NCBI RefSeq assembly: GCF_020623625.1
Contig: NC_060206.1
Coordinates: 1-64,000, forward strand
DNA: 64,000 bases
Reading direction: 5' to 3'
From: Saccharomycodes ludwigii
Lineage: Eukaryota; Ascomycota; Saccharomycetes; Saccharomycodales; Saccharomycodaceae
Part shown: piece after piece, positions 1-64,000 of the stretch
Position numbering within the stretch: the first letter of the stretch is position 1
How the letters are laid out: each line of letters starts with the position of its first letter
Translations under genes and position numbers: made by a program
The notes under the pieces: generated by a model
Seen by the model: only the letters and a program-made list of their open reading frames with translations
What the model was told of the DNA's origin: nothing
Databases searched by the model: none

Positions 1-329
1 CACACCCACACCCACACCCACACCCACACACCCACACCCACACCCACCACACCCACACCCACACCCACACCACACCCACACCCACACACCCACACACCCA
101 CACCCACACCCACACACCACCACACCCACACACCCACACACCCACACCACCCACACCCACACACACCCACACCCCACACCCACACCCACACCCACACACC
201 CACACACACCCACACCCACACCCCACACCCACACACCCACACACCCACACCCACACCCACACCCACACCACACCCACACCCACACCCACACCCACACCCA
301 CACCACACCCACACACCCACACACACCCA

Positions 330-368
<39 letters not shown>

Positions 369-426
369 ACACCCACACACACACACCCACACCCACACCC
401 ACACACCCACACCCACACCCACACAC
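1..426. repeat. Telomeric repeat tract, C-rich strand
   Basis: Uninterrupted irregular repeat of CACCC and CACACCC/CACACACCC steps, so the G-strand would read TGTGGG with variable extra TG. This irregular pattern is of the kind made by budding-yeast telomerases with a degenerate template. It occupies the very start of the window, so the window begins at or in a left chromosome end. The pure repeat stops near 426, where unrelated sequence begins. Confidence 0.97.
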
Positions 427-935
427 TTACTCACCAATTCGACTCCCCACCTTCACACAAATATTATAACCCGAATACTCTGTAATCCGACCAATTTATT
501 TATCCGAATATTATAACCCAAATACTTCATAATCCGAGTCAAATATTTATCCGAATATTATAACCCGAACACTTTGTAATCCGACCAAATTATTTATCCG
601 AATATTATAATCCGAATACTTCACAATCCGACTAATTTATTTATCCGAATATTATAATCCGAATACTTTGTAATCCGACCAAAATATTTATCCGAATATT
701 ATAACCCGAATACTTCATCATCCGAGTCAAATATTTATCCGAATATTATAACCCGAATACTTCATCATCCGACTGAATTATTTATCCGAATATTATAACC
801 CGAATACTTCATCATCCGACCAATTTATTTATCCGAGTGTATATAACCCGACTATCGTGTAAGCCGACTCAATTATTTATCCGAATATATATAACCCGAG
901 TAATGGCTAATCCGACTATATTTATATTCACCATA
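427..935. repeat. 47-bp tandem repeat array next to the telomere
   Basis: The motif TATCCGAATATTATAA recurs at 501, 548, 595, 642, 689, 736 and 783, exactly 47 bp apart, and degenerate units follow at 830 and 878. Each unit carries three CCGA words roughly 15-16 bp apart, so the unit looks like an older triplication of a shorter repeat. Units differ by a few substitutions. It plays the position of a telomere-associated sequence; no coding potential is seen. Confidence 0.92.
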
Positions 936-3900
936 TCGTAATTATCCCAATATATTTCTACCACAAATGCTTTCTAATCTCGTCAATATATATTTATACC
1001 CACACCCAATCTCTTTTAACCCTGTCCATATATTTCTAATCCAAACTCATTATACTCTCACCAATATATTTATCCCACATCCATTATAATCAAAATGTAC
1101 AAATTATCCCCAATATCTTCTAATTCCATCTCAATTATTCATCCAAATATACTCCCACTTATACCACCTTGCTAATCCCAATCATTTTCCACTTCTAATC
1201 TCATTAATCATCTTTATATTAAATATGTACTACATATATGAACTAACATATTAATAACTACAATAATATTATTATACTACATATATGAATTAATATATTT
1301 ATAATCTCAACATTATTATAATACCACATATATTCATAACTACAATAATATTATTATACTACATATATGAACTAATATATTAGTAACTACAATAATATTA
1401 TTATACTAAATATATTTATAATCTCAACATTATTATTATACTACATATATAACAATCATCTTACTCTCATATTCATAATAATCATATTAATACCAATCTA
1501 TATATAATAATAATATCTTTATAATAATCATCTTGTTCTAGTATTCATAATACCAACACTATTCTTATACTACATATATTTATAAGCTCAACAGTATTCT
1601 AATATTAAGTATATAATAATCAGCTTACTCTCATATTCATAATAATCATCTTAATTCCATATTCATAATCTCAATAATAATATTATACTAAAGATATAAT
1701 AATCATCTTACCCTCATATTTATACTAATTATAATATCACTATAATTATAATATTATTCCAATATCCATAATCCCAGCAATATTCTTATAATATTAATAA
1801 TACCATTATAATAATCATCTTACCCTCATATTCATAATAATAACAATATCTTTATAACTATAATCTTCTTTTAATATTCATACTACCAACAATATTCCAA
1901 TAATGACAGTAATCCATATATAATTATCATCTTACTTTTGTATTTATAACCTCAATAATATTCCAATAATGACAGTAATCCATATATAATTATCATCTTA
2001 ATTCCATATTATCTCTATAATTATAATAGCAATCCATATATAATAATAATCTTACCCTCATATTCATAATTACCCCAATAACATTATCATAATAATACTA
2101 ATTTCATATTCATAATACCAACGATATTATTATAATAATCTTACTCTCATATTCATAATAATAATAATATCTCTGTAATAATATTCTTCTTCTATTTATA
2201 ATACCAACAATATTATTATATTAATACTAATCCATATATAATAATCATCTTACTCTCTTGTTCATAATAATAGTAATATCTTTATAATAATAATCTTAAT
2301 TTCATATCTATACTATTAATAATATCATTATACTAATAATCTTAATTCCATATTAATAATACCAACAATATTATTATAATCATCCTCCTTTTATAGTTAT
2401 ACTCGCAACTATATCCTTATAATAATTCACATACTAATTCTAATCCATATATAATACATATCTTGCTCTTATAGTTATAATCTCAATAGTATTCTTATAC
2501 TCATTATATAATAATTATTCATAATATATTTATAACAATAATAATAATATCATTATAATTATAATCTTCTTCCAATATCCATAATCACAATAATACTAAT
2601 CCATATCTAACCATCTTATTCTAATACTTGTAATCCCAATAATATTCTTATACTATATATATTCTTCCAATATCATTATAGTAATAATATCCTATATATA
2701 ATACTTATCAATCAACTGTTATTATCCATACATCATAATTATTAATTCATACTTATGCTCTCAATAATATTTCTAATTTCAATATTATAAATATCTTATT
2801 ATACTTATAATCTTAAAAAGTTATTTATATTATATCTATAATAGTTATCCCTACTATATTTATAATTCATATATAATAATTATTCAATTATACTACTTAT
2901 ATATTTATAACTATCATATACTAATAATACATATATTATAATTATAATATACTTATACAACTCATATATTTATTATCTTACTATACTTTGATTATAATAT
3001 TTCTATACTATATATATTTATAATTCATATGTACTTACATTACTTGGTTATTTATAATATAAATACATAATTATAATATACTTATACTCATAATATAATA
3101 ATTATTCCTACTATATTTATAATTCATATATACTTATACCACTCATCATATAATAATTATTCCTAATATATTCATATTCCACATATATTTATAATCTAAA
3201 TATATCAATTATAGTCACATACTTATATTATCAATCAAATAACTATCCCAATTCACTCATAGTCCTTATATATCAATTATTCAAATCAACTAATAACTTA
3301 TCAACATCCATCCATTCATAATAATTATCCCACTAATCTTATAATCATAATATATTTATTATATTCATATCCTCATACTATATATATATATTGATAACCT
3401 CAATCAAATAATCCTCCATATATATATGTATAATAATGATTCATTAATATTCATATTCTTAATAACATCTATAATCATATCATAATAATTATCCATCCAT
3501 CTTTATAATCAAAATAAATCCTCATAACTATAATACTCTAGATATCTCAGTATAATTATCCTCCATATATATTTATTGTCTCACTCTAATAATCATTCTC
3601 CTATATTTATCATGCCAATATCATAATTATTCTACTAATCGTATCCCCAATTCATATTTATAATTATCATCCATTCATATTCATATTCACATCCCCCATT
3701 AATATTCATAATAATGTCATAATAACTTTCCATCCATCTTTATAATCAAAATAAATTCTCATAACTATAATACTCTGAATGTCTCAATATAATTATACTC
3801 ATATATTTATAATTCCAATATCATACTCCCAATAACATCTACAATCATATCATAATAACTATTCATCCATCTTTATAATCAAAATAAATTCTCATAACTA

Positions 3901-5450
3901 TAATACTCTGAATGTCTCAATATAGTTATCCTCCATATATATTTATTGTCTCACTCCAATAATCATTCTCCTATATTTATCATGCTAATATCATAATTAT
4001 TCTACTAATCGTATCCCCATTTATATTTATAATACTCATCCATTAATATTCATAGTCATACTCTCAATAACATCTACAATCATATCATAATAACTATTCA
4101 TCTATCTTTATAATCAAAATAAATCCTCATAACTATAATACTCTGAATGTCTCAATATAATTATCCTCCATATATATTTATTGTATCACTCCAATAATCA
4201 TTCTGCTAATCATATCCCCAATTTGTATTTATAATAATCATTCATATTCATATTCATATTCATAATCTCAATAGCATTTATAATCATGTCTCACCACTCT
4301 TATACTCTATATCATAGTCGTCTCATTCTACATTTATAATCATATCCAATACTTATCCTCCAAATATCTTTATTGTCTAACTCCACTTCTATTCCACCTA
4401 TATCAATAGTTATACCAATCTACTTGTCACCTTAATATACTAATTATTCAAATATATTCATAATCCCAATCTAATAATTATCTCATTAGAATAACTATTC
4501 TAATATACTTATACTATCTGTATAATAATTATCCAAATATATCAATAATCCTTGTATCATGGTCAATATGTTTTTATAATCTCAATATCCAATAACTCCA
4601 CACTATCTATAATCTAATTCCAATTATACTAATAATATATCAATAACTCAAACATACTTCTAATCATACTCCATCTAGAATCCCTCATCATATTCAATCC
4701 AAATATCTCCACTATATAATTTTTATTTCATTCATAATCCTAAAATACCCACATTTCCCAATACACAATCCCAACTCACTTATCATCCAAATACATTTCT
4801 AATTCAAATGTATAAATCCTCACAACTCACTTGTAATCTAAGTGCGATAGTAATCATAATATAACTAATAATCTCACCATATCTATAATTCAATAAATAA
4901 ATAATCCCAATACTCTAGTAATTCCATCTCAATTCTGATCCTATTATACTAATCACCTCGTCATATCTATAAATATACTAATACTCCCATCATAATTATA
5001 ATCCTAACTCTTATCCCATCATACTTTTGATACTATTTCTAATCCCATCATTCATAATAATTGCATCTATTAAATATATCATCTATCAAAATAACTCTTT
5101 CAAAATATCTCATCACCTAACAAAATAAAAAGAATAATAATAATAAATCCTACTTTCTTCACAACTCAACTCAATTATCCACCACTATAACTCCAACCTG
5201 TTTGTCAAACTCTCCACTTATCCTCTCAATATAACTATCACTAATAATATTATCATATCCTTGTCTCTTTGTTTGTTTTTCTTTATCCAATGTGTTCTTA
5301 TATCTTGTATATTATCCAATTCATTCCTCATATCATATGCCTTTTAATTAAAGAATCAGCCATATCAATGATAATCACTAGCTCTAATATAAACCTGTAA
5401 ATTTATATTCCAAGCATAATCCATACAACTCAACTCATCATTTCTTATCA
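936..5450. other. G-poor, gene-free subtelomeric DNA
   Basis: About 4.5 kb without a convincing reading frame. The + strand is built almost only from A, T and C; many 60-base lines hold none to two G. Degenerate phrases such as ATAATCATCTTACTCTCATA return many times between about 1450 and 2300, so the region appears to be an eroded repeat field. The skew has the same polarity as the telomere (C on the + strand). No tRNA or known element is seen. Confidence 0.8.
3480..4260. repeat. Four-copy long tandem repeat (about 235 bp, one short unit)
   Basis: A unit beginning CATCYATCTTTATAATCAAA starts at 3494, 3731, 3864 and 4099. Spacings are 237, 133 and 235 bp, so the second unit lacks about 100 bp of the internal part. 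Units share the phrases CTCATAACTATAATACTCT and, except the short one, CCTCCATATATATTTATTG. The copies are diverged by scattered substitutions. Confidence 0.85.
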
Positions 5451-5662
5451 ACTCTACTAACTTATCAACCAAAGAAAAAAAAAATTATTTTTTTAACAAA
5501 TCTTACACGTGCAAAAAAAACATAACTTGTTATCCGACAAAAAAAAAATATTTTTTTTAACAAATCTGATCCGCGCAAAAAGCACAACGTGATCAAAGAA
5601 TAACACACACGAACTAAGCTACAACAGTCACATGATTATTTTCATAAATTATCGACGAACAG

Positions 5663-5693
<31 letters not shown>

Positions 5694-7293
5694 AAAAAAG
5701 AAAAAAAGAAAAAAAGAAAAAAAGAAAAAAATTTTTTTTTAAGAAATCACACCCACACAGAAAACCATTAAACATAATCAACCAAATACAACCCAACTCA
5801 AAACTCAAATATCCTAATAATTCCTACAAATAAAATAAAATCTAAAACAAAATATCTACTACAATCACTCACTTACTCACTTGCTCGAATAAATCCTGAC
5901 TAAATTTAAAAAAAAAAAAAAATTAAAAAAAAAACGTGATCTTTCCTTCTTCTTTCAAACACTGTCCATAATGTAATCCACCTATCAACCCTGTCTTTTT
6001 TATTTTAAATTGTTGTAAACTCTAATAATCTTCTTGGTTCATGTTAATTTACTTGTTATTCTGTGTATTTTACTTGTTTCTTATTACATATACACTTTGT
6101 ACAATGAATGTAATCAAGTTGTGTAATGTGCTAATTGAAATACAACTTTTTCTTTATTTGCCACCCGCTTCTTTTACATCGTGAAAATATTTGGTGCCCA
6201 ATCCAATCTCGTATAAATAACTCGCTTTTTTTTTTATTTGGTAGTTGTACGCCTTCTCAATGCGTCGCTTTCTGTGAGATCAATTAATATTTTTTTTCGC
6301 GTTTATTACTGTGTCGTATATTTTCTTCTTGATTGTATTTGTTTGCTTGTTATATGTTCATTATGCAGCAGTAGCAATCTAATCCCATCGCGTGTATCTC
6401 CCAATAAATAATTTCAAAAAGTAAATATTAATTTTTAATGAAACAAAATTTCTTTTTTAGTATAATCCACGTGATCCTATTTTCCCAATCTATAAATTAC
6501 TAAACGAGAAATAAAAACAAAAATATTATTTTTTTTTTAACAAATCCGATCAGCGCGGTAAACACAACTAACTAAGAAGAAGGAACACTGCTACAGCTCT
6601 AACACACAAATAACCCCCATTAATAATTTAATAAATCCTACTCGCCCAAAAAAAAAAGTTACGTTCTTGAATAAAAATAATCATACACTGTGTCCAACAA
6701 TAACTCACTCACATAAATTTTAATTAAATAATTTATTTTTATTTTTTTACCAAATAGATTGTATTTAGTGCATACATGTGTAACAACTGTCGTAATATAA
6801 TTTTATAATTACTTTTATTTATCTTTTTTTTTTTTTTGTTCAATTTATTTATCCAATTTACAATCCAGCCTCCTTGTACAACTAAAATATTACTCACACT
6901 AATATGAAGCGCTCGCTTTTTTTTTTTTTTTTTTTTTTTTTTTGACATCAAATATATCACGTGGTTAAAAAAGACGATTCGCTTTCATTTCTGGTTTATA
7001 TTTTTTTTTTTTCCTTTTTTTTTTTTTTTAAATCTTCGCCCGAGACAAAACACGCCTCGATTTCTTATCATGTGCGACTCGACGCGTTACATTCTGATAT
7101 ATTCGTCATCTCGTTTATTTCTATTTTCCTTTTTTTTATCCTAAATTCTATACGCGCAAAAAAATAAAATAAAAAAAATATATATCACAATTAAGTACAA
7201 ATCTTATCTTTAGGAATAAACCATTTACATAATTGTTTTTTATTTTTTTTATTTTTTTTATTTTTTTATTTTTTTCATTTTTTTTATTTTTTT

Positions 7294-7328
<35 letters not shown>

Positions 7329-7479
7329 TATTTTTTTACTTAATTATTATGTATAAAATGGCAAATAAACACTATAAGACACAGAGTTATTCCCAATAAT
7401 GCCTAAACCATCAATTGGGATGTAAGTAACACTAGTACATGTTTTTTCTTGTAATTAATTTAAAGCATGTTTTATAATA
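5451..7479. other. Gene-free spacer with short repeated modules
   Basis: No gene is supported here. Three copies of a module, a T-run followed by AACAAATC and then a short GC-containing word, lie at about 5487-5515, 5550-5576 and 6530-6558; two of them read AACAAATCYGATCNGCGC. CACGTG E-boxes occur at 5506, 6468 and 6958. Long homopolymers are present (A/T runs at 5662-5740, T run at 6917-6943, T-rich 7230-7340). The segment near 6010-6205 has a faint LTR/primer-site look and is treated under findings. Confidence 0.7.
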
Positions 7480-8892
7480 ATGACTCCTACTGATAAAAAG
7501 TCCTACGTTTTTCAGTGCAAAATTAACGAAAAACCTGCCCAAGCTATAGCCGGTAAAGGCACTCGTATCACCATTGAAAAGGATGGTAAAATATATAGTG
7601 ATATTATTGATGCCGTTACTAGTGCTGCTGTTGGTGCTTTGGGATGGGGTGATGGATACATCGTCGATATTATCACTGAAGCAGCCAAGACCTCTACCTA
7701 TTCTTTCCCATCTTTGATTGGTAACAAACAATCCGAAGAACTGGCTAAATTTTACATCGACAATTCCCCAAAGGATGCATTTGCTTCTGCTTTATGGTGT
7801 TGCTCTGGTTCGGAAGCTAATGAAAGTTGTATGAAAATCATGTACCAGTACTGGTTAGAACGTGGCAAGACAAAAAAAACAAAATTTATTTCTAGAAAGA
7901 GCTCTTATCATGGATTTACTATTGGTTCTCTATCTATTGCTGACAATGCTCGTGTGGTTGCCTTTAAGGATATCTTATTGCCAGAAACTCAATGTCTAAA
8001 GATGCCGGTTTGCTACCCATACAGATTCCAAAAAAAGGGCCAAACCGAAGCTGAATATGTCCAAGAATTACTAGGTAACTTGGAAAAGTTGATTGTTGAT
8101 AATGATCCCGAAACCATTATTTCTGTTACTCTCGAAACATTGCCAGGCTCATCCATAGGCACTGTTCCGCCACCAAACGGATACCTACCAGGTATTCGTG
8201 CCTTGTGCAACAAATACGATATCTTGATGCACTTGGATGAAGTCATGTGTGGCACTGGTAGATCGAATCCAAACGGTGGATTGAATTGCTGGGAAAACTT
8301 CATGCCATTGAACCAAGGTCCAGATTTGCAATCAGTTGGTAAGGCTTTGGGATCTGGCTATGTCACTATTGCTGGTGTTTTGATCAGTCCAAAGGTTAAA
8401 GATGCATATGTTAATGGCAGTAACAGCGTCGTTGGTTCACACACCTATGCCTCCCATGCATTTAACTGTAGTGTTGCGTTAGGTATCCAAAAAAAAATCA
8501 TTGAAAAAGGTTTGACTAAGAACATCTTCAAAATGGGCAACTTGATGGGTGAAACTTTGAAGAAGAAGTTACTAGCTAACGATAACATTGTTGGTGATGT
8601 CAGAGGTATTGGTGGGTTTTGGTCGTTGGAATTTGTTAGGGACAGAAAGGGAAAGATTAGCTTTGCTCCCAAATTAGATGTTGGCCACAGATTTCAAGCT
8701 GTGTGTTTTGAAAATGGCATAAATGTCATGGGTATGACTGGCACCTATGATTATACTACAGGGGAAGGTGATGTTGCACTGTTGGCGCCATCATTTATCA
8801 TTACTGAGAACGATGTCGAGGAAATTGTTGAGAGAGTTGTTAAATCAGTCGATGAGTTGACTGCTGTTTTGAAAAGGGAAGGTGAATTTTAA
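7480..8892 (+). CDS. Class III PLP-dependent aminotransferase
   Basis: This 470-residue protein is a fold-type I, class III (omega-type) aminotransferase. Visible landmarks in order are the small-domain N-terminus, GSEAN (PLP phosphate-side loop), the SYHG stretch, the cofactor-binding HLDEVMCGTGRS with Asp253, and the Schiff-base lysine Lys288 in the segment VGKALGSGY. These are the expected catalytic residues in the expected order and spacing, and the length is normal for the family. The family moves an amino group from an omega- or alpha-amino donor to a keto acid; the substrate cannot be read from sequence. The start at 7480 follows an AT-rich leader. It is the most telomere-proximal intact host gene, with an LTR element immediately downstream, so it sits in a typical accessory niche. 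Confidence 0.9.
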   Translation: MTPTDKKSYVFQCKINEKPAQAIAGKGTRITIEKDGKIYSDIIDAVTSAAVGALGWGDGYIVDIITEAAKTSTYSFPSLIGNKQSEELAKFYIDNSPKDAFASALWCCSGSEANESCMKIMYQYWLERGKTKKTKFISRKSSYHGFTIGSLSIADNARVVAFKDILLPETQCLKMPVCYPYRFQKKGQTEAEYVQELLGNLEKLIVDNDPETIISVTLETLPGSSIGTVPPPNGYLPGIRALCNKYDILMHLDEVMCGTGRSNPNGGLNCWENFMPLNQGPDLQSVGKALGSGYVTIAGVLISPKVKDAYVNGSNSVVGSHTYASHAFNCSVALGIQKKIIEKGLTKNIFKMGNLMGETLKKKLLANDNIVGDVRGIGGFWSLEFVRDRKGKISFAPKLDVGHRFQAVCFENGINVMGMTGTYDYTTGEGDVALLAPSFIITENDVEEIVERVVKSVDELTAVLKREGEF

Positions 8893-9048
8893 GAAATAAG
8901 ATCTGAATGTTTGTTTTTTTTGTTATTTTTTTTGTTATTTTTTTTGTTTTTTTTTTTTGTTATTTTTTTTTTTTGGAATTATTATTATTAGCTTGTTCTA
9001 AGCTGATATTTATTGGCATCTTGGCTTATTTTTTGTTGGAACTAAATC

Positions 9049-9341
9049 TGTTGGAACCATATTCCAATGGAAAGTAAATTAAGCAATGAATTTTGAAACA
9101 TGTTTCATATTTTAGGAGGCGCAGTCAAATTTTGGTGGCGCGATTCAGGATTTAAGGTGACAATGAAGATAGAGCGAACAACGAATTGGAAAATATAATT
9201 TATGATATATAAAGGACACAAAAAATGAAGATTGAAAATAGAACAAATAAAATACATCTTATATATTTTGTATAATTATAAGTAATAGAAGAGAACACTC
9301 AGTAATAATACTATAATCAAGTATATACATTTACTACAACA
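9049..9341 (+). repeat. LTR-like repeat, left copy
   Basis: Starts TGTTGGAACC, ends CTACAACA, giving five-base inverted ends TGTTG/CAACA as in many yeast LTRs; length 293 bp. It contains a TATA-like TATATAAAGG near 9208, and the Gag-like frame begins 29 bp after it. A related sequence is at 11004-11297. Confidence 0.7.
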
Positions 9342-9369
9342 TAACAGTTTCACAATTAATCTACAAAGA

Positions 9370-10863
9370 ATGTCCCATCCCTACAATTCCAACAATAATA
9401 ATACTTCAGATCAGGTTTCATCTGAACATGGCACTCACACTGGGGGGAATTCAGTTATGCTTTCTAAGGACGATGTACTCGACAAGTTCAATAATTTGAT
9501 ACTCTCTTTTGATAATAAGGGTATGGACAAGAGTAACTTCGTTCCTGGTATGAAAATGTTTATATTTAGAATGAAACGTGATGGTTTAGGTTGTTTGCTT
9601 GAAAATGATGCTGTATCCGTCCTTGGTCCGGAGACGTTAAAAATGGCAGGTGAATTTTTTTTGTATTTTAAAAAATATTTTCCAGATGGATTTGATTCAA
9701 GCAATGGTTTGCAAATTCTGATTGATATCAATGCTGGTATTTATGATAAAACAAAAACATCAATTGTGAGAGAAATTTTGCAGGAATGGTCCAACTTGTA
9801 TTATGATGGTAACGTTAGTGCAGCAAACTACATAACTAAGGTGAAAAATTTGATAGCTAAAACTAAGAATTACCATTGTGAAATGAGTGAATACGAGATG
9901 AAAAGGAGAATTATCGCATCTGTTAATGAGCATTATCCCGATTTTAAAAACATTATTTTGTACCAAAACAGTGGTAAGTTAAATGTTGACTTCGAAAAAA
10001 TCTATGAAGTTATCATAAATTTATATGAAGAAAAAGAATGGAAACCAATCAAGGCAAAATTGGTACCGGGTATTAAACAGTACAAAGAATTTAAGTTTGA
10101 ATATGGGGGTACCAAGTACATGCTCGTCAACAAACGAACAATCAGTGATGAAGAAATCCAAATGAACTCATTAACCGATTCGACTACGTTAAAACAACAA
10201 GTTTTGAAAAATGAAAATTTTAAAAATTTTGCTGTTGATGTTTTGAAGTTTGTCACAGTTTCTACCTCCTCTAGAGTCAAAAATGAATTTGTTGAGACTT
10301 TTTCAAAAACTCTTGACAATATCCATCAGGTATCAAGATTTATTTATGAACATAAAGACAAGAAAACTGTTGCTGTTTCTTTTGAAGAATCCAAATTACG
10401 TCACTATCTTTCTGAATGGAAATTAGATTTATTAAGAAGCCATAAAAATAAGGATGGTTATGTTCAAATCGGCTATGATCAACTGATTGCTCTTTTGCGT
10501 GCTACAGTTAAGTCTGTTAGTAAACAACGTCAACAGAAAGAAGAGGCCGCTCGTAAGTTAATGGAAGAAACTATTTCAGCTGCTGTTACAGAACATGAAC
10601 AATTGGTTTCAGATCTTGCTCCTTTTCATACTATTCTACAATTGAATGGATCTTACCTCAAACAATCTAGCGTCGTTCAAGCTAAAGCGAAAGACGAATG
10701 GCTCAAGCAACCTGAAGATGCGAGAAAAGAAGGGTTTGATGCGTGGGCTCAGGCATGGTGGTGTGAAAATAAAGCAGATGCTATTATGATCGAGTTCGAC
10801 AAATTAGCTAAAGATTCGACATTAGGTGCGTTTCTTGCAAAACAAAATGCGTTTCAAGAGTAA
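9370..10863 (+). CDS. Gag-like protein of an LTR retrotransposon
   Basis: A 497-residue frame that looks whole. The N-terminal 30 residues are Asn/Ser-rich; the middle part (about 130-200) carries a pattern like retrotransposon Gag helices (a Trp-containing helix, then a Tyr-rich loop and a helix before YPDF). The C-terminal third is charged, helical and has two closely spaced Trp residues. Location just inside an LTR-like repeat supports the Gag reading more than the sequence itself does. No pol follows. It could alternatively be a host-kept capsid-like gene. Treated here as an element fossil. Confidence 0.6.
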   Translation: MSHPYNSNNNNTSDQVSSEHGTHTGGNSVMLSKDDVLDKFNNLILSFDNKGMDKSNFVPGMKMFIFRMKRDGLGCLLENDAVSVLGPETLKMAGEFFLYFKKYFPDGFDSSNGLQILIDINAGIYDKTKTSIVREILQEWSNLYYDGNVSAANYITKVKNLIAKTKNYHCEMSEYEMKRRIIASVNEHYPDFKNIILYQNSGKLNVDFEKIYEVIINLYEEKEWKPIKAKLVPGIKQYKEFKFEYGGTKYMLVNKRTISDEEIQMNSLTDSTTLKQQVLKNENFKNFAVDVLKFVTVSTSSRVKNEFVETFSKTLDNIHQVSRFIYEHKDKKTVAVSFEESKLRHYLSEWKLDLLRSHKNKDGYVQIGYDQLIALLRATVKSVSKQRQQKEEAARKLMEETISAAVTEHEQLVSDLAPFHTILQLNGSYLKQSSVVQAKAKDEWLKQPEDARKEGFDAWAQAWWCENKADAIMIEFDKLAKDSTLGAFLAKQNAFQE

Positions 10864-11003
10864 CCATCTATTGTGGTTTTTTAAATATAAACTAGCAATT
10901 GCTTGTTATGGTTGTAGTTTCAATAAAGAAAAGAAAAAAAAATATAAAAGAAAAAAAAATATAAAAATTAAAAATAATACAAAAAAAAAATAAAACATAC
11001 TCC

Positions 11004-11297
11004 TGTTGGAACTATATTTCAATAGGGAATTTAATTAAGCAACTAAGTTTTTCAGGCACGCTTCATGTTTTGAGGCGATTTCTAGGAGGCACAGTCAAGT
11101 TTGGTAAAGCATTTCAGGATTTAAGATGGCAATAAAAAAAGAGCGAACAATAAATTGGAACATATAATTTGTGATATGTAAATGAAAATTAGGAAAATGA
11201 AAAAAGAATAGTTCTTATATAATTATGTAGCTATAAATAAGAGAAGAGATCACTCAGTAAAAATACTATAATCAAGTATATAAATTTACTAAACACA
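11004..11297 (+). repeat. LTR-like repeat, right copy
   Basis: Begins TGTTGGAACTAT and follows the left repeat through shared stretches including AGCGAACAA, TACTATAATCAAGTATATA and AATTTACTAA. Similarity continues past its end into sequence related to the beginning of the Gag-like frame, to about 11380, so this copy appears to be the left end of a second, older element. Confidence 0.65.
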
Positions 11298-11380
11298 CAG
11301 ATTTATAGTTGATATACAAAGATTGTCCCATCCCTATAATTCCAATAATAATAATAATAATAACACTTCAGATCCGGTTT

Positions 11381-12760
11381 CATCTGAATACAAATATTTG
11401 TTATTTTTGACTTCAAGAAATTATTGGATTGTACGAGTATAGAAATCAATACGTATCTAAAAACCATCATATATAAAAACACTATTAAGTACCTATATGA
11501 TAGTAAAAAAAAAATGAAAGATTGAGTTTTTATAAATTCTAGATTAAAATATGTTTATGTAAATATGGTAGTTATTAGTTTTGTGCTGGTTTGATTTATA
11601 CAAGCACAATGTTAAAATCTTATAACTGAAAATAAATAAACAAATTTACTCATTTTATACGATTTGCTATTAAAAAAAGTGAAGCCCTAAAACGTAAAAG
11701 TCAAAAAAAAACAGAGTCAAACAATTAGAGGCTAAGGTGTAGGATCAAAAAAATTAATGTCTATAAATTAGGGTCAAACATTTAAAGCCCTAAAAAAATA
11801 AAATCCAAAAATAAAATCCAAAAAATAAAATCCAAAACATATAATCCAAAACATATAATCCAAAACATATAATCCAAAAAATAAAGCCCTAAAAAAAACA
11901 TCAGAAAAAGTGAAATCATGCAGTCCGAAAATAGCATATATCCCGATATGCCATCACTGCCATTCAAAGCTTAACCCGAGTTTCATCCTTATCTTATCTC
12001 AAAAAAAAATTAAAAAAAAAAAAATCTAATCTTTCATTCAATCTTTTCCATCCCCACTTTCAACAACAACAACAACAACAACAACAACCAAGATAAACTA
12101 CAATAACACTGCGAAACAACTTTTAACTTTTGTGCAATCCTATATTCTGTATGTCTTGTCTATATAAATTACTATTCCAATTTAATATTTAACCAGAATA
12201 ACACAAATCTATATACACTTTGCCATGTCTATACAACCTTATCGATAAACAATTTACTCCTTTTTTTTTATTTTTATCTAGAGCACGTGATTGACAACGT
12301 AACTACTTTTTTTTTATTTTTTTTTTTTTTGTTGCATAAACGCATCTTCCATTTCGAGTTGCTACTACAACTACTACTACAAAAAAAAGAAACAGTATCA
12401 ATCATTTGAGCAGAAAAAAAAAAAAAAAAAAAAAACCCTTTACACAATTACTTTAATTCATACACACATACTTTTTATATCGAATAACCTATACAAAAAA
12501 AAAAATATACAAAGTGCCTGTGCAACAAATTCCAAATTCTTTGATGTAAATTTATGGCGGCCTGCTAATTTTGTGAACATATAGTTGATCTGAGTATTCT
12601 GTATTTTGTGAGCGTATGCATATTAAATCCATTTCAATCCTCAATATCACACACCACATTTACTTCCAGCATCAGAATGTAGAAATATAAATTGATAATA
12701 CAAGCAGTTAACCAATGGAAATTTTCACAGGTTTTTTAATGGAATTTACGTTTCTAGCTT
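11381..12760. other. Gene-free spacer with Tbf1-like sites and short tandem repeats
   Basis: No gene is supported. Between 11683 and 11892 there are three AGCCCTAA words on the + strand and one TTAGGGTC (reverse sense). Between 11795 and 11880 a short repeat built on ATAATCCAAAACAT / AAAATCCAAAA is reiterated. An (ACA)n tract lies at about 12062-12088, a CACGTG site at 12284 and poly-A/poly-T runs around 12300-12440. Confidence 0.7.
11683..11892. promoter_or_regulatory. Cluster of Tbf1-like ARCCCTAA motifs
   Basis: AGCCCTAA occurs at 11683, 11786 and 11885, and the reverse-sense TTAGGGTC at 11768 reads GACCCTAA. ARCCCTAA is the known S. cerevisiae Tbf1 recognition word, found in subtelomeric anti-silencing elements and some promoters. 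Four matches in 210 bp of very AT-rich DNA is far from what this composition would be expected to give, but protein binding is inferred only. Confidence 0.5.
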
Positions 12761-12799
12761 GTGTTTAGATTAATACAAAGAAAATTATATTCCTCATGC

Positions 12800-15700
12800 T
12801 ACAGGAGTAATACTATACTTGTATCTAGGTTTGTGTTATATATACAAGTCTCTTTAGGGGGAAAAAAGTTATTTGTTCATGGCTTTGGCATAACAGTAAT
12901 TGTACTCAAAATAATAAAAATAATTGCATTTGAACAGCATGAAAAGTGTTTTGCTGGAATATCAAATAAACTGGGCTATACACTTAAGTTCTGTGTATAT
13001 TATTACAAAATATGTTGTTTTTTTTACGGAATATGGGGCTTTTTTTTTTAATACATTGTCTCAAAGTCTTTTATTAGTCCACTGAACAATCATATAAATA
13101 TTGCCATATTACTATATTGTTTTTGGATCACTAATATGCCCCAATCTCAATTATTTACTCTACAGGTTCGGATAGTTTTCAAGTTGGTAAAAATGTTACC
13201 AAGCAAGATTTACATTTCACCCAAGAATTTGTTATCCAAGAGCGTAAAATAGATTGTACATTACACATTATTGACCCACACTTTGTTAGATCTTATTTCA
13301 CCTAAAGTTTTATTTTTTACTAGTCTGTTCGAACCATCACAAAAGAGATTATTCTTATAGCATCAACAAATAAGTGGTAACTTATGCCTCCTCGTATCAA
13401 AGCAGCTGTTCACAAACTATTCTATATAGCACATCTTTCTTTTGTTGTTTCCTTATTTCAGATGTTTTGATGTTATGATAAGTGATAAAATATTTTAAAG
13501 TTTGAAACACAGAAATGTGAATGTTGTAATTCGCCAAAAGCTATGATAGTTGAATGATCTATTATTTCTGATTTATACTTGTAGTAATGACGATGTGTTT
13601 CGTAAAGAGATATGAAACAAAACTCTCTGCCTCTTTTCATGTGATAAGTTCTCAAAAACAATCTCTAAATCAGTATTGTTATCTCCACTAACAATTTAAA
13701 ATTTTTGACAATAATCCTGTCTAGCTTATAAAGCATGTGTGTGTAAAAATTACAGGAGATACTAAAAAAGATACATCCACGTTCCTGTTTTACCAACAAA
13801 TATAAAATGTTACTACACTTGATCTGTTTACAAAAATCATCTACCTTGATCTCAGTTCAAAATGTCATTAAAAACTAGAATTACATGGTGGTCAAGTGTT
13901 TTGCTGATTTGGATTGATTGCTGCTATTCCACAAAAATACATTTAGAATATTGATCAATAGCAATAATAATCGTGCTCCAAATACAATCTTCTTTTATTT
14001 TCCTGTAAATATTATTCACAAAATAATGTAGGTGGTGCCAAAAAGAAAATGAAGGAAATTGGTATCACAAATATACATCCCAGTTTTGTATAAGTTTTTC
14101 AACAACTGCTATGTAACAAGATCACTACTGCATTTCCACAATTGGATGATCTCATTAATTTCAAATGATTGAATTGGTAACATATAGAACAAAATAGACT
14201 GTAATTATTAATTAAGATTCAGTACTGTGCAGTGCCTAAATGTGTAACAAAATATATGTTTCATCATATTATTTGCAATGCTCTTGCTTTTAGTCAAAAC
14301 AAATATCCTTCTCTTTCTAATAGTAAACCATTTCTTATCAACTCATGTTAGTCACACAATAAATCACAAATAAACTTGTTATCTACTCACTTGTTCATGT
14401 AAACATATCTCCCAATATATTGATACAATATTCCATAACAATACTTGTGTTACTCCTTTGATTAGGGGGGGGGGGAGTTCATTTCAACCTAAATCAGAAT
14501 TTCAAATTCCACACTAATCATATAATGTCATTTTGTAATAAACCTTTTTTTTATGAATATAATATATAAATTGACATGCACATTTAGATTTTATGTATGC
14601 AATTGCTGGTCTTCATAAATATCACTGAATCTTTGAATATTTCTAGGTACAGTAATGTTTGGTATACACTCAGTAGATATAAACCGAGTATGTGTGTTGT
14701 CAGTTCTAGATCTAGTAGGATATTAGAATAAAAAGAAAAGCCTTATTACTAACCCACTTTTTTAAAATAGTAATTAGAAACAAAGTTATAAGTGGTAATA
14801 CCAATGCTATACAGATCCGCAGTATTAGAATGAAAAATTAAATATAATAAAAGTATTCAGGTGTCAGATCGCACAGTATAACCTTATTTGTTATTTGATT
14901 GATTTGTGAATTGATACTTTAATAAATAGGCACTTTTTGTGTTTTCAGTGTATCTTTTCTTTTTAAACTTTTATCATGCTTAATCAGTTATACACCACTT
15001 ATATTTTGGATGACATGTGAATATTGATGTGTGCTTATTAGTAACAATATGGTCCTTCACTCCAGTACAGTCATTATGATTCCAACAAACACGCAATGGT
15101 TATCCACTATAATAACAAAATAATAATAAACAGCCCCTTTATAGTGTTGTTTTTCTTCACTCCAATCAGTATATATCCAGTTGAAACATTCTTTGAAAGT
15201 GTAGATATGATTTCGTATTTTGATAGGTTTTATAAATACTACCTAAATATCTGTTTTTTGATCAAAAACTTTTCTAATTTCTTGTAAGTTGTTGTAAATT
15301 GTGTAAAATACTTGTTTTGTTTTGTTTTGTTTTGTTTTGTTTTGTTATTTCTGATAATCAACAAACTGTTTTTTTTTTAACTTTGTTGGTAATTCACAGC
15401 TTAAAAATATTTAGCATTTTTTACGAAAAAAATCTTTTTTTTTTTTTTTGCAGCCAAAGAAACAATTTTTTTTTTCGTTCGCTCAAAAATATCATCTAAA
15501 TTCACAATGTTATTTTATTAATAAAACTTTAATAAATGTTATCTAATATGAAATATAGAAAGTGAAATTGCATTTGAACACCAGTTATTTCAAGAGTTAT
15601 GGAGAGTTAGAAATACACCAAGTTTTCACCCAACATATTTTATAAATTCACTAGAGAAACTATGTCATTGTAACTATCAAGACCATAAATAATTCCAAGC

Positions 15701-16000
15701 ATTCAGATAACATATGAAGCAACGAGAACTAAAAACTAAGTAGTTTAATATTACATATTGCAACAAGGATAATAGATGTGATAAAACCCAATGAATAAAG
15801 TTAAGACTAGTTTTCAATAACAAGTTTGTTTTGTTATATGGATTATGTTACAATTCATTATATGTAAAGAATGAAGTTTATTTTTGTTAATTAACACCAA
15901 ATAGCAGCAAACTTAAAATGAATGAATCACAACATCTCAATTGAACATACACAATGAATCAAATACCATTCAATATTGTTTTCAAATTTCTATCTATATT
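12800..16000 (-). mobile_element. Heavily decayed Ty3/gypsy-like pol fossil
   Basis: The minus strand keeps scattered islands that resemble LTR-retrotransposon pol: an LDDI-type reverse-transcriptase-like island near 15470-15510, an integrase core-like island (IDQYSK type) near 13900-14030, and a possible late integrase island (YSP type) near 12950-13010. Their order and spacing fit reverse transcriptase followed by integrase on the minus strand. The element is very old and broken in many places; no open frame of useful length remains. Family assignment rests on short islands and is tentative. Confidence 0.35.
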
Positions 16001-16777
16001 ACAAGATCTCTACTTGTATGTTTTTTCTTTTAATATACGCTAAAGTTGATGAAATATGACAAATACTCCGTTGACGAGGAATGCACTTCGCAGGATATAC
16101 ACACTTGTCTTTCAATATGAGCTTATGATTACACATTGTGATAAAGCAAGCACTTATATGAACTAATTATTAACAAACACTTGAATTATGGAATAATAAA
16201 AAACATAGAGCCTGTTAACTAAAGAATAATATATATATGAAGGGAAACTTTATCACCAATCATGTTACAAATAAACATCGATTTTATAGAATCTAAGCAG
16301 ACTTATAAGTTTGGAATTATTGGTTTAAAATACACAACATAAATTGACCCACTAATTGAGAATTTACTTCCAAAAGAATAGATCTATCTTATTCTTCATA
16401 GTTTAAGGCACTTCTTTTTACTATTATTATTAAACTTTTGAACTCAGCAATAGAAGAAGAATTAAAATAAAAAATTAGTATGAGAAACAAGAAAGAAAAT
16501 AGTATTCCAATGTTATCGATAAATAATCAGAAAAAAAATTTTATTAGAAATAAAAACAACTTACAGTATGAAAAACTAAGTTGCTTCGATATTATAAAAA
16601 CACAAAATATGAAATCTGAACAAAATAAATACAAAAAAAAATTGACAAACTTGAAAAAAAACTGACGAACTTGAAAAACAAAACTGACGAATTTGAAAAA
16701 AACTAACAAACTTAAAAAAAAAAATAAACTAAATATATCAGATACTATTCGAAAAATAAATTTTCACAAGAGTAATC
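16001..16777. other. Gene-free DNA downstream of the adhesin
   Basis: AT-rich spacer with no supported gene. It serves as the 3' flank of the minus-strand adhesin. Its only clear structure is the short tandem repeat at 16640-16715. Confidence 0.6.
16640..16715. repeat. Four-copy ~20-bp tandem repeat
   Basis: Four degenerate units of the type CTGACGAACTTGAAAAA (variants TTGACAAACTTG, CTGACGAATTTG, CTAACAAACTTA) follow each other directly, just beyond the end of the adhesin gene. Confidence 0.75.
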
Positions 16778-19700
16778 TTAAAATAAATTGAAAAACAAAA
16801 CAAATAAAGTTAAGAACATCTTGAAAGTGGATATTCTGTTTGAAACAGCACCAGCTTGGTAAATAGAAATTAATCCACTAGATGCTGGTTGAGATTGAAT
16901 ACTTTGAACTTCAATACCAGCTGTGCTAGAAACAGTTTCTGATTGAACAGTGGTGGTAATAACTTTGCCACCAGATGTAGTCTTGGTAACAACATTGTTG
17001 GAATTACCAGAGTTGCCACTGCCACTCTTGGTAACAGTGGTGTAAACAGAACCAGAAGAAATGGTCTCAACATATTCACTAGCATTGCCTGGAGAACCTG
17101 ATCCGTTTTCATTATTATTGTTTGGAACAATAGTAGATGTAATAACAGATGTGATGGTACTACCTGATGTAGTGTACACACTAGTCTTAGTAACAGTAAC
17201 TGGTGTATTAGCAGTTTCGGAACTACCAGATCCACCGTTGTTGTTGTTGTTGTTTGGAACAATAGTAGAGGTGATAGTAGCAGTAATGGTACTACCAGAT
17301 GTAGTGAATACACTAGTCTTAGTAACAGTAACTGGTGTATTAGCAGTTTCGGAATTACCAGATCCACCGTTGTTGTTGTTGTTGTTTGGAACAATAGTAG
17401 AAGTGATAGTAGCAGTAATGGTGCTACCAGATGTGGTAAACACACTAGTCTTAGTAACAGTAACTGGTGTATTAGCAGTTTCGGAATTACCAGATCCACC
17501 GTTGTTGTTGTTGTTTGGAACAATAGTGGATGTGATAGTAGCAGTGATGGTACTACCAGATGTAGTGAATACACTAGTCTTAGTAACAGTGACTGGTGTA
17601 TTACCAGTTTCAGAACTACCAGATCCACCGTTGTTGTTGTTGTTATTTGGAACAATAGTGGAGGTGATAGTAGCAGTAATGGTACTACCAGATGTAGTGA
17701 ATACACTAGTCTTAGTAACAGTAACTGGTGTATTGGAAGTCTCAGAACTAACAGAATAAACTTCGGAACCGGAATTGTTAGAACCACCATTATTGTTGTT
17801 GTTGTTGTTTGGAACAGTGGTGGTAGTAGCATCGCATGTGACAATAGTCGAGGTTATAGTTCTGCCAGATGTAACAATCACAGTAGTTCTTGTGACACTA
17901 GAAGGCAATCCAGATGTCTCAGTAGTTGGATTAACTGGAGAAACAGTTTCAGAAGTAGAGGTAGTACCTGGAATAGTAGTCAATGGAGATGATTTAGAGC
18001 TGGTAGTGTTAAAATAACCAAATCCTGGTGTTTCAACGTAAATAATAGTGGAAGTGGTAGACAATCCATTAGAGCCAGTAACAGTGAAAATGTTAATGGA
18101 ATAAGTTGAAGTGTAAGCACCACCCCAAGAGGTAAATATAGTACTAATGCCATGATTTTCTGGAGTTTCAACTGTGTAAATGGTAGATGTAGTTGGTTTA
18201 CCATCAGTACCAGTAGTAGTGAAAATCGAAGTACCAACAGTAGTAGTAACGGATCCAGTCCATGGAACATTAGTAGTTGAAGCACCATGGTTAGCTGGTG
18301 TTTCAACAGTGTAGATGGTAGACGTAGTTGGAATACCATCAGTACCAGTATTAGTGATAACGCTAGTACCAATAGTAGATGTAACAGATCCAGTCCATGG
18401 TGTGTATGTGGTGGTAACACCGTTGTTGGTTGGGGTTTCAACTGTGTAGATGGTAGATGTAGTTGGAATACCGTCTGAGCCAATACTGGTAGTTACCCTA
18501 GTACCAATGGTAGAAGTGAATGTACCGGTCCATGGTGTGTACGTGGTGGTAACACCGTTGTTGGTTGGGGTTTCAACTGTGTAGATGGTAGATGTAGTTG
18601 GAATACCGTCTGAGCCAATACTGGTAGTTACACTAGTACCAATGGTGGAAGTGAAGGTACCAGTCCATGGTGTGTAAGTGGTGGTAACAGCATCAACATC
18701 TGGAGTTTCAACGGTGTAAATAGTTGAGGTGGTTGGAATACCATCTGAGCCAATACTGGTGGTTACACTAGTATCAATGGTGGAAGTGAATGTACCAGTC
18801 CATGGTGTGTAAGTGGTGGTAACAGCATCAACATCTGGAGTTTCAACGGTGTAAATAGTTGAGGTGGTTGGAATACCATCTGAGCCAATACTGGTAGTGA
18901 CACTAGTACCAATGGTGGAAGTGAAGGTACCAGTCCATGGTGTGTAGGTGGTAGTAACAGCATCAACTTCTGGAGTTTCAACAGTATAGATGGTAGATGT
19001 AGTTGGAATACCATCTGAGCCAATACTGGTAGTGACACTAGTACCAATGGTGGAAGTGAAGGTACCAGTCCATGGTGTGTAGGTGGTAGTAACAGCATCA
19101 ACTTCTGGAGTTTCAACAGTATAGATGGTAGATGTAGTTGGAATACCATCTGAGCCAATACTGGTAGTGACACTAGTACCAATGGTAGAAGTGAATGTAC
19201 CAGTCCATGGTGTGTAAGTGGTGGTAACAGCATCAACATCTGGAGTTTCAACGGTGTAAATAGTTGAGGTGGTTGGAATACCGTCTGAGCCAATACTGGT
19301 AGTTACACTAGTACCAATGGTAGAAGTGAATGTACCAGTCCATGGTGTGTAAGTGGTAGTAACAGCATCAACATCTGGAGTTTCAACGGTGTAAATAGTT
19401 GAGGTGGTTGGAATACCATCTGAGCCAATACTGGTAGTGACACTAGTACCAATGGTGGAAGTGAAGGTACCAGTCCATGGTGTGTAGGTGGTAGTAACAG
19501 CATCAACTTCTGGAGTTTCAACAGTATAGATGGTAGATGTAGTTGGAATACCATCTGAGCCAATACTGGTAGTGACACTAGTACCAATGGTGGAAGTGAA
19601 TGTACCAGTCCATGGTGTGTAAGTGGTGGTAACAGCATCAACATCTGGAGTTTCAACGGTGTAAATAGTTGAGGTGGTTGGAATACCGTCTGAGCCAATA

Positions 19701-22700
19701 CTGGTGGTTACACTAGTACCAATGGTGGAAGTGAATGTACCAGTCCATGGTGTGTAAGTGGTGGTAACAGCATCAACATCTGGAGTTTCAACGGTGTAAA
19801 TAGTTGAGGTGGTTGGAATACCATCTGAGCCAATACTGGTAGTGACACTAGTACCAATGGTGGAAGTGAAGGTACCAGTCCATGGTGTGTAGGTGGTAGT
19901 AACAGCATCAACTTCTGGAGTTTCAACAGTATAGATGGTAGATGTAGTTGGAATACCATCTGAGCCAATACTGGTAGTGACACTAGTACCAATGGTGGAA
20001 GTGAAGGTACCAGTCCATGGTGTGTAGGTGGTAGTAACAGCATCAACTTCTGGAGTTTCAACAGTATAGATGGTAGATGTAGTTGGAATACCATCTGAGC
20101 CAATACTGGTAGTGACACTAGTACCAATGGTAGAAGTGAATGTACCAGTCCATGGTGTGTAAGTGGTGGTAACAGCATCAACATCTGGAGTTTCAACGGT
20201 GTAAATAGTTGAGGTGGTTGGAATACCGTCTGAGCCAATACTGGTAGTGACACTAGTACCAATGGTGGAAGTGAATGTACCAGTCCATGGTGTGTAAGTG
20301 GTAGTAACAGCATCAACATCTGGAGTTTCAACGGTGTAAATAGTTGAGGTGGTTGGAATACCATCTGAGCCAATACTGGTAGTGACACTAGTACCAATGG
20401 TGGAAGTGAAGGTACCAGTCCATGGTGTGTAGGTGGTAGTAACAGCATCAACTTCTGGAGTTTCAACAGTATAGATGGTAGATGTAGTTGGAATACCATC
20501 TGAGCCAATACTGGTAGTGACACTAGTACCAATGGTGGAAGTGAATGTACCAGTCCATGGTGTGTAAGTGGTAGTAACAGCATCAACTTCTGGAGTTTCA
20601 ACAGTATAGATGGTAGATGTAGTTGGAATACCATCTGAGCCAATACTGGTAGTGACACTAGTACCAATGGTAGAAGTGAAGGTACCAGTCCATGGTGTGT
20701 AAGTGGTGGTAACAGCATCAACATCTGGAGTTTCAACAGTGTAGATGGTGGAGGTAGTTGGAATACCATCTGAACCAATACTGGTAGTTACACTAGTACC
20801 AATGGTAGAAGTGAATGTACCAGTCCATGGTGTGTAGGTGGTAGTAACAGCATCGTGTTCTGGAGTTTCAACGGTGTAAATAGTTGAGGTGGTTGGAATA
20901 CCATCTGAGCCAATACTGGTAGTGACACTAGTACCAATGGTGGAAGTGAAGGTACCAGTCCATGGTGTGTAGGTGGTAGTAACAGCATCAACTTCTGGAG
21001 TTTCAACAGTATAGATGGTAGATGTAGTTGGAATACCATCTGAGCCAATACTGGTAGTGACACTAGTACCAATGGTGGAAGTGAAGGTACCAGTCCATGG
21101 TGTGTAGGTGGTAGTAACAGCATCAACTTCTGGAGTTTCAACAGTATAGATGGTAGATGTAGTTGGAATACCATCTGAGCCAATACTGGTAGTGACACTA
21201 GTACCAATGGTGGAAGTGAAGGTACCAGTCCATGGTGTGTAGGTGGTAGTAACAGCATCAACTTCTGGAGTTTCAACAGTATAGATGGTAGATGTAGTTG
21301 GAATACCATCTGAGCCAATACTGGTAGTGACACTAGTACCAATGGTAGAAGTGAATGTACCAGTCCATGGTGTGTAAGTGGTGGTAACAGCATCAACATC
21401 TGGAGTTTCAACAGTGTAGATGGTAGATGTAGTTGGAATACCATCTGAGCCAATACTGGTAGTAACACTAGTACCAATGGTAGAAGTGAATGTACCAGTC
21501 CATTGTGTGTAGGTGGTAGTAACAGCATCAACTTCTGGAGTTTCAACAGTGTAGATGGTGGAGGTATTTGGAATACCGTCTGAACCAATACTGGTAGTTA
21601 CACTAGTACCAATGGTAGAAGTGAATGTACCGGTCCATGGTGTGTAAGTGGTAGTAACAGCATCAGCTTCTGGAGTTTCAACAGTGTAGATGGTGGAGGT
21701 AGTTGGAATACCGTCTGAGCCAATACTGGTAGTTACACTAGTACCAATGGTGGAAGTGAATGTACCAGTCCATGGTGTGTAAGTGGTAGTAACAGCATCA
21801 ACATCTGGAGTTTCAACGGTGTAAATAGTTGAGGTGGTTGGAATACCATCTGAGCCAATACTGGTAGTGACACTAGTACCAATGGTGGAAGTGAAGGTAC
21901 CAGTCCATGGTGTGTAGGTGGTAGTAACAGCATCAACTTCTGGAGTTTCAACAGTATAGATGGTAGATGTAGTTGGAATACCATCTGAGCCAATACTGGT
22001 AGTGACACTAGTACCAATGGTAGAAGTGAATGTACCAGTCCATGGTGTGTAAGTGGTGGTAACAGCATCAACATCTGTAGTTTCAACAGTGTAGATGGTA
22101 GATGTAGTTGGAATACCATCTGAGCCAATACTGGTAGTAACACTAGTACCAATGGTAGAAGTGAATGTACCAGTCCATTGTGTGTAGGTGGTAGTAACAG
22201 CATCAACTTCTGGAGTTTCAACAGTGTAGATGGTAGATGTAGTTGGAATACCATCTGAGCCAATACTGGTAGTAACACTAGTACCAATGGTGGAAGTGAA
22301 TGTACCAGTCCATTGTGTGTAAGTGGTAGTAACAGCATCAGCTTCTGGAGTTTCAACTGTATAGATAGTTGAGGTAGTTGGAATACCATCTGATCCAATA
22401 CTGGTAGTAACACTAGTACCAATGGTAGAAGTGAATGCACCAGTCCATGGTGTGTAGGTGGTAGTAACAGCATCGTGTTCTGGAGTTTCAACTGTATAGA
22501 TAGTTGAGGTAGTTGGAATACCATCTGATCCAATACTGGTTGTAACACTAGTACCAATGGTAGAAGTGAATGCACCAGTCCATGGTGTGTAGGTGGTAGT
22601 AACAGCATCGTGTTCTGGAGTTTCAACTGTATAAACGGTAGATGTAGTTGGAATACCGTCTGATCCAATACTGGTTGTAACACTAGTACCAATGGTAGAA

Positions 22701-25561
22701 GTGAATGCACCAGTCCATGGAGTATAAGTGGTAGTAACAGCATCGTGTTCTGGAGTTTCAACTGTATAGATAGTGGAGGTGGTTGGAATACCATCTGAAC
22801 CAATACTGGTAGTTACACTAGTACCAATGGTAGAAGTGAATGCACCAGTCCATGGTGTGTAGGTGGTAGTAACAGCATCAACTTCTGGAGTTTCAACAGT
22901 ATAGATGGTAGATGTAGTTGGAATACCATCTGAGCCAATACTGGTAGTGACACTAGTACCAATGGTAGAAGTGAATGCACCAGTCCATGGTGTGTAGGTG
23001 GTAGTAACAGCATCGTGTTCTGGAGTTTCAACTGTATAGATAGTTGAGGTAGTTGGAATACCATCTGAGCCAATACTGGTAGTGACACTAGTACCAATGG
23101 TGGAAGTGAATGTACCAGTCCATGGTGTGTAAGTGGTAGTAACAGCATCAACTTCTGGAGTTTCAACAGTATAGATGGTAGATGTAGTTGGAATACCATC
23201 TGAGCCAATACTGGTAGTGACACTAGTACCAATGGTAGAAGTGAATGTACCAGTCCATGGTGTGTAAGTGGTGGTAACAGCATCAACATCTGGAGTTTCA
23301 ACAGTGTAGATGGTGGAGGTAGTTGGAATACCATCTGAACCAATACTGGTAGTTACACTAGTACCAATGGTAGAAGTGAATGCACCAGTCCATGGTGTGT
23401 AGGTGGTAGTAACAGCATCGTGTTCTGGAGTTTCAACAGTGTAGATGGTGGAGGTAGTTGGAATACCGTCTGAACCAATACTGGTAGTTACACTAGTACC
23501 AATGGTAGAAGTGAATGTACCGGTCCATGGTGTGTAAGTGGTAGTAACAGCATCAACATCTGGAGTTTCAACGGTGTAAATAGTTGAGGTGGTTGGAATA
23601 CCATCTGAGCCAATACTGGTAGTGACACTAGTACCAATGGTGGAAGTGAAGGTACCAGTCCATGGTGTGTAGGTGGTAGTAACAGCATCAACTTCTGGAG
23701 TTTCAACGGTGTAAATAGTTGAGGTGGTTGGAATACCATCTGAGCCAATACTGGTAGTGACACTAGTACCAATGGTAGAAGTGAATGTACCAGTCCATTG
23801 TGTGTAGGTGGTGGTAACAGCATCAACATCTGGAGTTTCAACGGTGTAAATAGTTGAGGTGGTTGGAATACCATCTGAGCCAATACTGGTAGTGACACTA
23901 GTACCAATGGTAGAAGTGAAGGTACCAGTCCATGGTGTGTAGGTGGTAGTAACAGCATCAACTTCTGGAGTTTCAACAGTATAGATGGTAGATGTAGTTG
24001 GAATACCATCTGAGCCAATACTGGTAGTAACACTAGTACCAATGGTGGAAGTGAAGGTACCAGTCCATGGTGTGTAGGTGGTAGTAACAGCATCAACTTC
24101 TGGAGTTTCAACTGTATAGATAGTTGAGGTAGTTGGAATACCATCTGATCCAATACTGGTAGTAACACTAGTACCAATGGTAGAAGTGAATGCACCAGTC
24201 CATGGTGTGTAGGTGGTAGTAACAGCATCAACTTCTGGAGTTTCAACAGTATAGATGGTGGAGGTAGTTGGAATACCATCTGAACCAATACTGGTAGTTA
24301 CACTAGTACCAATGGTAGAACTGAATGCACCAGTCCATGGTGTGTAGGTGGTAGTAACAGCATCAGCTTCTGGAGTTTCAACTGTATAGATAGTTGAGGT
24401 AGTTGGAATACCATCTGATCCAATACTGGTAGTAACACTAGTACCAATGGTAGAAGTGAATGCACCAGTCCATGGTGTGTAGGTGGTAGTAACAGCATCA
24501 GCTTCTGGAGTTTCAACAGTGTAAACGGTAGATATAGTTGGTTTACCATCTGATCCAATACTGGTAATAACACTAGTACCAATGGTAGAAGTGAATGTAC
24601 CAGTCCATGGTGTGTAGGTGGTAGTGGTAGCTCTCATATCTGGAGTTTCAACTGTGTAAATAGTGGAGGTAGTTGGAATACCATCTGATCCAGTCGTAGT
24701 AAGAACACTAGTAGCAATAGTAGATGTATAGGTACCAGTCCATGGTTTGTAAGTTGTTGTATTTGCACTTGGAGCATCACATGTTTCAGAGGCGTCTTCA
24801 AAATTGTAGACAACCTCAGACCAATCGTTATGATATACACCATCTGGATCTGTGTAACCGAAATTTATCCCACCGATATTTTGACGATTAACGTAAAATA
24901 CTCTTAAAGGATAGTAAACACCAGCATATAGAGCAACAGAAACTTGGTTAACACCTGTAGGACCACTGGAGGACCACAAGGAATCAATTTGGTAAGATCT
25001 TGGAGTAATAGAGGTAGAATTCTGTAAACAACATCTAAATGCTGCATCGGCACCGAAGGAAACGACACCTAAATCATCAATATAGTCCAAATATATAGTA
25101 TAAACACCTGTGGTTGGTGGAACAAAGTAACCAGTAGCAAGGAAAGTCCAATTTGTAAGATAAAACGGTGTTGAATAATCAAACCCAGGTGGTAAAGTTC
25201 CTAATTGAAGAGCGACATTAGTGTTATCAGGGACAAATTCGTATGTTAAATTGGTAGCACCATAAGTTTCACCAAACATACCATAATCAACAAAGCCACC
25301 ATTGATATATTCAGAACTCACATAGGTATCCCAATCGGCGGTACCTGTATTAGTTTTGGGGTTATACGTCAAATAATTATAATGATAGAATTGAACATGA
25401 AAACCCATGTTTTCGCCAGCCTTATCAAGGGTGGATGGTATACACCCACTAGCATATTGAGCTATCACACCTGTAGCATATGCGTGTTTAATAAAAAAAT
25501 TAAATAATAAACCAGCCAAAAGCCAACTTAGAGAAGAACTTCTCTGTTTTCTTTCGAGCAT
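16778..25561 (-). CDS. Giant PA14 (flocculin-type) GPI-anchored cell-wall adhesin
   Basis: A 2927-residue surface protein. Residues 1-29 form a signal peptide ending at AYA. Residues about 30-262 are a PA14/Flo lectin domain: it carries the adjacent Asp162-Asp163 pair that in Flo1/Flo5 and Epa adhesins holds calcium and sugar, a neighbouring CC pair (177-178), and the YYPLRVFYVN stretch typical of the domain. Residues about 268-2510 are about 50 tandem 45-residue Thr-rich units of the WTGTFTST type. Then come five ~44-residue TVTKTSVFTTSGS units with poly-Asn linkers, and a C-terminal hydrophobic tail ending LTLFVLFFNLF, the pattern of a GPI signal. The Ser/Thr stalk is expected to be O-mannosylated. 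The family mediates cell-cell or cell-surface adhesion. The subtelomeric place is usual for such genes. The frame is whole in spite of 6.7 kb of repeats. Sugar specificity cannot be told. Confidence 0.95.
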   Translation of the reverse strand: MLERKQRSSSLSWLLAGLLFNFFIKHAYATGVIAQYASGCIPSTLDKAGENMGFHVQFYHYNYLTYNPKTNTGTADWDTYVSSEYINGGFVDYGMFGETYGATNLTYEFVPDNTNVALQLGTLPPGFDYSTPFYLTNWTFLATGYFVPPTTGVYTIYLDYIDDLGVVSFGADAAFRCCLQNSTSITPRSYQIDSLWSSSGPTGVNQVSVALYAGVYYPLRVFYVNRQNIGGINFGYTDPDGVYHNDWSEVVYNFEDASETCDAPSANTTTYKPWTGTYTSTIATSVLTTTGSDGIPTTSTIYTVETPDMRATTTTYTPWTGTFTSTIGTSVITSIGSDGKPTISTVYTVETPEADAVTTTYTPWTGAFTSTIGTSVTTSIGSDGIPTTSTIYTVETPEADAVTTTYTPWTGAFSSTIGTSVTTSIGSDGIPTTSTIYTVETPEVDAVTTTYTPWTGAFTSTIGTSVTTSIGSDGIPTTSTIYTVETPEVDAVTTTYTPWTGTFTSTIGTSVTTSIGSDGIPTTSTIYTVETPEVDAVTTTYTPWTGTFTSTIGTSVTTSIGSDGIPTTSTIYTVETPDVDAVTTTYTQWTGTFTSTIGTSVTTSIGSDGIPTTSTIYTVETPEVDAVTTTYTPWTGTFTSTIGTSVTTSIGSDGIPTTSTIYTVETPDVDAVTTTYTPWTGTFTSTIGTSVTTSIGSDGIPTTSTIYTVETPEHDAVTTTYTPWTGAFTSTIGTSVTTSIGSDGIPTTSTIYTVETPDVDAVTTTYTPWTGTFTSTIGTSVTTSIGSDGIPTTSTIYTVETPEVDAVTTTYTPWTGTFTSTIGTSVTTSIGSDGIPTTSTIYTVETPEHDAVTTTYTPWTGAFTSTIGTSVTTSIGSDGIPTTSTIYTVETPEVDAVTTTYTPWTGAFTSTIGTSVTTSIGSDGIPTTSTIYTVETPEHDAVTTTYTPWTGAFTSTIGTSVTTSIGSDGIPTTSTVYTVETPEHDAVTTTYTPWTGAFTSTIGTSVTTSIGSDGIPTTSTIYTVETPEHDAVTTTYTPWTGAFTSTIGTSVTTSIGSDGIPTTSTIYTVETPEADAVTTTYTQWTGTFTSTIGTSVTTSIGSDGIPTTSTIYTVETPEVDAVTTTYTQWTGTFTSTIGTSVTTSIGSDGIPTTSTIYTVETTDVDAVTTTYTPWTGTFTSTIGTSVTTSIGSDGIPTTSTIYTVETPEVDAVTTTYTPWTGTFTSTIGTSVTTSIGSDGIPTTSTIYTVETPDVDAVTTTYTPWTGTFTSTIGTSVTTSIGSDGIPTTSTIYTVETPEADAVTTTYTPWTGTFTSTIGTSVTTSIGSDGIPNTSTIYTVETPEVDAVTTTYTQWTGTFTSTIGTSVTTSIGSDGIPTTSTIYTVETPDVDAVTTTYTPWTGTFTSTIGTSVTTSIGSDGIPTTSTIYTVETPEVDAVTTTYTPWTGTFTSTIGTSVTTSIGSDGIPTTSTIYTVETPEVDAVTTTYTPWTGTFTSTIGTSVTTSIGSDGIPTTSTIYTVETPEVDAVTTTYTPWTGTFTSTIGTSVTTSIGSDGIPTTSTIYTVETPEHDAVTTTYTPWTGTFTSTIGTSVTTSIGSDGIPTTSTIYTVETPDVDAVTTTYTPWTGTFTSTIGTSVTTSIGSDGIPTTSTIYTVETPEVDAVTTTYTPWTGTFTSTIGTSVTTSIGSDGIPTTSTIYTVETPEVDAVTTTYTPWTGTFTSTIGTSVTTSIGSDGIPTTSTIYTVETPDVDAVTTTYTPWTGTFTSTIGTSVTTSIGSDGIPTTSTIYTVETPDVDAVTTTYTPWTGTFTSTIGTSVTTSIGSDGIPTTSTIYTVETPEVDAVTTTYTPWTGTFTSTIGTSVTTSIGSDGIPTTSTIYTVETPEVDAVTTTYTPWTGTFTSTIGTSVTTSIGSDGIPTTSTIYTVETPDVDAVTTTYTPWTGTFTSTIGTSVTTSIGSDGIPTTSTIYTVETPDVDAVTTTYTPWTGTFTSTIGTSVTTSIGSDGIPTTSTIYTVETPEVDAVTTTYTPWTGTFTSTIGTSVTTSIGSDGIPTTSTIYTVETPDVDAVTTTYTPWTGTFTSTIGTSVTTSIGSDGIPTTSTIYTVETPDVDAVTTTYTPWTGTFTSTIGTSVTTSIGSDGIPTTSTIYTVETPEVDAVTTTYTPWTGTFTSTIGTSVTTSIGSDGIPTTSTIYTVETPEVDAVTTTYTPWTGTFTSTIGTSVTTSIGSDGIPTTSTIYTVETPDVDAVTTTYTPWTGTFTSTIDTSVTTSIGSDGIPTTSTIYTVETPDVDAVTTTYTPWTGTFTSTIGTSVTTSIGSDGIPTTSTIYTVETPTNNGVTTTYTPWTGTFTSTIGTRVTTSIGSDGIPTTSTIYTVETPTNNGVTTTYTPWTGSVTSTIGTSVITNTGTDGIPTTSTIYTVETPANHGASTTNVPWTGSVTTTVGTSIFTTTGTDGKPTTSTIYTVETPENHGISTIFTSWGGAYTSTYSINIFTVTGSNGLSTTSTIIYVETPGFGYFNTTSSKSSPLTTIPGTTSTSETVSPVNPTTETSGLPSSVTRTTVIVTSGRTITSTIVTCDATTTTVPNNNNNNNGGSNNSGSEVYSVSSETSNTPVTVTKTSVFTTSGSTITATITSTIVPNNNNNNGGSGSSETGNTPVTVTKTSVFTTSGSTITATITSTIVPNNNNNGGSGNSETANTPVTVTKTSVFTTSGSTITATITSTIVPNNNNNNGGSGNSETANTPVTVTKTSVFTTSGSTITATITSTIVPNNNNNNGGSGSSETANTPVTVTKTSVYTTSGSTITSVITSTIVPNNNNENGSGSPGNASEYVETISSGSVYTTVTKSGSGNSGNSNNVVTKTTSGGKVITTTVQSETVSSTAGIEVQSIQSQPASSGLISIYQAGAVSNRISTFKMFLTLFVLFFNLF
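17100..17740 (-). repeat. Five-copy ~132-bp intragenic repeat near the adhesin C-terminus
   Basis: CCACCGTTGTTG phases the units at 17232, 17364, 17496 and 17625 (spacings 132, 132 and 129 bp). Each encodes TVTKTSVFTTSGS followed by a Ser/Thr run and a poly-Asn linker with GGSG. The Asn run varies in length between units, which explains the 3-bp steps. Confidence 0.93.
18030..24765 (-). repeat. ~50-copy 135-bp intragenic repeat of the adhesin
   Basis: The 45-codon unit is nearly perfectly periodic over 6.7 kb. Sequence types are marked by the linker after VETP: EVDAV, DVDAV, EHDAV, EADAV. The central units are almost identical, whereas the units at both edges (linkers DMRAT at the N-terminal edge; TNNGV, ANHGA, ENHGI at the C-terminal edge) are more diverged, the usual sign of unequal exchange homogenising the middle of an array. 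EVDAV and DVDAV units tend to alternate in pairs toward the C-terminal half. Confidence 0.95.
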
Positions 25562-25695
25562 TGTTGCTATGTTTGATAGTTTTTATTTTTTTCTTAACTT
25601 TCTAATATTTAGTATTTTTTAAAATAATAAAGCTTTTTCTAAACAAATCAATACTAATTTATCTCCCATAAGAAATAAGCATGTTTATCCATGTA

Positions 25696-25704
25696 CTTTA
25701 TATA
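25696..25704 (-). promoter_or_regulatory. TATA box candidate of the adhesin gene
   Basis: On the minus strand the sequence reads TATATAAAG, a good match to the yeast TATA consensus, about 135 bp upstream of the adhesin start codon. In AT-rich DNA this is suggestive only. Confidence 0.45.
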
Positions 25705-26619
25705 TCATCCTTATCATTAATAAAACCCAGCTGGGTGCTTCCAATTTTTTTTTTCCCCCTTCTATGTTTCCAAAAAAAAAAAAAACAATACGATAAATTC
25801 ATGGTTTATGCTATATGGTTTCTTTTCTTTTCTTTTTATTTATTACGTAACTCTATCTGGATCTATATGTATGTTTAACCCATGTAGACACCTTTGTCCT
25901 AATAATGGATTTAGTTTACGTAAAAAAATTGATAATCATTCAGCACTCTAGTCCTTGTATCCAAAAAAAAAAAAAAAAAAAAAAAAAAAGCTGTAATATG
26001 AAAAAATCACTTATTAATCATTGATTTAAAGTTATTTCTTTTTCGTAAATATGTTTCAGTTGCTAGAATCTGCATTAATCATTAATTGTTTTTGAACCAA
26101 AAATATTTCCGAATCTTTTATTGTTAAAGTAAACCCAAAACAATATAATTACTATGATAGTTGTAAAAATAGTAAAATCAACACATAACATGTTTCAGTA
26201 GTAATATCTAGTATATTTATTTGTGAATGGTTGAAAAAAATATTTACTTCTAATAAGCTCTTTAATGAAAACTATTATAATGTTTTTCCTGTGAAAAAAA
26301 ATAGGTAAATCTTTTGTTTGTGCAGAAAATGTGTAAACTTTAAAGTATTTTATTATCTTACAGAGTTTTCATTGCTTCATACCTTTGTTTCCATCATTAA
26401 AAATATGATTTGTTTTTTTTATCCAGAATACTTTTGTATAATTATATCGCCATAAAAAATCTGCAGTTAGTAAAAAAATGAGCTCTATTTACATTACAAT
26501 TATCACTTTTTCTTCTGCTTTGTTTAATCGTTTGCTATTATGCATATAAACTGTTCGTTGTATTTTTATAATAAATGATTTTTCTAACGATATTAAAATG
26601 TAAGTGGGTATAGCATCTC

Positions 26620-26910
26620 ATTTTCTTAACCAACTTTTTTTTTTTCCAAAAACATTTTTATTGTTTTAATCATCATATTAAAAGAAAAAATCTTTGTAGT
26701 AATCAAAAAGTTGGTTAAAAAAATTGTTCGCTTTTTTGCTTTTAGCTTGTTTACTTTTTAATAGCTTTGAACGTAATTGTAAAACTTCTATTTATAGTTT
26801 ATTTTTTTCATTTATTTTTTTCACTCTCAGAAGTTTTTCGGTTTAATGTTTAATTTATAAACGGAGGTCGGATGTATCGTTTGTTACCATAAAAAAAGTT
26901 GGTTAATTTT
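26620..26910. repeat. Dispersed AAAGTTGGTTAA repeats, partly inverted
   Basis: TTAACCAACTTTTTT at about 26624 is the reverse complement of AAAAAGTTGGTTAAAA at about 26706, about 80 bp away, and another AAAAGTTGGTTAA is at about 26896. A related TGACCAACTTT is at 27110. The first two could form a stem with an ~65-base loop. Confidence 0.6.
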
Positions 26911-27142
26911 AAAAAAGTTTTTCCAGTAAATTACGGATAAAATAAACTAAAAAAAACTAAAAAAAATCAACTTACAGTTTATAAGGTTAGTATCGTAAAT
27001 GACTGTTTGAAACATTTATAGATAATAGCCCTTACATTATATTGTTCTTTGGATATTTAGGAATTCGATAAAACATACAGCTGATATTCTTCTTTGCTAA
27101 AAAATAAATTGACCAACTTTCTCAAGAAAGTGTTAAAAAAAG

Positions 27143-27260
27143 TTATTGTGCTTCTTATGTTTTTAACAATGTTTCACAACCAAAAAAAAAAAAAAAAAAA
27201 AAAAAAAGTAATTGAGCTTTATTGTGCTTCTTACGTTTTTAACAATGTTTCACAATCAAT
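27143..27260. repeat. Direct repeat spaced by 76 bp
   Basis: TTATTGTGCTTCTTAYGTTT and the following 18 bases occur at 27143 and again at 27219, separated by a run of 25 A. The copies differ by about two bases, so the duplication is fairly recent. Confidence 0.8.
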
Positions 27261-28357
27261 AAAAAAAATTTTTTTTTTTAGTGATGTAATGTTTTAACAC
27301 AAAAAATAAAAAAAAATTGTGGCTGAGCAATATGAGAGGGGGGAGGGGGAGGAGGGGATGGTTCGGATAAAATGGGTATGAAAAAGTTTGGTATTGTTGT
27401 TACTATGTACGAAATTTATTTTCACAAAAGTTGATAAAAAATTTTTCTCTTCTTTGTTGTTGTTGTTGTTGTTAATGGTGCACGTGATGTGAATCACCAA
27501 TTCTGTTGCAACGAACGCCCCTCACATATAATTCAGGACGGTGGCGAATAACACATAGGTGCAGCAACAGAACTAACATTATACAAACAAATACAAATCA
27601 TTACGATGATAAATATATAGTTGTATAACAGGATATACTAAACAACATTAAGTCCATGAAGGAAAAAGATGGGAAAAAAAAACTTCAAAGAAAAAGGGTA
27701 TGATCACATTTTCAACCACCAAATATGCGATAATCTCTTACGAAACATAACCCTCATTAAGGAAATAGGCAGTATAGCATTACTCCAACAAATACAGGCT
27801 AATCGGACGAAAGGAACGTGTATATGTGTGTGAAACAAAGGATCATATTTGTCCCCTGTTGGAAATTCAATACAGTCTGATAATACCATCGCTAAGAGTA
27901 AAATATTAAAGTATTTCGAATGATAATAAAAGATTTTGATTATTGAAAAAATAAAAAAGTATTCAAAAGATAAGCCTTTAGCATTCCACAAAAAAAGATT
28001 AGTTTGCCGCTATTCATGCTTTCTTTATGATACATAGCTGTTACAGATGTATGGAACAGCAATAACAAGAAAGCAATTATTCAGATCAAATGGGGTCGGA
28101 AATGTTATTATTATTGAAGGTATAGTGCACTCTTTTGATCGATTGTATAATCACATGCTAATGTTGCTTATCCGTGTTTCTTAGCCAATATCTTTATTAT
28201 ATTGTAATACAAAATTATAAAATTTAATAACATTTTATATATTTAACCTAAAATTTTTCTTTTTTCCGCAACATAAATCACCTTCGCTCCCCCATTTTGA
28301 AAATTTGGTTTCAATATTAAATAAACCTGCGTAATATTCATTCTTTACGTAATCTAA

Positions 28358-28396
28358 ATCACGTGATAAACGAACAAAAACGTTCTAAGTCACGTG
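28358..28396. promoter_or_regulatory. Pair of Cbf1-type RTCACGTG sites
   Basis: ATCACGTGAT at 28358 is a full ten-base palindrome and GTCACGTG at 28389 follows 31 bp later. RTCACGTG is the known Cbf1 (and CDEI) word in yeasts. No gene starts nearby, so the role is unknown. Confidence 0.45.
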
Positions 28397-28959
28397 CTTT
28401 TTGTTTTTAAATAATTTTTTTTTTTTTTTTTGTTTTATGTAATGCATTTTTCAGATAGAATTTTAGTTCGAGTAAAAATAGATACACTCATTAACAGAAA
28501 TATTTTAAGAGTTGTAAGAATTAAGATGTCTAAAAGTTTGTTAAATCAAGTTCGGCAATATATGAAGATAATAATAGCTAGCTCACGATAGAGTAAAAAT
28601 TTTAATAACAAATTTATCAAATATTTTTAAACCATTATACATATACATATTTACTTCATTTTCAATTTTTTTTTTTTTAAAAAAATAACTATGGATAAGC
28701 CTATATGTATTGATAATGAACAATTTCCATCACTACTTACTTTCATGTACTGTTACACAATAATTTCACCCAACTATGATAAAATATTTAAAAAAAAGTA
28801 ACCTGGCAAAAAATAGATATTTTAAAGAATTTCAAGTTATTATACGGATAAAAAGTTTGTTTTCAGAAAACTCGTCATACCAAAACTTTACTTAAAATAA
28901 AAATCTATGTGTTATTACTTTTAGTATACTGTGTATAAACCTGGTTAGTCATATCATTA

Positions 28960-30837
28960 TTATTGCTTTTCCTTGTTAGACAGCATTTCTCTAATTACAT
29001 CAGATGTAGTTTTGCTTACAAAATAATTCGAAACATATTTGCCACGAGATACCAAATTTGGCGGAACTATTGTTGTATTTTCCAAACCGTGATTGTTAGG
29101 ATTTTCTGTAGCAATCGCTCTATAGTTATTATCATCCTTTTCATAATTTTCGTGGTATACTTTTGCTCCTTTGCAACCTAGGCAAAAGGATTTGTAGGAT
29201 GCTTGGAAATCTAAATCATTTAGTTGCTGTTGGTGGTAGTTAACACTATTGCAATAAGTATAAGGGGCGTATTCGTGCGTATTTTTAACATTTGAGACTG
29301 GGAAAAAGTCTGAAGAATCTCTATTATAATTATAATAAGCCCTATTATTTATTTTATCATCACTCGCCCCATTATTTATTTTATCATCACTCGCCTCATT
29401 ATTTATTTTATCATCACTCGTCCCATTTTTTACACTAATATTACTCTCCGAAATCCATTCCCCATGATTTATAGAGTTAGTAGCGACTAAATTTTCTGTA
29501 ATATTTGCCACATGTCTTGAGGATTCTCGAAATTTATTACTAATGACATCATTTACGCTTAAGTATGTAGTTTTATATGGTGCTGTGTTTTGAACTTTAT
29601 TGTTTGTATTAATATCCCTTCTGCCGAAGGTATCACTACCTGTCAAATCTATATAAACCTTTGGCCCATATGAGTGCGTTTTAAATTTAGATTCATGGTG
29701 TTCTGAGTCAGCAGCTTTTAATTTTTCTATTTTGCTATTAATATTTGGCCACGCCAGATGATACTTATATTCTATTAAAAACTCTGGCTGTAGCTTTGGT
29801 ATTTTTTTTAATAGTAGTTTCTTTCTTATTTTTGTATTTTTCCTACTTTTGTTATCACTAAAACTAGTGTAATTTTGTAACGAGAAAGTTTGCGGTAATA
29901 AAATGTTACAATTATCACCTGTTCTTACGTTATTAGTGGTGAATTCTGTTATATTTAAAACACCATGATTTATTGGACAAATATTATCATCAATATTAAT
30001 AACAGCATTCACACCATGAGTTACATTAGAATAATCGCTGATGTCATTGTTGTTTTTAAAATTATTACTATCTAAAAGTTCATCTGCTAGCTCTTTCCAA
30101 ATATTATGATCAGATATACAGTTAAGCTCAGATATAACATCAATATAAGGCTTTAAAACCGCATGGTTTTCTTTTAGTGTTTGAAAACAAAAGTTTTCGT
30201 ATTCTTTAAAAGTCACACCAACAAATGATTTAAATATACGAGAAAACCTATTTTCGGTCAAGAATAACTGTTCTTGGAATTTATTGTTCAAAGTGTCATT
30301 CTGGAACCCATTTTTGGATTTAAAGATAGTTTGAGGGGAGGTATTAAGAAAGTTGGTATCATAGGGTGCAGCATCAATATATTTGTTAATCTTGATATAC
30401 CTTTTTTCGCTACATCCTTCCATTTCATTATAATCTAAAACACATTTGTAAAGTGTGTAGAAGCATGCTGTCGCCACTTTATGTAATTTACCGTACTCTG
30501 AAACAGACAACTGTCTGTTCATGTATATTTTTTTAGAATGGTATTCATTTAACAGATAGTAGTCTTGTTCATAAATGCTTTTGGCATTTAACTTGCATAT
30601 ATTCTCTTTGTATAGCTCAATAACAAATTTAGGTAAACAACCACCAGATAATTTCAAAGGGTCTGATATCAGCACAGGTAAAATATACTGCTTTTTTGAT
30701 TTATCGGCTTTTTCATTTTTCCTAGTAAACTCAGGTCTAAACTCTATGGAATGGTTAATAATTTGCGACAAGATAGCTATAAAATTGCAGACGTCAGCCC
30801 GTGAGAATTCTTTTGTTGAGGAAAAATCCATTTTCAT
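28960..30837 (-). CDS. Unrecognised 625-residue protein
   Basis: I do not recognise this family. The N-terminal 230 residues look folded, with regular hydrophobic spacing and several Cys. Residues about 190-220, including RFSRIFKSFVGVTFKEY, resemble the second helix-turn-helix of AraC-type DNA-binding domains, but no first helix-turn-helix is evident and the match is short. Residues 260-625 are Asn/Ser/Asp-rich and probably disordered. Three nine-residue units SDDKINNxA (27-bp tandem repeat, 29344-29424) lie in that part. The C-terminus ends with a lysine-rich tail. Start choice: Met1 and Met3 are both possible; no upstream in-frame Met is seen. It stands alone between gene-free spacers, in the accessory part of the chromosome, as would a lineage-specific regulator, but that is inference. 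Confidence 0.75.
   Translation of the reverse strand: MKMDFSSTKEFSRADVCNFIAILSQIINHSIEFRPEFTRKNEKADKSKKQYILPVLISDPLKLSGGCLPKFVIELYKENICKLNAKSIYEQDYYLLNEYHSKKIYMNRQLSVSEYGKLHKVATACFYTLYKCVLDYNEMEGCSEKRYIKINKYIDAAPYDTNFLNTSPQTIFKSKNGFQNDTLNNKFQEQLFLTENRFSRIFKSFVGVTFKEYENFCFQTLKENHAVLKPYIDVISELNCISDHNIWKELADELLDSNNFKNNNDISDYSNVTHGVNAVINIDDNICPINHGVLNITEFTTNNVRTGDNCNILLPQTFSLQNYTSFSDNKSRKNTKIRKKLLLKKIPKLQPEFLIEYKYHLAWPNINSKIEKLKAADSEHHESKFKTHSYGPKVYIDLTGSDTFGRRDINTNNKVQNTAPYKTTYLSVNDVISNKFRESSRHVANITENLVATNSINHGEWISESNISVKNGTSDDKINNEASDDKINNGASDDKINNRAYYNYNRDSSDFFPVSNVKNTHEYAPYTYCNSVNYHQQQLNDLDFQASYKSFCLGCKGAKVYHENYEKDDNNYRAIATENPNNHGLENTTIVPPNLVSRGKYVSNYFVSKTTSDVIREMLSNKEKQ
29344..29424 (-). repeat. 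27-bp tandem repeat inside the 625-residue gene
   Basis: Three units of ATTATTTATTTTATCATCAC plus CTCGCCY, read on the + strand, keep frame and encode repeated SDDKINN blocks. Units are nearly identical. Confidence 0.9.
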
Positions 30838-32641
30838 TCTTCAATTATTTTATTTTTACATATATGGGTTTTCAAAAACCCTCTTTAATTTATTTCAATA
30901 TGTCAGCACCCAAAGCATGTATTTAAACTAAAAGATCAGTTTTAATTATATAATTATGTTAAATACCAAAAGATAATAAGATATAATTCGTGATTTGTAT
31001 ATCATTTAGTATTCCGGAAGAAACATAGAGATAAAAATAGAAAATAAATTACTTAAATACTTTTCCCTTGTTTACCTAGTTAATAAAGGTTCTAAGAATA
31101 ATATCTTTTTTTTTTTTTTTGATCAAAGTTAAAATCAGATTTTGTTTACTTTTTTATTTTTAGTTTTGTTATTTTGATTTTAAAAAAAAAAAAAGATTAC
31201 GGATGACAAAATAATTGTTCTCTAGGTTTTAATAACTCACAAAAATTAATTGAGAATATATTGTTACTGTAACACCCATACTTGTTTTTTACTTACAAGG
31301 TCTAATAAGTTGAACTGAGGAGAGAAGAAAAAATGGTGGTTCAAAAAAAATAAACTGTTTAAATAAATAACAAAATTATAAACATTTGAGGAATTCGTAA
31401 ATATTACAATGTAAAAATAAAATATATTTGGTAAAAAGTTGAATTAAATTATTTTTTTACTTGTGGTAGTTTATATTACATTTTCTGCATAGATTTATAA
31501 GAATATATATAGTTTGTTTTTTTTTTAATTTTTGACAGTTTGCTAGTTTTTTATCCAAAGTTTTGATAAAATCATGACTTTAGAAAAAGATAGCAGCTTA
31601 CTTCTTTATAGTTACTTGTTTTAAGTGTGCTTATTGAGTATAGTCCATGGCTATTTTGGTTTAAAAGGGAAATATTTCAAAGTTTTAATAATAAACCTGT
31701 AGGGAACCCCTGAATGAAGTTAATAAGATAAATTAAATTATTATTTAGGTGCCATGCCACGTTAAAAAAGAAAAATATTTACATATTCGTAAATCAACTT
31801 TTGTTATTAAATAAAATTGTCGTAAATTAGATACTCATGCACTATGCATTAACAATAATCATGGCATCTAATTTTGTGAGGATGATAATAATAATAGGAA
31901 CAATAAAAACAACAATAGGGATAATATCTCAGGGAAAAAGAATTTTGAGGTAATCACGTTCCAAATAAATATTTTTAGCTAATGTTTGGATTATTTGTAA
32001 TAACATAACAAAACCATAGTATTAAAAGGTTTAGTAGCAAGATATTATTTATTTTGATAACATGATCTGCAGATTCTATTCTATATGAAATATAATAGAA
32101 CTGGTGCTTTATAGTAATTAAATTGGTTGATTTTGTTTTTTTTTTTTTTTCTTTCTTAACATGAACAGTTGATAAAATTGTGATTTTTTCGACAATATAA
32201 ACAAGAATTTGTAAACATTTTTTTCTGTATAACTTAAAAACCTCCCCAGATATCAAAAATAGTACAAGATTTTTAAAAAATTATTTAATAAATTGAGAAA
32301 AGAAAAGAAAAGAAAAGAAAAGAAAAGAAAAGAAAGAATCATACGTTCAAAACTATGTATGTGTTTTATTGCCCCAAACATACGAAACATTGTACTATCT
32401 TTTTACGTAAACATGAAACTTTGGGGGTTTTATTTACGAAGATGCTAGAAATAGAAATATTGTAATTGTTTTATAATTATTATGCATATTTTGATATCAT
32501 TAAGTTATTAACTGAAAAAAGAAAAAGAAAAAACAAAGAGTTGCATATTTTGTCGTAAATGTTTAAGATGAGGTAATTTAAACAATAAGAAACTTTGGTT
32601 GGTTTTTAACTGCAACATAAAAAAAAAAAATTTATTTTGAG

Positions 32642-32672
<31 letters not shown>

Positions 32673-32899
32673 AAGAAAAAGAAAAAGAAAAAGGAAAATC
32701 AATCTCGGACAAACAGGGAATAAAACAACAATCATTTAAAATCGGTCTCGGACAAATAGAAAATAAAAAAAGCTTTATTTTTTCTGTTTTTTTTTTGATT
32801 ACTTGACAATTTAAAACTTTCGCAAATCTTAAGCATTACATAAAATACTACGAAACGTAAAATAAAGCTTAAAAAAATAAACAATATGAAAATACATTT
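30838..32899. other. Gene-free AT-rich spacer
   Basis: No reading frame here resembles a gene. It holds homopolymer runs (31107-31121, 31183-31195), an (AAAAG)n tract at about 32298-32337 and an A/G-rich tract at 32640-32697. The left end is the promoter side of the 625-residue gene and the right end the 3' flank of the methyltransferase gene. Confidence 0.65.
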
Positions 32900-33757
32900 T
32901 TATTTTCTGGCTAAAATATAAAATGTCCCCCATTCAACTCTCAACTTCGTATCATCAGTCCAGCCAAATTCTTCTTTCAACTCATTGACAAAAATATCAG
33001 CGATGTCTTTACCTTCTGATCCATACCTTTGTTGCCAAATATGACAGATACTCCAACTAGAAATATTTTTTCTAAAATCAGCTATAGTATAGTCGTCTCT
33101 AGCAATTTGAAAGGCGGTTTTTTCATTATTTTTCATTGGGACATAATCAACTCTAATTACATCTGAAAACATATCGGCTGGAACTTTAATATCTTTGCAA
33201 AAATTTTGGAAAGTAGATTTACCGGGTTGCGGCCAACATGGACCTAAATATCTTTCGTCATCAAAAACAAATTTTTCATAGATTTCATTTGCCTTTGGAT
33301 AATCAATAAAGCTTGGTGACATATAATTCCAAATAGCCAATGTACCATTAGTTTTCAAAACTTTATAAGCCTCCTTAATAAACTTTTCTGTATCAATCCA
33401 TTGAATGGCTTCTGCACAAGTTACCAAATCAACTGAGTCTGCTGGAATAACAGAGCTCAAGGTTTCGGCTTTAGAACACGAAAATTTTATAGTTTTTTCA
33501 GTATTTTTTTTTTCAAAGTCCTCTTTCAAATCATTGGCCGGCTCCAACATTTTAGTTGAAGGGTCAGTCCCAATAACATGATCAAAGTACTTCAATAAGG
33601 GAAAGGTACTGATACCTGTACCACAGCCAACGTCGACTGCAGTTTCTCTTTCACCCTTATGATAAGAAAAAATTTCTTTATACAAAGATTCAGGATATGT
33701 TGGTCTATTATCCTGATAATATTGCGAATCAAACTTCTGATCTTTATATACAGACAT
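32900..33757 (-). CDS. SAM-dependent methyltransferase, TMT1/CRG1-like
   Basis: A 285-residue class I methyltransferase. The N-terminus (FDSQYYQDNRPTYP) and overall length fit the yeast Tmt1/Crg1 family. Motif I is DVGCGTGIST (about residues 42-51), followed by the acidic IGTDPSTKML strand end that binds the SAM ribose, then DLVTCAEAIQWID and the GTLAIWNY motif. Tmt1 methylates trans-aconitate and 3-isopropylmalate; Crg1 acts on the drug cantharidin. Which of these, or another small acid, is used here cannot be told. It is divergently transcribed from the glucosamine-6-phosphate deaminase gene across 687 bp, so it may share regulation with the GlcNAc cluster, though it has no known part in that pathway. 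Confidence 0.88.
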   Translation of the reverse strand: MSVYKDQKFDSQYYQDNRPTYPESLYKEIFSYHKGERETAVDVGCGTGISTFPLLKYFDHVIGTDPSTKMLEPANDLKEDFEKKNTEKTIKFSCSKAETLSSVIPADSVDLVTCAEAIQWIDTEKFIKEAYKVLKTNGTLAIWNYMSPSFIDYPKANEIYEKFVFDDERYLGPCWPQPGKSTFQNFCKDIKVPADMFSDVIRVDYVPMKNNEKTAFQIARDDYTIADFRKNISSWSICHIWQQRYGSEGKDIADIFVNELKEEFGWTDDTKLRVEWGTFYILARK

Positions 33758-34444
33758 TTTATTCTATTTAAGATTTTTTTGCTTTTATGTTTCGCTGGTG
33801 TTATGATACTTCTTTGGATATTGGATAAAGTCAAGCTTTGTAAATATCAAAAGTATACTTCATTCCAAATAAATGTCAAGATCATTTTTATTTTGCCCCT
33901 TTTTATATTGCTAGTTATTTTTGAATGAATTTATATCACAAATTAATCTATTTTTAGAATTAAAAATTTTTTAACAATTAGTCCGGGTATCAGACTAATG
34001 ATTATTTAAAAGCCGTCGCAATTTTTTATTTTTTATTTTTTATTTTTTATTTTTTATTTTTTATTTTTTATTTTTTATTTTAAAAAATCTCACGAATTGT
34101 TACATTAAACTGATGTTGCAATCAAAGCTAAACATAATCAGTTTAAATAATCCACTGTTACATTTAAAATTAGAAAATAATGATAAATTAAAAGAAAAAA
34201 AAAATTGTATCAAAACTAATTTTGTAAAAAATTACTGTAACAACACTAACAATTACAGATTGACTTTCATGTACTGTGTGCTATCCTCGATGATATACCA
34301 TTCATCCATGTCCAATTTTTGGTCAACCTTTAATATATAAACATTATTAATTTCAGAAAAATGCACATATTTAACTCAATTACATTAAAAAATGAAAAAT
34401 AAAATATGAAAAATTAAAAAAATAAACAAGAAGCACTATAACCT
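33758..34444. promoter_or_regulatory. Divergent promoter region, methyltransferase / deaminase
   Basis: 687 bp between two divergent starts. It contains nine-fold ATTTTTT heptamer repeats at 34020-34079 and, 115 bp before the deaminase start, TTTAATATATAAAC as a possible TATA element. CACAAAT at about 33936 is a minimal NDT80-type core, but one weak match in such DNA is not evidence. Confidence 0.5.
34020..34079. repeat. (ATTTTTT)n heptamer microsatellite
   Basis: Eight to nine head-to-tail ATTTTTT units in the divergent promoter between the methyltransferase and deaminase genes. Such tracts disfavour nucleosomes and vary in copy number. Confidence 0.9.
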
Positions 34445-35203
34445 ATGATTAAAGTTAATGAATTTTTCACAGCAGAATTAGGCTCAGACTATGTTGCTAA
34501 ATTTATTGCCAACAAAATCAACGAATTCCAACCAAATGAAACCAAACCGTTTGTGTTAGGTTTACCGACTGGATCTTCGCCTGAAGGTGTTTACCGGAAG
34601 TTAATTGAGTTGAACAATTTAAAAAAAGTTTCCTTTCAACACGTGGTAACATTCAACATGGATGAATATTGCGGGCTATCCCCAAGCGATGAACAATCGT
34701 ACCATCATTTTATGCATACAAAGTTTTTCGATCATGTTGATATCAAGCCTGAAAACATTCATATTTTAAATGGGTTAAGCAAAAATCGTGCTGAAGAATG
34801 TGCTAACTATGAAAAGATGATTGCTAAATATGGCCCCTTTCAAATTTTTATGGGTGGTATAGGGAAAGAAGGCCACATAGCCTTTAATGAATCTGGCTCC
34901 AGCAGAAACTCTAAAACTCGTGAAATTCAATTGGCTCAATCCACCATTGAAGCCAACTCTCGATTTTTCAACAACGATATATCTAAAGTGCCAAAATCTG
35001 CATTGACTGTGGGTATTTCTACTATTCTAGACAATTCAAAAGAAGTCATTATTTTAGCATTTGGAACATCAAAGGCCGATGTTGTTTCCAAAACCATAAA
35101 TGACAACATAGATTCTAAAACACCAAGCACTTTTTTAAGGGAACATCCAAATGTTACCTTGGTTGTTGACAAATCTTCTGCTTTATTGCTACATAAAAAA
35201 TAA
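34445..35203 (+). CDS. NAG1: Glucosamine-6-phosphate deaminase
   Basis: Converts glucosamine-6-phosphate to fructose-6-phosphate and ammonia in the cytosol, the last step of GlcNAc catabolism. The 252-residue length is normal. Landmarks: GLPTGSSPEGVYRKL (phosphate loop), TFNMDEYCGL with Asp73 (the proton-relay Asp72 of E. coli NagB), and GIGKEGHIAFNE with His144 and Glu149 matching the NagB His143/Glu148 pair. At the place of NagB Asp141 there is Glu142; I believe Candida Nag1 also has Glu there. The SSRNSKTR stretch after it is the usual sugar-phosphate contact region. The stop lies 28 bp from the convergent GH3 gene's stop. Name follows Candida NAG1; identity is secure. Confidence 0.97.
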   Translation: MIKVNEFFTAELGSDYVAKFIANKINEFQPNETKPFVLGLPTGSSPEGVYRKLIELNNLKKVSFQHVVTFNMDEYCGLSPSDEQSYHHFMHTKFFDHVDIKPENIHILNGLSKNRAEECANYEKMIAKYGPFQIFMGGIGKEGHIAFNESGSSRNSKTREIQLAQSTIEANSRFFNNDISKVPKSALTVGISTILDNSKEVIILAFGTSKADVVSKTINDNIDSKTPSTFLREHPNVTLVVDKSSALLLHKK

Positions 35204-35231
35204 ATTTATCAGAATATTTTATATAATATTT

Positions 35232-38216
35232 TTATGTATTTTTTACTTCAGAATAAAAATTATGATATTTACTTAGTGTTTGAAACCCATTATCATGTAA
35301 ACTATTCAATTGTTTCCCCTCAATATCAACAATGTAACATGGATATTCTGTCCCCTGTGTTCTGCTTTTAATATACATTAATGCTGTGCAGATTAATCCG
35401 AGCTTAAATACTTCAGATAATGTATAGTACAATGGATCTATGAAATGGCCAGCAATACATGAATAACCTACATCAGCATCACCTGAATCCAAAAACGGAT
35501 AAAATTTAGCAAATTTGGAATTGTTATTAAAAACAATCAAGCTTCCCACAACAGATCTCTTATTTGGTTCTAGAGCAACAATGATGTTCAAATTACCATC
35601 GGCCAAGTATTCGTTGTCATCGGATAAAAGACTCTGATATATTTCCAAATATAGCTCATAATTTTCTGCCACTGGCGCAGATTTCAATACATGCTTGTTT
35701 TTGTAACATCTAATTATTTCTTCTGGGTTTTTGCAAATGTCAAACATAATACCAACCACTTGTAGTTGGCGAACCAAATTTTCGGATACCTTCCAACTTG
35801 AAACATCATCCAACTTCAACAGGTACCTCATATCTCTATAAATATCCCTCCTTATAACGGAGTTATTTTCATTACCCCTTTTTTTGAACAAATCAAAATC
35901 CCAGGAAAATGATCCAAAAAAGTTCAAGCTGCTTCTATTCTCTTCGGTGGCCTCCAAAAGTAAATCGTTTTTGATATAAAGTTTTGGAAACTCACCGCAT
36001 AAATAAACTTTGAAACAGCTGCACTCGTCAAAAAAGTATTTCATTGTCCTTGTATATAAATGGCTTCCAATGGAAATTCCCCTTTTATTCTTATCAACTA
36101 AAAGCAACAAAATATTCCCAATACACGACTTAATATCTTCGAAGTCAGTACTGATCCATGTGACAGAAATGCCCAATATTGAATTGGAGCTTGTATTCCG
36201 AATAACGAAGCAAGTCAGTGCTTGGTTTTCAGTTTTGAAAAAATTTTCCCAATTTTTTAATGATATATCAGATGCCGAATAATCCACTATATTATTATTT
36301 TTTAGCAAAGTAATCAGCTTATCCCAATCTCTCGAAAAATTAAAAGTTTCCACTAGCCAACTGTTTTTCCCCTTTTTATCGGTATCCTTATTCCTTTGCA
36401 TATCTAAAGTACCAAGCTTACCATTTGACATAGAAATCCCAGGTATTTTGCCAGTTGGTTTTAAATCTCCAAACAAAACATGTGGTAAATTCGACAAGGC
36501 ATTTTTCGTGTAATCGTAAAGGCAAATGTAACCAGTAGGCGTTGTTCCAAAATTAATATCATATAAAAAATCTAATGGCGAAGAAACACTAATTATTATC
36601 ATTTGTGCCGCTTTGTTTCTCGCCCTTGTTTGGTTACAAAGTATAAAGACATGTTTGGCAACACCTACTTGATACAAATTTCTTGTTGTCTCTGCAGACA
36701 CGAATAACACCACCTTCGACTTTAGTATGAGTTCTTCATGGAAAGTTGTTAGACCATTAGAATTGTAACTTTGATGTAAGACTTTGTACCCCTCTTTATA
36801 GGCGGCCAATTGCCTTCCTAGTTCCACGAAAACGTCTTCACCATACCGTAAATCCTTATGCATTCCATTTGAGTTAATATGTGATCTGTTACCGTTCTCG
36901 TCTATCGTTTCGTATAGTGGGGTGATTAATGGGGTTAATAGTAATATGGTATTTTCTGTTTCTAGCCCAGGTTTCAAAAAATTTGTTATTGGAATTCCAT
37001 TATCTCTAACTATAGCAATTGACTTTTCATAGGCTAATTTGGATAAGAGCCTATCTTCTTTTAAAGTTTTAGAACTTAAATCCTTCAAATTTAAAACTTC
37101 GGACCATGAGGGCAATTTTTTCTGCAAGTTTTCTATTTTGGCAACAGAGTCCTCCACTACTTTTTTTTCTAATATATTATCTGCTATCACTGATTTTAAA
37201 GCATTCATTGCTTCTTCTTGGATCTTGAAATTACTACAAAGCATTACCAAATTGCAACCCACAGAAAAGGCAGAGATGCATCCTTGGACAACACCAAATG
37301 TCCTATCTAAAGCTTCCATTAATAAACACTCGCTTACTATAACACCTTCAAAATTCAAAGTTTCTCTCACTAAATTATTTACAATTGTTGGACTTAAACA
37401 TGCATGTATAGCATTTCCATTTATCCTAGGAACAGCACAACCGCCAACCAATACTGAATCCAAAAGATCTTCATCTATGAGATTTTTATACGGGACCAAA
37501 TTAAAATTTAGTAGTTGTTCTGTATTCTCCAATACCATAGGTAATTCTACATTAGAATTAACTGTGGCCGACCCATAGCCGGGAAAGTGTTTGCCACAAT
37601 TAAACATGCCAGTGTCTTTAAAAGCTTTGGCCGCGGCTTTACCAAATTTTGTAACAACGGCTGGATCATAGCCAAAGGATCGGACTCCAATCATTTGTTG
37701 TTGTAAAGGATTTATGTTTTTTAAAACATCCAAAACAGGACCGAGATACATGGAAAACCCAATTGACTTTAATTCTATGGCAAGTTTCTTATAAACTTGA
37801 TAGACTACTTCTTCGGACCCGGTTGAAGCTAATGCCATTGCACCTGGGAATTGTGTAAGATATTTTTTGTCAAATAATGAATTTAACATTCCACCTTCTT
37901 CATCGATGCAAAATATGAGTGGGTATTTGTAACCTGAATTAAAGGCTAGCGTTTGTAAATCCTTTAACAGCTTTTTTGTTTGGGATGCATTGATAAAGTT
38001 TTTCCCGCTCAAGATCATTGAGCTTACTCGATATTTGGTAATTAGTAGTTTAGCTTCATTTGTGACTTCAGTTCCATCAAAACCAGTCAAAAATAGCTTA
38101 CCTACTGTATCTATTATTTCTTGCTCGTTTTTGTACATTCTATTTGTATGTCCGTTATTTTCCGAAGAGCTTAACGTATCAATACTATGGATGATATTGG
38201 GATAAATTTTGGACAT
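35232..38216 (-). CDS. GH3 beta-N-acetylglucosaminidase-type protein fused to GNAT domains
   Basis: A 994-residue fusion. Residues about 25-360 are a family 3 glycoside hydrolase of NagZ type: CIDEEGG (103-109), a GVRSFGYDP stretch, KHFPGYG (209-215) and GVIVSEC (291-297). Residues 400-640 resemble the second GH3 domain. Residues about 665-730 look like a GNAT acetyltransferase with an acetyl-CoA loop RGISIG (712-717), and residues about 870-985 may be a second, degenerate GNAT. Classical NagZ has a DxH dyad as acid/base; here those places are Asn220 and Asn222. The nucleophile place holds Glu296 rather than Asp. Such fungal GH3-GNAT proteins are known in GlcNAc clusters (Trichoderma nag3). 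No signal peptide is seen, so action in the cytosol on imported or recycled sugar is likely. Activity is inferred. It shares a 655-bp divergent promoter with the deacetylase gene. Confidence 0.9.
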   Translation of the reverse strand: MSKIYPNIIHSIDTLSSSENNGHTNRMYKNEQEIIDTVGKLFLTGFDGTEVTNEAKLLITKYRVSSMILSGKNFINASQTKKLLKDLQTLAFNSGYKYPLIFCIDEEGGMLNSLFDKKYLTQFPGAMALASTGSEEVVYQVYKKLAIELKSIGFSMYLGPVLDVLKNINPLQQQMIGVRSFGYDPAVVTKFGKAAAKAFKDTGMFNCGKHFPGYGSATVNSNVELPMVLENTEQLLNFNLVPYKNLIDEDLLDSVLVGGCAVPRINGNAIHACLSPTIVNNLVRETLNFEGVIVSECLLMEALDRTFGVVQGCISAFSVGCNLVMLCSNFKIQEEAMNALKSVIADNILEKKVVEDSVAKIENLQKKLPSWSEVLNLKDLSSKTLKEDRLLSKLAYEKSIAIVRDNGIPITNFLKPGLETENTILLLTPLITPLYETIDENGNRSHINSNGMHKDLRYGEDVFVELGRQLAAYKEGYKVLHQSYNSNGLTTFHEELILKSKVVLFVSAETTRNLYQVGVAKHVFILCNQTRARNKAAQMIIISVSSPLDFLYDINFGTTPTGYICLYDYTKNALSNLPHVLFGDLKPTGKIPGISMSNGKLGTLDMQRNKDTDKKGKNSWLVETFNFSRDWDKLITLLKNNNIVDYSASDISLKNWENFFKTENQALTCFVIRNTSSNSILGISVTWISTDFEDIKSCIGNILLLLVDKNKRGISIGSHLYTRTMKYFFDECSCFKVYLCGEFPKLYIKNDLLLEATEENRSSLNFFGSFSWDFDLFKKRGNENNSVIRRDIYRDMRYLLKLDDVSSWKVSENLVRQLQVVGIMFDICKNPEEIIRCYKNKHVLKSAPVAENYELYLEIYQSLLSDDNEYLADGNLNIIVALEPNKRSVVGSLIVFNNNSKFAKFYPFLDSGDADVGYSCIAGHFIDPLYYTLSEVFKLGLICTALMYIKSRTQGTEYPCYIVDIEGKQLNSLHDNGFQTLSKYHNFYSEVKNT

Positions 38217-38871
38217 TTTTTTTTTCTTCTCTTTTCTTTTTTTCTTTTGATAATTAACTTTATTTTAATTGATATTAGCTAGATATATATTATTTGCTTA
38301 TTTCGGAAAAGTAACGTTGTGCTTTTTAGATGGTGAAAAATTTTAGTTGAAAGTTGTTGTCTGTTTATGTTACATTTTTTTTGATGGTATTATTTAGAGA
38401 TTTATGTGATTTTATTTATATAAAAAAGTTGCAAAAGTTTATTTTTTGTATAAGTTAATTAATAAATTTGTTTCTTTTTTTGATAAGCAAAGCGATTCTT
38501 TTTTAATAGAATGAAAAAAAAAAATCTTATCTAAAAATTATTTTTTGATGTTGCATTCGCCCAATTTTTTTTTTGTTGATAAATTTCTCGCAAAAGATAA
38601 CAAAAAATGTAACAAAACACAATGCAACCCAAAGCTTTTAAAAAGAAGATCTAATTTAATGTTTCCAAAAAAAAAAAAAAAAAATGAAGCAATCCAAATA
38701 ACAAAATTCCATCTCTTCACACTTCCCTTCTTCTAAACATATATAAGCAGCTCTTTTTTTAGAAAGATGAAAAGGAAAAAAAATTTCAATGTATACTATT
38801 ATATACTCCATTCCAATTAATATTCTAATTAAAAAAAAAATAATACCCAATAAAGATCCAATAAAAAAAAA
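38217..38871. promoter_or_regulatory. Divergent promoter region, GH3-GNAT / deacetylase
   Basis: 655 bp between two divergent starts. TATATAAG at 38740-38747 lies 125 bp before the deacetylase start and is a good TATA box; GATATATATTA at about 38281 could serve the leftward gene. Poly-A/T tracts at 38218-38245 and 38669-38684 are likely nucleosome-poor elements. Shared position suggests joint induction of both genes. Confidence 0.55.
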
Positions 38872-40104
38872 ATGACGTACAAAAAGAATATTTTACACTT
38901 TACAAATTGTTTTGTTGCTGATAAAGGTATTTTATCTAATAGAGATTTGTGGGTAGATGTTGAAAATGGTATAATCATTGACAAACCTCAAATTACGGAC
39001 GATTATATTGAAGTTAATCTAGAAGGTAAAATTATCGTAGCTGGCTTTATGGACATCCAAATCAATGGCTGCTTTGGTTTGGATTATTCCACTGTTTTCG
39101 ATTGTGTGTCTGAAAAAGAACAATTTATCCAAGAATATAATAATACTATGCAAAAAATGGTACAATATGGTGTAACTAGTATTTGTCCAACAGTTACTTC
39201 AAGTTTCTCTGATGTATATAAAGATGTTTTACCCATAGTTGGTTCTAAAACCAGATCATCAGAAAGAACTGATTCATTAGGTGCCCATTTAGAAGGCCCT
39301 TTTATTTCCAGGCAAAAAAAGGGGTGCCATCCACCAGAAACCTTGGATACAATGCAAGCAGGGTATAAATCTGTTTTGATGAGGTACGGCAGTAATTTTG
39401 CTGATTATACAGCCATTATAACGGCTGCTCCTGAAGTACAGAATGTTATTCAAACCATGAAAGATGTATTGGACAAACATCCTAACATTGTCTATTCTAT
39501 TGGCCATACAATGAGTGATTTTGATACTGGTGTTCAAGCAATTGAAAGCGGAGGCACCATGATGACACATTTGTTTAATGCAATGCCACCATTTACAGCA
39601 AGAAACCCTGGAGTAATTGGGCTTATTGACTTGCCCAACACTTATAAAAATATAGACACCCCTTATTATGGTTTGGTGGCAGATGGTATCCATGTGCATC
39701 CTAGCGCTATCAAATTGGCTTATAATTTAAATCCTGATAAAGCCATATTAGTTACTGATGCAATGTCATTGATTGGTTTGCCAGATGGTTCGTATATAAG
39801 GGGAACTAGTAAAAACCAAGAACAACAAAAAATTGTGAAAATAGGACATAGGTTATTATTACAAAACACAGAGACAATTGCAGGAAGTGCCACTCATTTA
39901 TTGGATTGTGTAAAAAACCTAATGAAATGGACTGGTGTGCCTTTGGAAAAGGCTTTGGTAACTATAACCAATAACCCATCTAAGTCGTTAAACTTGCAAG
40001 CTTCCAAGGGGTTTTTGGACATTGGTTGCGATGCAGATTTGGTCATTTTGGACTCCAATACGGATATTTCTATGGTTTATAAGCTAGGCCACAAAGTGTT
40101 GTAA
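38872..40104 (+). CDS. DAC1: N-acetylglucosamine-6-phosphate deacetylase
   Basis: Removes acetate from GlcNAc-6-phosphate to give glucosamine-6-phosphate, the step before the deaminase. The 410-residue protein has the NagA layout: GFMDIQINGCFG in place of the usual HxH-bearing strand (Gln is also used in E. coli NagA), HLEGPF with the metal ligand Glu141, SIGHT with His212, HLFNAMPP with His233, DGIHVHP with His274, VTDAM with the catalytic Asp296, and AGSATHL near the end. All catalytic residues are present. The C-terminal DADLVILD strand closes the small beta-domain. Candida calls this gene DAC1 or NAG2. It is convergent with the transporter gene 467 bp downstream. Confidence 0.97.
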   Translation: MTYKKNILHFTNCFVADKGILSNRDLWVDVENGIIIDKPQITDDYIEVNLEGKIIVAGFMDIQINGCFGLDYSTVFDCVSEKEQFIQEYNNTMQKMVQYGVTSICPTVTSSFSDVYKDVLPIVGSKTRSSERTDSLGAHLEGPFISRQKKGCHPPETLDTMQAGYKSVLMRYGSNFADYTAIITAAPEVQNVIQTMKDVLDKHPNIVYSIGHTMSDFDTGVQAIESGGTMMTHLFNAMPPFTARNPGVIGLIDLPNTYKNIDTPYYGLVADGIHVHPSAIKLAYNLNPDKAILVTDAMSLIGLPDGSYIRGTSKNQEQQKIVKIGHRLLLQNTETIAGSATHLLDCVKNLMKWTGVPLEKALVTITNNPSKSLNLQASKGFLDIGCDADLVILDSNTDISMVYKLGHKVL

Positions 40105-40571
40105 ATTTATTTTTAATATGCGTATACTTTTTAGGATATCCACATATACTTGTAATAATAGGAGTTTGTAAGTATTAACTAATATATTCTTTGCCGAGAA
40201 GTGTTGAAAAGAAAGTAGCTAACATCAATAACAAAACGACTATTGAATAAAAGTTTAATTAAAAAAAAAAAAAAAAAAAAAAGGGTGAGTATTCTAAAGT
40301 TTTTAGTAAATCAATTTTTTTTTTTTTGTTTCACGGTATATGTTATTATTTCTGTGCGTTTATAATCTACAAGAAGATAAATTAATAATTTAGTATTAAA
40401 CAACCTTTTAATATTTTCAAGTTTATTTTAGTTTGACTTTAAAAATGTAAAATAATAAAAATATTAAAAAATATATTAAAAAAAAAAAAAAAGAAATTTT
40501 TTTGTCTTGGTGTTATAAATCATATTAAAAATAAATAAATAAAATAAATAAATAATATATATAAACAACTT
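40105..40571. terminator. Convergent 3' region, deacetylase / sugar porter
   Basis: 467 bp between two convergent stops, made of A/T homopolymers (A run 40261-40282, T run 40316-40327, A run 40480-40492) and an (AAAT)n stretch near 40525-40550. It must hold both polyadenylation regions. No gene is seen. Confidence 0.5.
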
Positions 40572-42263
40572 TTATAACTCTGTTAATGAGTTTTCATCTT
40601 TGTCGTTGACAAAAATAGTGGTGTTATTAATTTCTGCATAACAATCATAATTTTTGAATTCTCTAGCTGGTATACCTCTATGATACATGATATCTAATTC
40701 TTCGTATGATCTACCAGAAGTCTCAGGTAATCTGAAAAAGGACCAAACTGTACAAACGAAACAAAAAGCCCCGAAAACAAAGCCTGTTTTACCTCTTAAG
40801 TTACCATTATCAGGATTCAACATATATGGAACTACAACTGTAGCCACAATGAAGAATAAAGCTTGGACTGCTGTAGCAAAAGCAATAGTTTTAGAACGAA
40901 CATTCATAGCACTATTTTCAGAGATAATAGTAAAAGCGGTAGCTCCTGCAGACATTTGATAAATAAAGTTCCAAACCAACATCAAAGAAGCTTGTGCATA
41001 TGCTAAGGACTCATGACTAGTGTAACTTTTTGGACAATCTAAAAATCCAATAACAAACAAGACTGTAGTTAATAGCACCATGCAAACATTGTAGATAAAC
41101 CTTCTACCAAAATAAGACAAGAACACCCATGCAGAACAGGTGGCTGCAAATCCGATAGCAGCAGAGCCCAAAGCCAAATCAAAGGAAACAGATGTTTTAA
41201 TGTCAGTGGCAATGGAAAAAAAATAGGTGGAGTAATTGACAGCAAATGGAACACCACAGAAAACTTGTATACTGTATACTACAGTTGCAACTTCTGTTCT
41301 CCTTAAATTACTACCCTTGAACAAATCCCAGTACGAACTGCTTTTTTCTAATTCGTCTTCCAAGGAAGTAGTATTAACAATAACCATCAATCTGTTTTCA
41401 ACAATTTCCTCGCTAGCCTTTGGACCACATATTTTCCTAACGGATTTTTTGGCAGCATCCATTTTACCCTTACGAACCAACCAGTATGGCGATTCTGGAG
41501 CAAAGGGTAGAATAACTAAGATCAGAACTGGCCAAATAAATTGAATAGCAAAGGGCACCTTGTAGGCCCACTTGCTAGTGTTTGTGGCAAACCCATCAGC
41601 AACACCATTAGCAACAAATTGACCAATAACAAATCCCATATTGGTTAAAGTGGTTAAAACACCACGTAATTTGATTTGAGAAATTTCTGAAGCATAAGTT
41701 GGACCAATCAAAACAACAACACCCCAGAAAAGACCTCCGATAATTTCACCTGCAATTAAAACACCTATATTTGGTGCAAAGAATTGCCAAAATACAAACC
41801 CAATACAACAAATTAAAGTAGCAGCATATGTCCATTTTCTACCAAACCATTCCATGGGATAAGCGCCAAATAGACACCCGATAACTTGCCCTATGGGACT
41901 ACCCATACCTAAAGCTATTTGTACAGATGATTGAACCGGGTACGTGCCATCTGAACCTAAAACACCAAACTTTTTTTGAAAAGCTGGTAAACTATAAAAT
42001 GAAGCAATAATTTGTCCATCATAACCAGCCATAACAACACCTAGGGTAAAAACAGATGACCATAAAATTTCACGAGGATATTTTCTAATAGCTGTTAAAA
42101 CAGAAATCTCTTTTTCTTGTTCAACATATTGCTTTGATTGTGAAAATACATTTTCTATTTCTATTTCGTTATTTTCGAGCACAATACTTTCAGTATCCTT
42201 TCCCACTACTTTTTCTGCAATTTTCAGTGCTGAATCCGAATCCTTACCTACTAGATTTGACAT
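40572..42263 (-). CDS. MFS sugar porter, maltose-permease subfamily
   Basis: A 563-residue, 12-helix plasma-membrane sugar:proton symporter. After a ~65-residue cytosolic tail the helices begin at SSVFTLGVVMAGYDG. Family signatures: EWFGRKW (loop 2-3), PESPYWLVRKGKMDAA (loop 6-7), GRRF (loop 8-9) and PETSGRSYEELD with GIPAREF after helix 12, the last being typical of alpha-glucoside (maltose) permeases. Candida Ngt1, the known GlcNAc importer, belongs to a different-looking MFS branch as far as I recall, so this protein may be an independent GlcNAc importer or carry a chitobiose-like sugar. The substrate is inferred only from its neighbours. Its promoter region is the 1.1-kb spacer to its right. 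Confidence 0.9.
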   Translation of the reverse strand: MSNLVGKDSDSALKIAEKVVGKDTESIVLENNEIEIENVFSQSKQYVEQEKEISVLTAIRKYPREILWSSVFTLGVVMAGYDGQIIASFYSLPAFQKKFGVLGSDGTYPVQSSVQIALGMGSPIGQVIGCLFGAYPMEWFGRKWTYAATLICCIGFVFWQFFAPNIGVLIAGEIIGGLFWGVVVLIGPTYASEISQIKLRGVLTTLTNMGFVIGQFVANGVADGFATNTSKWAYKVPFAIQFIWPVLILVILPFAPESPYWLVRKGKMDAAKKSVRKICGPKASEEIVENRLMVIVNTTSLEDELEKSSSYWDLFKGSNLRRTEVATVVYSIQVFCGVPFAVNYSTYFFSIATDIKTSVSFDLALGSAAIGFAATCSAWVFLSYFGRRFIYNVCMVLLTTVLFVIGFLDCPKSYTSHESLAYAQASLMLVWNFIYQMSAGATAFTIISENSAMNVRSKTIAFATAVQALFFIVATVVVPYMLNPDNGNLRGKTGFVFGAFCFVCTVWSFFRLPETSGRSYEELDIMYHRGIPAREFKNYDCYAEINNTTIFVNDKDENSLTEL

Positions 42264-42692
42264 TATTTTATGTATATTTGAATATTTGAATTGGTTTATT
42301 TTTTTTTTATTTTTCTAAAGGGGGAAAAGAAGATATGGAACGAATTCTAATTTGAAAAATAAAGAATTGAATTAAATGTTTTGGAATAATAATATATATA
42401 TATATATATATATGTTTATGAAAATGATCTGTTTATTAATTTTTTTTCTTTTTTTTATAATTTTGAACATAGTCCTTATGCTTTACTGACTTACAGTTTC
42501 GAGTGCAGATCAATATCTCATATTACTATTCATTTTTTTTTTTTGTTGGTTGAAGGTATAAGTGAAAATAAAAAGTTTGATGCATTTAAGATGGGTCATA
42601 AACATGAACAAGATAAAGCGTTTACAAATGAAAAAAAAAGAGAGAAAATTGTAACCGTTAATTATATGCAACATAGTTATCTTAACTAACCT

Positions 42693-42726
<34 letters not shown>

Positions 42727-43362
42727 GATGCTGTTACTTTACAAAAATGAGCACAATTTCCTTTAAAAGTAACATCAGTTTATTTATCTATCTAATTTTT
42801 TATTTTTTTTTTTCTGATCAAAACCTTATATTGTTTCTTTATTTTTACTCGGAATAATTAAATCATTATACAGCATAGTATATTAATGATCTTCAAATGA
42901 TTATTGCAAGTCTTTTATCCTCCTTATCGCAAGAAAAAAGATAAAAAAGATTTTTTTTTTTTTTTTGTTTCTAAAAAGTTGAGAAGAAACAAAGACTATG
43001 TACTAGATAGAAAGGAACCTAAAGATAAGAAAGTTGTTGTAACATTACACCACCAAAGTTAAATGTGCTTTAATCGTGATCTCATTTTTTTTTTTTTTAA
43101 ATTAGTACATAGATTGGATTATTTTATTTTTTCCTATACAGCATTAAATTTGACATCTCCGCCATTTAAAAGGCTGTAGCATCGCCCATTTAACAAAACG
43201 TAAAGCGATTTCCACATTTTTTTTTTTTTTTTTTTTATTTTAGTAAAAAAATTACTCAAATGACTACTTCTACTAATAAGTTAGTCATTTCTTAACATGC
43301 AAGATTTTGTAAAAAAATAACAAATTATTCCATTTATAAGCCTTTATATGTTTATATATAAT
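42264..43362. other. Spacer upstream of the sugar porter
   Basis: 1.1 kb without a gene: promoter of the leftward porter gene and 3' flank of the HGSNAT-like gene. Contains (TA)n tracts at 42391-42412 and 42695-42723 and several T-runs. Nothing else is recognised. Confidence 0.6.
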
Positions 43363-44385
43363 TTAAAAAAATCTAATCTTTAAGCGATATTTGTTACAAA
43401 AAACAGCAAACAAGACTAGAGTCATATTAAAACTACTAGTTAAAAAAAATTGAACCCACCAATCTGGTAGATAATTACCCAACTTTTGATAACAATAACC
43501 CCAAATAGATTTCTTATTTTGCTTGTACTTTAATAATAACAACAAAATCTCACCCATAAAATAAACCTCCATGTTTTGTCTCCCAACAATGGATAGTAAA
43601 CTTTGAACATATTTAGGTAAAAAGGATATGCCCATTTTCAAAAAAGAATATTTTAAAATACTCCAACCGGTGGATATCATAGTGAATGATGGAGTCCATA
43701 ACGGTTTAGACACCGGGAAATAATTTGGTGACAAAAAGGCTAAAAGTTTTCCACCAGCCAACAGGGAAGACCCAACCATCAAACTTTGGTTTACGTCAAG
43801 TTTCATTCTAGCATACCAAATACCACTCCATAAAGTGACAGAGGTCATTAGCGAACCCAGTAATCCTTCTGGATCAAAATTCTTGTGATAGGTTCTATCT
43901 TTAAAAATTGGATAATCAATTTTTTGCTGGGCACTTGCTATTTGGCTTTTGAAAGGTTGTTTTTTATTATCAGCGTACAAAATTGAAACGCCTAACCAGG
44001 TACCAGTAATTAAAATAGGATATTGACTGAATCCGATTTTGTTCAATAATTGGTTCAATATGATAGAACTTAAACCATGTCTTTGCAAAACACCTAAAAA
44101 CCTTAACTTTTCATTATATAAAATACTTGGGATATAATTAAAAGCAATACCTAAACCAATCAATTGCAAATTTTTGTAAATAGGAACTGGCTTGCATTCC
44201 GGGTTTAGAGTCATACCATTTATAAATGAAAAGCATGGGAAAATTGTGTCAGCATAATTCAGTTTCATTTCATCATATTTAGCATGATCAAAAAATGGAT
44301 TATCACAGCTCTCAATTGTTTCCATTTCCAAGACATTTAATCCCCTGAAAGCATCAACAAAGGGGTCTCTACTTAAAACAGACAT
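43363..44385 (-). CDS. HGSNAT/YeiB-like membrane acetyltransferase
   Basis: A 340-residue multi-span membrane protein that resembles heparan-alpha-glucosaminide N-acetyltransferase (HGSNAT, DUF1624/DUF5009 group). Landmarks: DAFRGL near the N-terminus (residues 11-16), a His34-containing stretch followed by YADTIFPCFSFINGM (44-58), LRFLGVLQRHGL in the middle, and LWTPSFTMISTGW toward the C-terminus. HGSNAT carries acetyl from cytosolic acetyl-CoA across a membrane via its active histidine to the amino group of a terminal glucosamine; His34 is the best candidate for that residue. About seven to eight hydrophobic segments are visible. In a GlcNAc cluster this suggests N-acetylation of glucosamine in the vacuole or another compartment. 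Function is inferred from family and context. It is divergent from the kinase gene. Confidence 0.78.
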   Translation of the reverse strand: MSVLSRDPFVDAFRGLNVLEMETIESCDNPFFDHAKYDEMKLNYADTIFPCFSFINGMTLNPECKPVPIYKNLQLIGLGIAFNYIPSILYNEKLRFLGVLQRHGLSSIILNQLLNKIGFSQYPILITGTWLGVSILYADNKKQPFKSQIASAQQKIDYPIFKDRTYHKNFDPEGLLGSLMTSVTLWSGIWYARMKLDVNQSLMVGSSLLAGGKLLAFLSPNYFPVSKPLWTPSFTMISTGWSILKYSFLKMGISFLPKYVQSLLSIVGRQNMEVYFMGEILLLLLKYKQNKKSIWGYCYQKLGNYLPDWWVQFFLTSSFNMTLVLFAVFCNKYRLKIRFF

Positions 44386-45357
44386 AGTTTGTATTTGGAA
44401 TCTTTTTTTTTTTTTTTTTTTTTTTTCTTTTTTTTTTTGGAGTGTTTTTTTTACTGATTATTAAATATTTACCTAGTTAACTTTCATGACTTTGTTTATA
44501 TATTAGTTTTTTTGTTCTTTTTTCTTTTGGTATTCTTTTGAAATAAGTTTATAAAGAAAAAGCACAAAAAATCATGTTGAATAAGACTATTTGGGTCCTT
44601 GATATCATTTATCTTATCAAATTCAAAATAAAATTATCTTTTTTCTTTTTTATATAATACTTTTCTAAAATAATAGTTTAAATATTTTAATGTTACTGCA
44701 ACAATAAAAAAAAAAAAAAAGAAGCAAGACGTAAATAATATTCGAACTTTTGCATTATTTTATTTATAAAATTTTTTTTTTTTTTTTTTTTTTAAAATTA
44801 TCTCGATAAAAACCGAATTTTTTTTATTTAAAAAGCAAAAAAAATATACAGGATAGCAACACCGATATTTTATAATTCAATCCAACTTACTTCAGACTAT
44901 TAAATTAACACCTCAGTGATTTATGTAATCTTTTTTTCTTTTCTTCTTTCTTATTCTCTCTTTGCATTTCATCAATACATGAAAAACCAACGATTCCTTT
45001 AACAATATCACTTTAGCTTTTTTTTTCCTTTTTATCTACTCCTCGATATAGTGATATAAGTATACTAGAATTTATTATATTTGCTAAAAGGGAAAAGCCA
45101 GATTTGGAATATCTTTTATTTTTTTTTTTTTTATCTACATTCGTAAGCCAAGCCATTAAATCACAAGTATGCAAACGACCATATATATAATTCTAAGAAA
45201 AAGAATCATAAATGAACAAAATTTCCAAGATTTTTGTAAACTAAAAAATACTTATCATTCAACAAAAATATATACCAATACATACAAACAGCTTTAAAAT
45301 TTTTATTAAGTGAATATAGGAAAAAAGAAAAAGAATAATTTCATACGTATATCTTCC
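44386..45357. promoter_or_regulatory. Divergent promoter region, HGSNAT-like / kinase
   Basis: 972 bp between divergent starts. It has many poly-T runs (44404-44438, 44772-44792, 45119-45132) and ATATATATAATTC at 45180, about 175 bp before the kinase start. GCACAAAAA at 44562 fits the NDT80 middle-sporulation core NCRCAAAW, but a single copy is weak evidence. Confidence 0.5.
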
Positions 45358-46905
45358 ATGGAAACGTATAAATTTTTAGTTAATAATATACTTGAAGGAC
45401 ACAGTGGTTTGCAGGAGGACCGAAAAACAAAACTAATAGTTTTTTCCAATCCTGTTATTGACGTAAGAGAAGAAGAAGAAGAAGAAGAAGAAGAAGAAAA
45501 AGGATGTAATAATGTCCAATTAATTGCAAAATACAAAAAACATATCACCAGTGTAAATAATTATCGATTCAATGAATATTTTCATATAGCTGAGTTACAG
45601 CAGAACTTTGATGAAATTGTTTTAGAATTTAAGGAAGACATGTTTGATGCTATTTATAAATCATATAATTCCATGAGACCTTTTTTCAATGTAGTCCCTA
45701 ATCAAGAAGTTAATGGTACTTGTTTTGTTATTGACATTGGGGGTTCCACATTAAGAATTTCCATGGTGGAACTTTCTTTTAATTATCAAATCAATTGTAT
45801 TTTGTCAGAGTCCTGGTGCATTGCTGACGATAATAAAGTTATCGATAAGGATTGGTTAAAATGGATAATTTCAAAGTTTAAAGGGTTTTTGCAAACTCTA
45901 AAGATTAAACACAAAGTTGATCTTTCTAATAATAATGGAAAATTCAAAGTTGGTATTACGTGGAGTTTCCCCATGGTTCAAAAGGATGCTTCTAACAGAG
46001 GGGAAATATCTGACTTGGGTAAAGGCTTTGAAGTTTGTCAGGAATATTTTGGTGGTGATTTAAAAGATATTTTTGAGAATAATTTCAGAGAGGAAGGATT
46101 GGATATTGATGTTGGATCCATTGTAAATGATTCCATTGCTGTTTTTGTTACTGGTGCCTATTTAGTAAAGTCTAAATTGGCTTTGGTTTTAGGAACTGGT
46201 TTGAATAGTTGCTTTGCAATTAACAATTCTCTTTTTGGTCAACACAAAAGGCTACCATTATCGGTTAATAGTCCTAGCGATAAGGTTTTGGTTAATGCTG
46301 AATCATCTTTTTTCGGTTACAATTTACAAAAATATGTTACTGATATTGATAAGCAAATGTGCGCGTTTTGGAATTTAAACTACGAACAATACTTACCCCC
46401 ACATTTGACTACTGATCAGTATGGTGTTTTCCAACCTTTAGAGCTATTGACTGCTGGACGTTATATTCCGGAAATTATAAGATTAACGATTGCTAAAGTA
46501 TTTGCCGAATGCTCATTTGTGATACCTTCTTTATTTACAAAGGGAAAATATTGCTGCGATGCCGAATTTTTCGCTAAGTTGTATATCGACGTCAACCAAG
46601 TGTCTGGCTTGAAACCCGACAAATATGAACTTGTTAAGGATATTATTGATGTGGTTATTAAACGAGCCCCCCTTATCTTAGCTATGTATATCATTGCATT
46701 GCTGCAACTAGCAGAGGCAACAACATCAGCACGTGAAACAGTGTACATATCTGTTGTTGGGTCTATGCTAAAATACTTTCCTGGGTATAAAGGTAAAGTT
46801 GAAGGATATCTTAATTTTTATTGTAAAAGATTAAATCTACCAAAAGTTGAATTTATATTTCTAGAAAATAGTAGTATATACGGAGCTTCCATATCATGTT
46901 TTTGA
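45358..46905 (+). CDS. NAG5: Hexokinase-family N-acetylglucosamine kinase
   Basis: A 515-residue hexokinase-fold kinase; in the cluster it most likely phosphorylates GlcNAc at C6. Signatures: CFVIDIGGSTLRISMVEL (phosphate 1), ITWSFPM (sugar-binding loop, where hexokinases read SFPC), IVNDSIAVF with the catalytic Asp258, LVLGTGLNSCF and VNAESSFFG. The divergence of the sugar loop from glucose hexokinases and the neighbourhood point to the Candida Hxk1/Nag5 type. The frame is open upstream to 45310 only through a non-ATG codon, so the first ATG at 45358 (METYKF) is taken as start. A (GAA)n tract at about 45469-45500 encodes a run of Glu in the N-terminal part, a place of length variation. Followed on the same strand by the regulator gene. 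Confidence 0.92.
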   Translation: METYKFLVNNILEGHSGLQEDRKTKLIVFSNPVIDVREEEEEEEEEEKGCNNVQLIAKYKKHITSVNNYRFNEYFHIAELQQNFDEIVLEFKEDMFDAIYKSYNSMRPFFNVVPNQEVNGTCFVIDIGGSTLRISMVELSFNYQINCILSESWCIADDNKVIDKDWLKWIISKFKGFLQTLKIKHKVDLSNNNGKFKVGITWSFPMVQKDASNRGEISDLGKGFEVCQEYFGGDLKDIFENNFREEGLDIDVGSIVNDSIAVFVTGAYLVKSKLALVLGTGLNSCFAINNSLFGQHKRLPLSVNSPSDKVLVNAESSFFGYNLQKYVTDIDKQMCAFWNLNYEQYLPPHLTTDQYGVFQPLELLTAGRYIPEIIRLTIAKVFAECSFVIPSLFTKGKYCCDAEFFAKLYIDVNQVSGLKPDKYELVKDIIDVVIKRAPLILAMYIIALLQLAEATTSARETVYISVVGSMLKYFPGYKGKVEGYLNFYCKRLNLPKVEFIFLENSSIYGASISCF

Positions 46906-47625
46906 TTAATGAGAATGTAATTTTCTGTTATATTGGCTCTTTTTTCCTTTTTTAAATTATAATTCTTAATAGGATATCCGAAGCGATGGTTTGAAAAAGG
47001 AAAAAAAAAAAAAAAAAAAGCCGGGAAAATGTGCAATTTTCTCAATTTTTTTTTACCAAGAGAAAAATGCTCGGTATTTTTTTTATTTGATGTTAAAAAA
47101 GAAACACAACAAAATTGCCGAGGTTACAGTTTTATCCTCTCTGCGACTTTTTCTGTGTAGACTTGCCTTGAATGGAAATAAGAAAATAAATAAACAAATA
47201 AAGATAAGATCTGATTGTTTTTGACTCGAGCTTGTACTTTTTTTTTTTTTTTACCTTTTTTTAATTAAAAACTAATAAATAAATCACCATGCCGGTGGGA
47301 AAAAAAGCTCTTTATTATCTTTGTACTTCTACTCACTTTTAAAAGTCTCCAGTACCTCGATTAACCTCAACCATGAACAAATTTACAATAAATGACACCT
47401 CGCAATAAGTTATCAGGAAAAGATAATTAAAATATATATATGTAGCTATAATTATTACAGAAAAAAAAAAAAAAAAAAAAAATTTAAAGGCACTTATATG
47501 CACAAGAATAAAAACTTAAATTCTTCAGTATATTACAGTTCACAATTACAGAGGTAGAAATATATATATATATACTGAGTACAACTTTATAAATATACTC
47601 ACTAAATATTTTAGTCTTTTCCAAT
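46906..47625. promoter_or_regulatory. Promoter region of the NDT80-like gene
   Basis: 720 bp between the kinase stop and the regulator start. It contains A/T runs (46999-47019, 47240-47252, 47460-47482) and ATATATATATATAC at about 47561, 60 bp before the start codon. No gene is seen. Confidence 0.5.
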
Positions 47626-49326
47626 ATGATAAATTATGACACAATTGATGATGAATTTGCATCTTTATTCTTAAAAGAATTGCAGAAAACAACCAATGGG
47701 ATCACATTTACAAATGGTAACAACAACAACAACAACAGCAATAATAATAATAACAACAACAATGTAGATCTTATAAATGCTCAATTCTTTCAAAGTTTGA
47801 ACGAAAAAAATTCCGAGACTTTTTCTGAACCCATTGTCGGTACTACTAACAATGATAACAATAAAAAAAGAACTTATGATGAATTTGAGACAAATTCAAC
47901 GGCTTCGCAACTTGTTTCTCAAACATCACATGTTACTACCGCACACGCCACATATGATATATATTTACCACCAGAAACGACTTTGTCATCCACATTCTTT
48001 GGTATGAATGACAATTACGTAAGCAGTAATTATGACACCGATATTAAAAATACCATCACTAATAATCGTCAAGGTACTTTTGTAAAATCAGAAAGCGCAA
48101 CAAATACAGCGGATGAACCAGCCATTGCCACATACAAAGATAGAAAAGACATGGATGAACCCGATAATTTAAATGGTGCTCTTTTAAAATTTCAAATTCT
48201 TGATGAGAAAAACATTCCATTTTTACTCACTGGAGATTGTTCAGGTGTTTTCAATGTTGATTGTAGTTTAGATGGAAGATTTTATATAGAAAAACACACC
48301 CTGTCGCTTTTACTGGGTAAACCACAAGTAGATGAGAACCCGTCATCAGACAATAGCTGTGGTACTGTTACTGATAATGACCAAATTACTTTGTTTTGTT
48401 ATCGTAGAAATTTCATTTCCATTAAACTTGAATTTAGTTTCCCCTTTGACAGCACTGGTATTCAAAGTTTATATTTAAAGAAAACAAAAAATGAAGAAAA
48501 TGCCATCGAAATATCAAAACTAAGATTCAAAGTTTATTGCAGCTTAAGGAAATCAACTTCTGACGATGATGATTCTTTCAAAGTCATTGTACCAATGGAG
48601 CAGTTTGTTATGCCAAAAAATAACGAAGTCTTGAAAAAAAATAAAGATGGCAACTTTGTATTAAAATGCTCAGAATATGAAATTCCAATTACAAAACTTG
48701 GTGATTATTACAACGCAAATACTGATTGTTTTATTGTCGAATGGGATCAAATCAAATTTAAGTCTGCCACTGCTAATAATAGACACGATGCTAAGGATAA
48801 ATTTTATGTTGTAACTACCTCAATCGAGTTTTTGGATAAGTTTAATGAACCAGTTTATAATACAAAACTTGAATCACTACCGGTCATGGTTAGAGGTAGA
48901 AATCCAAGTTTTTACTCCGACAAGGGTGATATATTTCTTGGAAAACTAAAATCTAACCATTTAGTTTCATTTAAAGCTGAAAATTCAAATGATTTAAAAA
49001 ATGACCATGTTGTTAAAAAAAGTAGGAAAAAATCGCCTTCAAAAAATCAAATATCTGAGGAAACAAGTAACGCTTCTAGTCCTTCCTCTGCGCCAGTATC
49101 CAATACTAATTTAGCTTCAATGAACAATTCCCAAGAGTCGCTGGTTGTGGATGGATTAAACTACCACTATTTTAAAATGGATAACAATTATTACCTACCG
49201 CCAATAGAAGTGGGATATTTCCCACATTACGTTCATCATAATAAACAAGTATTCAAGCTACAAGCGCCTCCATCTAATAGACAAAATGAAGAGGATTCTT
49301 CTACTCATTATAATTACTTTATGTGA
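47626..49326 (+). CDS. RON1: NDT80/PhoG-family transcription factor, RON1-like
   Basis: A 566-residue DNA-binding regulator. The N-terminal 185 residues are disordered, with an Asn-rich run (32-46). Residues about 186-445 match the NDT80/PhoG fold: LLTGDCSGVFNVDC at the start, RRNFISIKLEFSF in the middle, and LPVMVRGRNPSFYSDK near the end, where Ndt80 proteins carry the VRGRSP loop that reads the DNA. A basic SRKKSPSK patch follows, then a Ser/Asn linker. In Trichoderma and Aspergillus an NDT80-family factor encoded in the GlcNAc cluster (RON1/XprG-like) switches the pathway on; the neighbourhood here suggests the same. It is not the meiotic NDT80 itself as far as can be judged, but paralogy is not resolved by eye. 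Confidence 0.85.
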   Translation: MINYDTIDDEFASLFLKELQKTTNGITFTNGNNNNNNSNNNNNNNNVDLINAQFFQSLNEKNSETFSEPIVGTTNNDNNKKRTYDEFETNSTASQLVSQTSHVTTAHATYDIYLPPETTLSSTFFGMNDNYVSSNYDTDIKNTITNNRQGTFVKSESATNTADEPAIATYKDRKDMDEPDNLNGALLKFQILDEKNIPFLLTGDCSGVFNVDCSLDGRFYIEKHTLSLLLGKPQVDENPSSDNSCGTVTDNDQITLFCYRRNFISIKLEFSFPFDSTGIQSLYLKKTKNEENAIEISKLRFKVYCSLRKSTSDDDDSFKVIVPMEQFVMPKNNEVLKKNKDGNFVLKCSEYEIPITKLGDYYNANTDCFIVEWDQIKFKSATANNRHDAKDKFYVVTTSIEFLDKFNEPVYNTKLESLPVMVRGRNPSFYSDKGDIFLGKLKSNHLVSFKAENSNDLKNDHVVKKSRKKSPSKNQISEETSNASSPSSAPVSNTNLASMNNSQESLVVDGLNYHYFKMDNNYYLPPIEVGYFPHYVHHNKQVFKLQAPPSNRQNEEDSSTHYNYFM

Positions 49327-49842
49327 GACTTTGTTATTTGACGGTATTAATTAATAATAATTTGTTTCTAAATATCTTTTATTTTTGACAGTTGTTTTTA
49401 TTGTGATATAGATTAGAATTAGGTATTTCTTTAATTTTATTTATTTTTTTTTTTTTTTTTTTATCTTTTTGACCACATTTAGAAGAATATTATCTATCTT
49501 ATGATTATGTTTGTTTCTTTCTTTCCCTCACAACTCTGGAATTTCTATTTCTTCAAGCGTACTAATTGATTTAATATTTTTAATCATTAATAATAAGGAC
49601 GATAAAAGAAAAAGAAAAAGGAAAAAAAAAAAAAAAGAGTAGAGAGGGAGTTTTATACAACATAACTTCTGTATTCAATATTATTTATGGTAAAAACCGG
49701 CGTTGATACGTGGGCAATGTCCTTATGAATGAAATACATATCAGAAAAATTCTAGTTTATCCGTTTATGCTAAATAGATCTTTGTTGATTTGATGAACTT
49801 GAGTAAGGATTTGTACAATACCAAAAAAAAAACATTGCTCCT
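49327..49842. other. Gene-free spacer after the NDT80-like gene
   Basis: About 500 bp of AT-rich DNA with a T-run at 49446-49462 and a purine tract at 49598-49650. It contains the 3' end region of the NDT80-like gene. Nothing else is recognised. Confidence 0.55.
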
Positions 49843-50458
49843 ATGTTTCGTTCTGCATATTCTGGCTGTATCTATTTAATTGCTTTGTTAATTTTAGAGG
49901 TGGAAGAAATTGTGACCAAAAAACCCTTAAAGTTTTTCAAGATCTATCCAGGCGAGCACACAATTTTAAAGCAAGCTTTTCCCCTACCATTTGATAAATA
50001 CTCATGCAATCTTTCTGGTTGGCCCAATGGTTTAACTACCATTGCCGCTAAAACTATTATGAAAGGTAAAATGGGTTATATTACTTTATATCCCACTCAG
50101 TAATGGATTTATGCCATTGCTGTAAAAAGTTACTCGGATATCACCTATCCAAATATTACCAAATGACAAAGTTATAATCTATGCTTTTCCTTTGTTGTTT
50201 TGGCCCTCAATTTTCTTCCTAATGATAATATCACCATTATTACTATATTACCTGGATTAAAATATGAAATTAGCTGTGATGTTAATCTCAGTAGTGAGAT
50301 TTGTTATTTTGATATTGGTCAAAGTATTAATGATTTCTAATTATCCAGTTCTACTTGGTACGTGCCAACCAACTTCATTGGGGTCCCACATATCTATTTG
50401 ACTACTAAACATTTAATCATCAAGAATATCATTTTCTCTTTATCTAGTTTGTAAATTT
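49843..50458 (+). pseudogene. Broken gene of unknown identity
   Basis: One reading frame stays coding-like (hydrophobic N-terminus, balanced residue use, several Cys and Trp) over about 205 codons, from the ATG at 49843 to a final stop at about 50458, but is interrupted about three times. The first uninterrupted part is 86 residues and includes the stretch KFFKIYPGEHTILKQAF. G+C is clearly higher than in the flanking spacers, as expected for former coding DNA. The hydrophobic beginning could be a signal or anchor segment. I do not recognise the family. It lies between the last gene of the GlcNAc cluster and SPT20, so it may be a decayed member of the cluster or a remnant of the old chromosome content. 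Confidence 0.5.
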
Positions 50459-50536
50459 AATAATAATAATAATATAACAACAATACAATTTTTTTTTTTT
50501 TTTTTTTCAAAACTTATATAAAAATACTGGGTTCAA

Positions 50537-52312
50537 TTAATCAGCAGAAGTCGTGGCTGCAGTTTCCGTTTTTTTAGCTGCCTTTTTTTTATTTGGACCC
50601 CTTTTTCTCTTAGGTTTTGCTTCTCCTTCTTTTCCAGAATTAGCAGTGGCTGCTTTTTTTGATACCCTTTTTGCCCTAGGTTTAGCGTCAGAATTAGCTT
50701 TTCTACCTTTACCAGGTCCTCTGGTCCCCCTCTTTTGTTGTTGAGCTGTTTTTTGTAATAATTTCTTTTGTTCAGGTGTTACCATAGATATCTTGTTTGA
50801 ATCACTAATAATTTCGCCATTGGCTGGATTCATAATCACATTATCGCTATTATTGGCCAGGTTATTTTTATTTTTTAATAAATCTTGCTTTCTTTTTTCA
50901 TTATTAATTCTCCAATTTTCAATGAATTTTAACCTTCCAAATTGTTGGCCCTCTCCAGCCACCATTGCTGCCGCCGTTGCTGCCGCTGCAATTGCAATAT
51001 TATTTTTGTTTTTCTTAGCATTACTATTAGTATTATTGGTAATAGGTGATGCTACAGAGCTTGATCCAATTGGGGTATTGTTCACCATTGATCCATTGTT
51101 GTTCACAGTACCACGGCTTTTACCTCCTTCCAATAACTTTTTCTTGGCTATAGTGGCTGCATATGTAGATAGAGTACTGTTTATGGTTCGATCATTTAAC
51201 ATCAACATCATTTCTTCAAAAGATGAGCTGTTGTGTGGTAGTTCTTCACGCAACTCCATATGTGGATTCAAGCCTCTACAATCTTCATTTGAACAAAGCT
51301 CCCTGTGATGTTGTATAACTTCACAATTTTCATTAACTGATGGTTCTAAAAACATGGAAGCCTGTTGCTTGTCATCGAATAGATCTTTATTTTCGAAAGG
51401 ATTTAATGGCACCTTCAAGTTAAGGTTTCTTTTAGTCAATGTCAAAATTTCAGATTCTAATTGCTGATAGACTCCATCTGAGAACCTAGACTGGTCCGAT
51501 ATCACCATCATATCATAATATCTTGTCAGATCATTCGGTCTTAAGAGTGTTCTATAAATACGGGGCCTTTTCAAAACAGGTAAAGCTCGTTTGGTATTGG
51601 TCTGCGCAGGTACGTTATTTCCAGTTGCATTAAAAGGATCTGACTTTATGGGTGACACATTTTTGGGAATAGAAGGGTGGTTTTGTTGGGGCGGTTTAAT
51701 GTCAACTGTATTGGTATGATCATAAACTTGTAAGATAAGATTACCCTCGTAGAACTGAATGTTACAATCCTTCAGCACATCCATAATGCTGGCTGGTATT
51801 ATTCCTCTGGCTACATTTTCTAAAAAATCCTTAAAAGTTTCGTTGTTTTTATTTAATATCAATCCATCTCCACTTAATTCATTTTTAAAATGTTGTTGTA
51901 ACCTAGAATTAGCTGGCGCACATATCTTGTAGGTGTTATCATAAATGTGTAACTCAAAACTTGTTCTAAATTGTTCATATTTCTTCAAAATTGCGTCTGT
52001 TTCTTCCGTGAAATTATATAGTCTTCTTGGCTTTTTATTTAGAGTAGTCATCAATTGTAGGAATTGTTGTTCATAATTTGCCAAGTTCATTCTTTGTTGT
52101 TGAGCGTTTTGAGCTGCCCTAGCATTTCTAACGTGAGCTTCATGTGTGGGGGTTCCTGTGGGATTGCCATTATTCGACTGAATTCCAGTTTTTACACCAT
52201 TTTGTAAATTATTGTTGGTTTTATTTATATCACTGTTCACTGGGACATTTTGTTGTAATGATTGCAATCTCTGTGCGTTTACATTAACTGGAATTCCAGT
52301 ATTGACGCTCAT
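50537..52312 (-). CDS. SPT20: SAGA complex subunit Spt20
   Basis: A 591-residue structural subunit of the SAGA coactivator, needed for complex integrity in the nucleus. Residues 98-200 hold the Spt20 (SEP) domain: YNFTEETDAILKKYEQFRTS, FELHIYDNTYKICAP and NIQFYEGNLILQVYDH. A conserved YRTLLRPNDLTRYYDMM segment lies at about 254-270. The rest is Asn/Gln-rich and disordered, with an Ala run near 445 and a Lys/Arg-rich tail from about 515. Gene order SPT20-PEX11-PSF3-CTR9-NOP8-RIB4 equals that of S. cerevisiae YOL148C-YOL143C, which supports the call strongly. Confidence 0.96.
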   Translation of the reverse strand: MSVNTGIPVNVNAQRLQSLQQNVPVNSDINKTNNNLQNGVKTGIQSNNGNPTGTPTHEAHVRNARAAQNAQQQRMNLANYEQQFLQLMTTLNKKPRRLYNFTEETDAILKKYEQFRTSFELHIYDNTYKICAPANSRLQQHFKNELSGDGLILNKNNETFKDFLENVARGIIPASIMDVLKDCNIQFYEGNLILQVYDHTNTVDIKPPQQNHPSIPKNVSPIKSDPFNATGNNVPAQTNTKRALPVLKRPRIYRTLLRPNDLTRYYDMMVISDQSRFSDGVYQQLESEILTLTKRNLNLKVPLNPFENKDLFDDKQQASMFLEPSVNENCEVIQHHRELCSNEDCRGLNPHMELREELPHNSSSFEEMMLMLNDRTINSTLSTYAATIAKKKLLEGGKSRGTVNNNGSMVNNTPIGSSSVASPITNNTNSNAKKNKNNIAIAAAATAAAMVAGEGQQFGRLKFIENWRINNEKRKQDLLKNKNNLANNSDNVIMNPANGEIISDSNKISMVTPEQKKLLQKTAQQQKRGTRGPGKGRKANSDAKPRAKRVSKKAATANSGKEGEAKPKRKRGPNKKKAAKKTETAATTSAD

Positions 52313-52730
52313 ACTTTGTAACTTGGTGTTTTCGTGTGTAAAAATCTCACTAGATGTAGTATTAGTTTATAAATAAGTTGAAAAAGAAGTTAATAAAGTT
52401 ACTTGAAAAGTTTCTAATCTTTAAAAATAGAAATTATATATATATTTTTTTTTTTTTTTTTTTTATGTATAATAGCAATATTATTATTTGATAGTGCGAA
52501 TGTATTACATCTCGTACATCGGATAACACGAAAATCGGAAAAAGCATTGAAAGGCTACAAGATTTTTTATTTTTTTTTTTTTATTTTTTTTTTTCTATAC
52601 ATAAAAAAAAACAAAGATGAAAAAAAATAAAAATATCTTTTAAATTCATATTTCTTAAATTTATATAGATAGCAAAAAAAAAAAAAAAATAAAAAATTAA
52701 AATAAAATAAAAAAAGATATTATCATCTGT
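52313..52730. other. Spacer between SPT20 and PEX11
   Basis: 418 bp holding the SPT20 promoter and the PEX11 3' end. Contains long poly-T runs (52446-52464, 52567-52594) and A runs at 52672-52690. No gene is seen. Confidence 0.6.
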
Positions 52731-53375
52731 TCATGCCTTAGACCATAAATCTTCAACACCAAAAACTGAAGTAGTCAATCCAGCTAAAGCTACATTTGCG
52801 TCATCGGTGTTCAAAAACTTCAAATTGTTCAAAACAACAAAGAGATCTAAAGAGTCCCATGCTATTCTTTTATAAACACTGTTGTTCTTGGATTGTGTAT
52901 CGTCACTTGGTAGTTGAATGATTTTATTTAAAGATAGTAATAAATTAGAAGTTAGTCCAAATAACCAACACCAGTTTGTATAACGGGCAACTTTCTTCGC
53001 TTTAGTCTGGTTCAAATTAACAACGTTAAGGGCATTTAGCAAAGTAATTTGATCCAAAAACAAATAGCCACCATAAAAGAAATGTTTGGCTGCAGTCAAA
53101 ATCTTTATTTGGGTTGTGTTGGTTGCAGTGACAGCAGAATCCCAGGTTTTGGCCAGTAGTTGCAAATTAGTTAAAGGCTTCAAAAATCTTAGAACTTTAC
53201 GAATTAAAGCAAAATTTTGCTGTAATTTCTTGTTTAAAGGATTACCTGTAGAATCGAATAATAATCTATTTAAGTATTGCAATAAACGCAAAATCTTTTC
53301 CCTACCATTATTGGTATCCAACAATCTAATAAGCTTAGAAAGAACTGGATGATAAACTAAACTGTCACAAACCAT
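52731..53375 (-). CDS. PEX11: Peroxin Pex11, peroxisome elongation/fission factor
   Basis: A 214-residue peroxisomal membrane protein that shapes and multiplies peroxisomes. The N-terminus MVCDSLVYHPVLSKLIRLLD and the following GREKILRLLQYLNRLL amphipathic helix, which bends the membrane, match yeast Pex11 closely. Several later hydrophobic segments (GGYLFLDQITLLNAL; WCWLFGLTSNLLLSL) are also typical. Length is close to the 236 residues of S. cerevisiae Pex11. It sits in conserved order between SPT20 and PSF3. Confidence 0.96.
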   Translation of the reverse strand: MVCDSLVYHPVLSKLIRLLDTNNGREKILRLLQYLNRLLFDSTGNPLNKKLQQNFALIRKVLRFLKPLTNLQLLAKTWDSAVTATNTTQIKILTAAKHFFYGGYLFLDQITLLNALNVVNLNQTKAKKVARYTNWCWLFGLTSNLLLSLNKIIQLPSDDTQSKNNSVYKRIAWDSLDLFVVLNNLKFLNTDDANVALAGLTTSVFGVEDLWSKA

Positions 53376-54098
53376 GATGATGTGTATTTATATATATATA
53401 TATATATTGGTTATTTTATTTTATTTTTTTTTTTTTTCCTTCCTCTTTTAAAAGTATATCAAAGAATGATTTTGCTTAATTTGTATAATGGAAAGAAGTG
53501 CTTACAGGGTTCAGTTTTTATAATAATCTTTTATTTTCTTTTATCGTTAAAAAGATTAAGAAAATAACAATAAAATTTTTGGCAATGGAAAGTTTCCATT
53601 AACCCATTAAAAAAATAACAAAAAAATAACAAAAAAAAAAAAACGGAGCAGTGTTAAGAAATCTCCACCCTTTAAAAATACATAATAAAATAAACTACTA
53701 CCGTATGAAATGCACATTCGGATAAATTCAAAATGATTGATGATATTTTTTATTTTTATATCTGCCGCTTAAAAGCTGCAAAGTGCTTTACTTTTTTTAT
53801 TTTATAATCCAGGCCACAACAAAGTCCGATATCCCGAAACAACCACTCAAAGTTTTTTGATACAACAAAAAAAAAAGAAAAAAAAAAAGAAAAAAAAAAA
53901 AGAAAGACAATGATTCTTAATCATCTTGACGCGTTATGCATTTTATTATATTTCTTTTATTTTCTTTTTTTTTCTTTTTCCTTTCAAAATCAATATCATG
54001 TTCCTAATGACGAATCAATTTCGTGTCTCTATTGTAACAAAATTATACTAGTAAACTAAAAAAAAAAAAACATAGCAAAACCTCTCTATTCAACCTTA
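53376..54098. promoter_or_regulatory. Divergent promoter region, PEX11 / PSF3
   Basis: 723 bp between divergent starts. (TA)n at 53389-53407 lies just before PEX11. A/T homopolymers fill much of the rest (53624-53642, 53865-53902, 54058-54070). ACGCGT, the MluI cell-cycle box core bound by MBF in yeasts, does not occur; GACGCGTTA at 53929 contains ACGCGT and is a possible MCB for PSF3, a DNA-replication gene. Confidence 0.45.
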
Positions 54099-54707
54099 AT
54101 GAGCTACTATGATTTAGACGATATTCTAACAGAATCTATTAAATTTCCATGCAAATTTAACTCCTCCATTGCAGGTTTGGGATTTTTGGAAGGTAATCCA
54201 GGTAAACCCATCGCCAAGAATAGTAAAATAGAATTACCATTTTGGCTAAGTAAGATCTTAGCAGAAGAAACGGGAACAGACGGAATAGATACCACGGGCA
54301 TACCACAAAACAGCATAGAAGAGTTTAAGGATTTTTATATCGAACTTTTACAACCACCATTTTTCCAGCCAAGAGTCTTGAATGCTATTAAAGCCGGCGG
54401 AGAAACACTGGATTTGCATACTATTTGTCCATATTTTTATTTTATATTAGAAAAGTGGTCAACCATCTATAATTCTGATGAACTGGTAGATCTTTTTATG
54501 GAATTACTACGGAAAAGAGGTGTCAAAATTAGCAATTATGCTTCGTCAACTTCTATGTTACAGGCAAGTGATCAACAGCCAAGCAAAAATTATATTCACA
54601 ACAACTCACAGGAATTTTTATTAACCTTAGACGAATTTGAGAAAAAACTGTACAAAACCACACAATTGAGCTATAAAAATATGAATAAATGGTTACATAA
54701 TCGTTAA
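54099..54707 (+). CDS. PSF3: GINS complex subunit Psf3
   Basis: A 202-residue subunit of GINS, the four-protein ring that joins Cdc45 and Mcm2-7 in the replicative helicase. The start MSYYDLDDIL, the FPCKF and LGFLEGNPGKPI stretches and LPFWLSKILA match yeast Psf3 in order, followed by the helical domain with LDLHTICPYFYF. Length is close to the S. cerevisiae protein (194). A 25-residue insert after the KILAEE segment is Thr/Gly-rich and not conserved. Divergent from PEX11 and convergent with CTR9, as in S. cerevisiae. Confidence 0.96.
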   Translation: MSYYDLDDILTESIKFPCKFNSSIAGLGFLEGNPGKPIAKNSKIELPFWLSKILAEETGTDGIDTTGIPQNSIEEFKDFYIELLQPPFFQPRVLNAIKAGGETLDLHTICPYFYFILEKWSTIYNSDELVDLFMELLRKRGVKISNYASSTSMLQASDQQPSKNYIHNNSQEFLLTLDEFEKKLYKTTQLSYKNMNKWLHNR

Positions 54708-54801
54708 AGAATTATATATATATATATATATATATATGATGAGTTTATCTGTTATTATATATATTAAAGTACAGATCCTACTTATTATAATACAAAAGAA
54801 A

Positions 54802-57800
54802 TCACTCTTCTTCATCGGAAAATAAACTGTTATTATCAGATTGTTCTTGCTCCGCATCTTTTTCTAATAACAAATCACTAGCTGCTTCATCACTATCCTC
54901 TATGAATTCATTTGAAATTGCACCCTTTTTAGCTCTTCTTCTACCAACGACTTCATCCTCATCGTCTGTAGGTTCATCTTTCCTTTTTGTATTTCTCTTT
55001 TTACTCTTTTTTGTACCACTTTTTTCCTTTGTTGTAGATTTTCTCTTCTTCCCCTTCTTACCATCTCCTTCTGCTTCAAAGTCATTATCTTTTTCTTCCC
55101 CAGAAGCACCACCTTCTTCATCACTAATCAAGTCGCCACGTTCTTGAATCAACTGTTGTGCCTCTTTTTGCAATTCTCGGAACTTTCTACCTTCCTCCTC
55201 TCTTTTAATTTTAGCCAATTCTTCTTCCCTCCTCAATTGCTCCTGCTTGTCCTTTTCCATATTGGCCAAATATTCACGAGCTTGTGCCATTTTTTCTGTC
55301 ACCTGGTTTTCATAGTCCTTTTGTTCTTGTATACATTTTTCAATTGCGTCCTTCAACGTAGTTTCACAAACATTTTTTCTTTGTTCAATCTCATCTTTGT
55401 TGAAAAATTTAATAATTTGCTCATTGTTCAAGATATCTGCTAAAATATCACTAGCCCCGCCTAACCCGTTCAAAGCATTGTCCAAATCTTGCATTTTTCT
55501 ACCCTTAACATTTTGATTTTTCAAAAGAGTGGCAATGTCTAACTGCAAAACTGTCTTGTTGAACTTTAAATTGATAATAAATTTTTCACTTTTAATTGCA
55601 TTTGATAAAGCCTCTCCTACAAATTCCAAACTCTTAAACAAATATTCCAAGTTTTTCTCCCTGAGCCCACGTAAATACCAAACTCTAGCCAACAAATTCT
55701 GAACATCTGCTCTTTCCGTAGAGTTACTGACTTTCTGCAAAGCCAAAGTGTAACATTCAACAGCCTTGACATACTCTCCAACTTCTGTTAAGCAATGTCC
55801 TAAATTCATGAAAACGCTCCTGTCATTTAGTGAGTCTCGTAACTTCCTCAAAATATCTAGTGCTCTACCAAATTGTTTACATTCCGCATAACAAATAGCT
55901 AAACCTTGTGCGGCAAAAACGTTGTACGAATCCAAAGATAAAACCTTGGTGTATAATTGAATCGCTTTTAAGTATGAACTGTTTATCTTAGCAGCCTCTT
56001 TTTGGCCATTTGAAGTAGAATGTCTCTTATAATTTCTAGCTACGTTGATGTAAACATTTCCCAAAGACACTAAAGCGTACAAATCATGGGAGTCATACTT
56101 TGTTAAAGTTTCTTTGTTGTGCTTGCTTTCTAACAATTCACCTGTTTCTTTATCAACTTTTTCCTCACAAATATTTTTCAAGTACCAACCATATAGAGAA
56201 CGAACTTCCAAATTTTGAGGGCTTCTAGTTAACAACTGGTCAAACGCGTCCTTTAAAGCTTTACCCTTGGAGTATTCAACAAAAATATGACGCATTCTGG
56301 CAGCAATATAATTTGGATTACTAGACAAAATATCATCATATATACTCTCAGCCTTATCAACGTTATTTACATCCTCATTAACACGTGCCTCATTAAACCT
56401 TACAGTTATTATTTCTTCAGCACCATTTTTGCAGATTGTTTCAGCTTTGTGGAAATATTCTAATGCCTTTTCCTTGTCGTCCAAAACAAAATAGTAGCAA
56501 CCAATGTTATTATAAATTTCCAACGGAATTCCCTCGCCTGTTTCTTCTAGTTGCTCAACAACTTTCTCCAAGTACTCTAAAGACTTATTATATAAATTCA
56601 TCATTTCATATAGTTGTGATAAAGTCAAATATGAGTTTAAAATAACCAATTGATTTTTCTTACCCTTCACTAACTTGTCATATTTTTCCAAGTATTGAAC
56701 AGCCTTATCCCAATATTGTTTGATATTTTTAGAAGTGCCAAGAGGAGCAACGTTCTTTGTTTCATTCAAAGTTTTCCCCGCGTACAACAATCCTAAAACA
56801 TAATTTAATTCTTGTACGCTTTCATTATTTTTATATAAGCTTTCAAAAGTCAAAATACCTTCTTCCAATAGGTTACTTTGAAGTTGAGATTGGCCCAACC
56901 CAAATCTACTTAATAGATTATCGTCATTTTTTCTTAAACTTTCTTGAAACAAAAGAAAAGATTTCTTGAAATCTTTTAAAGCATAATAAGCCCTAGCAAC
57001 CCAAAAACATGCGTCGGAAATAATGTCATTAGGAAGCAGGTCTTTAATTGGATCCAGTTTTTCGGTGTAGATCTCAATAACCTTCTTGTAATCGCCTTTT
57101 AGATAATAGTAGCTTTGTAATAGGCATTGCAACACTGGAGAAACAGCCCCTTCAGAATTCTCTTCCTCAACATACAATGTGTGTAAATCTTGCAAAGCTT
57201 TTGTGTAATTATTACGGAAACTTTCATCGTTTCGGGAAGAGTACAAAGTATCGTGGAATTCACCTAATAAAACCAAAATTTTAGCATTTTTATTTGTTGC
57301 ATCAATTTCCAAGGCTCTTTCCCAAGATTGAATAGCCATCTTGTAATCTTTTAATTGCCAGAAACATAGACCAATACCAATACGAGGGTCTGGGTGGAAA
57401 ACCGGATTTAAAATTAATAATTCTTGGAACATTCTTAGACTAGCCACATAATTCTTCTTTTGATAAAATAATTTGGCTTTTAATAATAAAAATAGTACGT
57501 TGGGTCTGTCTCCATTTTTGGAAGTTCTACCACTTCCTTGCTGCTGCTGCTGTTGTACGATAGCCTTAGAAAACAACTGCGCGGTTTCCAAAGCTTTATC
57601 ATATTGACGTCTTTGATAATAAATATCAATAGTAGCTAACATATTACCAATCCAAGTAGCATCAAACCCGATAGCTTCTTTCAAATGTTTTTCGGACAGT
57701 TGCAAGTATTCCTCCTTTTTGGTCAATCCACCAACAATAACAGATTGTTTGGCCAATTTTAAATATCCCCAAGTTAAAAATGTATGTAAGGATACGGATT

Positions 57801-58062
57801 GAGGGCCTTGAAAAATTTCTAAAGCCATTAAAATCAATTTAATACCTAACTCTATCTTGTTTTGATTACAGTAGGAAATGGCAATTGTTAACCAATGTTC
57901 TTTAGCAGAGTTCTCTTCCACTAGTAAGGTTTTCAAATCTTCGGGATCTGGTGGTAAATCATTTTCCAAATCAATACTAACAACTTCTTCAGAATCTTTT
58001 AAGGGAATATCTAATGTTGTAGCCCATTGCATACGTGGATAAGATAGTTGTTGGTCGGTCAT
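54802..58062 (-). CDS. CTR9: Paf1 complex subunit Ctr9
   Basis: A 1086-residue scaffold of the Paf1 complex, which travels with RNA polymerase II and promotes histone H2B ubiquitination and H3 methylation. Tetratricopeptide repeats fill residues about 60-850 (for example NPVFHPDPRIGIGLCFWQLK, and NYIAARMRHIFVEYSKG). A long charged coiled coil covers about 890-975, and an alternating Lys/Glu-Asp tail follows, as in other Ctr9 proteins. A short Gln run lies near residue 175. Length matches S. cerevisiae Ctr9 (1077). The stop is 94 bp from the PSF3 stop. Confidence 0.97.
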   Translation of the reverse strand: MTDQQLSYPRMQWATTLDIPLKDSEEVVSIDLENDLPPDPEDLKTLLVEENSAKEHWLTIAISYCNQNKIELGIKLILMALEIFQGPQSVSLHTFLTWGYLKLAKQSVIVGGLTKKEEYLQLSEKHLKEAIGFDATWIGNMLATIDIYYQRRQYDKALETAQLFSKAIVQQQQQQGSGRTSKNGDRPNVLFLLLKAKLFYQKKNYVASLRMFQELLILNPVFHPDPRIGIGLCFWQLKDYKMAIQSWERALEIDATNKNAKILVLLGEFHDTLYSSRNDESFRNNYTKALQDLHTLYVEEENSEGAVSPVLQCLLQSYYYLKGDYKKVIEIYTEKLDPIKDLLPNDIISDACFWVARAYYALKDFKKSFLLFQESLRKNDDNLLSRFGLGQSQLQSNLLEEGILTFESLYKNNESVQELNYVLGLLYAGKTLNETKNVAPLGTSKNIKQYWDKAVQYLEKYDKLVKGKKNQLVILNSYLTLSQLYEMMNLYNKSLEYLEKVVEQLEETGEGIPLEIYNNIGCYYFVLDDKEKALEYFHKAETICKNGAEEIITVRFNEARVNEDVNNVDKAESIYDDILSSNPNYIAARMRHIFVEYSKGKALKDAFDQLLTRSPQNLEVRSLYGWYLKNICEEKVDKETGELLESKHNKETLTKYDSHDLYALVSLGNVYINVARNYKRHSTSNGQKEAAKINSSYLKAIQLYTKVLSLDSYNVFAAQGLAICYAECKQFGRALDILRKLRDSLNDRSVFMNLGHCLTEVGEYVKAVECYTLALQKVSNSTERADVQNLLARVWYLRGLREKNLEYLFKSLEFVGEALSNAIKSEKFIINLKFNKTVLQLDIATLLKNQNVKGRKMQDLDNALNGLGGASDILADILNNEQIIKFFNKDEIEQRKNVCETTLKDAIEKCIQEQKDYENQVTEKMAQAREYLANMEKDKQEQLRREEELAKIKREEEGRKFRELQKEAQQLIQERGDLISDEEGGASGEEKDNDFEAEGDGKKGKKRKSTTKEKSGTKKSKKRNTKRKDEPTDDEDEVVGRRRAKKGAISNEFIEDSDEAASDLLLEKDAEQEQSDNNSLFSDEEE

Positions 58063-58494
58063 GATACAGAGTAGATGGTAAAAATCACTTGTATTGATGA
58101 TATACTGTTGGTGTTCTAAGAGGGTTGGATAGTGTAGTTTATAAATGTACTCTGAACTTTATTTTGAAAAAAAAATTTTTTCCTTAAAAAATCATTTTTG
58201 GTTATTTGAAAAGAAAAAATTACAAGCGACAGACCGAAATAAATTGTTTTAAACTGTCCGTTGGATTTCCGGAAATCATCTTTTACTCTTTTCTTTTTTT
58301 TTTTATATAATTTTTTTTTTTTTTTTCTTTTAAGTCAAAGTCTTAAATATCTTTTTATTATTTGATTAAATAAAAAAATATAAAAAAATTCTATCATTGT
58401 TATACGTTAGATACTCTTTTTTCTTTTTTTTTAAATTTTGAATAAATCATTGAATAGTGAAAGAAAGAAAGAAATAAATAAATACAAATCATCT
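58063..58494. promoter_or_regulatory. Divergent promoter region, CTR9 / NOP8
   Basis: 432 bp between divergent starts, with T-runs at 58289-58325 and TTTCCGGAAAT at 58267. A minimal AAAATTTT-rich element (58163-58200) resembles the RRPE word found upstream of ribosome-biogenesis genes (AAAAATTTT), fitting NOP8, but AT-rich DNA makes this weak. Confidence 0.4.
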
Positions 58495-60024
58495 ATGAGC
58501 TTGGAAAAAAGAATATATGTCGGGAATTTATATTCCAATATACACGAATGTTGTAACTGGTTATATCCAAAATTTTCCAAATTTGGGGATTTAAAATCAG
58601 ATTGTTTTGAAGAGCATGAACATTTTGCATATATCACTATAGAGTTTAAAGACGAAATTCAATATGGTAAATTGAAATCACAATTTAATAATGTCAAATT
58701 CATGGGCAATAATATAATAATTGATCTAGCTAAAGAAGATTATAAAACTAGATGGGAAAGAGAAAATAAGGATTATAAATTAAACAAAACGAAAAAAGAA
58801 CAAATTTTAAAGCATCAATGGGAGTACTACAAAAAGTTAGAAAACATCAAAATGAGTTGGAAGGACAGGCGAGAGATAATACCCGGGAGAATGAGAGAAA
58901 AGCCTAGATCTACCCAGGAATTAAAAAATGTTACGTTTAGGGTGTTTAATAAACGAGGTCAATTGAAGGTTTATAAGTGTTACAAAGACAAGTTGTGGGG
59001 GTATGATAAAAAGAAAACCGTCAGAGATTTAGTTTTCTCGTTTCAAAATAAATATTGGAAAGATGGTAATAATCACATAGTGGAAAAATTAGACTATTCG
59101 AAATCAAAAGTTTTCTTCAAAAATGGAGACTCTTTGGCCATATCTTTAGACGAAAAATCAACAACATCACGTGGTGGTTTGGGTGAAAAAAAAGTACATG
59201 GATTAGAGGAAGAAGGTCATGAATATGACAATTATGGGAATGATTTTGGGAAAGAACACAATAAAAACAATAGTATTTTAAATAGTGTATTAGGGAATTT
59301 CAACTTTGAAACACCTCTAGATATTAAACAGGCAGATGAGGAATATGGATCATCAGATTACGAATTTCAACATCAGTTTAATAGTGACGACGACGACGAA
59401 GATGATGAGGAAAAGGAGGAGGAGGAGGAGGAACAGATGGAAATTAAAAAGCCGAAGAAAAATGACAAAACCTTTATCCAGCAAAATAGTTCTGAGAAAC
59501 AAGGTTATAATGGTGATACGCAGGAAGCTAAAGACGATATATTAGATGTAGAAAAGTCACAATCAGATATCGATGAAGAAGAATTCATTCCTAAGTTTCC
59601 TGCGCAACCACAAGGTAATATCAATAGTACAGAAACTTTAAGAGGGATATTTGAGGCTAATACGAATGAAGTGCCATCTTTCCAACTCATTGAAGAAAAT
59701 AATGATGATATTGACCATGAAAAGGACCTAAAAGAAGAAAATAATACTACTGAGACAAATGTTTTAGTAGATAACTTTCAAACAGCAAACAAAGCCCAGG
59801 ACTTTGGTTTATTCTTTCCTCATTTCGATTCATACTTTTTAGCCGGCCAAACGCAAATAGCTAAAATCGGTATTAAACCTATTAATGAAGATTTTACGAA
59901 TTGGGACGAAACTTTTTGGAAAAACAGAGGTGTCTGGACAAAAGAAATGAAAGAAAGAAAAAGAGATGCTATTAGAAAATGGAAAAAGAAGTCACATAAA
60001 AATGATTCTATTATTCTTTTATGA
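58495..60024 (+). CDS. NOP8: Nucleolar 60S ribosome-biogenesis factor Nop8
   Basis: A nucleolar RNA-binding protein needed for 60S subunit assembly. The frame is open further upstream, but the first ATG is at 58495 (MSLEKRIYVGN), giving 509 residues; the upstream part begins with a non-ATG codon and is not counted. Residues 5-80 form an RNA-recognition motif with RNP2 KRIYVGNLY and the RNP1 position HFAYITIEF, as in yeast Nop8. The middle is charged, with an acidic run (Asp/Glu) encoded around 59386-59440. The C-terminus WDETFWKNRGVWTKEMKERK, then a basic tail, matches the conserved Nop8 end. Conserved order with CTR9 and RIB4 supports the call. Confidence 0.93.
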   Translation: MSLEKRIYVGNLYSNIHECCNWLYPKFSKFGDLKSDCFEEHEHFAYITIEFKDEIQYGKLKSQFNNVKFMGNNIIIDLAKEDYKTRWERENKDYKLNKTKKEQILKHQWEYYKKLENIKMSWKDRREIIPGRMREKPRSTQELKNVTFRVFNKRGQLKVYKCYKDKLWGYDKKKTVRDLVFSFQNKYWKDGNNHIVEKLDYSKSKVFFKNGDSLAISLDEKSTTSRGGLGEKKVHGLEEEGHEYDNYGNDFGKEHNKNNSILNSVLGNFNFETPLDIKQADEEYGSSDYEFQHQFNSDDDDEDDEEKEEEEEEQMEIKKPKKNDKTFIQQNSSEKQGYNGDTQEAKDDILDVEKSQSDIDEEEFIPKFPAQPQGNINSTETLRGIFEANTNEVPSFQLIEENNDDIDHEKDLKEENNTTETNVLVDNFQTANKAQDFGLFFPHFDSYFLAGQTQIAKIGIKPINEDFTNWDETFWKNRGVWTKEMKERKRDAIRKWKKKSHKNDSIILL

Positions 60025-60205
60025 TATATATATCTTTTTTTTTTTTTTTTTTTTTTTAAAATAAAAACAAACTTTTATTGTATAGTAGTAGTAAATTTGA
60101 CATTATTCACATAAATAATTATTTAAAAAACACCAGAGCCTTAAAAATAAAAATAAAAATAAAAAGAGAAAAAAAAAAAGGAACATTTAATCATAATACG
60201 GACAT

Positions 60206-61139
<934 letters not shown>

Positions 61140-62441
61140 TTATAAAAGCTCATTGTCAGGTTCTATCAATTGATCCCTTGCATATTGCGAACCACCTTTT
61201 GTATCCTTTGCTTCAGACGAATCTTCTTGAGTATCTCCCAAATCCTCTGGGTCTCTAGGTGGCTGGTTTAATTGAACACTGGGTGCATATTTAGTGTGTT
61301 CCAAACTGCTAAAAATAGAAGTCAATATTCTATCTAAATATTCTGCAGAGTTAGCATTGAACATATTTGAAGGCCTTACATCTAATTTGTAATCAGGGCC
61401 ATAATATTCAAAATAATCGTTATAAGGCAATTCTTCGTCTAATATAACATTGTTTAATAATCCAGTTTCGAAGGACCAAGTTCTAGCAACATTTCTCATT
61501 GTATATCCACCTCCACCAACAACCATCATTGGAATACCAAATGACTTTACATAATTTACACAATTGGCATGGCCCTTCATAGACAAATTGAAACAACCTA
61601 ACCGATCTCCCGACAAAGAATCACCACCACATTGCAAAACCACAGCTGACGGTTGGTACCATTCCATAATTTTTCCAATAACTGGTTCGAACACAGATTT
61701 ATATGTTGCATCATCAATACCATCCCTTAATGGGACATTGACCGCGTAATACTTTCCCTTGCCGACACCAGTGTCTCTTAATTCACCGGTACCGGGGAAA
61801 AACTCACCATACTTGTGGAAAGAACAGGTCATAACTCTGTCAGTGGTATAGAAGGCCTCTTCAACACCATCGCCATGATGAACATCTATATCAATGTATA
61901 ACACTCTTGGATGATATCTTAACAATTCGATAATGCCTAAAACTATATCGTTTAGATAACAGAACCCAGAAGCCTCTGATTTTTTGGCATGATGTAAACC
62001 ACCAGCATAATTAATAGCCACATCACATTTGCCTCTGTTTAATCTTGCTGCGCCTTCCATTGAACCACCGCCGGATATACTGCAATATTCATACAAACCA
62101 TCAAAAACTGGACAATCATCACCTACATTAAACTTAACACTTTCCTTTTGAAACATATTTAAATTGTCTGGAGTGACTCTTGATAGAAAGTCGATATATT
62201 CATCTGTATGAAATTGACACATTTCTTGCTTGGTAGCAGGCTTCGCCCTATAAATTTCCATCTTTTTGTACAAACCATAATTCATAATTAGAGAATGTGT
62301 CATTCTTATTCTGTGTGGTTTCATTGGGTGACCTGCGCCATAAGCATAGTTACCAACATCTGCATCATAAAAGTATGCAACTCTCCTTTTATCACTTGGT
62401 TTGACTGTAATTGGATCAAAAGGTTTTGCCTCGTACACCAT
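61140..62441 (-). CDS. RPD3: Class I histone deacetylase Rpd3
   Basis: A 433-residue zinc-dependent lysine deacetylase, the catalytic subunit of Rpd3L and Rpd3S corepressor complexes. The fold begins at [17 protein letters not shown]. The catalytic His150-His151 pair lies in GGLHHAKK, at the same numbers as in S. cerevisiae Rpd3; zinc ligands are in [14 protein letters not shown], and [14 protein letters not shown] closes the pocket. The last ~55 residues are acidic and disordered, as usual. Length equals that of S. cerevisiae Rpd3 (433). It is followed by PEX6 on the same strand, as YNL330C-YNL329C. Confidence 0.98.
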
Positions 62442-62824
62442 TTTGTACTTTTTTATTTTTATTTCTTTATCAAAGAGGTGGTTTTTTACTATCTATTAAA
62501 TAATATTTTAGTGTATATATATATATATATATACTAACAATCAAAAAAAGTCTATGTAAAAGAAACTCAAGTAAATCGATAAAGGAAATAAAGTTGTTGT
62601 TAATTACATAAAGTTAGAAAAGATTAGACTAGCACATAATTTTAAAAAAAAAAAAATAAATAAATTCCATGCTCACGTTAAACAATAATAATAATAAAAA
62701 GGGAAAATAATTTCGCTATGTTGGAATTATACTTCTATGCAATGTCCGAGTTAATGCTTTCGGACAAATAATACCAACACAGAAATATATCCAATAAATA
62801 AATAAATAAAAGTAATAAGTTCAA
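62442..62824. other. Spacer between RPD3 and PEX6
   Basis: 383 bp with (TA)n at 62513-62534 close to the RPD3 start, A-runs at 62643-62656 and an (AATA)n stretch at 62683-62700. It serves as RPD3 promoter and PEX6 3' end. No gene is seen. Confidence 0.6.
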
Positions 62825-64000
62825 TTAGTTCTCAAAATTTGCTCTTATTTTTAAATAATGTTCCAACTCTTCTGCAGACACACTAGGCTTTAAATTCTTC
62901 TGTGCCTTTATAAAATCCTCCATTGTGACCACCACTTTGATATCATAATCATTTGCAACATTATCAAACCAAAATTTTAAAGAAACAGGTTTTTTAACAT
63001 TATCATTCTCTTCCTTGTTATATTTATCTAATTTCAAATCAATGTCTTTGGCTACCCTTGTCATAGCGTTTAGCATTGCATCAGAACATAACGCATAAAA
63101 ATCAGCACCAGTGTAAGTAAATGGGCAATTGGCAGCTACTTCCAACAAATCGGTATCTTCACTAATAGCAAATTTTCTAGTTAAAGCTTTTATAATATTA
63201 CATTGTTTTTCGTTGGTATCACTGATTCCCAAATACAACAATTTATCAAATCTTCCCGGTCTCAACAAGGCTTCGTCTAATAGATCAGGCCTATTGGTAG
63301 CACCAACAACAAATACACCGCCACCGTCTCCATTAGCACCATCCAACTCTGCTAATAATTGTGAAACGATACGATCCATAACACCTCCAGAATCACCCTG
63401 ATTGCCTCTTTTGGGAGCAACACTATCTAGTTCGTCAAAAAATATAACGCATGGTTTGGCATCTCTAGCTTTTTGAAAAACTCTTCTGACATTAGCTTCA
63501 CTCTCCCCAATGTACATATTTAATAATTCTGGGCCTTTGACACTGAAAAAATTTAATGAAAAATTGGTTGCAATGGCTTTTGCCAATAATGTTTTGCCAG
63601 TGCCTGGTGGACCGTAAAACAAAATGCCACTTCTTCTTTTCATTCCCGAACCAAATAATTCAGGATATCTTAATGGCATGTCAATAGTGTCCATAATTTC
63701 ACCCTTAACCATGTCTAATCCACCAACATCCTCCCAAGTGACATTAGGAATCTTGGGTGCACCAATAGACTCAGAAAACTCGTCTCTTGCTTTGTTGATA
63801 TTTTTCAATACCAAATCTAGAGTGGTTGAATCCGTTTCCATTGAAAAAGATCTAGTTGCTATTGCCTTGATATCAATTGGGGTTAACCCGGCAGATTGTG
63901 TTGCTATCTTGCTATAATCTAGCTCAAGATTTTTTAAATAAAATTTAAAAATCTCCATTCTTTGTTTTTCGTTAGGAACACCTAATTCGATTTCAAAATT
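62825..64000 (-). CDS. PEX6: Peroxisomal AAA ATPase Pex6, C-terminal part
   Basis: The frame enters from the right window edge, so only the last 391 residues are seen; the ATG at 63958 is internal. The part shown ends the first AAA domain (FEIELGVPNEKQ) and covers the whole second one: Walker A GPPGTGKT, the pore stretch, Walker B VIFFDELDSVAPKRGNQGDS, GATNRPDLLDEALLRPGRFD (sensor 1 and arginine fingers), then the C-terminal lid. Pex6 works with Pex1 at the peroxisome membrane to pull ubiquitinated Pex5 back to the cytosol. The GDSGGVMDRIVSQLLAELDG stretch is characteristic of Pex6. Confidence 0.96.
   Translation of the reverse strand, partial: NFEIELGVPNEKQRMEIFKFYLKNLELDYSKIATQSAGLTPIDIKAIATRSFSMETDSTTLDLVLKNINKARDEFSESIGAPKIPNVTWEDVGGLDMVKGEIMDTIDMPLRYPELFGSGMKRRSGILFYGPPGTGKTLLAKAIATNFSLNFFSVKGPELLNMYIGESEANVRRVFQKARDAKPCVIFFDELDSVAPKRGNQGDSGGVMDRIVSQLLAELDGANGDGGGVFVVGATNRPDLLDEALLRPGRFDKLLYLGISDTNEKQCNIIKALTRKFAISEDTDLLEVAANCPFTYTGADFYALCSDAMLNAMTRVAKDIDLKLDKYNKEENDNVKKPVSLKFWFDNVANDYDIKVVVTMEDFIKAQKNLKPSVSAEELEHYLKIRANFEN

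Follow-up and report, generated by a model that had tools for sequence, protein, structure and literature searches.

The use of the chitin sugar N-acetylglucosamine (GlcNAc) is described as lost in the Saccharomyces lineage in the relevant parts of two published accounts (PMC4950302, PMC2880306). A 64,000-nucleotide stretch of DNA from the fermenting yeast Saccharomycodes ludwigii (the window; positions 1 to 64,000 of contig NC_060206.1) raises two questions: whether it carries a complete GlcNAc-use cluster, as the original prediction held, and where that cluster came from. The ORF listing of the window confirmed seven uninterrupted, adjacent ORFs spanning 34445..49326, all of GlcNAc-type families and with no unrelated gene between them; the only additional ATG-started ORF of at least 120 aa in this interval runs antisense inside the deacetylase gene. 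The cluster starts approximately 34 kb from the telomere, and telomeric CACACCCA-type repeats (1..426, no strand assigned) mark the chromosome end at the contig start, in line with the predicted location. On the right flank, Pfam analysis gave the order SPT20, PEX11, PSF3, CTR9, an ORF without a Pfam match, and RIB4; for CTR9, Pfam gives TPR repeats only. We take this order and orientation to be those of S. cerevisiae YOL148C to YOL143C and the unmatched ORF to be, by position, NOP8, so that the predicted conservation of the flank was upheld. The genome assembly comprises 12.5 Mb in 8 contigs. Contamination is an unlikely source of the cluster because it lies on a chromosome contig adjoining SPT20, and another strain, UTAD17, has gene numbers for the same series of genes.

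The seven predicted family labels held, and two of them were renamed: the GH3-GNAT protein as an Ngs1-type sensor and the HGSNAT-like protein as NagX-like. The first gene (34445..35203, + strand) encodes a 252-aa glucosamine-6-phosphate deaminase of the NAG1/dam1 type (TIGR00502 nagB, 322 bits; cut-off 236.9). The 410-aa product of 38872..40104 (+ strand) was assigned as N-acetylglucosamine-6-phosphate deacetylase (DAC1/NAG2) from Amidohydro_1, TIGR00221 and homologues so named, with a TIGR00221 score (219.7 bits) slightly below the cut-off of 225.65. A 515-aa hexokinase-family kinase (45358..46905, + strand) matched PF00349 and PF03727 above the Pfam cut-offs and is a candidate GlcNAc kinase of the HXK1/NAG5/hxk3 type; a second copy is found at C2:2297989-2299521. 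Kinase (by family only), deacetylase and deaminase thus lie together as in fungal GlcNAc catabolic clusters. The 563-aa sugar porter (SP family MFS; 40572..42263, − strand; PF00083, 269 bits; TIGR00879, 305 bits, above cut-off) is a candidate GlcNAc or amino-sugar transporter, and has 12 other matches in the genome at 24–32% identity. The last gene (47626..49326, + strand) encodes a 566-aa NDT80-family protein (PF05224, NDT80_PhoG, 55.7 bits, above the Pfam cut-off). The canonical Ndt80 of the same genome is a separate gene on C3, which scored 175 bits against PF05224 and 231 bits against the PDB Ndt80, whereas a search of PDB sequences with the cluster protein gave no match. Judged by sequence, the cluster regulator is distinct from the canonical Ndt80, and an NDT80_PhoG domain present besides that protein makes it a Rep1/RON1-type candidate. 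The regulator and the GH3-GNAT protein both lie inside the cluster, the filamentous layout. Gene content and residues support the predicted reading of the cluster as one for GlcNAc use that includes a regulator of its own.

Part of this locus has been reported before. SCLUD7.g6, g7, g8 and g11 of strain UTAD17, annotated as deaminase, GH3, deacetylase and kinase, evidently represent the same locus, and the 2021 study lists these four genes as species-specific GlcNAc enzymes, with the GH3 protein as a hexosaminidase (PMC7903802). That study assigned the permease elsewhere, to SCLUD1.g377, whereas we found a sugar porter inside the cluster. Its main text does not name SCLUD7.g9, g10 or g12 or contain the terms NDT80, horizontal, lateral or subtelomer, and is silent on the remaining three genes and on the origin of the cluster.

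The GH3-GNAT protein (35232..38216, − strand, 994 aa) was recognized as a candidate GlcNAc sensor of the Ngs1/Nag3 type from its Pfam GH3 N-terminal domain, its residues and its fold; Pfam gave no GNAT domain match in this protein. In a search with the AF2 model (pLDDT 84.3), the best fold match was 4zm6, itself a GH3-GNAT protein, with 974 alignment columns across both regions (TMq 0.49). All 55 aligned GH3-GNAT rows, S. ludwigii included, keep the GlcNAc-binding residues K209-H210 as well as the acetyl-CoA residues V707 and G717. These residues have counterparts in C. albicans Ngs1, namely K175/H176, V686 and G696 as given in part of the published account (PMC5063960); the ten-residue spacing, rather than an alignment with the C. 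albicans protein, served to pair V707/G717 with V686/G696. The NagZ dyad D-S-H is changed to N220-S-N222 and the nucleophile Asp to E296. Across the 55 rows, the nucleophile position is Glu in every one and the dyad His is missing from every one, while the dyad Asp is present in 35. The protein thus looks like an Ngs1-type GlcNAc sensor from which the nucleophile and dyad of a hydrolase are gone, and these changes are near those in Trichoderma NGS1, where the dyad and nucleophile are lost and, in the portion of the report that describes them, changed to G-S-N and E (PMC12176254). It is improbable that the protein instead works as a beta-hexosaminidase, as in the UTAD17 annotation (PMC7903802), or N-acetylates glucosamine in the manner of Rhizomucor RmNag. 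The GH3 domain is present, and RmNag, the best fold match (4zm6), combines a hydrolase region with a glucosamine acetyltransferase region in the relevant part of its description (PMC4680927). We rejected the hexosaminidase reading on the missing nucleophile and dyad; they speak against hydrolysis only, and acetylation of glucosamine by the GH3-GNAT protein remains compatible with them.

The gene at 43363..44385 (− strand) encodes a 340-aa candidate NagX/HGSNAT-like transmembrane acetyltransferase, recognized from D11xxR14 and a catalytic-type His34, its fold and a weak NagX match. Its sole NCBIfam match was NagX_SO_3504 at 46.3 bits, compared with an equivalog cut-off of 480. Because this score is below the cut-off and the protein has no Pfam match of its own, we refer to it as NagX-like rather than NagX; in its 53-row alignment, 30 rows matched HGSNAT_cat (E ≤ 0.01). 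A sequence search of the PDB returned no match. With the AF2 model (pLDDT 94.7), all 15 PDB chains found at E ≤ 0.001 were human HGSNAT (TMq 0.71–0.75), at 17–20% identity. Of the 33 yeast-type rows, 32 keep His34 and one has a gap there, and all 20 other rows keep it as well; for the His and DxxR positions across the 53 rows, the exceptions amount to one gap per position and one R to K change. On the predicted model, the protein has the HGSNAT fold and a catalytic-type His. It resembles bacterial NagX, which in the sections of PMC9007349 used here has approximately 340 aa with the HGSNAT catalytic fold and His, is proposed to be a transmembrane glucosamine N-acetyltransferase, and often lies within chitin-use operons. 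Unlike NagX it is eukaryotic and scores below the equivalog cut-off, and its identity to the 20 rows not of yeast type (two of them plant proteins) is 21–27%. We regard it as unlikely that the protein transports GlcNAc, is a sugar acyltransferase of another kind or is encoded by a passenger gene. The distance of the characterized proteins (46 bits to NagX, 17–20% identity to HGSNAT) leaves room for a different activity, and the same partial source also weighs a transporter role for bacterial NagX (PMC9007349), but the near-universal catalytic-type His and DxxR argue for an acetyltransferase. Several long contigs carry a NagX-like gene and match no deacetylase or GH3-GNAT contig, as expected of a passenger; against this, the gene shares a contig with the deacetylase or GH3-GNAT gene in 4 of 21 relatives, S. 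crataegensis among them, when contigs are paired by equal size, in addition to the linkage seen in the window.

A candidate shared promoter site, TGTTGCA, lies upstream of several cluster genes, each instance weak: in the deaminase promoter (34114..34120, + strand), in the divergent GH3-GNAT/deacetylase promoter (38549..38555, + strand), upstream of the transporter (42667..42673, − strand) and in the divergent NagX-like/kinase promoter (44697..44703, − strand). Among six promoters, the sixth being that of the kinase copy on C2, five contain the site, and the NDT80-family gene's own promoter is without it. In 4 of 300 shuffles, a 7-mer containing three or more G or C reached five promoters. As the site has an ordinary count in the whole window (16 versus 11.2 expected), it is kept as a lead only. 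The meiotic MSE motif is CRCAAAW. Its core is no more frequent in the cluster promoters (4 in 5,034 bases, 0.79/kb) than in control intergenic DNA (8 in 9,370 bases, 0.85/kb), and the motif was rejected as the binding site of the cluster regulator.

By content, the cluster resembles that of Trichoderma reesei, in which, according to the relevant part of PMC4950302, hxk3, dac1, dam1, ngt1, ron1 and nag3/NGS1 provide kinase, deacetylase, deaminase, transporter, NDT80-family regulator and GH3-GNAT protein side by side; the S. ludwigii transporter is likened to NGT1 by sugar-porter family only. The six T. reesei genes include no NagX-like gene, whereas the S. ludwigii cluster has one. The Nag regulon of Candida albicans (HXK1, NAG1, DAC1) uses the same catabolic enzyme families, and the portions of PMC2880306 and PMC5063960 concerned mention no NagX-like gene in it; C. 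albicans NGS1 lies outside its cluster in part of the published description (PMC4950302), whereas the S. ludwigii GH3-GNAT gene lies inside. The predicted closeness to filamentous-fungal clusters thus applied to gene content (GH3-GNAT protein and NDT80-type regulator, as in Trichoderma) but not to the sequence of three genes, the nearest relatives of which, among the matches listed with species names, belong to the budding yeasts, namely the genus Pichia (P. inconspicua, P. kudriavzevii, P. californica) and Saccharomycopsis crataegensis. S. ludwigii belongs to the class Saccharomycetes and Pichia to a different class, Pichiomycetes, and the comparison with Pichia was made by proteins and locus tags. 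In P. inconspicua, the GH3-GNAT and deacetylase genes have adjacent locus tags (CANINC_000081 and CANINC_000080).

Trees were built for these three of the seven genes: deacetylase (49 of 120 matches listed; a smaller tree of 23 rows with species names, not all such matches), GH3-GNAT (49 of 120 matches listed, leaving out, among others, the partial P0155 of P. californica and the short P0201; a smaller tree of 22 rows) and NagX-like (33 rows of the best 120 of 307 matches; a smaller tree of 25 rows without P0020, P0021, P0024 and P0029-P0033, several of them long-branched). In the deacetylase tree, S. ludwigii grouped with 18 Pichia-type rows (100/100), a set that includes two Pichia and two S. 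crataegensis copies, whereas Kuraishia, C. boidinii and Brettanomyces were placed elsewhere. S. ludwigii fell outside all 18 rows (98/90), and the clade sits beside Serinales (98/90 in the 49-row tree, 84/85 in the 23-row tree). In the GH3-GNAT tree, it belonged to a 16-row clade (100/100), a grouping repeated under a mixture model in the 22-row tree; there it lay outside a 12-row Pichia-type clade (100/100), and the 16-row clade was sister to Kuraishia plus Serinales. The tree program flagged the stem of this clade as a long branch meeting another, a flag absent from the 22-row mixture-model tree. In the NagX-like tree, S. ludwigii and P. californica shared a clade (100/97) with Kuraishia outside. 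All three trees join S. ludwigii to Pichia and leave out relatives of Pichia itself. AU tests rejected topologies in which Pichiales form one group (p = 5e-49 for the deacetylase, 2e-6 for GH3-GNAT and 0.003 for NagX-like), and the gene trees of three of the seven genes are significantly against the species relationships. Different donors for different genes, which the original prediction named as evidence against it, were not seen for these three. S. crataegensis lies inside the Pichia-type rows of the deacetylase and NagX-like trees. For the deacetylase, the AU test left standing the two Pichia as one clade (p = 0.24). A clade uniting S. ludwigii and S. crataegensis also withstood it (p = 0.23), so the nesting of S. 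crataegensis among the deacetylases is not firm.

The original prediction left open whether the cluster was an ancestral one kept or was gained by transfer. The S. ludwigii–Pichia distance is 1.58 for the deacetylase and 1.20 for the GH3-GNAT protein, compared with means of 2.37 and 2.26 for other Pichiales–Serinales pairs. As the distances for these two genes are below what the species split allows, the best reading of the sequences is a horizontal transfer that involved the lineage of Pichia together with that of S. ludwigii or of a third party; because S. ludwigii falls outside the Pichia-type rows in the two trees that resolve its place, those of the deacetylase and GH3-GNAT, it need not be the recipient. 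A history without transfer, in which two ancient paralogous clusters existed and one was kept by S. ludwigii and Pichia and the other by the remaining yeasts, is very improbable. The GH3-GNAT topology taken alone is compatible with it, and Pachysolen has two deacetylases, yet both lie outside the S. ludwigii–Pichia clade. The distances disfavour it, since even the smallest of the other Pichiales–Serinales values (1.86 and 2.00) exceed those between S. ludwigii and Pichia despite the older class-level split; many parallel losses would also be needed, and no species by name has copies on both sides of the 49-row deacetylase and GH3-GNAT trees.

Transfer leaves two directions. In one, the cluster reached S. 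ludwigii from a Pichia-like yeast outside the sampling, or from Pichia's own third-party source, and came to lie in the subtelomere; we put this just short of an even chance. The pathway is reported absent from the other Saccharomycodaceae compared (PMC7903802), and five of six pathway genes from 14 Saccharomycetaceae (PMC4950302), in the parts of these studies that concern it; among the best 120 of 307 matches, the only yeasts found by name with the NagX-like gene are Pichia, Kuraishia and S. crataegensis, and the site is subtelomeric. S. ludwigii is, however, not nested in the sampled Pichia-type rows where trees resolve, and GC3 and CTG use of the cluster genes are the same as in their neighbours, with no foreign composition seen, although this is as expected if the transfer was old or AT-matched. 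In the other direction, which is plausible but somewhat below even, the cluster descended vertically in S. ludwigii and was lost in Saccharomycetaceae and Hanseniaspora, and Pichia received a copy from a relative of the S. ludwigii lineage; S. crataegensis, lying within the Pichia-type rows, may then have obtained its own from Pichia. The position of S. ludwigii outside the 18 Pichia-type deacetylases (98/90) and the 12-row GH3-GNAT clade (100/100) fits this, as does the GH3-GNAT clade being sister to Kuraishia plus Serinales, the expected place of Saccharomycetes. The deacetylase clade instead sits beside Serinales (98/90; 84/85), the AU test keeps the S. ludwigii and S. crataegensis clade (p = 0.23), and, as a weak counterargument, no Phaffomycetales, Saccharomycetales or Hanseniaspora, groups expected to carry the ancestral copy as well, appear by name among the 120 matches listed per search. 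The trees thus favour transfer involving the Pichia and S. ludwigii lineages or a third party, and do not demonstrate S. ludwigii as the recipient.

Linkage in relatives was read from contigs of equal size, taken as the same contig, for 21, 25 and 29 of the 120 rows listed per search. By this pairing, the deacetylase, GH3-GNAT and NagX-like genes share one contig in jgi245019 and lgn57641, and in Kuraishia they are on contigs of three different sizes. Fewer than half of the rows thus show linkage, because several long clade contigs have no match: NagX-like P0014 (398,177 bases) and P0013 (84,975), and GH3-GNAT P0126 (67,969), P0122 (50,112) and P0123 (42,454). When prokaryote and viral contigs were searched with the P. 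inconspicua GH3-GNAT protein for stray yeast DNA, none of 36 and none of 2 pattern matches was confirmed.

The best explanation overall, which we consider probable, is a self-contained cluster for GlcNAc sensing and catabolism, three genes of which share a history with Pichia against the species relationships. From these genes, their residues, predicted folds and adjacency, we infer the following biochemistry and regulation. The sugar porter would import GlcNAc, which the GH3-GNAT protein would bind in its dead hydrolase pocket; the NDT80-family protein would tether the GH3-GNAT protein to promoters, where chromatin would be acetylated and the cluster switched on. Ngs1 and Rep1 of Candida, as described in part of PMC5063960, serve as the model for this sensor and regulator step. 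Kinase, deacetylase and deaminase would yield fructose-6-phosphate, acetate and ammonium from GlcNAc. The NagX-like membrane protein would use cytosolic acetyl-CoA to N-acetylate glucosamine across the membrane, making glucosamine both fuel and inducer. More tentatively, the whole module (sensor, regulator, transporter, NagX-type acetylator and three enzymes) may have crossed from one yeast class to another as a block, passing at least once between the Saccharomycodes and Pichia lineages and on a further occasion into Saccharomycopsis, with the NagX-like protein turning extracytoplasmic glucosamine into GlcNAc that feeds and induces the pathway. If so, the system would parallel the bacterial NagX route in a eukaryote, and a pathway thought lost toward S. 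cerevisiae would have come back, or been re-seeded, as a unit already wired.

The GlcNAc pathway thus persists or has returned in an order neighbouring the Saccharomyces lineage, with sensor and regulator linked to it and with three genes whose history crosses yeast classes. The GAL genes are the known precedent of repeated transfer in yeasts, reportedly set out by Haase in 2021. In the S. ludwigii cluster, a nutrient-sensing circuit may have travelled along with its pathway, a case open to testing, and the NagX-like protein is a candidate for a fungal enzyme that would acetylate glucosamine across a membrane.

All seven ORFs of the predicted GlcNAc-use cluster (34445..49326) were present and unbroken at these coordinates, and the only other ATG-started ORF of at least 120 aa amid them was antisense, within the deacetylase gene. 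The window is the beginning of contig C7 in a 12.5-Mb assembly of 8 contigs; C7 opens with telomeric repeats of the CACACCCA type, which puts the near end of the cluster 34 kb from a telomere. Tandem repeats of 47 bp and 94 bp (460-925) lie immediately inside the telomeric tract, and AT-rich repeats beyond them reach about 5 kb of the window. This stretch before the cluster also holds a class-III aminotransferase gene (7480-8892), with the highest GC3 (0.367) among 19 genes measured, an adjoining gene for a 497-aa protein with no Pfam hit (9370-10863), and, on the minus strand (16778-25561), a gene for a 2,927-aa protein that by eye looks like a flocculin and carries a 45-residue repeat in dozens of near-identical copies. 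The right flank consists of SPT20, PEX11, PSF3, CTR9, an ORF with no Pfam hit and RIB4, an order and orientation shared with S. cerevisiae YOL148C to YOL143C, in agreement with the original prediction. Beyond RIB4 (60206-63958) are a histone deacetylase gene (RPD3-like) and then an AAA ATPase ORF (PEX6-like). The S. cerevisiae counterparts of these three neighbours are split between chromosomes XV and XIV, and the junction has the pattern expected of pre-duplication gene order.

The deaminase (TIGR00502) and the transporter, of the sugar porter family (TIGR00879), matched their models above cut-off, the deacetylase matched TIGR00221 slightly below cut-off, and the cluster kinase belongs to the hexokinase family. 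The kinase gene has a second copy at C2:2297986-2299521, 49 kb from an end of contig C2. The two proteins are 92% identical and the DNA is 99% identical across 1,349 bp, yet the first about 70 residues diverge and the flanks are unrelated, which suggests, from the sequences, that gene conversion acted between two subtelomeric kinase paralogues. The same genome search found no close second copy of the GH3-GNAT, transporter or NagX-like gene. Near the C2 copy, repeats about 71% identical to those of the flocculin-like protein occur, as does an ORF (2302243-2303868) that by eye looks like an ATO acetate/ammonium transporter.

Part of this locus is already in print. In the available text of the genome paper on strain UTAD17, SCLUD7.g6 is a deaminase, g7 a hexosaminidase, g8 a deacetylase and g11 a kinase, four of six species-specific GlcNAc enzymes (PMC7903802). 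Their order agrees with that of the window genes, so that the transporter and NagX-like genes would be g9 and g10. The main text, as available, leaves g9, g10 and g12 unnamed, and the words NDT80, horizontal and lateral were not found in it.

The model of the GH3-GNAT protein (pLDDT 84.3) had as its best fold match the fungal GH3-GNAT structure 4zm6, with both regions aligned; across 974 columns the TMq was 0.49 and the rmsd 22.9, the domains failing to superpose as one body. In all 55 aligned GH3-GNAT rows, the GlcNAc-binding K-H pair (Candida K175-H176) was invariant, as were the positions matched to V686 and G696, which contact acetyl-CoA, and the hydrolase nucleophile Asp was replaced by Glu; in the window protein the D-S-H dyad reads N-S-N. 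The same kind of nucleophile and dyad change has been noted in Candida Ngs1, reported in the accessible text as a GlcNAc sensor without hydrolase activity that is brought to promoters by the NDT80-family protein Rep1 (PMC5063960), and in Trichoderma NGS1, for which such a role has been proposed (PMC12176254, in part). A canonical Ndt80 is encoded elsewhere in the genome, on contig C3 (PF05224, 175 bits vs 59.7 for the cluster protein); it matched PDB Ndt80 at 231 bits, and a PDB sequence search with the cluster protein returned no match. Because this separate Ndt80 is present, the cluster protein is a candidate Rep1/RON1-type regulator. Among the homologues, a yeast-type GH3-GNAT protein (P0181) came from a MAG record assigned by its label to Staphylococcus equorum, which is probably fungal contamination.

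Phylogenies, proposed originally for all seven proteins, were run for the deacetylase, GH3-GNAT and NagX-like proteins, and all three joined S. ludwigii to Pichia-type rows, which include named Pichia and Saccharomycopsis crataegensis. Among the matches listed, deacetylase identity was 56-61% to named Pichia/Saccharomycopsis and 44-47% to Kuraishia, Brettanomyces and C. boidinii, the last of which belongs to Pichiales. GH3-GNAT identity was 56% to P. inconspicua vs 39% to Kuraishia, and NagX-like identity 54-55% to P. californica and S. crataegensis vs 47% to Kuraishia, again among the matches listed. In NCBI taxonomy, Pichiomycetes includes Pichia, Kuraishia and Brettanomyces, all three in Pichiaceae, as well as Scheffersomyces (Serinales), and S. 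ludwigii belongs to Saccharomycetes (Saccharomycodales). The joint clade comprised 19 of 49 rows for the deacetylase (100/100) and 16 of 49 for GH3-GNAT (100/100, with a long-branch warning touching this clade); this grouping recurred, with no such warning, in a smaller GH3-GNAT tree built under a better model. In the NagX-like tree, Kuraishia fell outside the clade (100/97). Constraining Pichiales together was rejected by AU tests for the deacetylase (lnL 114 lower, p 5e-49), GH3-GNAT (218 lower, p 2e-6) and NagX-like protein (32 lower, p 0.003; broader form p 0.03), p values that are somewhat flattering because the groups, although drawn from taxonomy, were fixed once the identity gap was already known.

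Ancient duplication, instead of transfer, is disfavoured by the distances. The number of changes per site that separates S. ludwigii from Pichia is 1.58 for the deacetylase and 1.20 for GH3-GNAT, below the distances between other Pichiales and Serinales (mean 2.37, minimum 1.86; mean 2.26, minimum 2.00), yet the class split is older than the Pichiales/Serinales split; for these two genes the sequences therefore favour transfer. Simple receipt by S. ludwigii from the sampled Pichia is argued against by its position outside the Pichia-type rows in both resolved trees (deacetylase 98/90, GH3-GNAT 100/100). In the GH3-GNAT tree it grouped weakly (88/77) with P0122, P0123 and P0124, homologues 58-61% identical to the window protein. 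S. crataegensis fell within the Pichia-type rows, and AU also allowed it beside S. ludwigii (p 0.23, deacetylase). The transfer itself, across classes, is well supported for the three genes. No description of it was recognised in the titles and abstract beginnings, a partial coverage, of papers on GlcNAc clusters in connection with S. ludwigii, Pichia, Saccharomycopsis or horizontal transfer.

Linkage in relatives was read from equal contig sizes in search listings. The three genes occur together on contigs jgi245019 and lgn57641, and GH3-GNAT and NagX-like genes share one 16,993-base contig. P. inconspicua has deacetylase and GH3-GNAT genes on one contig with consecutive locus tags. By tag number, S. 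crataegensis has NagX-like DASC09_025070 between deacetylases DASC09_025030 and DASC09_025130 on one contig; these deacetylases (P0243, P0244) are nearly identical, which suggests a recent duplication of the cluster end. The three Kuraishia genes are on three contigs of differing size. No partner was matched on several other long clade contigs, including those of P0014 (398,177 bases), P0013, P0126, P0122 and P0123, where the cluster may be split or the listing may show another member's contig. Outside the clade, P0137 and P0267 share one contig, and C. anglica has two genes on one chromosome with tags far apart.

The 340-aa NagX-like protein gave no hit in a Pfam scan of the protein itself, and its sole NCBIfam match was NagX (46 bits vs a cut-off of 480). 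All 15 PDB chains that its model (pLDDT 94.7) matched at E <= 0.001 were human HGSNAT, with a TMq of 0.71-0.75, and the protein retains the catalytic-type His34 and DxxR. Bacterial NagX proteins (309-395 aa) have been proposed, from fitness data in five bacteria, to convert periplasmic glucosamine to GlcNAc using cytosolic acetyl-CoA (PMC9007349, available text). A yeast NagX was not recognised in the titles and abstract beginnings, partly covered, of literature on HGSNAT/NagX in yeast, and the six-gene cluster of Kappel et al., in the part available, differs from that of S. ludwigii in lacking the NagX-like gene (PMC4950302). The analysis confirmed a known kind of cluster with an unusual member, three of whose genes have a cross-class history. 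By analogy with bacterial NagX, that member would acetylate glucosamine to GlcNAc at the plasma or vacuolar membrane of S. ludwigii.
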